From Candidatus Gastranaerophilales bacterium (GTDB lineage: Bacteria > Cyanobacteriota > Vampirovibrionia > Gastranaerophilales > Gastranaerophilaceae): a stretch of DNA of 55,566 nucleotides. A model generated the notes under the pieces. That model searched no databases. It was not told the origin of the DNA and worked only from the letters and a program-made list of their open reading frames with translations. Position 1 is the stretch's first letter. Every line of letters begins with the position of its first letter. Shown one piece after another: positions 1 to 55,566 of the stretch. The position numbers and the translations under genes are program-made. The DNA is taken from the NCBI GenBank assembly GCA_947589255.1, contig CANQAL010000002.1, positions 1 through 55,566 on the forward strand, in the 5' to 3' direction.

Positions 1-829
1 AAAATTCTCTTATAACACCTGACTGTTTTAAAAGTGCTGCTGCAGCTTTATCAGCGCCTGCAAGTGAGCCTGTGTGAGATGATGCAGCGCTTGCGCCAGC
101 TGCGCTTCTGCCTGATTTTAATGCTAAAATCGGTTTTTTCTTTGTAATTCTTGTTGCTAATTTTCTAAAGTTAGCAGGGTTTTGAATTGATTCCATATAT
201 AAAAGAATTTGTTTTACATCGTCATCATTTTCCCAGTATTCAGCATTAATATCAGCCTGGTTGCCGATAGATACAAACTGTGCAAAACCAAGGTTTAAGT
301 CTTTTAATATATTTAAAATACCGCCTCCCAAAGCGCCTGATTGAGATACAAATCCGATATCGCCTCTGATTGGCAGAGATTCAGCAAATGTACCATCCAT
401 CATTACATCAGGATGAGTATTTAAAACACCTAAACAGTTAGGGCCAACACATCTCATGCCGTATTCTTTAACTTTAGCCAAGAGCTGTTTTTCCATTTCC
501 GCGCCTTCTGCGCCTGTTTCTTTAAAGCCTGCCGTTATTATGCATAAGCCTTTAATACCTTTTTGGTGGCATTGGTCGATTGTATCCAATACAAATTTTG
601 CATTAACAACAATCAGAGCTAAATCAACTTCCCCCGGGACTTCACCTATAGTAGTATAAGCTTGAAAACCTTCTATAATCCCGCCTTTAGGGTTAACAGG
701 ATATATTTTCCCGTTAAATTTATAATCTCTAAGTCTTTGCATAATTTCAGAACCTATTGTTTTCGGCTTTGTTGAAGCTCCGATAACTGCAATAGACTTT
801 GGTTTCATAATTTTGTCTAATGTGTTCAT
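1..829 (-). CDS. ADP-forming acyl-CoA synthetase, CoA-binding/alpha part (partial)
   Basis: Runs off the left edge; 276 residues are visible from ATG 829. The N-terminus is a CoA-binding Rossmann domain (VIGASTKPKTIGS at about 15-27, then GPNCLG), followed by succinyl-CoA-ligase-like domains with SQSGALGGG and SHTGSLAGAD. His252 in the latter matches the phosphohistidine site of ADP-forming acetyl-CoA synthetases. Such enzymes convert acyl-CoA, ADP and Pi to the acid, CoA and ATP in fermentative metabolism. The missing C-terminus decides whether this is a separate alpha subunit or an alpha-beta fusion, and an acyl-CoA synthetase with a different acyl substrate is possible. The next gene starts its stop codon 20 bases away on the same strand, so they may be co-transcribed. 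Confidence 0.85.
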   Translation of the reverse strand, partial: MNTLDKIMKPKSIAVIGASTKPKTIGSEIMQRLRDYKFNGKIYPVNPKGGIIEGFQAYTTIGEVPGEVDLALIVVNAKFVLDTIDQCHQKGIKGLCIITAGFKETGAEGAEMEKQLLAKVKEYGMRCVGPNCLGVLNTHPDVMMDGTFAESLPIRGDIGFVSQSGALGGGILNILKDLNLGFAQFVSIGNQADINAEYWENDDDVKQILLYMESIQNPANFRKLATRITKKKPILALKSGRSAAGASAASSHTGSLAGADKAAAALLKQSGVIREF

Positions 830-849
830 ATATTTTGTCCTTTCCTTTA

Positions 850-1473
850 TTAGTAACCGTTTTCAATCCATTCTCTGACCCTGAACTTTGCACCGAGGCT
901 TTTTGCAATTTCTTCGCATTTGTTTAAGTTCAGATGTCTGCCTTTATAGCCTTCCACAACCGTTGCCGTGACATTTATATCAGCATCGGCACAGGCTTTT
1001 ATAAATTTTTTTACTTCTTCATAAGCATTTTCAAAGTTAGGCTTAGAAAGTTCATTATATTCTTTTTCATCTTCTCCGTTTAAGCTGACGGAAAACTCAT
1101 CAATCAAACCTTTTAACTCGGGAACTACATTTCTTTTATAAACATAATTAGCATGCCCGTTTGTGTTTACCCGTAATTTTTTATCGGGGTATTTTTCTTT
1201 TATGTACTTTGCGACTTGTTTTAAAACATCAAGTTTTAACATAGGTTCACCGTATCCGCAAAATATAATTTCATCGGATAGCTTGTCTTTCAATGCTTCC
1301 AGCTGTTCAATAACATCATCGGCACTGACATTTTCGGTATTTAAGAATAAATTAGCCCCTACAACATCATCTTTAATTGAACGAATACAAAATATGCAGT
1401 CATTAGTACAACTGTTTGTCAAATTAATGTATACTTTACCGTCAAGTGTATATACTAAATTGTAATCTGTCAT
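850..1473 (-). CDS. Radical SAM protein, TatD-linked type
   Basis: A 207-residue short radical SAM protein. The 4Fe-4S/SAM motif is C22-x3-C26-x2-C29 (CTNDCIFC), followed by a glycine-rich GYGEPML strand, and there is no C-terminal SPASM extension. Length and sequence resemble the compact family usually found beside TatD nucleases (TIGR04038 type), whose substrate is not known to me. ATG 1473 is preferred over the upstream ATG 1503 because the family starts close to the YNLVYTLDGKVYINLT strand and the longer start has no visible ribosome site. No TatD gene lies in the window. It is followed at 829 by the acyl-CoA synthetase gene on the same strand. Confidence 0.8.
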   Translation of the reverse strand: MTDYNLVYTLDGKVYINLTNSCTNDCIFCIRSIKDDVVGANLFLNTENVSADDVIEQLEALKDKLSDEIIFCGYGEPMLKLDVLKQVAKYIKEKYPDKKLRVNTNGHANYVYKRNVVPELKGLIDEFSVSLNGEDEKEYNELSKPNFENAYEEVKKFIKACADADINVTATVVEGYKGRHLNLNKCEEIAKSLGAKFRVREWIENGY

Positions 1474-1576
1474 GATAAATTGCCTACAGTAAAATTTTGT
1501 CACAAATATATACCGATAACAAGTATTTTTTTCTTAACATTTAGCCCTAAAATAAGAATTATGTTATAAACTAACT

Positions 1577-2089
1577 ATGATAGAAATTTTAATTTTATAC
1601 ATTATTCATAAAAGAGAAAAAACAATCTATTCAATAAGAAAAGATATTATCGAGATATTCGGCACTTTTACAAAGCCGAGTATCGGAACAATATACCCGG
1701 CTCTTAAAAGATTATTAAAAGAAAAAGCGGTGGAACTTAACGAAATAACTTCCTCGGGCGGAAAAAAATCCTCCTACTATTCAATAACCAGACATGGTTA
1801 TGACTATTTTAAGGAATTATTTTTTAATTCTGCAAGTGATAACCCCTCGTTATTTTATAACCAGCTTCAAGCAAGATTTGGTACAATGGGGCTTTTAAAG
1901 TCTGAGGACCGACAAAAATTTATAACTGATTTCACTAAAAAGATGGATATTTACCAATTTGAAATCGAAAATAAATTAAATGATGAATTTATTGAACTTG
2001 ATTACTATCAATCTCAGCTTTTAAACAGGACTTTAAAAGAAATTAAAAATCTAAAAGATTACTTAAAAAATTTAAAAATTAATACTTAA
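1577..2089 (+). CDS. PadR family transcriptional regulator
   Basis: A 170-residue protein with an N-terminal winged helix (about 1-75). The typical PadR signature is seen in SIGTIYPALKRLLKEKAV followed by a basic beta wing (GGKKSSYYSITRHG). The C-terminal half is helical and probably dimerises. PadR proteins are usually repressors of an adjacent operon that respond to small ligands. The following radical SAM gene begins 17 bases downstream on the same strand, so an operon and mutual functional link are likely, though the ligand and operator are not visible. Confidence 0.85.
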   Translation: MIEILILYIIHKREKTIYSIRKDIIEIFGTFTKPSIGTIYPALKRLLKEKAVELNEITSSGGKKSSYYSITRHGYDYFKELFFNSASDNPSLFYNQLQARFGTMGLLKSEDRQKFITDFTKKMDIYQFEIENKLNDEFIELDYYQSQLLNRTLKEIKNLKDYLKNLKINT

Positions 2090-2106
2090 AAGATAAATTA
2101 AGCAAT

Positions 2107-2874
2107 ATGTTTAAAAAATATACAATACCATTACTTGAAATACATGTTACCGATCATTGTAATTTAAATTGTAAAGGATGTTCACATTTTAGCAATATAG
2201 CAGATGATTATTTTATAAATCCGCATAAATTACATTATCAGCTAATTGAAATATCAAAGAAATTTAATGTTAATAAAATAGCATTAATAGGAGGCGAACC
2301 GCTTTTACATCCCGATTTAACAAATTGTATTTTAACAGTTAGAAGAATTTTTAAGAATTCCCAAATTAACATTGTAACTAATGGCATTTTAATCCCGTCT
2401 TTAACTGATTCCTTTTTACAATTAGCAGCAAAAAATGAATGCCATTTTACTATTTCCAAATATCCGATTACTTCTGATAAATTTTTAAATTATCTTGATA
2501 TTGTTTCTAAATATAATCAATTTATTTCTGTATATGTCCGAAATTTCTTTAGAAAATATATAAATATAAAAGGTGATTCTGATATAAAAGAAACTTATCG
2601 TAGTTGTTATATGAAACAATGTATTACATTAAAAGATGAAAATATTTATCATTGTCCGTTTTCAATTTATGTACAATACTTTAATAAAAAATTTAATCAA
2701 AACATAACTGTTGATAAAGGTATAAATATCTATAAAGCCGATGCTAAAGAAATAATTAAATATATTGAAAATCCGATTGAAACGTGTAAGTTTTGTACAT
2801 TTTGTCAAGATAAAAAGGCTTTATATGATATCGAATTGACAAAAGAAGCAAAAATGGAAGATTGGATTTTATAA
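2107..2874 (+). CDS. Radical SAM protein with C-terminal Cys clusters
   Basis: A 255-residue radical SAM protein. The SAM cluster motif is C18-x3-C22-x2-C25 (CNLNCKGC), followed by IGGEPLLHP at about 61-69. The C-terminal third holds further cysteines (SCYMKQC, YHCPFS and CKFCTFC), which look like a reduced SPASM or twitch auxiliary cluster site. The substrate cannot be told from the sequence; peptide-modifying and small-molecule enzymes both have this layout. It sits 17 bases after the PadR gene. Its stop codon overlaps the end of the convergent rnhB gene by six bases. Confidence 0.8.
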   Translation: MFKKYTIPLLEIHVTDHCNLNCKGCSHFSNIADDYFINPHKLHYQLIEISKKFNVNKIALIGGEPLLHPDLTNCILTVRRIFKNSQINIVTNGILIPSLTDSFLQLAAKNECHFTISKYPITSDKFLNYLDIVSKYNQFISVYVRNFFRKYINIKGDSDIKETYRSCYMKQCITLKDENIYHCPFSIYVQYFNKKFNQNITVDKGINIYKADAKEIIKYIENPIETCKFCTFCQDKKALYDIELTKEAKMEDWIL

Positions 2875-3519
2875 TAAAGATAATTGCTTTGAACAGTCAA
2901 AATGTTTTTCAAAAAACTTTTTGCGGTGGTATTTACAAAGTCCGTATTTATCAACCGCATCCAGATGAGCCTTTGTTATATAGCCTTTATTTTGCGCCCA
3001 GCCGTATTGCGGAAACTCTTTATCAAGTTCATTCATATACCTGTCACGGGTTACTTTCGCCAAAATGCTTGCGGCAGCTATAGAGGCAGATTTACTGTCG
3101 CCTTTTACTATTGTTTCCTGCGGAAAACTATAATTTCTTATTAATTTATTCCCGTCTGCCAAAGTCAAAACTTTATCACTTTTAAGCCTTGATATGACGT
3201 CATTGCAGGCTTTATTCATCTGCATTAAAGATACTGCCAAAATATTATACTTTTCTATTTCTTCAACACTGCCCTGATGTATTGAATATATGCTGTTTGC
3301 AGTTATAATTTCAAAAAGTTCTTCTCTTGTTTTTTCGCTTAATTGCTTGGAATCGTTTATTTTACTAAGTGATTTTATTAGTGTTTTATCAAAAGAAGTA
3401 AAACTAACGGCAGCCGCAAAAACACCGCCTGCCCCGGGGCCTCTGCCCGCCTCATCGGTTCCGATTATATAATCAAAATCTTTTAACTTTTTTTTATCAA
3501 AATCAAATAACTTATTCAT
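2869..3519 (-). CDS. rnhB: Ribonuclease HII
   Basis: A 216-residue cytoplasmic enzyme that cuts RNA in RNA-DNA hybrids, including single ribonucleotides in DNA. The DEAGRGP motif carries D22 and E23. The other expected carboxylates are seen in LTLADGNKL and in SILAKVTRDRYM. The usual GPLAGPV stretch reads GPGAGGV here, a mild departure. The start overlaps the end of rbgA by eight bases, a common gene order (rplS-rbgA-rnhB). Confidence 0.95.
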   Translation of the reverse strand: MNKLFDFDKKKLKDFDYIIGTDEAGRGPGAGGVFAAAVSFTSFDKTLIKSLSKINDSKQLSEKTREELFEIITANSIYSIHQGSVEEIEKYNILAVSLMQMNKACNDVISRLKSDKVLTLADGNKLIRNYSFPQETIVKGDSKSASIAAASILAKVTRDRYMNELDKEFPQYGWAQNKGYITKAHLDAVDKYGLCKYHRKKFFEKHFDCSKQLSLL

Positions 3520-4351
3520 GTTTATCCAAAGTCAATTTGCCCAGTCTGCCCGAACGAAAATCATTTAATATATTTTGCGCACACCGTTTTGTATCCGCTT
3601 TCGCCCCTGATACTATCCAATTCCGCTTTAATGCTATATTTTCAAGATTTACATCCTCATCCCCGATTTTATAATATTCTTTTAATAAATTTGGGTAATT
3701 TTCATTCATTATTTCAATAAACTTTTGAGCAATAAACTCAACATCATACGCATTTTCACCGATTGAATCAACAAATGCAAGTTTGCAGGCATTTTCCTGA
3801 TTTTCAAGCTTTAAAGGGATAATCCCCGGGGTATCCAATAAATCCACTTTAGGATTAATTCTTACCCACTGTTGTTCTCTTGTAACACCTGCTTTTGCAC
3901 CTGTTTTAGCTTTAGTCTTTTTTATCAGTTTATTTATTATGCTCGATTTGCCGACATTTGGCATGCCCACCACCATTACTCTTACCGCTCTTGGGAGCAA
4001 TCCTTTTTTTACAAGGGCTATAATCTTAGGCTGTCCGAGTTCCGTTATTTTATTTAAAATCTTTGATAAATCACGATTATCTGATGAACTTGTTGCGATT
4101 ACCGCACATTTTGATTGCTCTTTTATAGCTTTCTGCCAGATTTTAGTCTGCTCTAAATCCGCCAAGTCGGACTTATTCATAAGGATTAATCGGGGTTTAT
4201 CTTTTAAAAGTTTTTCAATATCAGGATAAGAACTGCTGACGGGTATTCTTGCATCAATAACCTCAATGACAACATCGACAATACTTACCTGCTCTTTTAA
4301 TTTTTTTTCCGCTTTGGCAATATGCCCCGGATACCATTGAATATAATCCAT
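3512..4351 (-). CDS. rbgA: Ribosome biogenesis GTPase RbgA/YlqF
   Basis: A 279-residue circularly permuted GTPase that takes part in late assembly of the 50S subunit. The N-terminus IQWYPGHIAKAEKKL is characteristic. The motifs come in permuted order: NKSD (59-62), then the P-loop GMPNVGKSS (about 129-137), then DTPG (about 173). A C-terminal helical RNA-binding region follows. It lies between rplS and rnhB, separated from rplS by a terminator-like hairpin. Confidence 0.95.
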   Translation of the reverse strand: MDYIQWYPGHIAKAEKKLKEQVSIVDVVIEVIDARIPVSSSYPDIEKLLKDKPRLILMNKSDLADLEQTKIWQKAIKEQSKCAVIATSSSDNRDLSKILNKITELGQPKIIALVKKGLLPRAVRVMVVGMPNVGKSSIINKLIKKTKAKTGAKAGVTREQQWVRINPKVDLLDTPGIIPLKLENQENACKLAFVDSIGENAYDVEFIAQKFIEIMNENYPNLLKEYYKIGDEDVNLENIALKRNWIVSGAKADTKRCAQNILNDFRSGRLGKLTLDKHE

Positions 4352-4370
4352 CTCAACCTCTTTATATATA

Positions 4371-4400
4371 AAAAGCCATACTCAAGGGGGTATGGCTTTT
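4371..4400 (-). terminator. Hairpin between rplS and rbgA
   Basis: A perfect 11-base stem (AAAAGCCATAC at 4371-4381, GTATGGCTTTT at 4390-4400) with an 8-base loop, with A/T flanks on both sides. It follows the rplS stop on the minus strand and precedes the rbgA start by about 20 bases. It may act as a partial terminator that lowers rbgA-rnhB expression relative to the ribosomal protein. Confidence 0.7.
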
Positions 4401-4420
4401 TATAATTTTAATTCATTAAA

Positions 4421-4774
4421 CTATTTTTTTTCGATTTTTTCTCTGATACGAGTAGCTTTACCTGAACGTTCTCTCAAGTAATATAACTTAGCACGTTTAA
4501 CATCACCGCGTCTTACTACCGTAATTTTTTCAACACGAGGAGAGTAAACAGGGAATACCCTTTCTACGCCTACACCTTGGAAAATCTTTCTTACTGTGAT
4601 TGTTTTGCCTACTCCGCTTCCTCTTTTCTTAAGAATCGTACCTTCAAAAGCCTGTGTTCTTTCCTTGTTCCCTTCAACAATTCTTACAAAAACCTTTACG
4701 GTATCACCCGGAGTAAGTTCCGGAAGCTCTTTATTTAAATATTCTTTGCCTAAATTTTCAACTATAGGGTTCAT
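4421..4774 (-). CDS. rplS: 50S ribosomal protein L19
   Basis: A 117-residue ribosomal protein at the 30S-50S interface, of normal family length. The core pattern is clear: [10 protein letters not shown]-like strand ([20 protein letters not shown]), [34 protein letters not shown], and the C-terminal [19 protein letters not shown]. It starts the rplS-rbgA-rnhB block. A purine-rich ribosome site (AAAGGAATG on the minus strand) lies just upstream. Confidence 0.97.
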
Positions 4775-4969
4775 AATTACATTCCTTTACTAATAATATC
4801 TTTATTTAATCATATTTAAAACATATTTTTTCTTCAAGTGTTTTTTAGGATTTTAAATAAAATATTGCAAAAATTGTTAACAAATATTAAAAAATTTAAG
4901 TTTTATACTAAAGTTTTTTAGCTATTTTGCCGATTAGTAAATTATAAGTAAATTGAGAAAAGGCAGAAA

Positions 4970-5497
4970 ATGGGATTAAACGTCGGGTTCGTAAATTCAG
5001 CTAATTATCAAAAACCTGTAATAGATGTTCAGGCTTTAGCTAAAGTTACGGAAAAAATCTTAAATCCAAATAATGATAAAACCATTGATGTTTCTAAGTT
5101 AGATTTATCCAAATTTAACAGAGCATCACTCGGCACTGACTTATATGCTCAAAGAACAAGCGGAGAATTAGCATTAAAAGCATCTAAAGCCGCTGTTGAT
5201 TTTAATATTAACCTTTCTCAAGCTTTTAGTGCAAATGTTCAATATTTAAATTCTCAAGCTGCACAAAGCTTATTTACTTCCAAAGAAAATATGGGGAAAT
5301 TAGCTGTTGGTGTGGATGAAATTAACCAAATAATCGACCGTGAGGTTATAACTCAAGCAGCTCAAGTTACCGAAACTTATAATCTTGATAAAGATAAAAA
5401 AGGGTCTAATCCGTTTTCTTTTTATATGCATATGGAAAACAAAGACTCTCAAGATAAAGAAGAACCTATGACAGGTTCAATAAACATATTTGCCTAA
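4970..5497 (+). CDS. Hypothetical protein, Gastranaerophilales type
   Basis: A 175-residue protein with no membrane segment or signal peptide. It is rich in Ala, Asn and Gln, and the middle third reads as amphipathic helices (SGELALKASKAAVDFNIN). The acidic and polar C-terminus ends in SINIFA. I do not recognise a domain; the general style matches conserved hypothetical proteins of gut Melainabacteria. The start has a purine-rich site (AGAAAAGGCAGAAA) just upstream. It is a single-gene unit with its own terminator at 5523-5549 and is divergent from rplS. Confidence 0.75.
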   Translation: MGLNVGFVNSANYQKPVIDVQALAKVTEKILNPNNDKTIDVSKLDLSKFNRASLGTDLYAQRTSGELALKASKAAVDFNINLSQAFSANVQYLNSQAAQSLFTSKENMGKLAVGVDEINQIIDREVITQAAQVTETYNLDKDKKGSNPFSFYMHMENKDSQDKEEPMTGSINIFA

Positions 5498-5522
5498 TAC
5501 ATTGTTACTTGTTTTTTTCCGA

Positions 5523-5549
5523 GACGAATCACACATTCGTCTTTTTTTT
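5523..5549 (+). terminator. Rho-independent terminator
   Basis: Stem GACGAAT (5523-5529) and ATTCGTC (5535-5541), 5-base loop, then eight T residues. It ends the gene at 4970-5497. Confidence 0.9.
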
Positions 5550-5653
5550 GGTTTTTCCGTAGGGTGAGTGAAGCGAACCCGAAGAAGTGAATGCCCGAAG
5601 GGAGCAGACACGAAGTGTGGCGAACGACAGGGCAGAGAGGAAGGAAAAACCAA
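5548..5653. repeat. Inverted-repeat-bounded element, MITE-like (element 0)
   Basis: The ends TTGGTTTTTCC (5548-5558) and GGAAAAACCAA (5643-5653) are a perfect 11-base inverted repeat around about 84 bases. The interior is much richer in G than the surrounding genome and full of CGAA/GAAG words. It has no convincing gene. It starts inside the T-run of the preceding terminator, as an inserted or mobilised short element might. Confidence 0.5.
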
Positions 5654-5656
5654 ATG

Positions 5657-5805
5657 GCGAAATTCCTTTCGCTCGAACTTGTCACTCCTTCGGCTTTGCC
5701 TGTCGTCGTTTCCGCCTTCAGCTACGCATACAGGCTCAATCATCCTCGCTTCGCTGCGGTGTTTCGCTTTGTAGCTAACCGGACTTTGTCCATACGGAAT
5801 TTCGC
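5657..5805. repeat. MITE-like element, long copy
   Basis: Bounded by GCGAAATTCC (5657-5666) and GGAATTTCGC (5796-5805), a perfect 10-base inverted repeat. It contains a 56-base block (5659-5714) and a 32-base block (5774-5805) that both recur in the neighbouring copy with one mismatch each. The base composition is GC-richer than the surrounding genes. No encoded protein is credible. Confidence 0.6.
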
Positions 5806-5810
5806 TTCTT

Positions 5811-5903
5811 GAAATTCCTTTCGCTCGAACTTGTCACTCCTTCAGCTTTGCCTGTCGTCGTTTCCGTTCTCGCTAACCGGACTTTGTCCGTACGGAATTT
5901 CGC
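5811..5903. repeat. MITE-like element, short copy
   Basis: A second copy in direct orientation: the 56-base block at 5811-5866 is 55/56 identical to 5659-5714, and the 32-base block at 5872-5903 is 31/32 identical to 5774-5805. The spacer between blocks is 5 bases here against 59 in the long copy, so the two differ by an internal deletion or insertion of 54 bases. The ends GAAATTCC and GGAATTTC are inverted repeats. Confidence 0.6.
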
Positions 5904-5931
5904 AAAAAAAAGACCGAAAATTCATTCGGTC
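5904..5931 (-). terminator. Rho-independent terminator, minus strand
   Basis: Read on the minus strand: stem GACCGAA/TTCGGTC (5925-5931 with 5912-5918), 6-base loop, then eight U residues (A-run 5904-5911). It could end the dgkA operon, which would then have a 3' leader-out of about 450 bases, or an RNA starting between 5940 and 6380. Confidence 0.8.
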
Positions 5932-6237
5932 AAACAGTTTACGAGTGAGAGTGGAATATGTATAGCTTTATAATAATTGTTTAAATATGTATTCGTATAT
6001 TATCCGCCTGTTTAATTATTTGTCCTATTGCTCTTTCACCCTTAAAGCTAATAATTTTATATTAAGAAATATTAAGAAAATATATATTTTTTATTTAATG
6101 TTTAGCAATTTTTTATATAAAAAATACTTTATATAAATGTAAGAACTAAATAGCAAAACAAACACAAGTAACAAGAGGATATTAAAAGAGATAAACTAAA
6201 ACGACTACAAGATTAAACGGGAAGAATGGGAACAAAC
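5932..6237. other. AT-rich non-coding stretch
   Basis: No ORF with a credible start is visible. The first part (to about 6070) is ordinary AT-rich sequence; the later part (6130-6237) is nearly free of T on the plus strand. I see no tRNA-like or other known RNA fold by eye. Confidence 0.4.
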
Positions 6238-6266
6238 TTGACACAGTACGCGTACTAAATTTTTAT
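6238..6266 (+). promoter_or_regulatory. Candidate promoter with palindromic operator
   Basis: A consensus -35 TTGACA (6238-6243) is followed after exactly 17 bases by TTTTAT (6261-6266, 4 of 6 to TATAAT). The spacer holds a perfect 12-base palindrome, AGTACGCGTACT (6245-6256), where a repressor could bind. It would drive a short plus-strand transcript ending at the terminator at 6353-6378. Confidence 0.5.
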
Positions 6267-6272
6267 TAACAA

Positions 6273-6378
6273 AAAATCAAAAATTTAATAAACACGAGAG
6301 AAATAAACACGATGGATAGTAAAACGAAATTCTTTTACATTCCGAATTGTTTGGGGCAGAAAATGTCCCCTTTTTTTT
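6273..6378 (+). ncRNA. Candidate small RNA of about 105 nt
   Basis: Defined only by the promoter-like site at 6238-6266 and the terminator at 6353-6378. A 5' segment AAAAATTTA (6279-6287) can pair with TAAATTTTT (6256-6264), but the latter would lie upstream of the predicted start. A 30-codon ORF (6312-6404) runs through the terminator and is probably accidental. No known RNA family is recognised. Confidence 0.35.
6353..6378 (+). terminator. Rho-independent terminator, plus strand
   Basis: Stem GGGGCA (6353-6358) with TG-T-CCCC (6364-6370, one bulged T), loop GAAAA, then eight T residues (6371-6378). No plus-strand gene precedes it for over 800 bases, which is the main reason to suspect a small transcript. 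Confidence 0.8.
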
Positions 6379-6387
6379 GCTTGAAAT

Positions 6388-6765
6388 TTAATCAAAAAAA
6401 CTGATTATATTTTTTGCAAAAATTAAAATTCCTACAATTACACTTATTATAGCGGATAACAACACCATGCCGGCTGAAATATCTTTTGCCATCTCGACTA
6501 ATTTAGAATAATTGTTTTTATAAACGGCATCCAAAGTAAATTCAATAACCGAATTAATCAGCTCGCAGATTAAAACTATTGCAATCATTACTATTACGAT
6601 ACATATATCAGTGATACTAAACTTTAAGAAGATTGCACAAAATAAAACCAAAATACCGAATAAAAATTCAATAACAAAATTTCTCTGCGAACTTAAAACT
6701 AATTTCAGTCCCCTTATTGCGTTGGAAATACTTTCCCCTACACTTGAAGATTTAAACCTTGTCAT
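6388..6765 (-). CDS. dgkA: Diacylglycerol/undecaprenol kinase
   Basis: A 125-residue integral membrane kinase with three hydrophobic helices. The family signature ELINSVIEFTLD lies in the middle, and AKDISAGMVLL precedes the last helix. In Gram-positive-like lineages this small kinase phosphorylates undecaprenol or diacylglycerol at the inner membrane and so feeds lipid-carrier recycling for wall synthesis. The start overlaps the ybeY end by four bases, giving the order pgpH-ybeY-dgkA seen in many Firmicutes and cyanobacteria. Confidence 0.9.
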   Translation of the reverse strand: MTRFKSSSVGESISNAIRGLKLVLSSQRNFVIEFLFGILVLFCAIFLKFSITDICIVIVMIAIVLICELINSVIEFTLDAVYKNNYSKLVEMAKDISAGMVLLSAIISVIVGILIFAKNIISFFD

Positions 6766-7262
6766 AAAACTATTGCCTTTGCTTTATTTTGATAGTTTAC
6801 CATAAAATTATAGTCTTCCTCTGATAAATGGTCAAAGCCCAGCAGATGTAATACTCCGTGAGAAATTATATAGTACAACTCATCTTCAAAAGTAACATTA
6901 TTTTCATTTGCCTGTTCTTTTATTCGGTCAAGCGAAATGATTATTTCTCCAAGATTTATTTCACCCTCCAATATAAATCTTTCATCTTCGGATGAATCCG
7001 CAAACATTGCAAATGTTATTACATCCGTAGGAGTGTCTTTTTGTCTGTATTCTTTATTTATTCTATGAATTTCCTTGTTATCCGTCAGAACAATATCAAA
7101 ACATATTGACAAAAATTTATATTTATTTAAACAGGATTTTTTAAAAACCTCACTGCAATTAATTAAAAACTCCGTGATTTTAACAGAGTTATTAAAAACT
7201 TTAACCTCATCAATATTAAATTCTTCGTATGTATTTTCAACAAAGATATTAATTTTGGCCAT
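6762..7262 (-). CDS. ybeY: Endoribonuclease YbeY
   Basis: A 166-residue metal-dependent RNase acting in 16S rRNA 3' maturation and ribosome quality control. The zinc-binding motif HGVLHLLGFDH (H-x3-H-x5-H) is intact near the C-terminus, preceded by PTDVITFAM and the GEINLGEIIIS strand typical of the family. The start overlaps pgpH by 14 bases and the end overlaps dgkA by four, so the three are translated from one message. Confidence 0.95.
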   Translation of the reverse strand: MAKINIFVENTYEEFNIDEVKVFNNSVKITEFLINCSEVFKKSCLNKYKFLSICFDIVLTDNKEIHRINKEYRQKDTPTDVITFAMFADSSEDERFILEGEINLGEIIISLDRIKEQANENNVTFEDELYYIISHGVLHLLGFDHLSEEDYNFMVNYQNKAKAIVL

Positions 7263-9366
7263 TTGAATCCTGTTTCATTTCGGTTTTTTCTTTTAATTCT
7301 TCAATTGCTTCCTGATATTTAATTCTTTTGTGGAATACCGATCTTAACACCCTTGAAAGAGTTGAAGCAATAACTTTTATATCCTTTAAAGTCAAGGGAC
7401 TTTCTGATAATTGGTTATCATCAAGCCGGTCTTTAATAATTTTATTAATAAGTGCATCAAGTTCTTCCTGAGAATGGTCTTTTAACGTTCTTGAAGCTGA
7501 TTCAACCGCATCCGCTATCATTAATATTGCGGTTTCTTTGGAATTGGGTTTGGGTCCCGTATATCTGAATTGTTCTTCTTTTACATTTTCTGCGCCTTCC
7601 TGCGCTACTGCCTGATTATAAAAGTAGCTTGCAAGAGAATCCCCATGGTGTTGTGTTATAAAATCCTGCAGAACTTCAGGAATATGATATTCTTTAGCAA
7701 GTGCAACTCCGTCTTTTGTATGAGATGTTATTACCATTTTACTTGAACGAGGGGTAAGCTTATCATGCGGATTTTCTATACCGCCGTATGTCTGATTTTC
7801 TACAAAGAATAACGGTCTTACTATTTTACCCACATCATGGTATAAAGCGCCAACTCTTGCTAATATAGGATTTGCGCCTATTGCTTCAGCGGCAGATTCT
7901 GCCAGATTTGATACTCTTAAACTGTGTTCGAAAGTCCCCGGGGCCGCCTCGTGCAATTTCTTTAATAACGGCTGATTATAATCTCCGTATTCCGCTAAAC
8001 CGAACATTGTTATTACTTTAAATGTATTTTCCAATAACGGAATTACCCCAATAGCAAGTATTCCTGATAATATACCGTTTACAACACCTGCCGAGATATC
8101 CTGACGAAGTTTTTCAAATCCTAAATCATAATATACACATAATATTATAACCGCCATTGCTATTGACGTGTAACAGCCTACCCGTATTAAATCAAATCTT
8201 CTTGAATATTTTATCGTCGTCATGCCCGTTGTTGATATAATAACCGACAGTAAAAATGCCGACATCGCAAGTGCTGAAAACTGAAGCGACAATGTTATAA
8301 CCGTTAACAGAGTTACTGTTATAAAGAATGCTGTTCTCGGATTTAAAAATACCGATAATATCATTGTATAAAACGGAAAAGGCAGTATAAATACAGACCA
8401 GTTTGAAGGCAGAAGAACTGCTAAGACTGCCATAAGTATAGATACAAATGCGACTAATGATAAATGTCTTAAGTCTATAAATTTAGGCTCAAAGGATTTT
8501 AAGCAGAAATATACCGAAAAAATCCCTATACAAACAAGGCATAATATACCGGCTATTCCAAAGTAATTTATTCTTAAAATATTGTATCCTGCCTTGCTTA
8601 ATGCTTCTTTTTTAACCTGCGTAACGGGTTCACCCACATTAATTATTGTATCGCCTTTATTAAATTTAACTTTTATCGGAGCTACCATATCCATTGCATT
8701 TTTCTTGGCTAGTTCCGTGGCTTTTTCATCCACTATCATATTCGGAACTATTACCTGCTCCAATAATACCGTTATTACTTTTATTTGATTATTCGGAGTA
8801 TTTGGGTCAATATTTCTCCTTATTATCTTTGAAAGTGCATTTTCTTCGAAATCTTTTTCCGTTATGCCTTCATTTAATACCGATGTTAATGTTTTTTCCG
8901 ATGATACAAATACTTTATTAATCAATTCTTCGTTTGCATTTAAAAAATATGAAACCACAAAATTCTTTAATGATGTATCTTGTACATCTATCATTACATC
9001 CAATATTTTTTGTTTGTCCCTGTAGTCAGATGTACTTAATCTTATTTCTTTTATTTTATTTACAATATCGTTTAAATTATTTTTTATATATAAATCATCA
9101 GCCGTTGAGTATATAACATTTACTTTTCTTGCGACTTCTCTTTTTCTGTTTTCCGTTTTTATACTGTCTATGACTTCTATGTTCTTTGGTGCTGTTACCA
9201 TTACTTTACTGGTATTATCATCCCCGACTATTGTTTGAAAGAAAAAGTATTTTGATACAAGAATACTTGTAAAAAGTATTGCAAAAATTGCAATTGATAC
9301 AAAATTAATATACTTTTTTTGAATTTTTATTTTTTTAAATTTATTTATAAAATCTATTTTAATCAT
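7249..9366 (-). CDS. 7TM-HD receptor phosphodiesterase, PgpH type
   Basis: A 705-residue inner-membrane protein. It has a TM helix at about 21-41, an extracytoplasmic 7TMR-HDED domain to about 265, a seven-helix membrane block to about 455, and a cytoplasmic HD domain. The HD domain contains HSLRVSNLAE, LYHDVGK, and ITQHHGD. PgpH enzymes of this layout hydrolyse cyclic-di-AMP to pApA, and the operon with ybeY and dgkA fits PgpH. The gene lacks a phoH neighbour, which often heads the operon. The divergent gene starts 130 bases away. Confidence 0.9.
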   Translation of the reverse strand: MIKIDFINKFKKIKIQKKYINFVSIAIFAILFTSILVSKYFFFQTIVGDDNTSKVMVTAPKNIEVIDSIKTENRKREVARKVNVIYSTADDLYIKNNLNDIVNKIKEIRLSTSDYRDKQKILDVMIDVQDTSLKNFVVSYFLNANEELINKVFVSSEKTLTSVLNEGITEKDFEENALSKIIRRNIDPNTPNNQIKVITVLLEQVIVPNMIVDEKATELAKKNAMDMVAPIKVKFNKGDTIINVGEPVTQVKKEALSKAGYNILRINYFGIAGILCLVCIGIFSVYFCLKSFEPKFIDLRHLSLVAFVSILMAVLAVLLPSNWSVFILPFPFYTMILSVFLNPRTAFFITVTLLTVITLSLQFSALAMSAFLLSVIISTTGMTTIKYSRRFDLIRVGCYTSIAMAVIILCVYYDLGFEKLRQDISAGVVNGILSGILAIGVIPLLENTFKVITMFGLAEYGDYNQPLLKKLHEAAPGTFEHSLRVSNLAESAAEAIGANPILARVGALYHDVGKIVRPLFFVENQTYGGIENPHDKLTPRSSKMVITSHTKDGVALAKEYHIPEVLQDFITQHHGDSLASYFYNQAVAQEGAENVKEEQFRYTGPKPNSKETAILMIADAVESASRTLKDHSQEELDALINKIIKDRLDDNQLSESPLTLKDIKVIASTLSRVLRSVFHKRIKYQEAIEELKEKTEMKQDSNGQN

Positions 9367-9496
9367 ATTATTGCCAATTATTAGTATTACCTATAAATTT
9401 TACATCAATTATAAGATATTGCAAATTTGATTAACAGTTTGAACTTTTGTTTTATGGATAATATAATTAATTTAACCGAATTTAAATAAATTAACC

Positions 9497-12400
9497 ATGC
9501 ATATAAATAAAAGTTTTATAAAAATATTTTCCAAATATCTTTTAATTATTGCTCTGATTGAAGGGGCATATCTTTATGCGGTGCCAGCCGTGCTTAATAA
9601 TTTTGCGGCTAAAAATTATATTAAAAATTTTATATCTCAAAAAACTGATATTTCTTTAAATTACGATACCGTAACATTTAAAACACATATAATCCCTGCC
9701 GTTACAGTTAATATTTTAAATCTTGATATGAAAAATAAAATCAACGGCGAGGATTTAATTAACAGCAAAATCTTAAACTTAAAAATAAATATATTACCGC
9801 TTTTTATTAAAAAATTAAATTTACAAGAAATTAACTCCATAGACTTAAATATTAATCTTATAAAAGATAAAGACGGAAACTTTAATTTTCAAAAGTTATT
9901 GAATTCAAAAGGAAAAGACGGGTTTAATACATCTTTAAAAGGTGCAAAAATAAATGTTTACAATTACCGTATTAATTTGAAGGATGAAAACTTACTAAAA
10001 AATATAGAACTTTCGGGCAAGGATATCAATATTAAAATAAATTCCCCGAAAAATAAAATAAGTGTAAAATTAGACGGAAAAATTAATTCAAATAATGATA
10101 CCATAGGCGAACTTGATATTGATTTCAGTTCGCACTATCCGATGGCAAAAACTATTGATAAAGATTTAATTTCAGGTCATTTATTTGCATATAACATTAA
10201 TTTAAAGGATTTAGAACCTTTTATTAAACTTTATTTTGACAAAAACTTAAACGCGGTCGATGGTTTTATTGATTATCTTCAAATATCATCTGATATCGAT
10301 GAAAATAATAATCAAATTGTTTTAAACACTTCATTTAAAGATGTTTTATATTCCCGCAGCGATTGGAAAAATAATGTATCAGCCCAAAATACAAACAAGT
10401 TAAATATTGAAACGGAATTAAAAGACAAAGAAATTAATGTTAAATCTTTAAATTTTGCGGCAGATAATGTAAATATAAAAGCTGACGGGAATATTAATCT
10501 TAAAGATACCCCTGAACTTGATATTAATGCGGAAATACAAAATTCAAGAGCAGAAAATATTGCATCAATCCTGCCTCCTAATTTAGTACCCAAATACATG
10601 ACAATAGAAAAAGTTAAATCATACGGAGTTTTTGGCGATGTTGAAGCAAAAGTTCATGTAAAAGGGAAAATTCCTCAACCTGATATAACAGGCTACGTAA
10701 AGGGAAGGAATGTTCATATCCTTGATAAATCAATACAAAAACTGCATAAAGGAACTATAGATATTACCTTTGACAACCGTATTTTAAATATGGATATTAT
10801 TATTGATTTATTCAATAAACAAAGAGCAAATGTTACAGGCTCCGTTCATATGTACAGAGACGGAGTAAATCATGTAATCGTAAAAACAACAAATAACATA
10901 GATTTTCCGCTGGCACAGAAAATAATTGTACCTATCAGCAAAGTCTTTAATTTCCAGTTAGGCCCTATTCCTGATATGACAATAACTTCAGGTAAGGGTA
11001 TTATTGATATGGATATAAAGGGTTCATTAGAACTTATAGATATAAACGGATACAGCAGTTTTGATAAAGGGGAAGTCACATATAACGGATTATACGGGCA
11101 GGCTAAAAATGTCAAAGGCAGGCTGGATTTTAATAAAGATGTTGTTTCTTTTAAATCCGAAAAGGCATACGTTAAAAATAATCCGCTTTCAGCGGAAGGG
11201 TTCGTTAAAATTAACGATAAGTTAGATTTTAATATACTTTCCCCGCAGGCAAATGTATCTGATGTAATGGAAATTATAAATAAGAGCAGTCTTTTAAAAG
11301 ACGTAAAAGCAGGGATTGCAGTTATAACAAAGGCGAGCGGAAATTCAAAACTAAATATAAACATAAAATCAGATATTGTACCCGTACCTTTCGGCCAGCC
11401 TCCGTTGCCTCCCGAAGAAGCTTTTGAAAATATGAAGGTCAAAGGCTCAATTTACCTGTTTAACGATGAATGCTTTATTGAAGGATTTTATACCCCGATA
11501 AAAACCGTTAAAGGTATTGTGGATTTTACGGAGGAAGAAGTTAAACTTAATGACCTTACGGGGATTTCAGGCAGTTCGCCGATTAAAATATCGGGAAAAA
11601 TATTGACTGATCTTCAAACAAAAATTCCCGATGTTGATATAACAGTTACAAGTAAAAGTGTTAATCTGAAAGATACCGTTAAGTTTTTAACGGAATCATA
11701 CCTTTATCCTAAAAATTACCCTGATATTTCACCGCTATATAATATTGCCTCTAAACATGATTTGTATTTTAAATATAAAGCAAAATCCATTGATTTCCTT
11801 ACTGATAAAGCATATGCGGAAATGAATTTTATCCCTGACGATTCCGTAAATCCGCTTAAAGCTCAGTCGGGCAAGGTGATTATGGATAAATCTTCTTTAA
11901 AATTAGAAAATATTATTGCGGATTTATATAATGCAAAAATTAATATCTCAGGAAATATCCAAAAAATTGATACTTTGCATCCTATCTATAACTTGAATAT
12001 TAAATCAAACAAATTTAATATCGCAAATTTAAATGATACTTCTAAATTAACCGTTCTGCCCGATAAAATAAAAAATATTTTAAATCAATTTAAAGAATAT
12101 ACAGGGTTCTGCGACATAAATTTAATCGTCAATAAAAATATAATGGATGGCAAAATAAAGTTTAATAACTTAAAGCTTAAACACATACAAACGAATGCAC
12201 CCGTGAATTTTGACGATTTTATTGTTAACTTTAACAATAAAAAATTATATTTGGAAAATCTTACCGCCCAAATAGGCGATTCCCCACTTTACGGTAACTT
12301 AATAATTTCTGATGTATTTACAAACCCCTATATTGAAGGATATTTTACTTCTAAGATAACAAATAACTTTATAACAGAGTATCTTCCTCAATCAATATCA

Positions 12401-13999
12401 GAAAAAATAGGTGCATCGGGAGATATTAATTTCTCTGCGAAATTGAAAGGCAGCCAAAATAATCTTAACATTATTCCGAAATTAACTTTAAATGTTGACT
12501 CTGATATCTCAATTGACGGAACAAGTCTTGGTGAAACAACCGATAAAAGAGAATTTGAAGGCAATATAAACATAAATAAAGATATTATAAATATCAGCAA
12601 ATTCAATTATATTAAATATATAACATCTCAAAACAATAAAACAAATCCGATAATTTTTGCTTCGGGGAATGCAATCTTAAAAGTAAATCAAGATAAAATT
12701 ATTATCCCTGAAGAAATATACATAAAAACTTATAAAAATATATCCGCAAGAATTTTAAATTTATTTTTAAAAGAACATATATTTACAAGAGGAACAATCA
12801 GCTGCGACTTAAAATACCGCTTGGGGAAATTAATAGGGAATTTAGACTGCCAAAATCTTGATATACCGTTATTTAATACACTAATAAAGAATATAAAAAT
12901 AACAGCACAAAACGAAAATATTGACCTTAATATCTTCGGATTTTTAGCAGATTCAAAAATACACATTAATTCAATAATTGATAATCATTTAACTAAAAAG
13001 CCGCAAATAAATTCATTAAATATATATGCCGATGAGTTTGATAATAACAAGTTTTTTGACAGTTTATCTCAAACACATAAAGCAATGAATACAAATAATA
13101 ATATAAAAAATCTTGATTTATCAGGATTATCACTTGATAAAGGTCATTTAGCAGTCAAAAAAGTTCTTATTAAATCACTTGAAGCAGAAAACTTTAAAAG
13201 TAATTTTTCAATAAATGATAAAGGAATATTCCTCGCAAAAGATATGGAAGCCCAGACAGGCTCAGGAAATATAACGGGAGAATTCTTGTATAATCTCAAC
13301 GACACAAGCTTTAACGGGAATTTTGAACTTAATAATGTAGATTCGAACTATATAGCGGAAACATTATTTGACGGTAAAAATCAAATATACGGTAATGCCA
13401 ACGGAAAAATAATTTTAAGTTCAAAAGGAAATACAAATGAAGAGATTATTAAAAATTTGTCAGGCTTCATATACTTTGAAATTTTCGACGGAAGAATGCC
13501 TAAACTCGGGTCGCTTGAATACCTTTTAAGAGCAAGCAATATAATAAAAAGCGGAATTACGGGATTTACTTTAAACAGTATTCTTGAAATATTAAACCTT
13601 GTTAAAACAGGATATTTTTCAAACATAAACGGCAGCTGTAAAATTGATGGCGGGATAGCTGATAATATAGAAATATATTCAACGGGAGAAAACTTGAGTT
13701 TGTATATCCACGGCAAATATGATTTAAGCAACTCGCAAGCGAATATGGAAATTTTAGGGAAATTATCAAAGAAAATTTCAACAATATTCGGAGCATTGGG
13801 TAATACTTCTTTAAATACCTTCTTTAAATTAATTCCGGGTATTTCAATGCTTGATTTCGGAAGAAAAGATTTTATAGAAGATGTAGAAAAAATACCGCCC
13901 TTCACAAACGGCGACTATGAAGCCCGCACCTTTCAAGCTATTATTAACGGCGATATCAATTCATCTAAATATGTACAAAGTTTTAAATGGGTAAAATAA
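9497..13999 (+). CDS. Giant AsmA-like/TamB-like envelope protein
   Basis: A 1500-residue protein with a short cytoplasmic tail and one N-terminal TM anchor (about 12-35). A long beta-rich, repetitive Asn/Lys/Ile-rich periplasmic region follows. Repeated elements (INGxxxxxNxxIxA, GNINLKDTPELDINAE, FNGNFELNNVDS, and a C-terminal GSCKIDGGIADN) match the AsmA/YhdP/TamB bridge-like superfamily. These proteins are thought to carry phospholipids between inner and outer membranes, so the gene argues for a double-membrane cell. YhdP or TamB itself cannot be told apart from sequence by eye. It stands alone with a terminator after the stop. Confidence 0.8.
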   Translation: MHINKSFIKIFSKYLLIIALIEGAYLYAVPAVLNNFAAKNYIKNFISQKTDISLNYDTVTFKTHIIPAVTVNILNLDMKNKINGEDLINSKILNLKINILPLFIKKLNLQEINSIDLNINLIKDKDGNFNFQKLLNSKGKDGFNTSLKGAKINVYNYRINLKDENLLKNIELSGKDINIKINSPKNKISVKLDGKINSNNDTIGELDIDFSSHYPMAKTIDKDLISGHLFAYNINLKDLEPFIKLYFDKNLNAVDGFIDYLQISSDIDENNNQIVLNTSFKDVLYSRSDWKNNVSAQNTNKLNIETELKDKEINVKSLNFAADNVNIKADGNINLKDTPELDINAEIQNSRAENIASILPPNLVPKYMTIEKVKSYGVFGDVEAKVHVKGKIPQPDITGYVKGRNVHILDKSIQKLHKGTIDITFDNRILNMDIIIDLFNKQRANVTGSVHMYRDGVNHVIVKTTNNIDFPLAQKIIVPISKVFNFQLGPIPDMTITSGKGIIDMDIKGSLELIDINGYSSFDKGEVTYNGLYGQAKNVKGRLDFNKDVVSFKSEKAYVKNNPLSAEGFVKINDKLDFNILSPQANVSDVMEIINKSSLLKDVKAGIAVITKASGNSKLNINIKSDIVPVPFGQPPLPPEEAFENMKVKGSIYLFNDECFIEGFYTPIKTVKGIVDFTEEEVKLNDLTGISGSSPIKISGKILTDLQTKIPDVDITVTSKSVNLKDTVKFLTESYLYPKNYPDISPLYNIASKHDLYFKYKAKSIDFLTDKAYAEMNFIPDDSVNPLKAQSGKVIMDKSSLKLENIIADLYNAKINISGNIQKIDTLHPIYNLNIKSNKFNIANLNDTSKLTVLPDKIKNILNQFKEYTGFCDINLIVNKNIMDGKIKFNNLKLKHIQTNAPVNFDDFIVNFNNKKLYLENLTAQIGDSPLYGNLIISDVFTNPYIEGYFTSKITNNFITEYLPQSISEKIGASGDINFSAKLKGSQNNLNIIPKLTLNVDSDISIDGTSLGETTDKREFEGNININKDIINISKFNYIKYITSQNNKTNPIIFASGNAILKVNQDKIIIPEEIYIKTYKNISARILNLFLKEHIFTRGTISCDLKYRLGKLIGNLDCQNLDIPLFNTLIKNIKITAQNENIDLNIFGFLADSKIHINSIIDNHLTKKPQINSLNIYADEFDNNKFFDSLSQTHKAMNTNNNIKNLDLSGLSLDKGHLAVKKVLIKSLEAENFKSNFSINDKGIFLAKDMEAQTGSGNITGEFLYNLNDTSFNGNFELNNVDSNYIAETLFDGKNQIYGNANGKIILSSKGNTNEEIIKNLSGFIYFEIFDGRMPKLGSLEYLLRASNIIKSGITGFTLNSILEILNLVKTGYFSNINGSCKIDGGIADNIEIYSTGENLSLYIHGKYDLSNSQANMEILGKLSKKISTIFGALGNTSLNTFFKLIPGISMLDFGRKDFIEDVEKIPPFTNGDYEARTFQAIINGDINSSKYVQSFKWVK

Positions 14000-14000
14000 A

Positions 14001-14028
14001 AGAGGAGCTTTAAAACTCCTCTTTCTTT
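14001..14028 (+). terminator. Rho-independent terminator
   Basis: Stem AGAGGAG (14001-14007) and CTCCTCT (14016-14022), 8-base loop, then a T-rich tail. It ends the AsmA-like gene; the next gene is convergent. Confidence 0.85.
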
Positions 14029-14037
14029 ATTTGTGCG

Positions 14038-14691
14038 TTATTTTTCAACCGGCTGAGGTTTTGGTTCAACAGGTAAGATGTCTGCATGTGGTTTTTTAAA
14101 ATTTTTTCTTCTTTTTTTCATTTCTTTTTTTTGTTCTTGCTTAATTTTTTCAAATTCTTTCTTTTGTTTTTCGGTTAAGACGGATTCAAAATTTTTCATA
14201 TTTTCTTTTCTTAAAGTATTAGCCTGAACTTTTAAAGCCTTAAGTTCTTTTAATAACGCGTCCGTTTTTTTGGTTTTTTCTTCATCAGAAAGTTTTGTTG
14301 ATTCAATAACATCTCTTATTTCCTGTTTTTTAGCTTTTATTTGTTCCATAACAGGTTTAAGCTGTTCACGGTCTTTAATTTTATTTTCTTCAATTTGTTT
14401 TTTCTGTTCTTCAGTCAGTTTAAGTCTTTTCTCCATTTCAGCTTTTTTAGCTTCCATAGCAGCCTTATCAAAGTATCTTGGTGTATGCATTTTTACGGGA
14501 TGTTTTTTATCAATTTGAGGCCCGGGGCCAAAATACCTTGCAGCAGGCGGAACATCACCTATATAATGATGTGCCATGGGTTTATGAATTGCCTTATCAC
14601 TTTCTACAGGTGCTTTACCTTCGTCTGCCATAACTGCATTCATGCCCATTACTGCAGAAATCAACATTAAAGAAATAAATAATTTTTTCAT
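14038..14691 (-). CDS. Periplasmic LTxxQ (Spy/CpxP-like) protein
   Basis: A 217-residue secreted protein with a signal peptide (MKKLFISLMLISAVMGMNAVMA). The body is highly charged and helical, with LTEEQKKQIEE at its centre and VLTEKQKKEFEK further on, both of the LTxxQ type of Spy/CpxP/ZraP proteins. A Pro/Lys-rich tail follows. Relatives act as periplasmic chaperones or sensors in envelope stress. ATG 14691 is chosen over 14706 because GGAGATATT lies directly upstream and the signal peptide then starts correctly. It is the third gene after anti-sigma and ECF sigma, which suggests it is a regulated target or the sensor of that system. Confidence 0.8.
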   Translation of the reverse strand: MKKLFISLMLISAVMGMNAVMADEGKAPVESDKAIHKPMAHHYIGDVPPAARYFGPGPQIDKKHPVKMHTPRYFDKAAMEAKKAEMEKRLKLTEEQKKQIEENKIKDREQLKPVMEQIKAKKQEIRDVIESTKLSDEEKTKKTDALLKELKALKVQANTLRKENMKNFESVLTEKQKKEFEKIKQEQKKEMKKRRKNFKKPHADILPVEPKPQPVEK

Positions 14692-14702
14692 AATATCTCC
14701 TT

Positions 14703-15194
14703 TCAAATTAAATCTTTTAAAGTTATACTAAGCTCTTTTCTTGCATTAAATAGTCTTGATCTTACAGTCCCTACGGGACAATTTAACTTTTCTGCTATTT
14801 GCTCATAATTCATATTCATCATTTCATACATTACAATTACTTCACGAAATTTGGGTTTTAACTTTTCAACAGCCTTTACTACGGCTATTTGTCTTTGTTT
14901 TTTTATAAACTCATCTTCTATATTTGTATTTTCATCCTTTATTTTTATTAAAGTTTCTTCATCCGTAACCGAGTTTTGATTATTTTTAAAATATGAAGAT
15001 TTCATATAATCACGACATAAATTAGCTGTTATTGTACTTATCCAGCTTTTAAATTTACCCTGCTCTTTATATTTATTCATATTTTTCCAGGTTTTAATAT
15101 AAACCTCTTGTTCAATATCTTCATTGTAAGAACCGGTCATATTAGAAATTATTTTTCTTATATTATTTTTGTATTGTTGTATTAAAGATTTCAA
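14703..15194 (-). CDS. ECF-type RNA polymerase sigma factor
   Basis: A sigma-70 factor with region 2 (EDIEQEVYIKTW then SWISTITANLCRDYMK) and region 4 (FREVIVMYEMMNMNYEQIAEKL, PVGTVRSRLFNARKEL), and no region 3, so it belongs to the extracytoplasmic function class. I place the start at TTG 15194, behind a GGGGA site just after the upstream gene's stop. Upstream in-frame ATGs at 15233 and 15227 would add 11-13 residues and overlap that gene by up to 26 bases. Its partner is the zinc anti-sigma gene just upstream, and the LTxxQ gene follows. Confidence 0.85.
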   Translation of the reverse strand: MKSLIQQYKNNIRKIISNMTGSYNEDIEQEVYIKTWKNMNKYKEQGKFKSWISTITANLCRDYMKSSYFKNNQNSVTDEETLIKIKDENTNIEDEFIKKQRQIAVVKAVEKLKPKFREVIVMYEMMNMNYEQIAEKLNCPVGTVRSRLFNARKELSITLKDLI

Positions 15195-15207
15195 TATTTT
15201 TCCCCGA

Positions 15208-15564
15208 TTAAAAGTCCAAAAGCCCATATTCATCAGTAGGAAGCCCTATTGAACTTATATATGATTCATCATTCCAGGCATTTTGATATAAATTATCATT
15301 GTAAATATTAAAGCCTAAAAAAGCACCCGTAAGACCAAAAATTAAAAGCATACAACATGCTATCTTTTTTACGGAGGATACTTTTTGTTCTTTTTTCTTC
15401 TTAAAATACAAAGGAGCTGCTTCTTTTAACAGAGCTGATATTTTCATATATTTATCATGCTCATTTTGACAGTCAGGACACTCTTTTATATGTTTATAAA
15501 GAGCATCCTCACCGTTAAATACATACAAAGCCTCGTATTTATCACATTTTTTATTTTCATCCAT
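15208..15564 (-). CDS. Zinc-type membrane anti-sigma factor
   Basis: A 118-residue protein. The N-terminal cytoplasmic part has H25-x3-C29-x2-C32 (HIKECPDC), the ZAS zinc anti-sigma motif, with C7 upstream. A single TM helix follows at about 69-87 (KKIACCMLLIFGLTGAFLGF) and then a short extracytoplasmic tail. It probably holds the adjacent ECF factor at the membrane and releases it on stress. Its place as first gene of the operon, behind an ECF-like promoter, suggests auto-regulation. The extracytoplasmic tail is only about 30 residues, so sensing may rely on another protein such as the LTxxQ product. Confidence 0.75.
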   Translation of the reverse strand: MDENKKCDKYEALYVFNGEDALYKHIKECPDCQNEHDKYMKISALLKEAAPLYFKKKKEQKVSSVKKIACCMLLIFGLTGAFLGFNIYNDNLYQNAWNDESYISSIGLPTDEYGLLDF

Positions 15565-15600
15565 TTGTTTTTTCTTTCATTTATCTGTGACATTTTTTAA

Positions 15601-15625
15601 AACGAGGTAAAAATAAAAAAGTTCA
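15601..15625 (-). promoter_or_regulatory. ECF-type promoter of the anti-sigma/sigma operon
   Basis: On the minus strand TGAAC (15625-15621) is followed by exactly 16 bases and CGTT (15604-15601). This is the AAC-N16-CGT pattern of ECF promoters. It lies 37 bases before the anti-sigma ATG and beside the stop of the preceding gene. No similar motif was found before other genes in the window, but I scanned only by eye. Confidence 0.5.
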
Positions 15626-15627
15626 TT

Positions 15628-16134
15628 TTATTTTATTAATAAATCATTATCAGTCAAATTTAAACTATTATAGTAATTTTGAAATTTCACTATATACTTT
15701 TGATAAGTTAAAGAAGGCATATAATTAGCCATACTCATTATATAATTAATTGTTTTTGAATTTAAATCCGAAAGAGCATAATTTGCATTATTATAAACTT
15801 CTCTTAATTGCATAGCTTTTTCAGAATCAGAATAATCTCCCGAATTTTCAATAAAATCTATTCTGCTCAAACCTTCTATAATACTATCTTTTGTTGTAAT
15901 AACCATTCTTTGATATTCTGACGTACGCATTATAAATCCGTTCAGTCTGTTACCAATCAACTCATTTCTGTTAATAAGTGATAAACAATCAAAATTTGCA
16001 AGATTATCAAGCTTATTAACAGTGTTTTGTAAATCATATTTACTTGTAATTGCAGCATTAACATTTAATGCTGAGCAAATTAAAAACATTATAATAACAA
16101 ATACTAAAGATAAAAATTTATTTTTCATTTTCAC
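15628..16134 (-). CDS. Secreted hypothetical protein
   Basis: A 168-residue protein with a signal peptide (hydrophobic stretch at about 6-27, cut after NVNAA or so) and a mostly helical mature part. It has one cysteine in the signal region and one in the mature chain. I do not recognise a family. It follows the LTxxQ-like gene by four bases, and the ECF promoter begins right at its end. It is probably periplasmic and co-expressed with its upstream neighbour. Confidence 0.7.
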   Translation of the reverse strand: MKMKNKFLSLVFVIIMFLICSALNVNAAITSKYDLQNTVNKLDNLANFDCLSLINRNELIGNRLNGFIMRTSEYQRMVITTKDSIIEGLSRIDFIENSGDYSDSEKAMQLREVYNNANYALSDLNSKTINYIMSMANYMPSLTYQKYIVKFQNYYNSLNLTDNDLLIK

Positions 16135-16138
16135 CGCC

Positions 16139-16549
16139 TTATTTCTTTAAAAATTCATTGAATGCATTGTCTACTTGGAACTGCTGCAATTGATACTGTT
16201 TATACTGTTCTTCCGTAAGGACTGACTTATAAAACTCTTCAGATTGGTTTTTTAACTGCTGTTGTTGAGCTTTAAGTGCGGTTAAATTTCTTTCATAAGC
16301 CCCCGTTAACAGCAAAATTTGTTCGGAAGTTTTTTCACTGTCATTTTTAATTTGATTAATTTTATTTGTAAAATCCATAATTTTTGTTTCATTATCATTA
16401 TATTGTTTTACATAACCTGTCTGAAATGCTGCAATTTTAGTTTTTTGATCATCAGTTAAATTACTTATTTTTTCTAAATCTATAGCAAAAGCAAAATTAA
16501 AAGAACTAAATATAAGTAATAAAGCTAAAAGTAAATTTAATTTTTTCAT
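16139..16549 (-). CDS. Secreted LTxxQ-like helical protein
   Basis: A 136-residue protein with a signal peptide (MKKLNLLLALLLIFSSFNFAFA). The helical, Gln/Lys-rich body contains LTDDQKTKIAAF near the start of the mature protein and VLTEEQYKQYQ near its end. Both resemble the LTxxQ repeats of Spy/CpxP proteins, though shorter than usual. It lies 11 bases after rsfS with an AAGGAG ribosome site between. It is a second LTxxQ-like protein next to the ECF sigma locus, so it may share that envelope role. Confidence 0.7.
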   Translation of the reverse strand: MKKLNLLLALLLIFSSFNFAFAIDLEKISNLTDDQKTKIAAFQTGYVKQYNDNETKIMDFTNKINQIKNDSEKTSEQILLLTGAYERNLTALKAQQQQLKNQSEEFYKSVLTEEQYKQYQLQQFQVDNAFNEFLKK

Positions 16550-16560
16550 ATATAACTCCT

Positions 16561-16953
16561 TTATTTATAATCCGAAAATTCTTGAGATTTTTGCTTCCAT
16601 TCGCTTTCCTCCATACAGAAAGCATGGTTCCAAAATCTTTCAAGTGCATAAGTTTCCCGTTCTTCACGATGAAGAATATGAACAATAACATCGCCGTAAT
16701 CCAATAAATTCCAGCGGTTTTTATTGTCATTTTCTTCTCCGATGGGAATTCTTTCAAAAAATTCTTTAACTTTTTCACGGACACTGCCTGTTAAAGCTTT
16801 AACATGGGTAGAAGACTCCGATGAACAAATAACAAAATAATCAGCCAGCACCGAAATATTAGATATATTAAGTATTTTAATATCTTTACCCTGTTTATCA
16901 TCAAGAATACGGGCAATAGCACTTGCAAACTTATCGGAAGAAACTTCTTTCAA
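16561..16953 (-). CDS. rsfS: Ribosomal silencing factor RsfS
   Basis: A 130-residue protein of the RsfS/YbeB/Iojap family, which binds L14 and blocks subunit joining under starvation. The family core is intact: NISNISVLADYFVICSSES, then WNLLDYGDVIVHILHREERE, then YALERFWNHA. It heads a minus-strand run with two small secreted proteins, an unusual set of neighbours; the usual partner nadD is absent. Confidence 0.93.
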   Translation of the reverse strand: MKEVSSDKFASAIARILDDKQGKDIKILNISNISVLADYFVICSSESSTHVKALTGSVREKVKEFFERIPIGEENDNKNRWNLLDYGDVIVHILHREERETYALERFWNHAFCMEESEWKQKSQEFSDYK

Positions 16954-16999
16954 ACTATAATCTCCATATCTACTGAAAAATTATAGCACATATTTAAAA

Positions 17000-17980
17000 T
17001 TAAATATAATTTTTTAAATTTTTATTTATATTGTTATTGCGGCATAATTTTTTAAGTTTGCTCATAGCTCTGTTTTCAATTTGCCTTATTCTTTCACGGG
17101 AAACTCCGTAATAGCTGCCGATTTCCTCTAGAGTTTTCTTTTCACCGTTATCATCAAGCCCGTAGCGCATAATAAGTACATTTCGTTCTTTTTCGCTTAA
17201 ATGATTAAGCATTTTTTTTATGTCACAGAAAAGATTATCTTGAGTTACTTTAGAATCAGGAGATAAAGTAGATTCATCAACTATAAAATCGGATAATTTA
17301 GTGTTTTCATCCTTTTGATTTGCAGGAGATTCCATACTTATAGTACCTTGAGCCGATTCAATTAAAGCAGTAAGCTTTGAAACCGGCATCCCGATTTTAT
17401 AAGCAATTTCTTCTTTAGTCGGAGCTGTACCGTTTTCTATAGTTAAATCCATGGAAATTTTCTTAATTTTACTTAACGTTTCAATCATATGAACAGGGAG
17501 CCTGATCAATCTTGATTTATCAGCTATTGCTCTTGTTATAGCCTGCTGAATCCACCATGTTGCATAAGTGGAAAATTTATAACCTTTGGAATAATCGAAT
17601 TTTTCGGCAGCCCTCATTAAGCCCATATTCCCTTCCTGAATTAAATCAAGAAAAGATAAACCTCTGCCTATATATTTTTTAGCAATACTTACAACAAGCC
17701 TTAAATTAGCATTAACAAGCATTTTCTTTGCATTTTCCGAATTTTTTTCTTTAATTTCCTTAGCAATTTCAAGTTCCTGCTCAGGATTTAAAAGTTTAAT
17801 TTTGCCTATCTGCTGAAGATAAATTTTAACAGAGTCATCAGCAATAGCACTGGTTTGAGTTTCAGGCAGTTTAGGTTCTTCAATGGCAGTTAATATATCT
17901 TCATCATTAAGACTTAATTCAAAATCACTATCTTGTATATCATCTTCATTCAACGAGAATTTATCCTGATTATCCGACAT
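17000..17980 (-). CDS. Primary-type (RpoD/SigA-like) sigma factor
   Basis: A 326-residue sigma-70 factor with an acidic N-terminal tail and no region 1.1. Region 1.2 is seen in [13 protein letters not shown], and regions 2.1-2.4 in [18 protein letters not shown] and [17 protein letters not shown]. Region 3 is [11 protein letters not shown], and region 4 reads [11 protein letters not shown] and [19 protein letters not shown]. This is the layout of group 1/2 factors in cyanobacteria and their relatives. Whether it is the housekeeping factor or a group 2 paralogue cannot be decided here; a SigB/F-type factor lies at 26237-27022. Confidence 0.9.
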
Positions 17981-18000
17981 TCAGCCTCCAATAAAAATTA

Positions 18001-18753
18001 TTATACACTAATCCCCGATTTTTGTATTATTTGTTTAACGGATTCATAAATAACGATACCTGCCGCATTTGCAACATTTAAAGAATTAAAATCTTTCATC
18101 ATCGGTATTTTAACTTTGAAATCCGAATTTTTTAATAGTGCGGGTGAAACCCCCGTACTTTCGGAGCCCATAATTATTGCAAAATTCATATCACAATAAT
18201 TAATATCATAATAATTATCTTTAGCATGAATATCTGTTGCAATTATCCAAAAGTCGTTATCCTTAAGTCTATTTATTGCAGCTGAAAGACTATTAACCAT
18301 AATTAAATCTATATGATTAACAGCTCCTGCCGATGACTTTTCAACCGTAGAATTAATAACGGCATTTCGTCTTGAAGGGAAAATAATACCGTCAAATCCG
18401 GCACAAACCGCAGTCCTTATTATTGACCCGAAATTATGAGGATCTTCAATTCCATCCAAAATAATAATTTTTTTAAACCCTTCTTTTTGTTTTTTTAAAA
18501 AATCCTCCAAATCGACGTAATTTACCGGCGATACATAAGCAATAACCCCTTGATGTGATTCGGTATTAAATTGATTAAATTTTTCTTTTGGTTGAAACTG
18601 AAATACAATAGAACGGGCTTTTGCCAGCTCTATTATTTGATTTATCTTTGGATTTGAATGCTGTCCTTTCATTAAGATAATTTTAGTTACATTTCTTGAA
18701 CCTTCTTTTAAAAGTTCAATAACATTATTTCTTCCAAATACATAATTTTCCAT
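18001..18753 (-). CDS. rlmB: 23S rRNA 2'-O-methyltransferase, RlmB/TrmH family
   Basis: A 250-residue SPOUT methyltransferase. The N-terminal substrate-binding domain starts YVFGRNNVIELLK. The C-terminal knotted SAM domain has the three family motifs: ILDGIEDPHNFGSIIRTA, FAIIMGSESTGVSP, and IPMMKDFNSLNVANAAGI. RlmB-type enzymes methylate G2251 of 23S rRNA; TrmH-family relatives act on other rRNA or tRNA sites. The gene ends 20 bases before the sigma factor start. Confidence 0.9.
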   Translation of the reverse strand: MENYVFGRNNVIELLKEGSRNVTKIILMKGQHSNPKINQIIELAKARSIVFQFQPKEKFNQFNTESHQGVIAYVSPVNYVDLEDFLKKQKEGFKKIIILDGIEDPHNFGSIIRTAVCAGFDGIIFPSRRNAVINSTVEKSSAGAVNHIDLIMVNSLSAAINRLKDNDFWIIATDIHAKDNYYDINYCDMNFAIIMGSESTGVSPALLKNSDFKVKIPMMKDFNSLNVANAAGIVIYESVKQIIQKSGISV

Positions 18754-18894
18754 ATATCCGCCATTTTCTGCATAAACTGTTTTTATTATACATTAAATGA
18801 TTTAGATAATTATAAAAAATAAATTATAAATTTGTTGCCAAAAATTCAATATTAAAATATTATAATTATATTGTAAGATGAAAATAGGTTAATT

Positions 18895-20562
18895 ATGAGT
18901 GATTTTTTAGAAACGTTGGGATTTAAGAGAAAGACACACGTGGGGATTTCATTATCCTCAAACAACTTCATTGAACTTGTTTGTGTCGACAAAGCAATGA
19001 AAACCGTAAGTAAATATGCATCGGGAAATATAAAATATAACAATGCAATAAGAGAAATTATTGATTACGATGAATTTACCGAGGTTCTGGAAGGATTATT
19101 TGATGAAGCGGGATTAAACCCTGCAGAATGTTCAGTTACATTAAATCTTCCTAATGTACATTTCGGCATTACCGCTATGGAAAGCGAATCCGAATCAACA
19201 TATATTATAGATAATTTACAATCCGAAATCGAAGATTTGTACATATTTAAAAGAAACGAACCCGTAATATCATATACAAAACTTGACAGTGAAAAAGGAA
19301 GAAGACAAAAAAACGTTGTATATAGCGCAATCCAAGCAAAAGCAATTTCTAAATTGTTGGAAATATTTGACAATATGAGCTGTGAAGTAGTAAGAATCGA
19401 CAATTCTTATGCTTCTCTTTTAAAAACTCTTCAATATTGCGACAGATTTAATAATTTATTAACCAGAGAAAATAAAACAACAGTACTTTTAATTACACCA
19501 AACAGTTGTTGTTCCTTCTATTTGGAAGGCAGCTTATTAGTTGATTACAGCGAAGAACCGCTCGCTGTAAAATCCTTCTCAACGGAAGAAGTTTATTCAA
19601 CAATATCTAAAGTCGGTCAAAGCGCAATAGATAAAAATCATCCGCAATCACTGCTTGTAATCAGCGAAACAGATGAAGTTAATGCGGAAACTTTAATCGC
19701 TAATTTAATGTTCAGCGGAGAAACCGATTTTATTAATAAAAGTATAAATGTTAATGAACAATTCATTGAAGTTTCAGGAGCAAATTCTGATGTAGATGCA
19801 AGTATGATTTCATATATTACATTAGAAGCCGTTGGTGCAGCTGTTTCTGATTATGAAAATTATCCTTTAAATATAAACTTTTTACCTATTGATAGAATTC
19901 CCCAAAATAATATTGAAGTCGGTAATTATGAAATAGGCATTACAAAATTTGCAGCAGTTATATTAATATCTACTTTATTGATTGCATTTATTATTGCATC
20001 ACTTATTAATCTATTCTTCAACAGTCAAATAAAAAGAATGGATGAAAATAACAGTCAAATAAAAGTAGATCTTGAAGTATTTAAAAATAGTGTTAATCAA
20101 AATAAAAAAGATAACAGGGATATTTTCCCAATCTTAAAACAAATAATTGACAATAATACTTCTGTTATAAGTATATTTAATGCCTTATCAACAGAAACTC
20201 CGGATAATATTTATATTAAGAAGTTCATAACAAATGAAATAGGAGGAATCGGTATTATTGGGGAAGCTAAATCAAGTGATTCAGTTGATACCTTTATAAA
20301 AGGATTAAAAGAAAAAAATGGTGATTTAACACTTGCTAAGTTATCCGTTAATACAGAATATGACCCTGTTCCGGCTAAAATACCAAACGGATTTACGTTT
20401 GAAATAAAAACTTCAAATCATAATATTGATTTAAATAATGATGTCAATTTACAACAGGAAAATCAGAATAACACCAATACAACTGATATACAAAATATGC
20501 AATACAGCAATCCTGTAAACAGCAATTCAAGCAATCAATTACCGCCTCCGCCGGTAATATAG
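18895..20562 (+). CDS. Type IV pilus PilM-PilN-like fusion protein
   Basis: A 555-residue protein. Residues 1 to about 340 resemble the PilM actin-like domain: an N-terminal KTHVGISLSSNNFIELV strand and a central region with the same fold pattern. A single TM helix lies at about 352-376, followed by a coiled coil and a PilN-like periplasmic domain to about 505. An Asn/Gln/Pro tail ends the protein. In most bacteria PilM and PilN are separate; here they appear as one chain, which would tether PilM to the inner-membrane platform of the type IV pilus or a type II secretion machine. A PilO-like gene follows 25 bases later. Confidence 0.7.
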   Translation: MSDFLETLGFKRKTHVGISLSSNNFIELVCVDKAMKTVSKYASGNIKYNNAIREIIDYDEFTEVLEGLFDEAGLNPAECSVTLNLPNVHFGITAMESESESTYIIDNLQSEIEDLYIFKRNEPVISYTKLDSEKGRRQKNVVYSAIQAKAISKLLEIFDNMSCEVVRIDNSYASLLKTLQYCDRFNNLLTRENKTTVLLITPNSCCSFYLEGSLLVDYSEEPLAVKSFSTEEVYSTISKVGQSAIDKNHPQSLLVISETDEVNAETLIANLMFSGETDFINKSINVNEQFIEVSGANSDVDASMISYITLEAVGAAVSDYENYPLNINFLPIDRIPQNNIEVGNYEIGITKFAAVILISTLLIAFIIASLINLFFNSQIKRMDENNSQIKVDLEVFKNSVNQNKKDNRDIFPILKQIIDNNTSVISIFNALSTETPDNIYIKKFITNEIGGIGIIGEAKSSDSVDTFIKGLKEKNGDLTLAKLSVNTEYDPVPAKIPNGFTFEIKTSNHNIDLNNDVNLQQENQNNTNTTDIQNMQYSNPVNSNSSNQLPPPPVI

Positions 20563-20587
20563 TTAAGAAATTAATATAGAGGTTATC

Positions 20588-21208
20588 ATGAATAAAAAAT
20601 ATCAAACTTTTGTACCAATTATTTTTATACTTGCAGCATTTGTATTTATATTAATTATGTTTTTTACGGTATATCCAAAATATAATGAATTTAATGATAA
20701 AACTCAAGAAAGTAATCAAATACTGGAAGATAATCAAACCTACAAAGAACAATATGAACAAGCAAAAGCTGTAATTGAACAAAATAAAATAAAACTTCAA
20801 TCTATAAAACAGGTATATGAGTCTAATATAAATGCCGAAAATAATAATCTTAGTGCATACGGAACGATGTTTGATGAGATTATAAAAAAAGCACAGGCAA
20901 ACGGACTTGCCATAAGATCTATTGAATATAATATGAACCCTGCAAATAATGAAGTTTTAAACAGCTTTTCAGATCTTTATAATGTTTGTGAGTTAAAATT
21001 CTTTTTTGTAGGTACATATAGACAATTACAAACTTTTTTAAGTGATTTAATAGATAACTATCAATATTTAGTATCTGTTTCAAATATGGATATTACGGCA
21101 TTTTCAGGCAATACGGATTATATAATTATTAAAATGGGCATAGTCTTATATGCTAAAAAACCGTCACAGTCTTCATCACCATTTCCAACCCAGCAAGTTG
21201 CCAAATAA
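20588..21208 (+). CDS. PilO-like pilus assembly protein
   Basis: A 206-residue bitopic protein with a short N-terminal tail, a TM helix at about 8-29, a Gln/Glu-rich coiled coil to about 85, and a C-terminal alpha/beta domain (GTYRQLQTFLSDLIDNYQYL) matching the PilO pattern. It would pair with the PilN-like half of the preceding product in the alignment complex. PilP and PilQ homologues are not in the window. The end is convergent with the HTH gene, five bases apart. Confidence 0.75.
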   Translation: MNKKYQTFVPIIFILAAFVFILIMFFTVYPKYNEFNDKTQESNQILEDNQTYKEQYEQAKAVIEQNKIKLQSIKQVYESNINAENNNLSAYGTMFDEIIKKAQANGLAIRSIEYNMNPANNEVLNSFSDLYNVCELKFFFVGTYRQLQTFLSDLIDNYQYLVSVSNMDITAFSGNTDYIIIKMGIVLYAKKPSQSSSPFPTQQVAK

Positions 21209-21213
21209 GTTAA

Positions 21214-21633
21214 CTATTTAATTTGAAAAGAACATTTACTGCATTGCGCCTTCGGGTGCAATGCAATATTATTCTCTAAGTCCAAAAGTCTTACAATTTT
21301 TGTGTTCAATTTACTTGAGCATATAGGACATCTTAAATTTTCGGTTTCCCCGTCTAAAATAGCCTGCTTTATGCTTTTTATATATTTATCATCCACCTTA
21401 TCATATGAAACAAGCATAATCCTTTCATACTGTTTAATATCAGCAGGATTAAGTTTTAAACCTTTAGCAAGCTTTTGGCGGATAGTCGCAGGTAAAAATA
21501 ATTCCTTGCCTGATTCTATATCTTCAATTTCTTCTATGGTAAGAGCTGTTTTTTTCGCTAAACCTTGTACGGATAATCCGATTTTTTCACGGGTATTTTG
21601 TATAAATTCCGCTAAAGAACCAAATTCAGGCAT
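21214..21633 (-). CDS. HTH (XRE) protein with C-terminal zinc ribbon
   Basis: A 139-residue cytoplasmic protein. An XRE-type helix-turn-helix lies at about 5-60 (LAEFIQNTREKIGLSVQGLAKKT). A linker follows and then a small zinc ribbon with CPIC and CSKC pairs. ATG 21633 is preferred over 21678 because it is reached by the overlapping TAATATG after secF, which implies coupled translation. DNA binding is likely; the target is unknown. It sits at the end of the secD-secF run. Confidence 0.75.
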   Translation of the reverse strand: MPEFGSLAEFIQNTREKIGLSVQGLAKKTALTIEEIEDIESGKELFLPATIRQKLAKGLKLNPADIKQYERIMLVSYDKVDDKYIKSIKQAILDGETENLRCPICSSKLNTKIVRLLDLENNIALHPKAQCSKCSFQIK

Positions 21634-21634
21634 A

Positions 21635-22615
21635 TTATGCCGTCCGTTTTTTAGTTTGGATTTCATTCCAAAGTGCAATTAAGGTATTTGCAAAGAATAT
21701 ACTTGAATAAGTACCTGCTATAACACCTAATATCATAACAAGAACGAAATCTTTAGTAGTTACACCACCGAGGAAATATAATGCACCCAATGTTAACAAA
21801 GTTGTTAAGGAAGTATTAATACTTCTTGCAAGTGTTTGATTAACCGAAGCATTTACTATTTCATCATAAGTAGCTTTTTTAGAATAGAATTTTAAGTTTT
21901 CTCTTACGCGGTCAAATACAACAATAGTGTTATTTACACTGTAACCTAATACCGTAAGTATAGCTGTTATAAATAAACTATCTATTGTAACCCCGCAATA
22001 TATACCTAATATTGAGAAAACTCCGATTACAAACAAAATATCATGTGCCAATGCTAAACAAGCAACAACCGCAAATTCAAAATGAAATCTTAAAGTCAAA
22101 TAGATAACAATTGCAAGCAGGGCAAGAGCAACAGCTATCATAGAATTAACAAATAACTGTTTACCAAGCAGCGGCCCGACTGAATTTACCTGAACAAGTT
22201 CAGCTTCAGGATAATCGGCTCTTAAAGTTTCCGTTACCTTATCCAGTATTTCATTTTGTTTTTCTTCTTCAAACTTTGTTTTAACGGAGATTATATTTTT
22301 AATGGAAGATTCTGAATCAGTTGAAGAAGGTTTTAAAATTTGAATAACGGGGTTTTCAATACCGTTATTAGTTAAATCCATTCTTATTTTACCGACTTCG
22401 GCTGTTGAAACATCCTTATTAACGGAATATTGCATAATACTTCCGCCCGTAAAGTCAATTCCTACAACAAGCGGTGTATGTGTAGAATATGTTATGCATG
22501 ACCAAATCATTGCAATTATACCCGGCAGAAGGAATATAAAAGAAATTCCAAGCCACAGCCATCTGAATTTAATAACATCTATAAATCTTTTTGTGTCAAA
22601 AACACTGTATGACAT
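21635..22615 (-). CDS. secF: Protein translocase subunit SecF
   Basis: A 326-residue membrane protein of the SecDF complex, which uses the proton gradient to aid late export through SecYEG. Six TM helices, the periplasmic P4 domain and the IDFTGGSIMQYSV motif are seen. The C-terminal half has LRFHFEFAVVACLALAHD and YSVNNTIVVFDRVREN. It lies 17 bases after secD, and its stop is one base before the HTH gene's ATG. Confidence 0.95.
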   Translation of the reverse strand: MSYSVFDTKRFIDVIKFRWLWLGISFIFLLPGIIAMIWSCITYSTHTPLVVGIDFTGGSIMQYSVNKDVSTAEVGKIRMDLTNNGIENPVIQILKPSSTDSESSIKNIISVKTKFEEEKQNEILDKVTETLRADYPEAELVQVNSVGPLLGKQLFVNSMIAVALALLAIVIYLTLRFHFEFAVVACLALAHDILFVIGVFSILGIYCGVTIDSLFITAILTVLGYSVNNTIVVFDRVRENLKFYSKKATYDEIVNASVNQTLARSINTSLTTLLTLGALYFLGGVTTKDFVLVMILGVIAGTYSSIFFANTLIALWNEIQTKKRTA

Positions 22616-22632
22616 TTTATAATCTCCTTAAA

Positions 22633-23934
22633 TTAATCTAAAACTCCGAATTTAGCTTTTTCTCTTTGTGTTTCCGCAGCTTCATAAGCACTGTTAATAT
22701 CTGAAGCCTTTAAGCCAAACATTGCGGGATACTTTAATTGTCCCGTTCCAAAGATTAAATGCATAAGATTTTTTGTAACGGTAATTGCCGAAAACATACT
22801 AACCATAACACCTATGGCAAGAGTTAACGCAAAACCTTTAACGATACTGGAGCCTAAGAAATAAAGTATTGCGCATATTATAATTGTTGACATATTTGAG
22901 TCGAAAATACTTGTAAAGGCTCTGTCAAACCCTGAGTTAATAGCGGTAAACAATGTTCTGCCCGATTTTAATTCTTCCTTTGTTCTTTCAAAAATAAGAA
23001 TATTAGCATCAACCGCCATACCTATACTTAATATAAACCCTGCAATCCCCGCCAGAGTTAAAGTAACGGGAACCATTTTAAATATTGCAAATACGATTAA
23101 CGAATATATAATTAAAGCAATATTTGCAATTAACCCGGGAACTCTGTACCAGAAAAGCATAAACAGCATAACAGCCGCAATACCGATTAAGCCTGCAATC
23201 TTACTTTTATGAAGGCTGTCAGCCCCTAAAGTAGGTCCGACGGTATTTTCTTCTATAATTTTGGCAGGAACGGGGAGTGCGCCTGCATTTAATAAATCCA
23301 CTACTTTTTTAGCTTCATCGTGGGTAAATTCACCCGTTATTTGAGCATGCCCGCCTGTTATTTCCTGTTGAACGACGGGTTCAGAGATACTGTCGCCGTT
23401 GAAGTAAATAGCTATAGGGAAACCTTTAAATTCCCTTGTTAATTTAGCGAATTTAGCACCGCCTTTTCCGTTAAACTCAAGAGCAATAAGCCATCTGCCT
23501 GCAGGGTCTGTACTAACTTCCGCTTTATTTAAATCATCACCCGATAATCCTGAAGGTTCCCATCCTTTAACGTTACCTTCATCATCAAGGATAGGCTTTT
23601 TAAATTCGAGTTCTGCTGTTTCACCTAAGAATTCTCTTGCAAGTTTAGGATCAGAAACATTCGGGATTTCAATTAACAGTCTTTTTTCACCCATTTGCTG
23701 AACCATTGTTTCGGATACTCCAAGAGCATTAACTCTGCTTTCTAGAGCGGTTTTTAAGCCGTCCATCATATCCTGAGTAATTTTAGATATTGTTTCCGTA
23801 GTTTGAGCTTCTAATACAATTCTTGAACCGCCTACTAAATCAAGTCCTAACGGTATCGGTTTAACCTTTATTATAACAATAGAAATAATAGTAAGGATTA
23901 CGATTGCCCAAAACATTATTATTTTATTCTTCAT
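22633..23934 (-). CDS. secD: Protein translocase subunit SecD
   Basis: A 433-residue inner-membrane protein, shorter than the E. coli form and similar to other compact SecDs. GLDLVGGSRIVLEAQT follows the first TM helix. The P1 domain includes LGVSETMVQQMGEKRLLIEIP, and TM4-6 carry AGFILSIGMAVDANILIFER. It works with SecF. No YajC gene is seen immediately upstream. The divergent recA starts about 146 bases away. Confidence 0.95.
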   Translation of the reverse strand: MKNKIIMFWAIVILTIISIVIIKVKPIPLGLDLVGGSRIVLEAQTTETISKITQDMMDGLKTALESRVNALGVSETMVQQMGEKRLLIEIPNVSDPKLAREFLGETAELEFKKPILDDEGNVKGWEPSGLSGDDLNKAEVSTDPAGRWLIALEFNGKGGAKFAKLTREFKGFPIAIYFNGDSISEPVVQQEITGGHAQITGEFTHDEAKKVVDLLNAGALPVPAKIIEENTVGPTLGADSLHKSKIAGLIGIAAVMLFMLFWYRVPGLIANIALIIYSLIVFAIFKMVPVTLTLAGIAGFILSIGMAVDANILIFERTKEELKSGRTLFTAINSGFDRAFTSIFDSNMSTIIICAILYFLGSSIVKGFALTLAIGVMVSMFSAITVTKNLMHLIFGTGQLKYPAMFGLKASDINSAYEAAETQREKAKFGVLD

Positions 23935-24044
23935 AAATATCCCCTTTTAAATACCGTAATAATTTTACCAAAAAAATAAACCCCTGACATAAAATAATAC
24001 ACAATGTTTCAAAAAGTAAAATTATACTTTTATTTAATACGAGA

Positions 24045-24053
24045 TGATATAAT
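24045..24053 (+). promoter_or_regulatory. Extended -10 promoter of recA
   Basis: TGATATAAT (24045-24053) is a perfect extended -10. The expected start is about 24060, some 20 bases before the ATG. No LexA-box-like dyad was recognised around it. Confidence 0.6.
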
Positions 24054-24080
24054 ATTTTTGTAGATAAAAAGGGATTAAAA

Positions 24081-25109
24081 ATGGTAACAAAAGAAAAAGA
24101 ACAAGAAACTGTTAATATTTCGGAAGAAAGACAAAAAGCATTAAAAGTCGCTATAGATAAAATAGAAAAAGATTTTGGCAAAGGTTCTATAATGCGTCTT
24201 GGCGATAAGCCCGCAGTAAATGTGGAAACAATTTCAACAGGGGCGCTATCATTAGATGTGGCATTAGGAATAGGCGGAGTTCCGAGAGGAAGAATAATTG
24301 AAGTATACGGACCCGAGGCAAGCGGAAAAACAACACTTGCTCAGCATATAGTTGCGGAATGCCAAAAGAAAGGCGGAATTGCCGCATTTGTTGATGCCGA
24401 GCATGCTCTTGACCCTGAATATGCAAGAAATTTAGGTGTAAATGTTGATGAATTATTGATATCACAACCTGATACAGGTGAGCAGGCATTGGAAATAACG
24501 GAAGAACTTGTTCGCTCTGCCGCTGTTGATATTGTTGTTGTTGACTCCGTTGCCGCATTAGTACCTAAAGACGAAATTGAAGGCGCTATGGAAGATAAGC
24601 AAATGGGGCTTCAAGCAAGATTAATGTCTAAAGCATTAAGAAAATTAACGGGGATTGTAAGTAAAACAAATACAACCGTTATTTTCATTAACCAATTAAG
24701 ACAAAAAATCGGAGTTATGTACGGAAACCCCGAAACTACAACAGGCGGTAATGCTCTTAAATATTACGCAAGCATAAGACTTGATATCAGAAAAACGGAA
24801 ACTCTTAAAAAAGATGACAGAGAAATCGGCAACAGAGTAAGAGTTAAAGTTGTTAAAAATAAAGTAGCACCTCCTTTTAGAACAGCCGAATTTGATATTA
24901 TTTACGGCAAAGGTATCAGTAAATCGGGCTGTATTTTAGATATGGCCGTTAACCTTGATATCATTAAAAAATCAGGTGCTTGGTTCAGCTATAATGATGA
25001 AAAACTCGGTCAGGGCAGAGATAAAGTAAAAGAAATTTTTGCCGAAAATCCTCAGCTTGAAGCTGAAATAGACCAGAAAGTCAGAGAAGCTCTGCAAGCT
25101 AAAGAATAA
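24081..25109 (+). CDS. recA: RecA recombinase
   Basis: A 342-residue homologous recombination and SOS co-protease protein of normal length. The Walker A motif is GPEASGKTT, Walker B is [13 protein letters not shown], and loop L2 includes [25 protein letters not shown]. The N-terminal helices and the C-terminal domain are intact, with an acidic tail shorter than in E. coli. A terminator follows. Confidence 0.98.
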
Positions 25110-25120
25110 GAATTTTATTA

Positions 25121-25155
25121 AATAAAAAAGAGAACCTATTTGGTTCTCTTTTTTT
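25121..25155. terminator. Bidirectional terminator recA/pilD
   Basis: Stem AGAGAACC (25129-25136) and GGTTCTCT (25142-25149), 5-base loop, with an A-run on the left and T-run on the right. It serves recA on the plus strand and the convergent prepilin peptidase gene on the minus strand. Confidence 0.9.
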
Positions 25156-25157
25156 AT

Positions 25158-26225
25158 TTATATAAAGAATATGTATCTTTTCAAAAACTGAGTTATGTAA
25201 TTTCCGTAAAAAAGAATAATAAAGGAAGCAACAAGTAAAGCAGGTCCGAAAGGTATTGCCTTAAATCCCGCCTCATTTACGGATTTTTTTAATCTTAAAA
25301 TAGAATCTATTGCAAAGAATATTAAAAGTATAACAATAGCTAATCTGACATAGTCATTCAAGTAGAAAATGTTAGAAAGCAGCCAATAGACTAATGAAAT
25401 AAAAATAAATGCCGAAATAGAAGCCAAAAGTTTGAATTCTTTTTTATCGTATAAACTTTTAAAGAATTGAGGCAATATGCATAAAGCTTGGACTATAACA
25501 GCACCCATTACGGCTAATATTAAATATTTCCAGCCGAGTAATGCACCAACTCCCGCAGCTAAGTACGAATCACCCTCACCGAATACCCTTTTATATTTTT
25601 TAACATAAGCATTAATATCAAGATTTTCTTCATCAATTTCAATATTACTAACATCAGTATCCTGTTCTTTATTTTCACCTGATTCTTTTTTGACGAGGAA
25701 ATAAGCACCTCTTGCTATAACTTCCATTAATAAAGCACCCGCCAAAGCTCCCGTACATACTGAAAATATATCATTTAATCCATATTTAAAAAATATTGAA
25801 TATAAAATTGAAATAATTATAAACGGCCATAAATGAAAATCGTACAAATATTCTTTTTTTAAATCGGTTATAATAAGAACTTCAGCTAAACATACTAAAA
25901 CAAGCAGCACTAATGTTTTAAGCGAAGCTCCGAACATTAAAAATACACCTAAAAACAATAAAGCCGTAACTGCTTCTACTATAGGATATTGAAGGCTTAC
26001 ATGACATCCGCAGTTTCTGCATTTTCCTCTAAAAATAAATAAATATGATAATACCGGGATATTATCATACCATTTAATTCTTGCGGAACAATTAGGACAC
26101 TTTGATGGCGGAAGTACAATTGATTCTTTTGATATAGCCCTTAAGGCAACTACATTAAGAAAACTGCCTATGCATGCCCCTGAAATTATTACAAAAATAT
26201 ATATAACCAACAATTCTAATTCCAT
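25158..26225 (-). CDS. pilD: Prepilin peptidase/N-methyltransferase, PilD type
   Basis: A 355-residue A24-family aspartic peptidase of the inner membrane that cleaves and methylates prepilins. The N-terminal domain has SFLNVVALRA and a four-Cys zinc site (CPNC and CRNCGC). The first catalytic Asp lies in LIITDLKKEYLYD, and the second in GEGDSYLAAG. A hydrophilic insert rich in Glu and Asp (about residues 175-210) lies before the second motif. Pilus platform genes lie 4 kb to the left, so the type IV pilus/secretion genes are scattered. Confidence 0.9.
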   Translation of the reverse strand: MELELLVIYIFVIISGACIGSFLNVVALRAISKESIVLPPSKCPNCSARIKWYDNIPVLSYLFIFRGKCRNCGCHVSLQYPIVEAVTALLFLGVFLMFGASLKTLVLLVLVCLAEVLIITDLKKEYLYDFHLWPFIIISILYSIFFKYGLNDIFSVCTGALAGALLMEVIARGAYFLVKKESGENKEQDTDVSNIEIDEENLDINAYVKKYKRVFGEGDSYLAAGVGALLGWKYLILAVMGAVIVQALCILPQFFKSLYDKKEFKLLASISAFIFISLVYWLLSNIFYLNDYVRLAIVILLIFFAIDSILRLKKSVNEAGFKAIPFGPALLVASFIILFYGNYITQFLKRYIFFI

Positions 26226-26236
26226 AAATATAATCC

Positions 26237-27022
26237 TTAAACTTTTTCTTTTTCGGAAAGTATTTCCAAGAGTTTATTTAAAGCCTTTTTCAATCTTCTT
26301 GAAACCTGCATTTGTGATATACCAAGTTTTAATGCAATTTGTGTCTGGCTCATATCTTCAAAATAATTTAATATAACAACTTCCTGCAACTTTTTATCCA
26401 GTTTATTTATTGCACTGTTAATAAGTATTTTATCTTCCTGAAATGTTTCCAAATTATAATGGTTATCATCAGCTATCTTGTCAAATAAAGATAACGATTC
26501 ATCATTACCCATATTAACGTATTGATCAAGAGAAATTGTTTGTTTTCTTCTTTCAACATCAATAACTTCTTTAATTTTCCCGACAGAAGTCCCCAGTTCT
26601 TCAGCTAAGACAGCTTCAGAAGGCTCATTCCCTTCTTCGTCCTTCAGTTTCTGCATTAATTTATTTACACGGTATGCAAGTTCATAGATTTCTCTCGGGG
26701 CTTTAATCATAGAGACTTTATCCCGAAGGTAATGCCTTATTTCACCCGTTATTAAATATGTTGCATAAGTTTTAAAATTTTCACTTACTTTTGGATTATA
26801 TAACTGTATAGCCTTTACAAGCCCGACACTTCCGACCTGTATAATATCTTCAACGGGGTCAGTATTTCTTCTTGCCAGCCCCCTTGCTATTTTTTTAACT
26901 AACGGCATGGCAGCAAGCGCAATTATATTTTGCAAATAGTTTTTTTGCTTTTCATTACTTGCAGACTTATATAATTTGAGCCATTCAGCTATTTCTTCAT
27001 AATTAACGGTATAATCCGCCAT
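26237..27022 (-). CDS. SigB/SigF/SigG-type sigma factor
   Basis: A 261-residue sigma-70 factor. Region 2 (EDIIQVGSVGLVKAIQLYNP, FKTYATYLITGEIRHYLRDK) and region 3 (PREIYELAYRVNKLMQKL) belong to the alternative SigB/SigF type; region 4 is DMSQTQIALKLGISQMQVSRRLKKAL. No anti-sigma or antagonist genes lie nearby. Cyanobacterial group 3 factors of this type govern motility and pilus or stress genes, and it lies 11 bases from pilD, so a pilus role is possible but unproven. Confidence 0.85.
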   Translation of the reverse strand: MADYTVNYEEIAEWLKLYKSASNEKQKNYLQNIIALAAMPLVKKIARGLARRNTDPVEDIIQVGSVGLVKAIQLYNPKVSENFKTYATYLITGEIRHYLRDKVSMIKAPREIYELAYRVNKLMQKLKDEEGNEPSEAVLAEELGTSVGKIKEVIDVERRKQTISLDQYVNMGNDESLSLFDKIADDNHYNLETFQEDKILINSAINKLDKKLQEVVILNYFEDMSQTQIALKLGISQMQVSRRLKKALNKLLEILSEKEKV

Positions 27023-27049
27023 TAAATATCCTCTTCTCTCTTTTCCCTA

Positions 27050-27451
27050 TTATATCACATTTAAATCAAAAGAATAAGGAAGCAGCTCATCTATATCATA
27101 AAGACAAGCTTTTGAATTTTCATCTTCCAAAACAATTTTAATTTTTTGTCCTTTTTCAAACTCTCTCATCCACTGTCTGCATGCTCCGCATGGAAAACAT
27201 TTTTTTGAATTCGGTGAATATATAGCAACCTTAAGCAGTTTTGAAGTTTCGCCCGAGGCTATAGCATTAGAAATAGCATTTCGTTCGGCACATAATGTCA
27301 GTCCGTAGCTGGAGTTTTCTATATTACATCCGATATAGGTATTTCCGCTTTCATATAATGCACAAGCACCTACAGGAAACCTCGAATACGGCGAATATGA
27401 ATTTTTTGCCGCTTCTTTTGCTATAGATAATATTTCTTCATTTGTTTTCAT
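27050..27451 (-). CDS. cdd: Cytidine deaminase
   Basis: A 133-residue homotetramer-type cytidine deaminase of the pyrimidine salvage pathway. The zinc ligand motif CAERNAI contains the catalytic Glu, and PCGACRQW supplies the other two Cys ligands. The N-terminal SYSPYSRFPVGAC is standard. It is separated from the sigma factor by 27 bases and is divergent from murA. Confidence 0.93.
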   Translation of the reverse strand: MKTNEEILSIAKEAAKNSYSPYSRFPVGACALYESGNTYIGCNIENSSYGLTLCAERNAISNAIASGETSKLLKVAIYSPNSKKCFPCGACRQWMREFEKGQKIKIVLEDENSKACLYDIDELLPYSFDLNVI

Positions 27452-27499
27452 ATCTTTATTTTATCCGTAAATTGCCTCTTAGAATATAGTACATTTGAA

Positions 27500-27508
27500 T
27501 GATATAAT
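27500..27508 (+). promoter_or_regulatory. Extended -10 promoter upstream of murA
   Basis: TGATATAAT (27500-27508), identical to the recA extended -10. A start near 27515 would leave an AT-rich leader of about 105 bases before the chosen start codon. Confidence 0.55.
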
Positions 27509-27621
27509 ATTCGTGTTTACAATAATTAATCTATTTACCAAATACTATATAAATTATATTATTATATTATAGTATAGATATAAATTTGAATAAACAAACA
27601 GGGATATATCGGGGAGGAACA

Positions 27622-28947
27622 TTGACCGAGAAAATCAGAATATCCGGCGGAAGGCAATTAAAAGGTGAAGTATCCGTAAGCGGTGCAAAAAATGCAGTAT
27701 TAAAATTAATGGCTGCAGCACTTTTAGCTAAAGGCGAGAGTAAAATTTATAATGTTCCCGAACTTACTGATGTTGTTATAATGCTTAATGTTATTGAACA
27801 ACTAGGCGCAAAAACATCTTATAATAAGCAAGAAAAATCCCTTACAATAGATGCGACAGATTTAACAAGTGTTACGGCAAGTTATGAACTTGTCAGCAGA
27901 ATGAGAGCATCATTTATAGTATTGGGTGCATTGGTCGGAAGATGCAGAGAAGCGGTAGTTGCACTCCCGGGGGGCTGCGCAATAGGCGAAAGAAAAGTTG
28001 ATTTTCATATAAGAGGACTTGAAGCATTAGGTACGGATATTAAAATTGAAAACGGTTATGTCCACGCAAAAGCAAAAAAATTAATCGGTAATGATATTTA
28101 TTTGGATATACCGTCAGTCGGCGCAACAGAAAATATTATGCTGGCTTCAGTTCTGGCAGAAGGCTCAACAAGAATTCAAAATGCAGCGCAGGAACCTGAA
28201 ATTGTTGATTTGGCTAATTTCTTAAATGCCATGGGTGCCGATGTTATAGGGGCAGGCACTTCTGAAATAGTTATAAATGGTGTAAAACAGGAAAATCTTC
28301 ATCCGATTGAATATACAACCATTCCCGACAGAATTGAAGCGGGAACATATATGGCTGCATTTATTGCAACAAAAGGTAAAGGAATTATAAGGAATATTTT
28401 CCCGAATCATTTAACTTTCTATACTTCAAAATTAACAAAAATGGGGGCAGATATTAAACTTATAGACCCGACATCTATTGAAGTAAGCTGCAGAAAAAGA
28501 CTTGAAGCAATAAACGTTATAACACAGCCATACCCCGGTTTTCCTACAGATTTACAATCTATGGCTATGGCACTGGCTACAGTTGCAAACGGTGTCAGTA
28601 TTGTAACCGAAAGTCTTTATGAAAACAGATTTATGCAGGTTCCCGAATTAAGAAAAATGGGCGCTGATATTCATCAGGAAAGAAATCATGCTTTAATTAA
28701 AGGTGTTAAAAGTCTTACAAGTGCTAACCTTAGAGCTTCTGACTTAAGAGCCGGTGCATCATTAGTTATTGCAGCCCTTATGGCTGAAGGTGTAAGCACT
28801 ATTGATAATATTTATCATATAGATAGAGGTTACGAACTTTTAGAAAATAAGTTTAAATTGATTGGTGCAGACATTATAAGGTATAATGAAGAAGAAAACC
28901 CGATTGTTAATCAAAATAAAGGAAGTTTAAGTGAGTCACAATTATAA
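27622..28947 (+). CDS. murA: UDP-GlcNAc 1-carboxyvinyltransferase
   Basis: A 441-residue enzyme of the first committed step of peptidoglycan synthesis (enolpyruvyl transfer to UDP-GlcNAc). VSGAKNAVLKL is the N-terminal loop, and PGGCAIGERKVDFH carries the Cys that reacts with fosfomycin in most MurAs. YPGFPTDLQSM and DLRAGASLVIAALMA are conserved. TTG 27622 is the likely start: GGGGAGG lies just upstream and the protein then begins at the usual place. An in-frame TTG at 27586 has no ribosome site. The end overlaps the next ORF by 17 bases. Confidence 0.95.
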   Translation: MTEKIRISGGRQLKGEVSVSGAKNAVLKLMAAALLAKGESKIYNVPELTDVVIMLNVIEQLGAKTSYNKQEKSLTIDATDLTSVTASYELVSRMRASFIVLGALVGRCREAVVALPGGCAIGERKVDFHIRGLEALGTDIKIENGYVHAKAKKLIGNDIYLDIPSVGATENIMLASVLAEGSTRIQNAAQEPEIVDLANFLNAMGADVIGAGTSEIVINGVKQENLHPIEYTTIPDRIEAGTYMAAFIATKGKGIIRNIFPNHLTFYTSKLTKMGADIKLIDPTSIEVSCRKRLEAINVITQPYPGFPTDLQSMAMALATVANGVSIVTESLYENRFMQVPELRKMGADIHQERNHALIKGVKSLTSANLRASDLRAGASLVIAALMAEGVSTIDNIYHIDRGYELLENKFKLIGADIIRYNEEENPIVNQNKGSLSESQL

Positions 28948-29251
28948 AAGATGGTATGATCATGACCCTGTTTTACTTGAAGTAATTAATTTGCTTCAAA
29001 ATTATCAAAATGAATTAAAAGCCCAAGCAGAAGTATTTTTAGCGGAAATCGAAAAAAAAGTTTCTAAAGAGGCAATAGATAAATTTTATGAAATGGTAAG
29101 ACCAAAAGTCTGCAACCGCTGGTATGATAAAGATCCTGTTATTTCAAGAACCGTTGAACTTTTAAGGGTTGTACCGCCTGATGTGCAAAAAGCCACGGCT
29201 CAAAGCTTTTTAAAAGCCCTTGAAGATATGGGTGTTTATAAAAAAGTTTAG
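28931..29251 (+). CDS. Small protein with two RWYDxDP repeats
   Basis: A 106-residue cytoplasmic protein beginning at GTG 28931, preceded by GGAAG and inside the murA 3' end. The two halves align: RWYDHDPVLLEVINLL (about 7-22) and RWYDKDPVISRTVELLR (about 63-79). An internal duplication seems clear. I do not recognise a family with a defined activity. Translational overlap with murA suggests a link to wall synthesis, but this is inference. The end meets the SLH gene convergently with a 4-base overlap. Confidence 0.7.
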   Translation: MSHNYKRWYDHDPVLLEVINLLQNYQNELKAQAEVFLAEIEKKVSKEAIDKFYEMVRPKVCNRWYDKDPVISRTVELLRVVPPDVQKATAQSFLKALEDMGVYKKV

Positions 29252-30390
29252 TTTACAACTTCCCCTGTAACAATATTGACTTTTATAGGTTTATAGAGCT
29301 TTACATAAAGTATTTGCCCGTCTTTAACTTTAAAATCTTTTCCTTTAATAATTGTTCGTATTACTTTTTTAATTTTATTAGCTTCTACAATCTCAGTTTC
29401 ACATTCGGCTGCACCGAATATTCTCGTTAAAAAATTTTTATTATTAACCGCAGAAAGTTCAAAAATTAATTCTCCGTTCCGCAGAAAATATTTACTTTCA
29501 GTTGTATCAAGAATTTTACCTATTAAAATAATATCTTTAGACAACAATAAATGATGTTCATAATCAACAATATTATTAGCGAATTTTGCCTGAAACATTT
29601 CTCCGGGGACTGAATTATCAGAACTTATCTGACCGATTACCATAACGGGTAATACTGTCTGAATAGGCAATGTAACAATATCTCCGTCTTTTATAACATT
29701 TTCGATTGTAATGCCTTCCGCTATTTTAGGTGATGTTTCTTCTTTTATTTTTTCAGCTTTATATCCGTCGGCTGTCCGTTTTAAGTTAGCCATAAAAACG
29801 GCAAGTTGCGCCCTTGTAACATACTTATCATAGTCAAGATACCGTTCACGAGGCGGTTCTTTTGCAATTACATTTAAAACTTCCGCCTTGCCTGCCGTTA
29901 TCTTAAACCAATCGGGGATATCATCATAGTCATCATAAGCATTTTGTAATGCTTTTATTGCTTCTTGTTTTGTAATATCCTCAGATTTTAATATATTTAC
30001 AAGAAATGTTATTATCTCACTTCTTGTTAAAGGTTCATCAGGATAAAAGTACCCGTCATCAGAAGGTTTTATAATATCTAAATTTATTGCTCTTAAAATA
30101 TAATTCCAAGCCCAATGGGAGGAATCTATATCTTCAAAAGAATACATTTGTTCTATGGGCATATTTTGCTGATTTAAAACTTTTATAACAGCTGCGGCAT
30201 ACTCGGCTCGTGTTGCATATTTTTCAGGCTCAAATTTATGATTAGGATACCCTACAATTAAATCATTATCAGTCAGATTTTCAATATCCTGATATGCCCA
30301 AAACCCGTGATGTATATCTTCATAGTCCATTGCAAATACACACGAAACCGATAAAATAAATGCTATGATTAATCCGAAAATTCTATTCAT
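29248..30390 (-). CDS. SLH-domain envelope protein
   Basis: A 380-residue secreted protein: signal peptide (about 1-20), then three SLH domains at about 22-205. Typical segments are GFWAYQDIENLTDNDLIVGYP, YATRAEYAAAVIKVL, HWAWNYILRAINLDII, LTRSEIITFLVNIL, and YVTRAQLAVFMANL. The last third is a beta-rich domain of unknown type. SLH domains bind pyruvylated wall polymers or peptidoglycan. It has no porin barrel, unlike cyanobacterial SLH-OprB porins. Confidence 0.85.
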   Translation of the reverse strand: MNRIFGLIIAFILSVSCVFAMDYEDIHHGFWAYQDIENLTDNDLIVGYPNHKFEPEKYATRAEYAAAVIKVLNQQNMPIEQMYSFEDIDSSHWAWNYILRAINLDIIKPSDDGYFYPDEPLTRSEIITFLVNILKSEDITKQEAIKALQNAYDDYDDIPDWFKITAGKAEVLNVIAKEPPRERYLDYDKYVTRAQLAVFMANLKRTADGYKAEKIKEETSPKIAEGITIENVIKDGDIVTLPIQTVLPVMVIGQISSDNSVPGEMFQAKFANNIVDYEHHLLLSKDIILIGKILDTTESKYFLRNGELIFELSAVNNKNFLTRIFGAAECETEIVEANKIKKVIRTIIKGKDFKVKDGQILYVKLYKPIKVNIVTGEVVN

Positions 30391-30443
30391 ATTAATATAA
30401 TACTTGTTTCGGTTTATTTTACCAGATTATTAAAAATTATTAC

Positions 30444-30472
30444 AAAAAAACCGATTAATTATTTATCGGTTT
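30444..30472 (-). terminator. Terminator at the end of the 117-residue gene
   Basis: Stem AAACCGAT/ATCGGTTT (30448-30455 with 30465-30472) followed on the minus strand by a U-run (A-run 30444-30450). It overlaps the stop codon. Confidence 0.6.
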
Positions 30473-30812
30473 CCTTGCTTTGATTATCTTCAATTTTTTC
30501 TACTTTTTTATTACTTTCAGACTTAACTTTATCGTTAATATCCTCATCTTCAAGTAAAGAATGCTTGCGTTTATTTCTTAAAACAGACACAACATTTAAA
30601 AGCGCAAGAGAATTTAAAGAAGCCCTTAATTGCATGCTTCTATCTTCATAAGGCTGATTAGAAGCCTGTTCTTCGCCTTCCATCATAAAATATTCGGTTC
30701 CTTGGCTTGCTCTGTCGTCGGAGGTCTTGGCTGCGGTACCTGAGATATCACCGCTTTTGAAATTTATACCCCCGCCAATTCCGAGAACTCCGGCAGACCT
30801 GTTGTCAACCAC
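30459..30812 (-). CDS. Hypothetical protein, lineage type
   Basis: A 117-residue protein without a signal peptide or membrane helix. A Gly-rich N-terminus (SAGVLGIGGGINFKSGD) is followed by a helical middle (SLNSLALLNVVSVLRN) and an acidic-basic tail. I do not recognise a family. The INFKSG string echoes the FKSG/FKGE leaders of neighbouring proteins. A terminator overlaps the stop. Confidence 0.6.
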   Translation of the reverse strand: MVDNRSAGVLGIGGGINFKSGDISGTAAKTSDDRASQGTEYFMMEGEEQASNQPYEDRSMQLRASLNSLALLNVVSVLRNKRKHSLLEDEDINDKVKSESNKKVEKIEDNQSKETDK

Positions 30813-30920
30813 TAATTCTCTCCTTTACTCTCTTTTTTAAGTTTGAATATTATATAACATTTTTCGGATTTTAACAACCCGGCATTGTTTAAAAACTCAA
30901 ACAAAATTTTTTTTGCTATT

Positions 30921-32582
30921 TTACATTAACTCTTTAAAAATTTCAGGAGCATTTCTCTTAAAAGCATTTGAATAATTTGCCATTGCTTGCCTTTGCATTT
31001 CTTCACGTTTTTTTGCTTCCGCTACTTTTTTCTCCGTAACGGAACGATTGTATTTTGGAAGCAATACCCCAAGCATAATAATTGAAAATGCAATATCAGC
31101 TATTCTGCATATATTTCTTAAATTTCTGACCTTTATACTTGAAACTTCACCGGCTGTTTTAAGATCAGTATTCTTAATCCAGTTACCAAACTGTTTTAAT
31201 CTGTATGATACATTTGAGGTGATTTTTTTAGAAGCTGAAGCCCCTGTTTCCAATATAGGTTTTGCTATTTCCTTTCTTCTGTTTAAAAGAACAACTTCCC
31301 CGCCTAATAAATCAGCACCTTTTTTTGTTTTGGAAAATGTTTCAATAGCGGAGGCAACTCCTTTTTTTACATAATCACCCAAGAAATATAAGCCTGAAAA
31401 TGAAGCTAAATCTCTTACAGTTGTTTCTCTTAACTCATTTTCATCTTCAGCGCCGAGCATTCTGCTTGCAAATGTAGATGCGGCTATCCACCTGCATTGA
31501 TCCATTGTAGGGAATATGTTTGAAAACTGAAACATGCCAAGTGAGGGCTTTTTCATCATTGATAATGCAGCTAAACCATACATTCCTGCGGCTGAGGTTA
31601 TTTTTTTTGCTCTGAATTTTTTCTTTTCTTTATCATCCATTTTTTGGGTTGTATCTTTTTTCCCAAAATCTTTATAAATAGGAGCACCTGCCGCTTTAAA
31701 CTGTTTTCTTGTTATTGCTCTGTTTATTGTTTGAACACTGACTGCTATCCCTATAACAATAGCTAAACCGATTAAACTCTTTTTATTAACAAAATTCTTT
31801 AAGGCAGAAGAATATTTATCTATAGAAATACCTTTTTCGCTGACAATGTTAAATTTAGAACCTAAATCAGTAATATCTCTTAGTGTTTCGGTTAAATTTG
31901 ACTGGGCCGAATTATTAAATCTTAATATATTTTCAGCTTTAGTAAGCCCCACAAGCTTTTTACGGGCTTCTTCCAATAAAACTTTCTTTTCTTTACCAGT
32001 TGATGAAACAGCTTTTGTTACTTTATCAACAGCTTCTTTAAATTCAGGAGTTTGTGCTTTATCCAGATATTTTACCCAGGTTTTTCCTTCAAGTCCTTCA
32101 AGTGATGACAATGCTTTAGTTACGTATTCTTTTGTTACATCCTCCATGCCGGATGCTTTGGCTTCCGTATATATTTTTTGAAGTTTATCAATAACACTTC
32201 CGTTTGCCCATGATGATACGACTTTTGTATCTTTTAGAATATTACCTTTAGGAAGTAAAGCAGCTATTGTTTTAACAACAAGCCCGGGCATAAGACAGTT
32301 TACAAACAGCCCTGAAAATTCTCTACGGCATGTTTCAAATGCCGCAGCAAGCCCTGTCTTTAAATCAACCAAGGTTCTCGGGATATTTGTTGAAACAGTG
32401 TCTACAAAAGATACCTGTATCATTGCATTCTTATCCAGAACACTAAAGGCTTTATCTATAAGATTAAATACCCCGTCGCCAATTCCGCTTTTAAAACTTT
32501 GAGTATTATTCCCCTTTTTTATATTTTTCTTTTGTGTTCTTAAGGTTAAATTATTATTATTTTGTATGTTTGCTATTTTCAA
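30921..32582 (-). CDS. Hypothetical membrane-associated protein, lineage type
   Basis: A 553-residue protein with a polar N-terminal leader (NTQSFKSG at about 26-33). Long Lys/Ala-rich helices follow. Likely membrane segments are at about 93-112 (FVNCLMPGLVVKTIAALLP), 275-290 (GLAIVIGIAVSV) and near the C-terminus (FSIIMLGVLLPKY). It has no domain I recognise. Proteins of this style, with several hydrophobic stretches and an SFKG-like leader, occur in gut Melainabacteria. The divergent gene at 32876 has a similar leader. Confidence 0.65.
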   Translation of the reverse strand: MKIANIQNNNNLTLRTQKKNIKKGNNTQSFKSGIGDGVFNLIDKAFSVLDKNAMIQVSFVDTVSTNIPRTLVDLKTGLAAAFETCRREFSGLFVNCLMPGLVVKTIAALLPKGNILKDTKVVSSWANGSVIDKLQKIYTEAKASGMEDVTKEYVTKALSSLEGLEGKTWVKYLDKAQTPEFKEAVDKVTKAVSSTGKEKKVLLEEARKKLVGLTKAENILRFNNSAQSNLTETLRDITDLGSKFNIVSEKGISIDKYSSALKNFVNKKSLIGLAIVIGIAVSVQTINRAITRKQFKAAGAPIYKDFGKKDTTQKMDDKEKKKFRAKKITSAAGMYGLAALSMMKKPSLGMFQFSNIFPTMDQCRWIAASTFASRMLGAEDENELRETTVRDLASFSGLYFLGDYVKKGVASAIETFSKTKKGADLLGGEVVLLNRRKEIAKPILETGASASKKITSNVSYRLKQFGNWIKNTDLKTAGEVSSIKVRNLRNICRIADIAFSIIMLGVLLPKYNRSVTEKKVAEAKKREEMQRQAMANYSNAFKRNAPEIFKELM

Positions 32583-32875
32583 TTTATGTAATTGACCTTT
32601 ACACCATTTGCAATCATATCAATTTAATAACTAAAAACAAATTTTTTTGCTTTTTAATTTTTTATTTTTAGATGACCTGCATTGAAAAATTTGATATTTC
32701 TGCAAATTTTTAATGCATTTTTTGTTAAAACGATATCTTTTTTTACAAAAATGCTATTTTTTTAGTAAAATTGCAAATTTTTTATACCCTAAAATTCAAA
32801 TTTACAATTTTTAACTTAAACGACAAATTTAAAATTTTTCAGTTTTGTATTTATATCAGACATTATGAGAATGAT
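32583..32875. other. Very AT-rich divergent intergenic region
   Basis: It contains runs of A or T and repeated CAAATTTTT-like words. The two flanking genes diverge from it, so both promoters must lie here. I see no clear consensus -35/-10 pair, no small gene and no RNA fold. Confidence 0.4.
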
Positions 32876-34006
32876 ATGAGAATACAACCTGTTTCCTTCC
32901 AATATAATAATTGGGCAATAGGGAAAAGTGTAAAATCTAATAGTTATAACCAAGTGCGGGATTTTAAATCTGCAGAACTTAGTAATGTCTTTTATTATCC
33001 GGTTAACTTTACTTCAAGAAAAAAAAGAACTCATGAAACTACAAAACCTCATCTTGCCGAAAAGTCAGGCAACTTTTTATTATCAAAAATTTCCGATATT
33101 CCTTGTCCCGCCTGCGGAAAATTATTAATTTCTCCAAAAGAATATGAAAAATTCCGTAAAGAACTTGCTAAAATTCCCTCTGATGAATATTTGGAATTTC
33201 TGGGGAATTACACACAATATATGCGCCCTGTTGAAGAGCAGGTTTATCATGAATTATGCAATCTGTCAGAGTCACTTGGAGATATTGAAGGCGCAAAAGA
33301 TATAAGAACCCTTGTTGTTATGTTAAGAGATGAAAAACTCCCTGTTTTACAAGAAATTCAGTTAAAACTGATTAACAAAATGAAGGCTCTAGCCCATACT
33401 CTGCCTGAAAATGAAAAGAAAGTTTTACTGGCTAAGGTAGATTCTTTAAAATCAATTATTAAAAATAAAAAAACAATGGCACCTTTCAGAAGAAAAATAA
33501 TGCTTGATGAAATAAGCCAAATTGAAATTAAAAATCCTCATAAGTATGATAAATTGCAAAAAATAGCTAAAAAATTCCCGACTTCTACCGATATGGCAGT
33601 TGCTTGGTTCGTTAAGTACTCCGGTAAAAATAAAAAAGGTGAAGATTGGGATTCTTATACCATTGCAACAAGACTTTTATCATATTCAAATACGGACCAC
33701 TTTATTCCATACAGTGAAGATAATAAAAGAAATGATATCGGAAACTATCTGCCCATGCATGAAGCCTGTAATGTTGAAAAAAGCAATTATAACCCAAATT
33801 ACTGGTTAAGCAGAAAACCTGAAAGAATTAAGTATCTTCAAACATTTTTTGATTACTGTAATATGCTTATTAAAACAAGAAGAATTAGTAAAAAGAAATA
33901 CAGAAAATATGTTGCATATGCAACGGAAAATATAGCGGAAGCAACTAAAGGGCAGGTTATTTTAAATAATAACCAAACCCCCGAAACAAATCCTTTTATG
34001 CAATAA
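32876..34006 (+). CDS. HNH-like protein, lineage type
   Basis: A 376-residue protein. The leader MRIQPVSFQYNN precedes a zinc-knuckle-like CPAC (77-80). The helical middle is followed by an HNH-like segment: TDHFIPYS (D274-H275), then NYLPMHEACNVEKSN with the expected Asn/Lys spacing of the DH...N...N..K signature. It could therefore be a metal-dependent nuclease or a degenerate relative; the second Cys pair of HNH_5-type proteins is not seen. ATG 32876 is chosen over the upstream in-frame ATG 32771 because the leader then matches neighbours and the added residues look like untranslated AT-rich sequence. It ends in overlap with the convergent TPR gene. Confidence 0.6.
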   Translation: MRIQPVSFQYNNWAIGKSVKSNSYNQVRDFKSAELSNVFYYPVNFTSRKKRTHETTKPHLAEKSGNFLLSKISDIPCPACGKLLISPKEYEKFRKELAKIPSDEYLEFLGNYTQYMRPVEEQVYHELCNLSESLGDIEGAKDIRTLVVMLRDEKLPVLQEIQLKLINKMKALAHTLPENEKKVLLAKVDSLKSIIKNKKTMAPFRRKIMLDEISQIEIKNPHKYDKLQKIAKKFPTSTDMAVAWFVKYSGKNKKGEDWDSYTIATRLLSYSNTDHFIPYSEDNKRNDIGNYLPMHEACNVEKSNYNPNYWLSRKPERIKYLQTFFDYCNMLIKTRRISKKKYRKYVAYATENIAEATKGQVILNNNQTPETNPFMQ

Positions 34007-35009
34007 CATCATATTGTCTTATAGATTGACTTGCGGCTTTTCTTTTTGAAAGAATTCCGTTTATTTTATCTTTTTTAGGCGGATGATTAGGAGAAGTTTT
34101 TGCAATATCGGGATCTCTGAGTGTATATATTTCTTCTACCCTTGCGCTTAATGCAGAAGGGGACTTTTTATATAATGATACGGCATAATCCATCTCGGGA
34201 TCTTTAATTCCGTTGGAATTTTTCAACCAAAATTTAGCTGCTGCCTTATACGCATCCTGCTCTTCTCTTACCGAAGTATAAGCATCTTTATCTGAGGCAT
34301 GAACACTTTCATGCACCAAATATGCCGCAATAACCTCGGGAGCAGCATAAATATGAGTATCTGATACAGTTATACCCTTTTTATAATTTTCATATTGAGC
34401 AATATTTCCTGTTCCGCCCATTGAGGCAGTTTTACCGAAACAATATTGTACATCAGCTATTTTTGACATGTATTCCGGACCTAAATAATTAGCTGTTATC
34501 TTAAGTGCCTTCTTTAAATTTTCGGCAGCATACATATCTTTTTCCCGTCTTGCTTTTTCGGGTGAATATACTGCAAGCAGACTGTTTTTTGCCTCCATTA
34601 TATTTCTTTTGGCTAAATCGTTGCCTTTATCAAGTTCCAATGCTTTTTCGTATGCGGTTATTGCATTTTTATATAATCCGTCTTTTCTTAGTGCATCCCC
34701 GTAATCTATCCAGGTTTCACTATCTTCAGGCATTTTTTCCAAATATATTTTATAGTTATCCTGAGCGGATTTATAACTGTTCATATTTAAAAAAGCTCTG
34801 CCGAGTTTCCTATAGATAGTTATATCTTCAGGATTTTTTTGTCTTGCTTGTATATATATATTTAAAGCTTCATCCGGCCGGTTTTCGTTAAGGGCTTTAT
34901 CACCTTGCTGCAATAATTCAGTTACATCTTCACCCTTAAAGGGAACCGTTTTTTGTGCAAAAAACGGAATACTTCTATTTATACCTGAATATGTTTTTAT
35001 AGATAGCAC
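33996..35009 (-). CDS. TPR protein with HEXXH metallopeptidase-like motif
   Basis: A 337-residue protein. A leader VPFKGEDV (22-29) precedes about three tetratricopeptide repeats (about 30-140). The C-terminal part has an HESVH motif (233-237) followed by ASDKDAY and an E-rich helix (SVREEQDAYKAAAKFWL), which fits a gluzincin-type zinc site, though the third ligand cannot be assigned by eye. No signal peptide of standard type is seen. Function unknown; a TPR-linked peptidase is a reasonable guess. Confidence 0.65.
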   Translation of the reverse strand: MLSIKTYSGINRSIPFFAQKTVPFKGEDVTELLQQGDKALNENRPDEALNIYIQARQKNPEDITIYRKLGRAFLNMNSYKSAQDNYKIYLEKMPEDSETWIDYGDALRKDGLYKNAITAYEKALELDKGNDLAKRNIMEAKNSLLAVYSPEKARREKDMYAAENLKKALKITANYLGPEYMSKIADVQYCFGKTASMGGTGNIAQYENYKKGITVSDTHIYAAPEVIAAYLVHESVHASDKDAYTSVREEQDAYKAAAKFWLKNSNGIKDPEMDYAVSLYKKSPSALSARVEEIYTLRDPDIAKTSPNHPPKKDKINGILSKRKAASQSIRQYDVIA

Positions 35010-35085
35010 AATATTACCTTTCGTTTATCCATGAAAAAAAATAAATATCTTTTATTGATAAAAAAAGTAATTTTATTAAGATTTA

Positions 35086-36819
35086 TTAATTAAATAATTC
35101 AAGAATTTTATTTACTGCTTCCTCGGGAGTTACATTTATAACTTCTCCCGTTGCTCTGTTTTTAAATTCCACAAGGTTATCTTTTATTGTTTTACCGACC
35201 GTAATTCTGTATGGAATTCCTATTAAATCGGCATCTTTAAGTTTAACCCCGGCTCTTTCAGCTCTGTCATCAATTAAAACTTCAATTTTATTATCCAAAA
35301 GTTTTTTATAAATTTCTTCTGCTACTTTCAATTGAGTTTCATCCTGGTCGCTTACGGGAACAACTGTTACCGTATAAGGTGCAATAGATAGCGGCCAGAT
35401 AATTCCGTATTCATCATGATGTCTTTCAACTGCAGCTGCTGCTGTTCTTGAAATACCAATTCCGTAACAACCCATAATAAACGGCTTTTCTTGTCCGTCT
35501 TTATCAGTAAATACGGCATTCATTGCTTTTGAATACTTTGTGCCGAGTTTAAATATATTACCTACTTCTATACCTTTTGTTACTTTTAAGTCGCTTCCGC
35601 ACTCCGTGCATTTATCATTTTCTTCTACAAGCCTTATATCGGCAATCTTTTGAGGAAGTTGAACTTCCCTGCCCCAATTTGCACCGACAAGATGTTTATC
35701 ATTTTGATTTATTCCGACTACAAAATTCTTCAATTCCTTAACCGTTTCATCCGCAACAAATTCAATATTTTTCAATCCTTCAGGCCCGATAAATCCTGCT
35801 ACTGCATTAAAACCTGAATTTGCCATAATCTCTTCAATTTCACCGGATGATGCTATTCTGACATCATTACCCTGGAATGCATTCATTAATTTAGTTTCTT
35901 CAACGGTTTTATCGCCTCTGATTAAAGCACCAACGTATTTGCCGTCTACTACATATATTAAACACTTGCATATTACAGAGGATGAAACTTTTAAAAATGC
36001 TGATAATTCCTCTATAGAATGCGTATTTGGTGTATCTAAAATCTCTGCTTTATTAAATCCGCCATCCGTTACAGCTTCTTTTAATATTGAAACAGCATGA
36101 TTTGAGTTTGCGCTGTATCCGCACTTTGTGCAGTAAAATACATCATTTTCGCCGGCATTATTTTCTGCTTTTTCATTTACCAAAACCATAAATTCATGCG
36201 ATACACTTCCGCCTATTGCACCGGAATCGGATTGAACCATTTTTGTTTCTAAGCCGCATCTTTCAAATATTCTTTTATAAGCTTCAGCCATTATTTCATA
36301 AGATTTATCAAGCCCTTTTTCATCGGCATCAAAGCTGTAGGCATCTTTCATTATAAATTCTCTGCCTCTTAGTAAGCCGAATCTCGGTCTTATTTCATCT
36401 CTGAATTTTGACTGTATTTGATATAAATTAACAGGTAACTGTTTATATGAATGTATTCCTTCTCTTGCAACGGAGGTTATTACTTCTTCATGCGTAGGCC
36501 CTAAACACATTTCTCTGTTGTGTCTGTCTTTTAAGCGCATTAATTCTTTTCCGTACACATCCCATCTGCCTGATTCCTGCCATAATTCCGCAGGCTGTAC
36601 AAACGGCATCAACATTTCCTGAGCACCGGCATTATCCATTTCTTCTCTGACAATATTTTCTATCTTTTTCAGCACCCGCCACATTAAAGGCAGATAATTA
36701 TATACTCCGTTGGTAAGTTTTCTTATATAGCCTGCTCTCACAAGCAATTTATGGCTCATAACTTCTGCATCCGACGGAAATTCCCTTAACGTCTGCAAAA
36801 AAAGATTTGTCATTCTCAT
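35086..36819 (-). CDS. proS: Prolyl-tRNA synthetase
   Basis: A 577-residue class II synthetase of the bacterial type. Motif 2 region reads FRDEIRPRFGLLRGREFIMKD, and motif 3 GCYGIGISRTAAAAVE. Between them an inserted editing domain (about 225-390) is present, with the YbaK-like pattern. The C-terminal anticodon domain has VPVSDQDE and IEVLIDDRAERAGVKLKDAD. All expected regions are present. Confidence 0.97.
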   Translation of the reverse strand: MRMTNLFLQTLREFPSDAEVMSHKLLVRAGYIRKLTNGVYNYLPLMWRVLKKIENIVREEMDNAGAQEMLMPFVQPAELWQESGRWDVYGKELMRLKDRHNREMCLGPTHEEVITSVAREGIHSYKQLPVNLYQIQSKFRDEIRPRFGLLRGREFIMKDAYSFDADEKGLDKSYEIMAEAYKRIFERCGLETKMVQSDSGAIGGSVSHEFMVLVNEKAENNAGENDVFYCTKCGYSANSNHAVSILKEAVTDGGFNKAEILDTPNTHSIEELSAFLKVSSSVICKCLIYVVDGKYVGALIRGDKTVEETKLMNAFQGNDVRIASSGEIEEIMANSGFNAVAGFIGPEGLKNIEFVADETVKELKNFVVGINQNDKHLVGANWGREVQLPQKIADIRLVEENDKCTECGSDLKVTKGIEVGNIFKLGTKYSKAMNAVFTDKDGQEKPFIMGCYGIGISRTAAAAVERHHDEYGIIWPLSIAPYTVTVVPVSDQDETQLKVAEEIYKKLLDNKIEVLIDDRAERAGVKLKDADLIGIPYRITVGKTIKDNLVEFKNRATGEVINVTPEEAVNKILELFN

Positions 36820-36872
36820 ATAAAATTTTCCTCAATATTATAATTCACATTATAATATTATCACAAAAAATT

Positions 36873-37886
36873 TTATGCTTTATTCCAAGTCTGTCTTTCA
36901 AGTTCTTTAAGTTCCCTTATGCACGAGGGCAATATCTGCTCAAAACATTCAACAACGATAGGGTCAAACTGCCTGCCCGTAAGCTCTTTTATCTTTGCAA
37001 GCGCTTCTGACGGCACCACCTGCTTTCTGTATATTTTTGGTGTAACCATTGAATCAAACGCATCTGCTACGGCTATTATTCTTGAACCTATAGGAATTTC
37101 TTCGCCCTTCTTCCCGTAAGGATACCCTGTGCCGTCATAAAATTCATGGTGGTATTTTATTATTTCTACTACATCACTTAACTGTTTTATATCATCCAAA
37201 ATTTTTACACTGTGATGTACGTGTTTTTTAATTTCGTCATATTCTTCAGGTGTAAGTTTTTCCACTTTTGCTAATATATCATCAGAAACACCTATCATAC
37301 CTATATCATGCAATAATCCTGCGAGTTCAATTTTTCCTGTTGTTGTTTGGCTCAAATGAAGAGCCTTTGCCATTTTTACCGCATAGAATGTTACTCTTCT
37401 GCTTCTGCCCAAGGTATATGAGTCTTTTGAATCCAATGCCTCTACTATCGCTGTTATTGTTCCTGAAAATAACTCTTTTAAATCGTTTATTAATGTTGTA
37501 TTATCATACTTTAACTGCCAGTATTCAAGTGCATTTTCTACTATTAATAACAGTTCATCAGGATTATAAGGTTTTTTAATATATCTGTATATTTTTGCAT
37601 AGTTTATTGCGTCAATTAATATACCTGCATCAGTATAAGCCGTTACTAACAACCGCATTGTATCGGGTGAAATATCATAACTCCGCTTTAAAAATTCAAC
37701 TCCGTCCATTTCAGGCATTTTATGGTCAGACAATATACAGTTAAAATGCTCGTGTTTTAATATATCAAGTGCAGCTAAAGGTGATGTTGATTTGGCTATT
37801 TCATATTTATTTCTTAATGTTCTGTATAATAATGCCAAATTATCAGGTTCATCATCTACTATCAATATTTTATATTTATTATCCAT
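36873..37886 (-). CDS. Response regulator with HD-GYP domain
   Basis: A 337-residue protein. The receiver domain (about 1-120) has DDEPDN and phosphoacceptor Asp in CILSDHKMPEMDG, with KKPYNPDELL after it. The HD-GYP domain (about 150-320) has LAGLLHDIGMIGV, KHVHHSVKIL and HHEFYDGTGYP, which are the metal and GYP-type motifs of cyclic-di-GMP phosphodiesterases. The start overlaps the kinase gene by 8 bases, so the two form a two-component pair. The PilZ gene nearby is a plausible reader of the same nucleotide. Confidence 0.9.
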   Translation of the reverse strand: MDNKYKILIVDDEPDNLALLYRTLRNKYEIAKSTSPLAALDILKHEHFNCILSDHKMPEMDGVEFLKRSYDISPDTMRLLVTAYTDAGILIDAINYAKIYRYIKKPYNPDELLLIVENALEYWQLKYDNTTLINDLKELFSGTITAIVEALDSKDSYTLGRSRRVTFYAVKMAKALHLSQTTTGKIELAGLLHDIGMIGVSDDILAKVEKLTPEEYDEIKKHVHHSVKILDDIKQLSDVVEIIKYHHEFYDGTGYPYGKKGEEIPIGSRIIAVADAFDSMVTPKIYRKQVVPSEALAKIKELTGRQFDPIVVECFEQILPSCIRELKELERQTWNKA

Positions 37887-39567
37887 TTACGGTTTCTCCT
37901 GCTTCGTCCGTTAAGCCGTTAAGACTTTCTCTGTCTATTTTTATCGGGAGACTTATTATAAATTTCGAGCCTTTTCCTTTTTCCGATTCCAGCCTTATAC
38001 TGCCCTGATGATTTTTTATTATCTTATGAGTTATTGACATTCCAAGTCCTGTTCCTTGACCTACCGGTTTTGTTGTAAAGAACGGATCAAATACTTTACT
38101 TGCCGTCTCTTTATCCATTCCTATTCCGTTATCTTCTATTTCTATTACTATACAGTTTGTTTCAAAATCCGGTTTTAATCTTATCCAAATATCTCCCGTT
38201 TTTTCGATTGCACTTCCCGCATTATCAAGTATATTCATAAATACTTGATTTAACTGCCCGCCGAATGCTTCTATTTTTGGTATCGGTTCTTCATATTCTT
38301 TATGTATTTGTGCTTTATTTTTCAGTTTATTATGCAGAATATTTAAGGTTGTATCAATCTCATGTATAATATCAACATCAGTAATTGCTACTTCTTCCAT
38401 CCTTGAAAAACTCTTTAAATCCTGAATTATGTTTTTAGCCCTATCTGCCCCTTCTTTACAGCTTTTTATTAAATCAGGCATATCAGTTTTTAAAAATTCA
38501 TAATCTATTTCTTCTTTTAATTTATCTATATCTTCCTTTTCTTCAGGTTTTAATGAGGCAGAATACTTTGTATACTCCTCAATAATATTAATTAAGTCAT
38601 TTGAATAATTACTTAAATGCGTCATATTCCCATATATAAAGTTAATAGGATTATTTATTTCGTGCATTATACCCGCTACAAGTTCACCTAATGACTTCAT
38701 CTTTTCAGAATGCACCATCATCGCCTGGGTATTTTGCAGTTCCGCATATGCATTTTTTAACTCTTTTGTTCTTTCCTGAACTTGTACCTCTAATGTCGCA
38801 TACATTCTTTGAAGAGTATTCGCCATCATATTGTATGCTTCTACCAAGTGATTTAATTCTTCGTATTTTGTATAATCCAGCCTGCCGGATAAATCTCCTT
38901 CACCTATTTTTGATATCGTTTTTTCCATTACCGATAACGGTAAAGATATACTTTTTGCAAGCCACATTGCTACTCCCAAAGTTGCAAGCAATATTAAAAA
39001 TAATATCGGCATTACCTGCGCATTAAAGGCTTCCTGATATTTTCCGCTCATCGTAGCTTTTTGTATACCAAGATAAATTGTATAATCGTTGACTTTAAAC
39101 TGAATTGTTTTCAGATAATTTACATTATTCGGACCTATCATCTTATCTTCAAAGACTAACTTATATCTTCCGTTTTTACTCATTGTTTCTTCCAATTTAT
39201 ACTGCGAAGAAAGCAAACTTGAATGAACGGGTTCCATATTTTTATCAAATACAACTACATAGCCGACATAATTTTCCCCTAATATATAATTTAAATCCTC
39301 CAATAAACTTTCGCTGTCTGAATTGACATATTTATCCAAATTATCAAATACAGGCAATCTTGATATTAAATCTGCCGATAAATCCTTTTCAACATTATTT
39401 AAATATCCCATTGAAGAACTGTACATTAATATACTGACAACCGCAACTGTCAGCAATATAACTCCCACCAGTGTCTTCATTATCGTATTTAATGTCTTTT
39501 TTACGGGTTTATCTATTATTGTATCTATGTTTATTTTGCTACTTCTTTTTGAAACTGCTTTATTCAT
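37879..39567 (-). CDS. Membrane sensor histidine kinase
   Basis: A 562-residue protein. TM helix 1 (about 28-51), an extracytoplasmic sensing region to about 185, TM helix 2 (about 186-205), a HAMP domain (about 205-258) and a coiled coil precede the kinase core. The H-box is GIMHEINNPINFIYGN, N-box ILDNAGSAI, then DNGIGMD and GTGLGMSI. It probably controls the HD-GYP regulator that follows. The signal sensed is not visible. Confidence 0.93.
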   Translation of the reverse strand: MNKAVSKRSSKINIDTIIDKPVKKTLNTIMKTLVGVILLTVAVVSILMYSSSMGYLNNVEKDLSADLISRLPVFDNLDKYVNSDSESLLEDLNYILGENYVGYVVVFDKNMEPVHSSLLSSQYKLEETMSKNGRYKLVFEDKMIGPNNVNYLKTIQFKVNDYTIYLGIQKATMSGKYQEAFNAQVMPILFLILLATLGVAMWLAKSISLPLSVMEKTISKIGEGDLSGRLDYTKYEELNHLVEAYNMMANTLQRMYATLEVQVQERTKELKNAYAELQNTQAMMVHSEKMKSLGELVAGIMHEINNPINFIYGNMTHLSNYSNDLINIIEEYTKYSASLKPEEKEDIDKLKEEIDYEFLKTDMPDLIKSCKEGADRAKNIIQDLKSFSRMEEVAITDVDIIHEIDTTLNILHNKLKNKAQIHKEYEEPIPKIEAFGGQLNQVFMNILDNAGSAIEKTGDIWIRLKPDFETNCIVIEIEDNGIGMDKETASKVFDPFFTTKPVGQGTGLGMSITHKIIKNHQGSIRLESEKGKGSKFIISLPIKIDRESLNGLTDEAGETVNG

Positions 39568-39630
39568 ACTATTTCTTCCACTGTTATTCTCTTAATATTA
39601 TTTAACAATATTTTTTTTTGTTTTACAAGT

Positions 39631-40212
39631 TTATTTAGTACTATTTTCTATTTGTTTTATAAAACAAAATTGGACCAAAGAAATTCTGTCATAATTACTT
39701 AGCCCTTCAAATCTGCCCGAAGATACAAAATATCCGTCAACAGCTTCGGTTCTTATTGGGGAAAATTTGCATTTAATTTGTTTATTTTCCACCTCTATTA
39801 CCAAATCATATGACTTTAATAATTCCAGCTGTTCTTTTGTAATTACCTTTAAACCGCCGGCACTTATATCTATAATATTCGCATTATAATTTTTTTTACC
39901 GCAAGATAAGACAATTTTTTTATCCGTTAATACTCTTGAAAATTCTCTCTTTTGCAAATACTTATAACTTAACGGGAACCAAAGTGATACAATATTTCCT
40001 TGAACTTCCTTAACGATTGTTTCAAAATACAATTGACCTTTTGGGGTCATTGCAAATAATTCTACCGTTTCATCTACTTCATATTTACCTTCTAATTGCA
40101 ATTCCACATTGAAATATTCCTCTGTTACTTCAACCACCGTGCATTTTGTTGCATTATCAATACTTCTTGATAAAATACAAAATTCTTTACCTTTTAAAAT
40201 ATATTCCCGCAT
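39631..40212 (-). CDS. PilZ-domain (YcgR-like) cyclic-di-GMP binder
   Basis: A 193-residue protein. The first half is a YcgR-type beta-barrel, and the second a PilZ domain with QKREFSRV (the RxxxR motif) and DISAGGLKV (the D/NxSxxG motif). It would bind cyclic-di-GMP and act on motility or secretion. ATG 40212 is preferred over GTG 40218. It follows the M16 peptidase by 36 bases and lies beside a cyclic-di-GMP phosphodiesterase pair. No flagellar genes are visible; a pilus target is possible. Confidence 0.8.
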   Translation of the reverse strand: MREYILKGKEFCILSRSIDNATKCTVVEVTEEYFNVELQLEGKYEVDETVELFAMTPKGQLYFETIVKEVQGNIVSLWFPLSYKYLQKREFSRVLTDKKIVLSCGKKNYNANIIDISAGGLKVITKEQLELLKSYDLVIEVENKQIKCKFSPIRTEAVDGYFVSSGRFEGLSNYDRISLVQFCFIKQIENSTK

Positions 40213-40248
40213 ATACACTCTTTTCTTTATTTCAATTTAAAATATTTT

Positions 40249-42864
40249 TTATAATTTTTCAATAGTTTTTCCATTGCCCAAGACCGTAAATACATAGGGC
40301 TTTGAAAAATATTTATTTGCGGTTTTAATAATATCCTGTACACTTACAGAATTTATTAATTTAGGATATTTTTCTATAAATGTATAATCTCTTCCCGTTA
40401 TTTCAAGCGAATTTATAACTGAAGCTTTATCCATATTTGTTTCCATTGATAATACAAAATTTCCCAGCAGTTTATCCTTTGCCTCCGTTAACTCTTTATT
40501 TGTAACAAATTCATGCTTTAATTTATCAATTTCTTTTAATAAACCGGTTTTTGCCATATTCCCCGATTTAGGATTTGTAGCAATATATGTAACGAATATC
40601 CCTTTATTTGTATTGGCTGAAAACGCAGACCCGACTTGATAAGCAAGCCCTTGTTCATCCCTTAGCTGCGTAAATAATCTTGAACTCATGCCGGAACCTA
40701 AAATTGCATCCATGACCTGCAAAGTTGCCCAGTCTTTTTCATTTATAACCCCATCAGTGAGCCATCCGAATACAAGCCAAAGTGCTTCCGTATCCTTTTT
40801 TACTTTTACTGTCTTATTTTGAGTTAAGGGTTTATATTTATTTGCAAATTGTGTTAAATTAATTTTCGGTGAGTTATCATTTTCCAGTAATTCGGAAAAA
40901 TAGTTAATGTATTCCTGCGCATTAACATTACCGTTTATAGTTATTACAACATTTTGAGCAGGAAATAAATTTTTATAAAATTCCTGAACATCCTGATATT
41001 TTATTGCGGGTATTGTTTTTTCCAATAATTTTCCCGTATTTCCATATGGTGTTCCTTGCCATATTACTGTTTTAAATTCATCGAAAACTAAAGATTCAGG
41101 CAAATTTTTACTCTTTTTTATTGAATTTAATTTATCTTCTTTAACTTTTGCCACATCAAATCCGTCAAGAGTTGCATTTTTAGCTGCTTCTTTAAATATA
41201 TCCAATGCCAAATCTTTTTCATTTTTAGTAAATTTTGTTACAATACTAAATGAATCTCCGCTTGCCGAAGGAACTAATCTTATTCCGTTTTCCTCCAATG
41301 TTTGCGGAAACTCCTGACTTCTGTATTTATTTGTACCTTTTAAAATTGTATCAGCTGTTATTGTAGCAATTCCCGGAATTTTTTCAAGATTGTTTCCGCC
41401 TCTTGAGGTCATTTCCATTGCAATTATATCGTTAGCCGTATTTTTTGTTATAACAAGCACAGCACCATTTTCCAGCTGATATTTTGTTGTATCGGCATTA
41501 CTGCTTATTATTTTTGCACTGTATTCTTTTTTAGGCGATACCGCTTCTTTTACAGGTTCGGATTTTTCGGGTAATACTATTGAAATAACAGCATTTTCCG
41601 CATTTAAATATGTTTTGGCGACTCTTTTTAAATCTTCTGCCGTTACTTTGTTTATATTTTCAATATAATTTTTGTAATATGAAGTATTATCGGTAATCGT
41701 ATAAATATACCCTATTTCTTCCGCTATATTTGATACGGATTCCCTTGAATAATATGTATCTCTTTCTATTATATTTTTAGCTTTCTTTATTTCATCATCA
41801 GTAATTTCATTTTTCTTAAGATTTTTTATTTCTTCAAACACTGCATCTTTAATTCTTTGAACATCGGAAGAGGTAAAATCCGCTGAAATATAAAATATAG
41901 AATCATCTTTCATTGAAGAATTGGAGGCTGAAATATTATTAACATATCTTTTTTGCTCTTTCAGTTCTTTATATAATCTTGAAGATTTTCCATCTCCCAA
42001 GATTGTTGCAAGAACATCAAGCGCATAGGAATCTTTGCAATCAGGGCTGTTCGCTCCTTTAAACCCTATTAAAATATACCCCGTTTCTACATTTAATCGG
42101 GTTTGATTTTCTATTTGCGATATGGGTTTTTTATCCGCTTTATAAATCGGTCGTTTTGTTTTATTCAAAGTTAAATTATCTGATTTATTAAATTTTTGTT
42201 TTACCGCTTCTAAAGCTTTATTGGTATCAACATCACCGGCAATAACGGTTATCATATTATCAGGAGTATACCAGGTATTATAAAAATCAAGAATTTGCTC
42301 TCTTGATATTGTTTCTATAACCTCCTTAGTACCGATTACATCTCTTTTATAAGGATGATGTTTATAAAATCCTTTTATCATATTTTTATATAAAATCGTT
42401 CGAGGATTATCATTATTTTTTGAAATTTCTTCAATTACAACTTTCCGTTCCTTTTCCAGTTCTTTTCTCGGTATTAACGGATTTAAAAGCATATCCGAAT
42501 GCAAATCCAATGCCAAATCAAAATACTGTGACGGGATTAATATATAATAATGAGTAAAATCTTTACTTGTAGCGGCATTTGTAACAGCTCCCTTTGATTC
42601 TAATATTCTGTCAAACTCTTTACTCGGGTGTTTTGGTGTTCCTTTAAAAAATAGATGCTCTAAAAAATGCGCTACACCGTTATTTTCATCCGTTTCATTT
42701 ATTGAACCCGTTTTTATCCAGGTATCAATTATTACTATTGGATTGTCATGAACCTCTTTTATTACAACCTTTTGCCCGTTATCAAGATTAAATGTTGAAA
42801 AATCACTTGCATAAGTAACTAATCCTATAAATATTAATATTAAAGTTAAAACTATTTTTCTCAT
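40249..42864 (-). CDS. M16 zinc peptidase, two-domain secreted form
   Basis: An 871-residue protein with a signal peptide (about 1-19) and two M16 halves. The first half has the inverted zinc motif H66-x2-E69-H70 (HFLEHLFFKG) and a downstream Glu in KVVIEEISKNN. The second half lacks the zinc motif, as in pitrilysin-like proteins, and has an LGSGMSSRLFTQLRDEQGLAY substrate segment. It probably degrades peptides in the periplasm. It is upstream of the PilZ gene on the same strand. Confidence 0.9.
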   Translation of the reverse strand: MRKIVLTLILIFIGLVTYASDFSTFNLDNGQKVVIKEVHDNPIVIIDTWIKTGSINETDENNGVAHFLEHLFFKGTPKHPSKEFDRILESKGAVTNAATSKDFTHYYILIPSQYFDLALDLHSDMLLNPLIPRKELEKERKVVIEEISKNNDNPRTILYKNMIKGFYKHHPYKRDVIGTKEVIETISREQILDFYNTWYTPDNMITVIAGDVDTNKALEAVKQKFNKSDNLTLNKTKRPIYKADKKPISQIENQTRLNVETGYILIGFKGANSPDCKDSYALDVLATILGDGKSSRLYKELKEQKRYVNNISASNSSMKDDSIFYISADFTSSDVQRIKDAVFEEIKNLKKNEITDDEIKKAKNIIERDTYYSRESVSNIAEEIGYIYTITDNTSYYKNYIENINKVTAEDLKRVAKTYLNAENAVISIVLPEKSEPVKEAVSPKKEYSAKIISSNADTTKYQLENGAVLVITKNTANDIIAMEMTSRGGNNLEKIPGIATITADTILKGTNKYRSQEFPQTLEENGIRLVPSASGDSFSIVTKFTKNEKDLALDIFKEAAKNATLDGFDVAKVKEDKLNSIKKSKNLPESLVFDEFKTVIWQGTPYGNTGKLLEKTIPAIKYQDVQEFYKNLFPAQNVVITINGNVNAQEYINYFSELLENDNSPKINLTQFANKYKPLTQNKTVKVKKDTEALWLVFGWLTDGVINEKDWATLQVMDAILGSGMSSRLFTQLRDEQGLAYQVGSAFSANTNKGIFVTYIATNPKSGNMAKTGLLKEIDKLKHEFVTNKELTEAKDKLLGNFVLSMETNMDKASVINSLEITGRDYTFIEKYPKLINSVSVQDIIKTANKYFSKPYVFTVLGNGKTIEKL

Positions 42865-42989
42865 AAAAAATCCTCAAAATATCCCTTTATAAGTATATTA
42901 TACATTATTTATTATGAAAATAGTCTTTTTGCGAATTAATTCCGTAAGGTATACTTTTTATTTATTAAAAATCGTGATAATATTAACAC

Positions 42990-43546
42990 ATGACAACCGA
43001 AAAAGAAAAAATGCTTAAGGGCGAATTATATGATGCAAATAATGATAAGTCCTTAATTAAAGAACGAGCTGAATGCAAACAGTTGTGTTTTCAATATAAT
43101 AATATATCTCCCGAAAAAATTGCGGATAGGAAAGAATTAATAAAAAAATCGTCGGCAAAACAAAAGGCGAATTTTTAATAGAACAGCCTTTTATGTGTGA
43201 TTACGGTTATAATATTGAACTTGGCAAAAATTTTTATTCAAATCATAATCTTATAATTTTAGACTGCGCAAAAGTAACTTTCGGAGATAATGTTTTTATT
43301 GCACCTAATTGCGGTTTTTATACGGCAGGTCATCCGCTTGATTATGAAACAAGAAATAAAGGACTGGAATGGGCAAAACCGATTACGGTCGGCAATAATG
43401 TCTGGATTGGCGGAAACGTTGTTGTTCTTGGCGGTGTTACCATAGGGAATAACGTTGTAATCGGTGCAGGCTCGGTTGTTACAAAAGATATCCCAGATAA
43501 TTCGCTTGCTTACGGAGTTCCTGCTAAAATAATGAAAAAACTATAA
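42990..43546 (+). pseudogene. Maltose/galactoside O-acetyltransferase-like gene, frameshifted
   Basis: Two reading frames together make one hexapeptide-repeat acetyltransferase. The first (42990-43178, 62 residues) has the Mac N-terminal helix (MTTEKEKMLKGELYDANN). The second (frame used from about 43142, ATG 43193) has the left-handed beta-helix (ITVGNNVWIGGNVVVLGGVT, the catalytic-type His in TAGHPLD). Moving from one frame to the other at the seven-A run 43142-43148 gives the uninterrupted KIVGKTKGEFLIEQPF. The A-run is in the dnaX-like slippery phase, so a programmed or slipped frameshift is an alternative to a broken gene or a sequencing error. Confidence 0.8.
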
Positions 43547-44785
43547 TGCAGCTGCCTGTTCTTGAACATATTTATCCGCCGGAGCAAGTGATTGCGCTTT
43601 TTCTATAGCATTTTTTGCCTCTGTTAGATATTTATTTTTATGAGTTTGTTTATATAAATATTCATTTGCATAAGAAATGTATAAATAATTTACATAATCT
43701 TTTCCGCCGAGTTTTTCAAAATACTTTATGGCATTCTCCATATTTCGGTTTCTATAACTTGTATATGCTATTCTTTTAAGCATTGCATCTCTATTTTCAG
43801 GCTTATAGTAATTGTGTGATTCAGTATCCTTACTTATTACTATTGATACTCTGTCAGATGACTTTTTTACATCCAAAACATTGGAATTAATTATGTTATA
43901 TTTCCCTTCGTTTACCCATTCTTTAGGAAATGTAGCACGATTTTCCATTATACTTTCAATTCTTTTATCCGTCATCGGATGATCATCACTCAGAGTTTTA
44001 ACATTAGGTAAAGCATTCATAAATGTTAAGGCTTCCATACCCTTATCCATATTATATCCTGCTCGTGTCATTAATTCTGCTCCTAATGTATCTGCAATAT
44101 ATTCCATATTTCTTAATTCGGCAAGATATTTCTTTTTTAAAACAGTTGTTGTAAGACCATCAACAGAACTTCCTGAAATGTCTTTTAATTTTTTTAATCT
44201 TGTATACATTTCAGCAGTCCGCTGTTCATGACCTAAAATTTGATGTCCCATTTCATGCCCGATAATAAATGCTAAAGCATCGGGATTTGTATATAAACTG
44301 TCGTATAATGCCGTATTTATATATATAAAGTTTGCTGATGATGTTGCGGCATTAAATTCATCTTCTGATTTCCTGATTGCAATTCTCCAGTTAATATAAT
44401 CAAGATTATTTGCTCTGATTATCTTTTCTGCAATCCTATATACATTATAAAAATCTACAGCTGCAGGCTGAACATTTACACTACTTAAATTTGTACTGAG
44501 TGCTTTTTTGATTTTTGTATTATATATTTCATTATCTTTTGCAATTTTAGCTTTATATTGACTTTCTTTTACCGGCGGGATATTTGAAAGTGATATAAGA
44601 TGAGGATCTTTAAGTTCAATATCATTGTTTATTTTTGGCATATCATATTTTGCCGTATGTTTTTTTACGGATTCATACTTAACATTTTTCTTTGTTTCTT
44701 TTAACTGCTTATCTAAATATGAACCTGCGAAAACAGGCAAATTTATAGACATTATCAGTAAAATTGCAAAAATCTTTTTCTTCAT
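43541..44785 (-). CDS. M48-family zinc metallopeptidase, secreted
   Basis: A 414-residue protein with a signal peptide (MKKKIFAILLIMSINLPVFA). The zinc motif H177-EMG-H181 follows the family's usual GHEMGHQILGHE, with a third ligand Glu expected near EYIADTLGAELM. The C-terminal region (about 310-405) is TPR-like. This is the BepA/LoiP-like layout of periplasmic proteases that act on outer-membrane assembly. ATG 44785 is preferred over 44824 because AAGGAG lies just upstream. It meets the acetyltransferase gene convergently with a short overlap. Confidence 0.85.
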   Translation of the reverse strand: MKKKIFAILLIMSINLPVFAGSYLDKQLKETKKNVKYESVKKHTAKYDMPKINNDIELKDPHLISLSNIPPVKESQYKAKIAKDNEIYNTKIKKALSTNLSSVNVQPAAVDFYNVYRIAEKIIRANNLDYINWRIAIRKSEDEFNAATSSANFIYINTALYDSLYTNPDALAFIIGHEMGHQILGHEQRTAEMYTRLKKLKDISGSSVDGLTTTVLKKKYLAELRNMEYIADTLGAELMTRAGYNMDKGMEALTFMNALPNVKTLSDDHPMTDKRIESIMENRATFPKEWVNEGKYNIINSNVLDVKKSSDRVSIVISKDTESHNYYKPENRDAMLKRIAYTSYRNRNMENAIKYFEKLGGKDYVNYLYISYANEYLYKQTHKNKYLTEAKNAIEKAQSLAPADKYVQEQAAAL

Positions 44786-44903
44786 AACTACTCCTTTATT
44801 TATAAATAGTATTCCAAAACTCAATATAGTGCAAACTGCATTTCATAAAGTGATTTTCTTGGACAAAGCATGTGTGCTATGATGTCATTAAAAGGAGAAA
44901 CTT

Positions 44904-45938
44904 TTGTTAGCATACACATATAAAAACAATGGAGTTTTTGAACTTACTGAAAAACCAAAACCCAAACTTCAATCTCCAAAAGATGCAATTGTTAAGATTA
45001 CAATGAGCAGCATCTGTACAAGCGACCTGCATATTAAAAACGGTTCTGTGCCTAAAGCAGTGTTAGGAATAACTGTCGGGCATGAGATGGTCGGAATTGT
45101 TGAAGAAACCGGAGCCGAAGTTAAAAGTGTTAAAAAGGGCGACAGAGTAACCGTAAATGTAGAAACATTCTGCGGAGAGTGTTTTTTCTGTAAAAACGGA
45201 TTTGTAAATAATTGCACTGATAAAAACGGAGGCTGGGCTTTAGGCTGCCGTATAGATGGAGGTCAAGCGGAATATGTAAGAGTTCCTTATGCGGACCAGG
45301 GATTAAATAAAATTCCCGAATCTGTTTCGGATGAACAGGCTCTTTTTACGGGTGATATCTTAGCAACAGGTTATTGGGCAGTAAAAATTTCAGAAATTAA
45401 AGAAACAGATACCGTTTTGATAATAGGAGCAGGCCCTGCGGGAATTTGCACTTTACTTTGTGCAATGTTAAAAAATCCTAATAAAATTATTGTATGCGAA
45501 AAAGATGAAACAAGAAGAAATTTTGTAAAAAAACATTATCCTGATGTTATTGCTATTGAGCCTGAAAATTGCCTTGAAACGGTAAACAAAGAAAGCGAAC
45601 ACGGAGGCGCCGATGTTGTTATAGAAGCTGCAGGAAGTGAAGAATCATTTCAAATGGCTTGGCAATCAGCCAGACCCAATGCAATCGTAACTATCGTAGC
45701 ACTTTATAATAAGCCTATGATTCTGCCTCTGCCTGAGATGTACGGAAAAAACCTAACATTTAAAACAGGAGGTGTAGACGGGTGCGACTGCGATAAAATA
45801 CTTTCTTTAATTGAGCAGGGGAAAATTGATACAACACCTTTAATTACACATAAATTTGCGCTTAAAGATATTGAAAAAGCTTATGAAATATTTGAAAATA
45901 AACTTGATAACGTCATAAAAATCGCTATTGTAAATTAA
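44904..45938 (+). CDS. Zinc-dependent alcohol dehydrogenase (MDR family)
   Basis: A 344-residue oxidoreductase with a TTG start behind AAAGGAG. The catalytic zinc site is seen in CTSDLHIKNG and GHEMVGIVEETG, and structural zinc in CGECFFCKNGFVNNC. The NAD(P)-binding Rossmann domain is VLIIGAGPAGIC. The family includes alcohol, sorbitol and threonine-type dehydrogenases; the substrate cannot be told. It stands alone between convergent and divergent neighbours. Confidence 0.9.
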   Translation: MLAYTYKNNGVFELTEKPKPKLQSPKDAIVKITMSSICTSDLHIKNGSVPKAVLGITVGHEMVGIVEETGAEVKSVKKGDRVTVNVETFCGECFFCKNGFVNNCTDKNGGWALGCRIDGGQAEYVRVPYADQGLNKIPESVSDEQALFTGDILATGYWAVKISEIKETDTVLIIGAGPAGICTLLCAMLKNPNKIIVCEKDETRRNFVKKHYPDVIAIEPENCLETVNKESEHGGADVVIEAAGSEESFQMAWQSARPNAIVTIVALYNKPMILPLPEMYGKNLTFKTGGVDGCDCDKILSLIEQGKIDTTPLITHKFALKDIEKAYEIFENKLDNVIKIAIVN

Positions 45939-45970
45939 AATATTTTTTATTATTTTTTACCGCAAAACTA

Positions 45971-46222
45971 CTATAATTTAACCTGCCTTTTAATCCACTC
46001 CATAATTATGGAGACTAAATATTCCTATTCTTGTTTAGTTAATTCTCTGCCTTTTGAGATTTTATGCCATTTTTCAATACAGCCCCTGCAACAGGCCGCT
46101 GTTGCGTGCTGTGCGATAAAAACAGGGTGTCCTTGCATTGGAGTTTGATTCCCGAGTTCAGGATTTACCCGATAGTTTATAATTTGTCGGAATGCCTTAT
46201 AATTACTTGCATTTACCGTCAT
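45971..46222 (-). pseudogene. DUF4186-like gene remnant with in-frame TAG
   Basis: On the minus strand ATG 46222 opens a frame carrying the DUF4186 core: QTPMQGHPVFIAQHATAACC, then CRGCIEKWHKISKGRELTKQE. An in-frame TAG (46025-46027) follows, and the same frame then continues as EYLVSIIMEWIKRQ to a second TAG at 45971-45973, as expected of the family's C-terminus. The first about 40 residues of the family are missing. The gene looks decayed; readthrough of the internal TAG is less likely. Its 5' part overlaps the promoter of the TPR gene. Confidence 0.7.
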
Positions 46223-46233
46223 CAGATTTTACT

Positions 46234-46267
46234 CAACTTGACAAGGGTCGGCACCTGCACTTAAACT
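46234..46267 (+). promoter_or_regulatory. Promoter-like motif upstream of the TPR gene
   Basis: CAACTTGACAAGGGT (46234-46248) contains a perfect TTGACA (46238-46243). A weak -10 (TAAACT, 46262-46267) lies 18 bases on. The same 15-base word occurs at 47064-47078 and TAAACTTA follows in both. The transcript would begin about 20 bases before the ribosome site of the TPR gene. Confidence 0.5.
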
Positions 46268-46290
46268 TATTCGTATATAAGGGGTGTCAA

Positions 46291-46989
46291 ATGAAAGTAA
46301 AAGAATATTTCAAACAGGGTTATGACAAGCAAACAACAAAAAACTATAAGGAAGCTATCAAAGATTACAATAAAGTTATTGAGCTTGATAATGGTTTTGA
46401 ACGGGCTTATGTTCAAAGAGGTTTTTGCAGATTTCAATTAAAAGATTACAAAAGTGCCTTAAATGACTTTAAAACCGCTATGGCATTAAATCCCAATGAC
46501 GCAAGAACATATTTAAATGCAGCTTTTATATTATTTGAACAAAATATCGGAACTAAAGATACATTTTATCTTGATAAAGCAATTGAACTGAATTCTGATG
46601 ATATGGCAGAAGCATATTATATAAGAGGAACAATTCGCTATGCTAATTTAAATAAGTATGAGCTTGCAATTGAAGACTTTAAAAAGGCAATAGAAATGGA
46701 TTTTTGTTCCGATATTTGCTATTTAAGAATTGCAGACTGCTACAGATGTTTAGATGAACTTGATAAAGCTCTTTTGAATTATTATAAAGTATTGGAACTA
46801 AAACCGCAGTCCTACTATAAGGCAGCGGCTTTAGGCAACATCGGTTATATAAAACATCTGTATGGGCTTTTTAAAGATGCTATGAGGTATTATAAAAAAT
46901 CCAAGAAAACAAACCCTAACTATAGAGTTCTTGATGAATTTATTGATATGTGCAAACAGTCTTTAAGAGAAGAAAGGAATAATACATAG
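46291..46989 (+). CDS. Tetratricopeptide-repeat protein
   Basis: A 232-residue cytoplasmic protein composed mainly of TPR units, each with the A/G/Y/L-x-A-x-x-F pattern (AIKDYNKVIELDNGFERAY, ALNDFKTAMALNPNDARTYL, AIEDFKKAIEMD, ALLNYYKVLELKPQS, AMRYYKKSKKTNPN). At least five repeats are visible. ATG 46291 is chosen behind AAGGGGTG rather than the in-frame upstream ATG 46192, which lies in the DUF4186 remnant. It precedes the peptide-modification genes and shares their promoter motif, so it may scaffold them, but this is inference. Confidence 0.75.
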   Translation: MKVKEYFKQGYDKQTTKNYKEAIKDYNKVIELDNGFERAYVQRGFCRFQLKDYKSALNDFKTAMALNPNDARTYLNAAFILFEQNIGTKDTFYLDKAIELNSDDMAEAYYIRGTIRYANLNKYELAIEDFKKAIEMDFCSDICYLRIADCYRCLDELDKALLNYYKVLELKPQSYYKAAALGNIGYIKHLYGLFKDAMRYYKKSKKTNPNYRVLDEFIDMCKQSLREERNNT

Positions 46990-47158
46990 TATAATAAATT
47001 TTTTAAAACCCTTGTATCAATTAAGTTTCAAGAATTTGGGAATATGAACAAACTGCGCTTATGCAACTTGACAAGGGTAAGAGCATAAACTTACAATATT
47101 TTTACAGAAGGATGTATTACTTTATTTAGGTTGGTGTATAAAAAAAAGGAGAATAAAA
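46990..47158 (+). promoter_or_regulatory. Promoter region of the radical SAM/SelO-like cluster
   Basis: It holds CAACTTGACAAGGGT (47064-47078; TTGACA 47068-47073) with TACAAT (47092-47097, 5 of 6 to TATAAT) 18 bases after it. ACCCTTGT (47008-47015) is the exact complement of ACAAGGGT (47071-47078), so a long-range inverted repeat is possible. The 5' leader would then be about 55 bases to ATG 47159. Confidence 0.5.
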
Positions 47159-47315
47159 ATGCTTAAAATTTCAAGAATTGCAAGACACACAGTTATTACA
47201 ATGGGGACATGTCCCGAATATAGCGAAATTATGTGCGGAATTTTGTATAGATGTTGCTAAAATACAAGCTTTTTTACTTGGCGGCTTTAATTTATTGAAA
47301 AAACCAATTGGGTAA
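47159..47315 (+). CDS. Small ORF with frame conflict, candidate peptide precursor
   Basis: ATG 47159 has an excellent AAAGGAG site 7 bases upstream, but its frame yields only 33 residues of atypical composition. The other frame, entered at TTG 47178 and ending at TAA 47315, reads like a real protein end: LLQWGHVPNIAKLC, then AEFCIDVAKIQAFLLGGFN, then LLKKPIG. It has a Cys-x3-Cys pair. Removal of one T at about 47169-47171 would join ATG to this frame and give about 51 residues. It may be a precursor peptide for the modification enzymes next to it, a frameshifted gene, or the 3' end of a lost gene. Confidence 0.4.
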
Positions 47316-47348
47316 TTCGGCAGTGAAGGTTTGCAGATAGGAAAATTT

Positions 47349-48263
47349 ATGTTTGATTTCTTAAAGTACAGTAAATTTAATATATTAAATAATATTGAAC
47401 TAAGCAAACGGTTTATGCCAAAAGGATTGGATTATGAAAAACATCTTGCAACCTGTGTTTCAACAAGACATGGACGTTCTTTTGCAATAAAAGATACGGA
47501 TTATAATTGGATACTTGTTAAAGGCGGAGGTTGGAACTATAATGGTCCTGTATTATATCGTTCGCCTAAAGATGCCGAATGGTTTTGGGGTGTTTTTGAT
47601 GAAAAGTATGCCGTTAGAGAATCAGCCGTCAGCAAGTCTTTGGAAAAAATTTCAGATGATTTCCCTAAAGTATTGTATTATAAACGTTTTGAAGATTATG
47701 AATTGCCGAAAGAATATGAATTTATTAAAACAATCAAGCATACTGACGGAACTCTCGTACATCCTTGTTTATTATATACACAAGTTAAAACACCCATAAG
47801 AGTAGCTGATTTAGCTTTTTTTAAAGATGAATATAAAAAAGAAATTATAGATACGTACAGTGACTACTGGAATATCACTCCAAAAGACTTTGCAGATACC
47901 TTTATTAAAGTTTTAGCTCAACATGTAGGAATAATGCACAAAAACGGATTTATAAATGATTCTTTGGAATACTCCAATATAACAATATTAGGCGAGATAA
48001 TAGATTATGAATGGATAACGGCTCCTGATATTCTACTGCCTGACGGCTCATCCGGTAAAATAATACAACACGAAAGAAAAGAAAAAGAAATTTTCTATGC
48101 CGTTGAAGTTGTTATCCTATTAAAATCAATGCTCTACGAAGAATTTAACTTCTATGAAATATACCAAAAATTTATTGAGGAATATAGAAAATACAACGAT
48201 GAATACGTAAAATCAAATGAGAATATAAAAAAAATACTAAATAAGGAAAGGTTTATACTATAA
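47349..48263 (+). CDS. SelO-like kinase-fold protein
   Basis: A 304-residue cytoplasmic protein. It resembles SelO-type protein AMPylases, which have a kinase fold and bind ATP in flipped orientation. ILVKGGGWNYNGP (K58) matches the SelO QLKGAG loop; AVRESAVSKSLE matches RSSIREYL; TPIRVADLAFF matches the RVA-SF motif; SNITILGEIIDYEW (N209, D218) matches NMSILG-TIDYGP. The residue before N209 is Ser208 where SelO has its proposed general-base Asp, so activity may be altered. It is about 60% of normal SelO length. ATG 47349 is chosen behind AGGA; the alternative TTG is at 47331. Its stop abuts the maturase start directly. Confidence 0.6.
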   Translation: MFDFLKYSKFNILNNIELSKRFMPKGLDYEKHLATCVSTRHGRSFAIKDTDYNWILVKGGGWNYNGPVLYRSPKDAEWFWGVFDEKYAVRESAVSKSLEKISDDFPKVLYYKRFEDYELPKEYEFIKTIKHTDGTLVHPCLLYTQVKTPIRVADLAFFKDEYKKEIIDTYSDYWNITPKDFADTFIKVLAQHVGIMHKNGFINDSLEYSNITILGEIIDYEWITAPDILLPDGSSGKIIQHERKEKEIFYAVEVVILLKSMLYEEFNFYEIYQKFIEEYRKYNDEYVKSNENIKKILNKERFIL

Positions 48264-49664
48264 ATGACTCAATTGATACAACCAAAATGGCTTGCATATC
48301 AAACATATAAATTTGGAACGGAAGACAGCAAAACATTTATTTCTAACGAAAGACTACACGAATATGTTTTATTGGAAGGACTTGCTTCTGATTTATGGAA
48401 AGTTATATCGGATACTCAAGATTATGACGAAGTTAAAAAGTGGGCGACAAGTAAAGGACTGGATAAAGAACTGGATGGATTTATAGATGAACTTAAAACT
48501 CAAGATCTTATATTAAACAATATAGACAATATAACAAATATAGAAGCCAACATTCAGCCTGTCGGTTGTGATAACGAAGAAGAAACCTTAAAACTCGAAG
48601 ACGATATGATGAAATGGTGCTTTAAAAACGGCTATCTGTATTCATTATTTGTAGAGTTAACATATAATTGCAACTTAAAATGCGTACATTGCTACAATCC
48701 TAAGAATGTAAGCAGTACTTATATCAATTTAGACAAAATGAAACAAATAATTGATGAAGCAAGAAAACTCGGTGTATTTAAAATTACATTCTCCGGCGGT
48801 GAATGCACTTTAGATAAAGACTTTATTGAAATAGCAGAATACGCAAGGAATAAACGTATGTCTGTCGAGATATTTACTAATGGTCAAACATTATATGATA
48901 ATCCTGAATTGTTGAAAAGAATAGTAAATCTCTACCCTTATAGGATTGGTTTGAGCATGTACAGCTTGAATGAAAATACTCATGAACAAATTACATCCGT
49001 TAAAGGCTCTCATAATAAAACATTGAGTGTAATTAAGGAACTCAGAGCAAAGAATGTTAATATCCAAATAAAGAACTTCTTGTTAAACATTAACTGCAAA
49101 GATTGTATATCCGTTAAACAATTTGCCAATGAGATACAAGCAAATACGGCAGGTGATACTTCATTAACACCTACAATTGAAGGCGATACAAAAAATTTTC
49201 AATATATTGTCGGGGAAGAAGATTTGTATGAACTCTACACAAACCCGAAATCTCCTTTGAATGTCAAAAATACTTTTAAACGAGATATAAATAAATTGCT
49301 AAATGAGGGGTTATGCTCCGGCGGTAGTTTTAGTCTTTGTATAACTCCTACATTAGAAGTTCATCCTTGTGTATCATTACCGATTAATTTAGGCAACTTA
49401 AACGATATTAGTTTAAAAGACATTTGGCAGGGTTCTGTAAATAAAGATTTAAACAGCAAACTTTATCAGTGGCAACAAGTTTCTTTCAAAGACCTTAAAG
49501 AATGCTATAAAGAAGATTACTGTGCGTTTTGCAGCTATTGTGCAGGCATGGGAATGTTAGAAAACGGATATTTAAAGAAATCCGATGTCTTATGTCGTCA
49601 AGCCAAAATTAAACAAAAAGCATATAACGATTTGAACAGCGAGAAAGAAATGCAGGGAGTATAA
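48264..49664 (+). CDS. PqqD-like/radical SAM/SPASM peptide maturase
   Basis: A 466-residue enzyme. Residues about 25-85 form a PqqD-like winged helix (YVLLEGLASDLWKVI, then acidic helices), a RiPP recognition element. The radical SAM domain has C136-x3-C140-x2-C143 (CNLKCVHC) and FSGGECTLDKDF. The C-terminal SPASM region has CSGGSFSLC, VHPC, and CYKEDYCAFCSYC for auxiliary Fe-S clusters. This layout is typical of enzymes that cross-link or otherwise modify ribosomally made peptides, as in sactipeptide, quinohemoprotein and mycofactocin pathways. It is directly coupled to the SelO-like gene and ends five bases before a small membrane peptide gene. Confidence 0.85.
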   Translation: MTQLIQPKWLAYQTYKFGTEDSKTFISNERLHEYVLLEGLASDLWKVISDTQDYDEVKKWATSKGLDKELDGFIDELKTQDLILNNIDNITNIEANIQPVGCDNEEETLKLEDDMMKWCFKNGYLYSLFVELTYNCNLKCVHCYNPKNVSSTYINLDKMKQIIDEARKLGVFKITFSGGECTLDKDFIEIAEYARNKRMSVEIFTNGQTLYDNPELLKRIVNLYPYRIGLSMYSLNENTHEQITSVKGSHNKTLSVIKELRAKNVNIQIKNFLLNINCKDCISVKQFANEIQANTAGDTSLTPTIEGDTKNFQYIVGEEDLYELYTNPKSPLNVKNTFKRDINKLLNEGLCSGGSFSLCITPTLEVHPCVSLPINLGNLNDISLKDIWQGSVNKDLNSKLYQWQQVSFKDLKECYKEDYCAFCSYCAGMGMLENGYLKKSDVLCRQAKIKQKAYNDLNSEKEMQGV

Positions 49665-49668
49665 GAAA

Positions 49669-49782
49669 ATGAATTTGTTTGACTATTTTAAAAGGATTAT
49701 CCATAACTTTGTTGCAAAGCATGTAGTAGCAGTCTTTGTGATTTTTTTGATACTTGTTATTTTTGCAATAATTACAGGGTAG
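49669..49782 (+). CDS. 37-residue single-TM peptide
   Basis: ATG 49669 lies just after the maturase stop. The peptide has a short polar, positively charged N-terminus (MNLFDYFKRIIHNF) and a single TM helix (VVAVFVIFLILVIFAIITG). A GGGAG ribosome site is a little far away (about 13 bases). It could be a small membrane protein, a leaderless substrate or an export-linked factor. Too short for family assignment. Confidence 0.55.
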   Translation: MNLFDYFKRIIHNFVAKHVVAVFVIFLILVIFAIITG

Positions 49783-49786
49783 GGAA

Positions 49787-50200
49787 ATGATTAGAGTTAT
49801 TATTTTGTGTTTAATATTATTTTACTCGTGTTGTGTATTTGCTTATGATACAAATATGTCCCCTGAACTATATCGCAGCTATGGGAAACAACAACAGAAA
49901 GCGAAAGATTCTAAGGGTAACACTGTTCTTATAACTCCTCATTATGAAAATTATACGGACAGAAATCAGAATGTTTCGGAAAAGATTGTTGCAATCTATG
50001 ATAAACACAGTCCTGCATACGGTTACAGGTATGTTCTTTATACTCCAATAGGTTCATATGTGGGTCATCATAAGATAATGCAACGCAGCCCCAACGGCTA
50101 TGGGTTTACACCAATCCCCGATGGCGGTGAAGGAAGCCAAACACCCTGTTTTAAGACAATACAAGAAGCAAAACACTTTTATTATCCTCAATGGTATTAA
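49787..50200 (+). CDS. Secreted hypothetical protein
   Basis: A 137-residue protein with a signal peptide (RVIILCLILFYSCCVFAYD). The mature part is rich in Tyr, Gly, His and Pro, with segments YVLYTPIGSYVGHHKIM and GYGFTPIPDGGEGSQTPC. No family is recognised. It begins four bases after the membrane peptide and precedes the basic protein gene, all on one strand. A secreted accessory protein of the cluster is possible. Confidence 0.6.
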   Translation: MIRVIILCLILFYSCCVFAYDTNMSPELYRSYGKQQQKAKDSKGNTVLITPHYENYTDRNQNVSEKIVAIYDKHSPAYGYRYVLYTPIGSYVGHHKIMQRSPNGYGFTPIPDGGEGSQTPCFKTIQEAKHFYYPQWY

Positions 50201-50209
50201 GGAATAATT

Positions 50210-50764
50210 ATGAGCAAACACAAATTAGCCAAAAACAGTAAAAATGAACTTACCAATACCGATAAAAGCAATAAGCCTGCTAAAGTATCAAAAGATACAA
50301 AGTTAGCATCCAAGAAGAACTACCTTGTTAAAACTGCAAACGGTGCTATAGCACATTGCGTAAATACAGGTAAAGGGCTTGTAAAATTAACAAATAGAGC
50401 CTTAACAATAATCGGAAATAAATTAAAAGAAGTTGACTGGGAAAAGGTTATATTAACAATATTGAAAAACTTATTTTTCACAACTCAAGCAGCAAATAAG
50501 GTTTATTACAGAGAAATTAAAACTTATAATACAAAAGAGCAATATCAAACTCAAGAAAACCCATACCAAGAACAAATACAAGGAACTAAAACCGATAGCA
50601 TAGAAGTTAATAAAATAAAAGGAATATCAAATAAAGAACAAAAGAGCATTAAGAATAACAGCAACATTAAAAGTATTGAGAACACACAAAATAGAAGCAT
50701 TTTGAAGCCTCAGCAAAATTACTTGATGATAGAAAAGCAAAATAAACAAAAGAAAGAGACATAG
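50210..50764 (+). CDS. Basic, Asn/Lys-rich hypothetical protein
   Basis: A 184-residue protein with high Lys and Asn content and low complexity at both ends. The middle (about 75-100) has a hydrophobic-amphipathic stretch (VDWEKVILTILKNLFFTTQAA). No signal peptide or known domain is seen. Its stop overlaps the start of the J-domain gene by one base (ATAGTGG), so the two are translationally coupled. Confidence 0.6.
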   Translation: MSKHKLAKNSKNELTNTDKSNKPAKVSKDTKLASKKNYLVKTANGAIAHCVNTGKGLVKLTNRALTIIGNKLKEVDWEKVILTILKNLFFTTQAANKVYYREIKTYNTKEQYQTQENPYQEQIQGTKTDSIEVNKIKGISNKEQKSIKNNSNIKSIENTQNRSILKPQQNYLMIEKQNKQKKET

Positions 50765-51729
50765 TGGAAGAATATATAAAGTTACTTGATTTGCCTTATG
50801 AATTTGATTTATCGGATTTAAAGAAAGCATATCGCAAAAAAGTATTACAATATCACCCTGATAAAGCAAATAATGAAGCAGAAAGAGTCGGATATGAAGC
50901 ATTGATGAAAAAACTCAATGAAGCCTACGATTACTTAAAAGACTATTTAGAACACCATGATGGCAAGTATTCTAAGGCAAATGAAAGCACAAACAGCTAC
51001 AATGATTATTCAACCGATAATACGGATAATTCAGCACAAGAAGATTACCAAGAAGAAGATTATCAAGAAGAAAATGAACAATATACGCAAGAAGAAAACT
51101 ACGAAAATATAGATTATATAGGCAAGATTATAGATTTTTACAAATCAATGTTTAATCCCATAAAGGTTTATAAGGTATTCAAAGAAATATACGGCAAAAA
51201 TCCTAAATATACAATTATTGCATTTATTATAGCATTGCTATTCATACCTCTTTGGAACAAGTTTACTGATATTGTATATCCGAATAGCAGCCAAACCTAT
51301 ACCCAAGAATCAAAACAAGAAACTAAACAAGAAATTCCCCCGCAGAATATTCCTCAAAATAACACTATAAATCAGCAAAGCAGTTCTCAAGAGAACAATA
51401 AAGATATATATAAAGGTGTAGCAAGAAGCGAATGGAATGTATATATGAGGGATTTGCAAAGCCAAATTAAAAGGAACTGGTCATTACCGCAAGATATAGA
51501 AGCAAGCAAACCTGATAATGCTAAAGTGGTAACACTATTTAAAATATCAAAAGAAGGAAGTTTAATGAGTGAACCTGTTATAGAAAAATCATCAGGGATA
51601 GAAAGTGTAGATTTATCTTGTATTAAAGCAATAAAACTGACAGCTCCCTTTAGACCGCTTCCAAACGGTTTTACCGGTGAATATCTTGATACATCTTTTA
51701 CTTGTGAAGCTTTAAGACATTATAATTAG
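50764..51729 (+). CDS. J-domain/TM/TonB-C fusion protein
   Basis: A 321-residue protein from GTG 50764. The N-terminal J domain (about 1-62) has YHPDK with the HPD motif that activates DnaK-type Hsp70s. An acidic Gln/Glu linker, a single TM helix at about 153-170 (TIIAFIIALLFIPLW), and a Pro/Gln-rich spacer follow. The C-terminal domain (about 220-321) matches TonB/TolA C-terminal folds: VARSEWNVYMRDLQSQIKRNW, VVTLFKISKEGSL, and CIKAIKLTAPFRPLP. A J domain in the cytoplasm joined to an energy-transducing type domain in the periplasm is an uncommon combination; TonB/TolA partners (ExbB/D) are not seen. Confidence 0.7.
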   Translation: MEEYIKLLDLPYEFDLSDLKKAYRKKVLQYHPDKANNEAERVGYEALMKKLNEAYDYLKDYLEHHDGKYSKANESTNSYNDYSTDNTDNSAQEDYQEEDYQEENEQYTQEENYENIDYIGKIIDFYKSMFNPIKVYKVFKEIYGKNPKYTIIAFIIALLFIPLWNKFTDIVYPNSSQTYTQESKQETKQEIPPQNIPQNNTINQQSSSQENNKDIYKGVARSEWNVYMRDLQSQIKRNWSLPQDIEASKPDNAKVVTLFKISKEGSLMSEPVIEKSSGIESVDLSCIKAIKLTAPFRPLPNGFTGEYLDTSFTCEALRHYN

Positions 51730-51783
51730 ATTAAAAACACTTGCTTTTCAGAGAATATACATTTACTAAATTAAGGAGATACT

Positions 51784-52017
51784 ATGAAACAATTATTGAT
51801 GGGTTTGATTATAGGTTTAACAGCAGGTTTAATATGTACAGGATGCTCAATGGCTAATGCACACATAACGTCAGACCCCATGCAAGTTATATTAACCGAA
51901 AGAAACTTTGTTAACACTACAAAAGTTACAACGGAAGACGGAACATATCGTATATTTACTATTGAAAGCACAGACGGTAAAGGCGGCGCCGGAATTAGTG
52001 CGGTAAAAATAAAATAA
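51784..52017 (+). CDS. Small lipoprotein-like protein
   Basis: A 77-residue product. The N-terminus MKQLLMGLIIGLTAGLICTGC has a possible lipobox with Cys in CTGCS, though the -3 position (Cys) is non-standard. The short mature part is beta-rich (TYRIFTIESTDGKGG). AAGGAG (51774-51779) precedes the ATG. It closes the cluster. Confidence 0.55.
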   Translation: MKQLLMGLIIGLTAGLICTGCSMANAHITSDPMQVILTERNFVNTTKVTTEDGTYRIFTIESTDGKGGAGISAVKIK

Positions 52018-52052
52018 TTATTTCATAATAATAAAGTATAATTAAAAATCAA

Positions 52053-52143
52053 AAATGGACAGTGGACATGGCTCATACCTAAAAATCCCAAAAGCTTCCT
52101 GAAACGTACCAGAGAAGTATGCAAAGCTGTGCGTAGAATTTAA
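52053..52143 (+). other. Possible gene fragment
   Basis: A 29-codon stretch reads QWTWLIPKNPKSFLKR and TREVCKAVRRI to a stop, without a start codon. It looks like the end of a lost gene. I cannot name the family. The rest of the 155-base gap before hipA holds nothing recognisable. Confidence 0.25.
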
Positions 52144-52172
52144 AATGACTTTCAGATTAAGATTTAAATAAA

Positions 52173-53279
52173 TTAATTAAACAATTTCCTGCATTTTTCT
52201 TGAATGTCGAATGCAATATCTTTAGCAAATTTTTCTTTTAGTCCTATATTTTTTGCAACAGCTAAAACATCATCTAAAGCCGGATTTTTCCCTTCCCCAT
52301 TTATTGTTGTTGCATGTTCACCGTTAAATGAAGAACTATAAGTTAAATCGTATGCAGGAGATAGATGCCATTCTTTTTTGTTACTATCATACAAAAAAGA
52401 AAAGTTTTTTGAATGGTCATCTCGATTGTGAGCAAATACATTGAAACACATTAACCTATACAATTGTTCAATATCTTCATAATTTCTTGTAAGTTCAAGT
52501 GTAAGTTTCATCAATAAATTGTAATCAAGATTAGGAAACCTGTGACTTGTTTCTAATAGTCCGCTTGCCGATACCATATGCACTTTTTGACCATTTTTAC
52601 GGTCAAATCTTTTTATACCAAAATAACCTGAGCAATTTTCTGATGGAAAAAGTTTAGTTTCAGACATTTTAATTCCGCAGTCTTTCGCGCATAATGAATA
52701 TTGATACTCTTTTTCGCCAATATTTTTAGGATCAGTTGATGACGGAAATTTAATTATCCAATCTTCATTATCTATAGATGTTAAAATTTTTGGTCGAGTC
52801 CCACCTGACGAACCACCTAATTGAAAAAGTTCATCTAAATTGTCTGAATCCTGTGATTCTAATATTTTTGAACATTCTTGTGCGAGAACATCAAGATCAG
52901 AAGCATTGTTTTCTGTTTTAAACTTATGTTCGGGTTTATATGTTAAAGCACCCATCCCGCATTCTTGAACAATTGCCAGTCGATTGATATTGTCAATTTC
53001 AGAAGGATTTATTTTGTTTTTTAAAAATAACCTGTCAACAAGTAATCTTCCCCAACCATCAGGCAAACTGTCATTAAAGACTCCAAACAACCCGTCAAAA
53101 GGTTCATATTTAGGGATAAAAACTTTTTTAAAAAGCGGTAAACTAAAAGGCGAGATGCTAAACCCTTTATTTAACCAATCAGAATCGTATTCAAATGCAA
53201 CAACTCTTTCGTGTGTTTTAGCAAGAGTACCAACTAAAATATCATTATAAAATACTTTTAAATATTTATAGTTGTCCAT
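52173..53279 (-). CDS. hipA: HipA-family toxin Ser/Thr kinase
   Basis: A 368-residue kinase of the HipA family, which arrests growth by phosphorylating targets such as tRNA synthetases. The N-terminal subdomain has DGLFGVFNDSLPDGWGRLL; the P-loop-like segment is LGGSSGGTRPKIL. Catalytic elements are FNVFAHNRDDHSKNFSF and SPAYDLTYS. It is somewhat shorter than E. coli HipA. The start overlaps the antitoxin gene by 14 bases, as usual. Whether the toxin is active cannot be told. Confidence 0.93.
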   Translation of the reverse strand: MDNYKYLKVFYNDILVGTLAKTHERVVAFEYDSDWLNKGFSISPFSLPLFKKVFIPKYEPFDGLFGVFNDSLPDGWGRLLVDRLFLKNKINPSEIDNINRLAIVQECGMGALTYKPEHKFKTENNASDLDVLAQECSKILESQDSDNLDELFQLGGSSGGTRPKILTSIDNEDWIIKFPSSTDPKNIGEKEYQYSLCAKDCGIKMSETKLFPSENCSGYFGIKRFDRKNGQKVHMVSASGLLETSHRFPNLDYNLLMKLTLELTRNYEDIEQLYRLMCFNVFAHNRDDHSKNFSFLYDSNKKEWHLSPAYDLTYSSSFNGEHATTINGEGKNPALDDVLAVAKNIGLKEKFAKDIAFDIQEKCRKLFN

Positions 53280-53550
53280 TTATAACCTCATCAATAGAAT
53301 TATAGGTTTTTTGCGTAAATAAGTTTTCAAAATCTTTCTCTAAATTAAGAGCAATTAGAATTTTTATCAATGAACTCAGTGAAATTTCATATTTTGATTC
53401 AAACCTTTTAACAGAACCAAGGCTAACACCTGATTTTGCAGCAAGTTGAACTTGTGAAATTTTAAGCATTTTTCTTTGCTGCTTAATCTTTAGAACAAAT
53501 TCTTTTGCAATATCAGTGGGCGGCTTTGGATTAAAAAGAAAATTATTCAT
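53266..53550 (-). CDS. hipB: HipB-like XRE antitoxin
   Basis: A 94-residue DNA-binding protein with an XRE helix-turn-helix (ISQVQLAAKSGVSLGSVKRFE). It is the first gene of the minus-strand operon with hipA. It should bind the toxin and repress its own promoter, which carries two TAATATATTA boxes (53554-53563, 53595-53604). Confidence 0.85.
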   Translation of the reverse strand: MNNFLFNPKPPTDIAKEFVLKIKQQRKMLKISQVQLAAKSGVSLGSVKRFESKYEISLSSLIKILIALNLEKDFENLFTQKTYNSIDEVINGQL

Positions 53551-53553
53551 AGC

Positions 53554-53606
53554 TAATATATTATATTATTTTTACTAAAATGTCAATATATAGATAATAT
53601 ATTATC
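53554..53606 (-). promoter_or_regulatory. hipBA promoter with paired palindromic operators
   Basis: On the minus strand TTGACA (53586-53581) is followed by a -10 such as TATAAT (53565-53560, 15 bases) or TAATAT (17 bases). TAATATATTA (53554-53563) overlaps the -10 region, and GATAATATATTATC (53593-53606), a perfect 14-base palindrome, lies just upstream of the -35. The two copies are 41 bases apart, consistent with cooperative HipB binding. Confidence 0.6.
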
Positions 53607-53677
53607 CAAAATGCAACATTAAAAAGATATGTTGTATTCTTTGAGATTGAGTTGTTCTAAATTTTAAACTTGCATTA

Positions 53678-55165
53678 TTACGTGATCTTGTTACTATTAT
53701 TATTTTGTAATTTTAACAATTCACAACAGTCTTTTCCTTTGCATACATATTCTAAACCCGTTGCATAAAGAATAAATGCACAAAGTTTTCCTTTTTGTTT
53801 ATGACAATATTCTTTTAAATCAAATTTTTCTTTGTTACAAAGAGGGCAATTCTCGCATTTATCTTTTGAACACATATTTGGAACGAAATTAAAAGTTATA
53901 TCAAAATCTTTTGGATAGCACTGTATTTCTTTATTTTTTTCTTTCCAATTGCTCAATTCCTTTTTTTCATATAATTCTCTTACAAACTTTGAAGATTTTT
54001 CAATATCTTTAAATTTATCATTGGCTTGTTGATTATTAAACCAAAAACACTTTGCAAATTTTAAGTTATTATTCCACACATCACCGGGAAGTTCAAACTC
54101 GTTTGCATTATCTTTTTGTAAACATTCTACTTTTTCACCTGTAACTATTTCAAAACATTTACTAAATATCGGGTGATAAATAAAATCCCTTGCAACACAC
54201 CATAAGCGTTTTGAATCATATTTATTTTCATTAAATGTATAAGCTTTTTTAAGCGGTTTTGTTTTTTCATTTATATACCACTTTTCTTCTATTTCAGGAT
54301 TGTCACCTAAATACTTTTTCGTAGTTTTACTATTCTTATAAAAAAATGTATTTTCTTTCTTTTTACTATTTTCACTTAAGCTAATCACACCATATTTTTC
54401 TTGTTTTAATATATTGCAAATATTTTTTTCGTTTCCTTTGACCTGCGGTATAAGTTGGTAAGTTAATCTATACATTGAATAGGCTAAAGAATATATTTTA
54501 TTCCTTGCTTCTTCATCATATACAACAGGTTTTTCTTCATTTTGATTTCCAATTGCATAATTTAAAAACTGTATGAAACTTCCTTCAAACTTTTCGCATA
54601 AATATACAAGAGTCTTATAAATACACAATAAATCAGTTATCATAAATCTGGAAGAAAATTTTGCTCGTTCTTTCATTAATTTATACTCAAAATATTTTTT
54701 TATGTGCTCCTTTTCATTGTCTTCAATATTATTGCAAAGATAATACGAGTATTTCTCCCCAAGATCACCATTTCCATTATTCTTTTTTTCGGATTCTACC
54801 ATTTTATTAATTAAATTTCTAATGAGCTTTCTTGTGTTTTCTTTTTGATAAATACCCTTTTTTCTTTGTTCAATAAAATTTTTAACCAAAGCGGAAATGG
54901 TATATCCCCCGGCTTTAAAAATATCTTCATAAGGCATTTGCCTATCACAAATATATACGAGATAATGCGTTAATAAAATTGCTTCAGCAGCTTCAGAGCT
55001 TGTATCATCTCCAACAAAGTTAAATAAACCATCATTGCAATAGTATTTAATTAAATCATATTGATTTTTTTTCGCACATTCCCATCTTAAATTTTCAAGC
55101 CAGGCAATAATTTTTAATTTTTTTTCAATTTTTTCAACATAAATTTTTTCTACAATGTTTTCCAT
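53678..55165 (-). CDS. Unrecognised Cys-rich C-terminal protein
   Basis: A 495-residue cytoplasmic protein with no TM helix. It is helical and Lys/Glu/Asn-rich, with a central hydrophilic section. The C-terminus is rich in Cys (CSKDKCENCPLCNKEKF, then CHKQKGKLC, YVC and KDCCEL), possibly a zinc or Fe-S site. ATG 55165 is chosen over 55234 because a GGA site lies upstream. It stands beside hipBA in an accessory region; a defence or stress role is conceivable but nothing in the sequence proves it. Confidence 0.65.
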   Translation of the reverse strand: MENIVEKIYVEKIEKKLKIIAWLENLRWECAKKNQYDLIKYYCNDGLFNFVGDDTSSEAAEAILLTHYLVYICDRQMPYEDIFKAGGYTISALVKNFIEQRKKGIYQKENTRKLIRNLINKMVESEKKNNGNGDLGEKYSYYLCNNIEDNEKEHIKKYFEYKLMKERAKFSSRFMITDLLCIYKTLVYLCEKFEGSFIQFLNYAIGNQNEEKPVVYDEEARNKIYSLAYSMYRLTYQLIPQVKGNEKNICNILKQEKYGVISLSENSKKKENTFFYKNSKTTKKYLGDNPEIEEKWYINEKTKPLKKAYTFNENKYDSKRLWCVARDFIYHPIFSKCFEIVTGEKVECLQKDNANEFELPGDVWNNNLKFAKCFWFNNQQANDKFKDIEKSSKFVRELYEKKELSNWKEKNKEIQCYPKDFDITFNFVPNMCSKDKCENCPLCNKEKFDLKEYCHKQKGKLCAFILYATGLEYVCKGKDCCELLKLQNNNSNKIT

Positions 55166-55383
55166 AAAATATTCCAACTCTTTTCTTATATTTATTATAT
55201 TTTTTATACACATATATGACAAAGATTTTAACAAACTGATTTTTTAAGATTTTGTACTTGAAAATACGAACGGGGAAGTCATTATAAATACCATATAAAG
55301 AATAAACCTGATATAGTCTTGTTTTGAGGTTTATTTGTGTAATTTAAAATAAAAATAGCCCGGGATAGTTATATCGTTGCTGA

Positions 55384-55413
55384 GCTTTGCAAAGCATACG
55401 AAAGAAGTATGCT
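55384..55413. repeat. Nested palindromes in intergenic region
   Basis: GCTTTGCAAAGC (55384-55395) is a perfect 12-base palindrome. It overlaps a 7-base stem, AGCATAC (55393-55399) with GTATGCT (55407-55413), loop of seven. The surrounding 290-base gap (55235-55523) has no other gene. Confidence 0.5.
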
Positions 55414-55467
55414 ACGGAACATTTATGTTTGTAATTATTGATACAAGATTTTTCTTCAGCTAAATGC

Positions 55468-55497
55468 TTGACTTATAGTTACTATCAAATTTATCAT
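55468..55497 (+). promoter_or_regulatory. Promoter-like site before the last gene
   Basis: TTGACT (55468-55473) and TATCAT (55492-55497, 5 of 6) are 18 bases apart, 27 bases before the ATG. Confidence 0.45.
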
Positions 55498-55523
55498 ATT
55501 ATTATAGAATTGGAGAGATAGTT

Positions 55524-55566
55524 ATGACAAAATCAAAAGTTTATTTTACTAAAGAAATTACCCCTC
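55524..55566 (+). CDS. Start of a DUF362-type gene (partial)
   Basis: Only the first 14 codons lie in the window (MTKSKVYFTKEITP). This matches the usual start of DUF362 iron-sulfur proteins as I remember them. GGAGAG precedes the ATG at a good distance. The rest runs off the right edge, so the call is tentative. Confidence 0.5.
   Translation, partial: MTKSKVYFTKEITP

Follow-up and report, generated by a model that had tools for sequence, protein, structure and literature searches.

Radical SAM enzymes that mature sactipeptides and ranthipeptides, such as CteB, SkfB, AlbA and PapB, combine a fused RRE with a radical SAM and a SPASM domain, and in their systems a short Cys-containing precursor is encoded just 5' of the maturase. 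The streptide maturase SuiB joins a Lys and a Trp through a carbon-carbon link. The same three domains and the same placement of a short Cys-containing precursor are seen in a 55,566-nucleotide stretch (hereinafter the window) from Candidatus Gastranaerophilales bacterium (GCA_947589255.1, contig CANQAL010000002.1, positions 1 to 55,566, forward strand), a member of an uncultured gut lineage. A first-pass annotation, made from the letters alone, had proposed a RiPP-like locus at 46990–52017, where we confirmed all the listed ORFs on the + strand. The conserved precursor and the RRE-bearing radical SAM/SPASM maturase strongly support the RiPP reading, and we regard it as highly probable that the locus is a cassette built around these two components. 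Cassettes of this kind are already known; this one has an unusual accessory gene between the two. The literature searched yielded neither a RiPP pathway joining a radical SAM/SPASM maturase to a SelO- or Bud32-like protein nor a description of RiPPs from Gastranaerophilales. Within the cassette we identified no protease or exporter, positions 40000–55566 gave no Rfam match for structured RNAs, and a PHROGs search returned no useful annotation.

The maturase (466 aa; 48264..49664, + strand) matches the Radical_SAM profile at E 2.6e-21 and SPASM (PF13186) above the cut-off at E 1.5e-6. Across 20 homologues, the cysteines of the CxxxCxxC motif that binds the SAM cluster (C136, C140, C143) and seven SPASM cysteines (C351, C369, C414, C420, C423, C426, C444) are invariant. 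In the AF2 model (pLDDT 87), residues 10–79 (48291..48500, + strand) form three strands (10–15, 23–28, 33–38) and three helices (40–51, 54–63, 67–79), all at high pLDDT; this beta3-alpha3 order is the strict definition of the RRE (PMC12710340). The N-terminus had earlier been called PqqD-like, and the fold bears this out, with the Pfam PqqD profile itself scoring in two of the 20 homologues (best E 0.001). The best structural neighbors of the model are CteB (Z 23.1), SuiB (Z 22.2) and SkfB (Z 21.5). The SuiB match, to the structure with bound precursor (5v1t), covers residues 3–446, i.e., nearly the whole maturase including the RRE, at 12% identity. Thus, as against the non-peptide SPASM enzyme lacking an RRE that was entertained as the counter-case, the RRE is present and the structural grouping is with peptide maturases. 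The protein does, however, fall short of the NCBIfam equivalog cut-offs for StsB (76 bits vs 625), AlbA (73 vs 850) and SkfB (57 vs 300), which sets it apart from these described maturases. The SAM core also matched pVip models of PADLOC, which raised a viperin reading, but this was dropped in view of the SPASM and RRE domains. Cross-linking of the precursor core by the maturase would draw on the [4Fe-4S] cluster that binds SAM and on the auxiliary clusters of the SPASM domain. As with the sactipeptide and ranthipeptide maturases, the link would most likely be a thioether at Cys18 and/or Cys26; two invariant cysteines per core are compatible with such a product. Unlike in streptide, neither a Trp nor a Lys pair is conserved among the cores of this precursor family.

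The precursor is a 33-aa peptide, MLKISRIARHTVITMGTCPEYSEIMCGILYRCC (47159..47260, + strand), with a leader of approximately residues 1–11. The first-pass annotation had recorded this small ORF and its strong ribosome site but had not recognized it as the precursor. We found nine copies at eight loci, each 5' of a maturase and together covering all eight close maturase relatives, and a strong ribosome site precedes nearly every one of them. The leader is conserved (consensus MLKIS-x-hydrophobic-A/V-R/K-H-T/S) and the core is fast-changing, with two cysteines invariant in every copy. In the copies from the nearer loci (genomes G199, G034, G005 and G068), the leader differs from that of the window by synonymous changes only, save for one change in G005, while the cores differ widely. 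Among 191 genomes, none of the peptide matches better than E 0.01 stood apart from a maturase. The family is new to the libraries searched, with nothing matching it in Pfam, NCBIfam or PHROGs, a further difference from the characterized sactipeptide and ranthipeptide systems. We posit that the maturase binds the leader, MLKISRIARHT, through its N-terminal RRE. Separately, several distant maturase paralogues in the genus likewise lie behind other short Cys-rich ORFs.

The precursor is preceded by a promoter-like element consisting of CAACTTGACAAGGGT, a spacer and TACAAT (47064..47097, + strand), the best sigma-70-like match of the region at 11/12. A second such element, CAACTTGACAAGGGT, a spacer and TAAACT (46234..46267, + strand), lies 5' of a gene for a 232-aa TPR protein (46291..46989, + strand; TPR_1 E 1.2e-27). 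These two are the only occurrences of CAACTTGACAAGGGT in the 1.83-Mb genome, and the third genomic TTGACAAGGGT falls inside a coding sequence. The TPR-gene element is also present before the TPR gene of G034, and in G199 and G005 the peptide is preceded by (A)CTTGACAAGGGT or TTGACAAGGGT. Counterparts of the TPR gene occupy the same place in G034 (85% identical) and G199 (77%). With this locus-specific element common to it and the precursor, the TPR gene is probably a member of the locus, which would then begin upstream of the 46990 boundary first drawn. The 33-aa peptide would accordingly be expressed from a strong, locus-specific promoter.

Between precursor and maturase lies the gene that the known sactipeptide and ranthipeptide operons lack, coding for a 304-aa protein-kinase-like accessory (47349..48263, + strand). 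Its stop at 48263 directly abuts the maturase ATG at 48264, as had been observed at the outset. The precursor stop is separated from its ATG by 88 bases (70 if the start is the TTG at 47331), and the gaps of under 60 bases described for the whole run hold only from this gene onward. The label given to the protein, SelO-like, stands in part. PF02696 (SelO) does not match it at E<=1, or anything else in the genome of the window. Its only curated-profile match is Bud32 (26 bits vs a cut-off of 125, E 5e-6, in both accessory copies), with the similarity in the C-lobe (residues 184–302). What remains of SelO is the active-site segment: GFINDSLEYSNITILGEIIDYE matches GFCHGVLNTDNMSIxGxxxDYG of SelO with equal Asn-to-Asp spacing. 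Taken alone the SelO signal is weak (hhalign E 0.0016 over 32–40 columns; HMM E 0.033, above all 200 shuffles), and phmmer against the PDB gave only weak matches with unrelated names (E 0.22 and above). An AF2 model from the two sequences reached a pLDDT of just 34 and was left out of the fold searches; the fold and residue assignments therefore rest on sequence motifs. By profile, then, the "SelO-like" gene product is a divergent kinase-like protein that falls outside the SelO family.

The roles of the SelO active-site residues Lys113, Glu136, Arg176, Arg183, Asn253 and Asp262 come from PMC8097203. Asn210 and Asp219 of the accessory align with SelO by hhalign and Lys58, Glu91 and Arg151 by eye, the Lys, Glu, Asn and Asp positions of SelO thus being kept (partly by eye). 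We predict that these five residues preserve most of the nucleotide- and metal-binding apparatus. In contrast, the Arg176 position is Thr144 (by eye) and Asp252, the Asp beside the metal-binding Asn in NTDN, is Ser209 in both copies; in this motif alignment the counterpart of the kinase HRD Asp is missing as well. The accessory is also much shorter than SelO (~470–520 aa), and the window copy lacks its C-terminal regulatory Cys. As for Bud32, its HGD motif reads NDS in the accessory and its context is tRNA t6A synthesis as opposed to a RiPP locus. A precedent for a kinase-derived enzyme tailoring a natural product is the pseudokinase CalN, which, as cited in PMC13060819, carries out nitrile formation in the pathway to a marine toxin.

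The accessory lies beside the maturase in two of the eight loci of the maturase clade, namely the window and G199. The latter is from another genus and shows the same peptide–accessory–maturase order, with stop and start abutting in both genomes. The pairing is hence not confined to one genome, as the first-pass annotation had allowed it might be, but neither is it general. The same slot in the other six loci holds a 116-aa protein (G034), an 86-aa protein (G068), both unrelated to the accessory, or nothing (four loci). Searches of 194 relatives, 191 family genomes, 382 class genomes, IMG/VR, phages and plasmids, together with a GTDB scan for close relatives, gave no copy beyond those of the window and of one other genome, which is listed both as G199 and as L022. 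Matches in G046 and G050 were weak, and one in G481 was rejected as lying inside a different gene, in a frame judged from its sequence to be DNA polymerase IV-like. The two occurrences possibly stem from one acquisition event. It is unlikely that the gene is a chance hitchhiker without a role in the pathway: there are only these two occurrences, and at least one locus of the group (G034) sits amid recombinases and replication-type genes, but the accessory is kept in two genera under strong purifying selection (dN/dS 0.081 vs G199, dS 0.6), with abutting stop and start and the same peptide type both times.

From the maturase through to the downstream gene for the basic protein, informative sites group the window with G034 (81 vs 23 and 26), even though G034 carries the other peptide type along with its 116-aa slot protein. 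Over the opening 100 bases of the maturase, the window is united with G199 by four sites and with G034 by one, and G034 with G199 by one, the pattern that an exchange junction at this point would give. As neither the protein nor the DNA tree of the maturase settles the order of the window, G034 and G199, the argument for exchange is one of site counts. Both accessory copies accompany the same peptide type, and the accessory seems to segregate with the peptide variant and not with the maturase; the slot would thus hold an exchangeable accessory. We infer from this that the most likely role of the accessory is to act on its peptide or to give protection from it.

The same association weighs against an action on the maturase, which the first-pass annotation had suggested the protein may modify or license, or on some other protein of the cell, e.g., licensing by AMPylation. 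The two genes abut and are probably co-transcribed, as such a role would favor, but maturases 83–91% identical to that of the window manage without the accessory, and we hold this explanation to be improbable. On the other hand, being tied to one peptide type suggests modification of the peptide or some other service to it. Chemical modification of the peptide by the accessory is possible but less likely than not; the protein may transfer a nucleotidyl or phosphoryl group to Tyr21, Ser22 or Tyr30. The fuller proposal, in which a pseudokinase of the SelO/Bud32 kind serves as a second tailoring enzyme, decorates the core with a nucleotidyl, phosphoryl or related group and moves between loci with its peptide before a fixed maturase, is likewise tentative. 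An immunity or regulatory protein is a serious contender that we would still not call probable: here the pseudokinase would bind the maturase, the product or whatever the product targets, with the slot reserved for immunity or accessory genes. The variable content of the slot, with unrelated small proteins or none, is what product-specific immunity genes would show, and the missing HRD, Asp252 and Arg176 counterparts fit a binding role. Conversely, most of the predicted nucleotide- and metal-binding residues, as read from the motifs, are retained, and with four loci empty an immunity gene in the slot is not general. Were the accessory to modify its peptide, the pseudokinase fold would gain a new use, and this cassette of three small genes would display natural swapping of a precursor together with its own tailoring enzyme before one maturase.

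The five genes reported 3' of the maturase are all present on the + strand and are, at least in part, passengers. Probable passengers are a secreted 137-aa protein (49787..50200; conserved in four loci), a basic 184-aa protein (50210..50764; 65–81% identity in G199, G005 and G034), a 321-aa J-domain/TM/TonB C-terminal fusion (50764..51729; DnaJ 1.6e-10, TonB_2 2.8e-9) and a lipoprotein-like 77-aa protein (51784..52017; 82–83% identical in G034 and G199). The gene order is tight in up to four loci, as might be expected if the secreted, J/TonB and lipoprotein genes shared a pathway with the maturase, for example with the secreted protein as its substrate. However, we consider this very unlikely, given that the secreted protein also occurs in genomes without a close maturase copy and in other, unrelated neighborhoods, and that these downstream genes are absent from four loci of the maturase clade. 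Immediately after the maturase comes a 37-aa membrane peptide (49669..49782), 95% identical in G034 and 59% in G199, with a dN/dS of 0.64–0.76 in comparisons with G199 and 0.19 against G034.

The 33-residue ORF at 47159-47260 (+ strand; MLKISRIARHTVITMGTCPEYSEIMCGILYRCC) is the precursor peptide of a real RiPP cassette and defines a newly recognised precursor family. Copies of it are found upstream of every close relative of the maturase (65–91% identity), amounting to nine copies at eight loci including that of the window, nearly all accompanied by purine-rich ribosome sites; the RiPP-like locus proposed in the first-pass annotation is strongly supported. Residues 1–11, which roughly make up the MLKIS leader, are nearly fixed, with the nearer copies differing there mostly synonymously, and beyond residue 11 only two cysteines, Cys18 and Cys26 in the window, stay constant in an otherwise freely varying sequence. 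One related genome, G034, carries two copies in tandem, and no precursor match with E < 0.01 was recovered away from such a maturase in 191 family genomes. Just 3′ of the peptide, the sequences of G005, G034 and G068 show an inverted repeat rich in GC with T residues after it, which would fit the peptide being produced in greater amounts than the enzyme; a terminator scan found no terminator just after the peptide in the window.

The radical SAM/SPASM component of the cassette (48264-49664, +; 466 aa) is of a known kind. Profile searches recover Radical_SAM and SPASM domains, and the CxxxCxxC motif and seven SPASM cysteines are invariant across 20 homologues, two of which match the Pfam PqqD model (best E 0.001). 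In the predicted structure the N-terminus (residues 10-79) shows the β3-α3 order of an RRE. Its best structural neighbours, CteB, SuiB with bound precursor (aligned over residues 3 to 446) and SkfB, are all peptide maturases, in line with the kinship originally assigned to this protein; its scores stay below every NCBIfam equivalog cut-off. The eight maturases with MLKIS-leader peptides form one clade with full support, and the genus holds many remoter paralogues (33–43% identical), several of which likewise follow short Cys-rich ORFs with other leader types. Distant paralogues with such precursors occur at L027, L029–L031, L033–L035 and L039–L041, with leaders of the MKKLYIKKR.. and acidic ..EINEFFxDIIE.. 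types, and are adjoined by an ATP-grasp enzyme of the TupA-like kind (PF14305, checked in two of them); together these might constitute a further RiPP class. At L031 a 404-aa maturase-like protein, seemingly without CxxxCxxC and encoded about 1.4 to 0.2 kb 5′ of the maturase, immediately ahead of the precursor and intact maturase, is possibly a cluster-less partner subunit. At L032 (in genome G007) an apparent 563-aa asparagine-synthetase-like protein directly 3′ of the maturase suggests another kind of tailoring.

Between precursor and maturase lies a 304-aa protein (47349-48263, +), whose gene ends one base before the maturase start at 48264. Its initial description as SelO-like holds for an active-site segment but not for the whole protein, which has no PF02696 match and for which the only curated profiles with low E-values are Bud32 models. 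The Bud32 likeness covers the C-lobe (E 5e-6), with a score far below the curated cut-off in both known copies. Alignment by hhalign to 14 SelO sequences spans 32–40 columns around the active site (E 0.0016), and with a SelO HMM both copies (E 0.033 and 0.076) outscore each of 200 shuffled sequences. The aligned segment keeps the Asn-to-Asp spacing of SelO and its I-LG-x-x-I-D-Y wording. Following the residue roles given in PMC8097203, SelO Asn253 and Asp262 are retained as Asn210 and Asp219 and, aligned by eye, Lys113, Glu136 and Arg183 as Lys58, Glu91 and Arg151; in contrast, Arg176 is replaced by Thr144 (by eye) and the Asp preceding Asn253 by Ser209. Canonical SelO is absent from the window's genome, and in the family genomes sampled alongside it no protein scores above the cut-off. 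Hence, the protein is best called a divergent SelO/Bud32-type protein with a presumed kinase-like fold. It is an unusual but real accessory under purifying selection, with a dN/dS of 0.081 (dS 0.62) between the copies in the window and in G199, about as constrained as the maturase (0.093).

Across the eight loci compared (window, G199, G034, G068, G005, G003, G004 and G070), the pairing of kinase-like and maturase genes recurs in G199, which is assigned to a different genus within the family, but is confined to these two. The slot instead holds a 116-aa-class protein (126–133 aa depending on the start) in G034 and an 86-aa protein in G068, and is empty in the other four. The trees by themselves do not settle how the window, G034 and G199 branch. 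Over the stretch that runs from the maturase through the basic protein (50210-50764), 81 informative sites join the window with G034, 23 join it with G199 and 26 favour the third grouping; yet the window shares with G199 the accessory, the peptide type (identical at all 17 residues from Thr17 onward, where the DNA differs by synonymous changes alone) and four sites in the first 100 maturase bases, against one for each other grouping. The simplest account of this sequence pattern would be that a peptide-plus-accessory cassette was exchanged ahead of a maturase that stayed in place, one junction falling close to the start of the maturase gene. Such exchange points to an accessory that serves the peptide rather than the maturase, whether by modifying the peptide or by protecting from it. 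A nitrile-forming pseudokinase of a marine toxin pathway, cited in PMC13060819, offers a precedent for pseudokinases as tailoring enzymes. In a search of open-licence papers covering SelO with RiPPs, pseudokinases with radical SAM enzymes and precursor peptides, and Gastranaerophilales or Melainabacteria with RiPPs, the combination seen here was nowhere described; by itself this does not prove novelty.

All the ORFs first listed in the 47–52 kb region were found on the + strand; the gaps of under 60 bases reported between them hold further downstream, but 88 bases separate the small-ORF stop from the kinase-like ATG (70 from an upstream TTG). The TPR gene (46291-46989) probably also belongs to the locus: the 15-base element CAACTTGACAAGGGT, which includes a perfect −35 hexamer, has exactly two occurrences in the genome, one ahead of this gene (46234-46248) and the other ahead of the peptide (47064-47078), and the core of the element also stands before the peptide in G199 and in G005, and before the TPR gene in G034. 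A third genomic copy of the core lies inside an apparently lpxD-like coding sequence. A dedicated regulator may bind at this element.

The window makes up contig C2 of a genome of 1.83 Mb, and the closest other record in which all of these genes occur is a Gastranaerophilales MAG from rabbit gut, whose contig is that of G199. The G034 locus lies among what appear to be tyrosine recombinases and replication-type genes, which fits mobility. The downstream genes are probably passengers, since the secreted 137-aa protein (49787-50200) is also encoded by genomes that lack a close maturase and occurs in other settings. It also forms the C-terminal portion of an 853-aa protein (L122:2944-5505) with a seemingly kinase-like N-terminus, adjoined by vWA- and PP2C-like genes. 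The window also codes for a fusion of a J-domain, acidic linker, transmembrane segment and TonB C-terminus (50764-51729), and a related TonB-type C-terminus adjoins the secreted protein in L122. Directly downstream on the opposite strand (52173-53550) are a HipA-like toxin and a small helix-turn-helix-like partner of the HipBA type.
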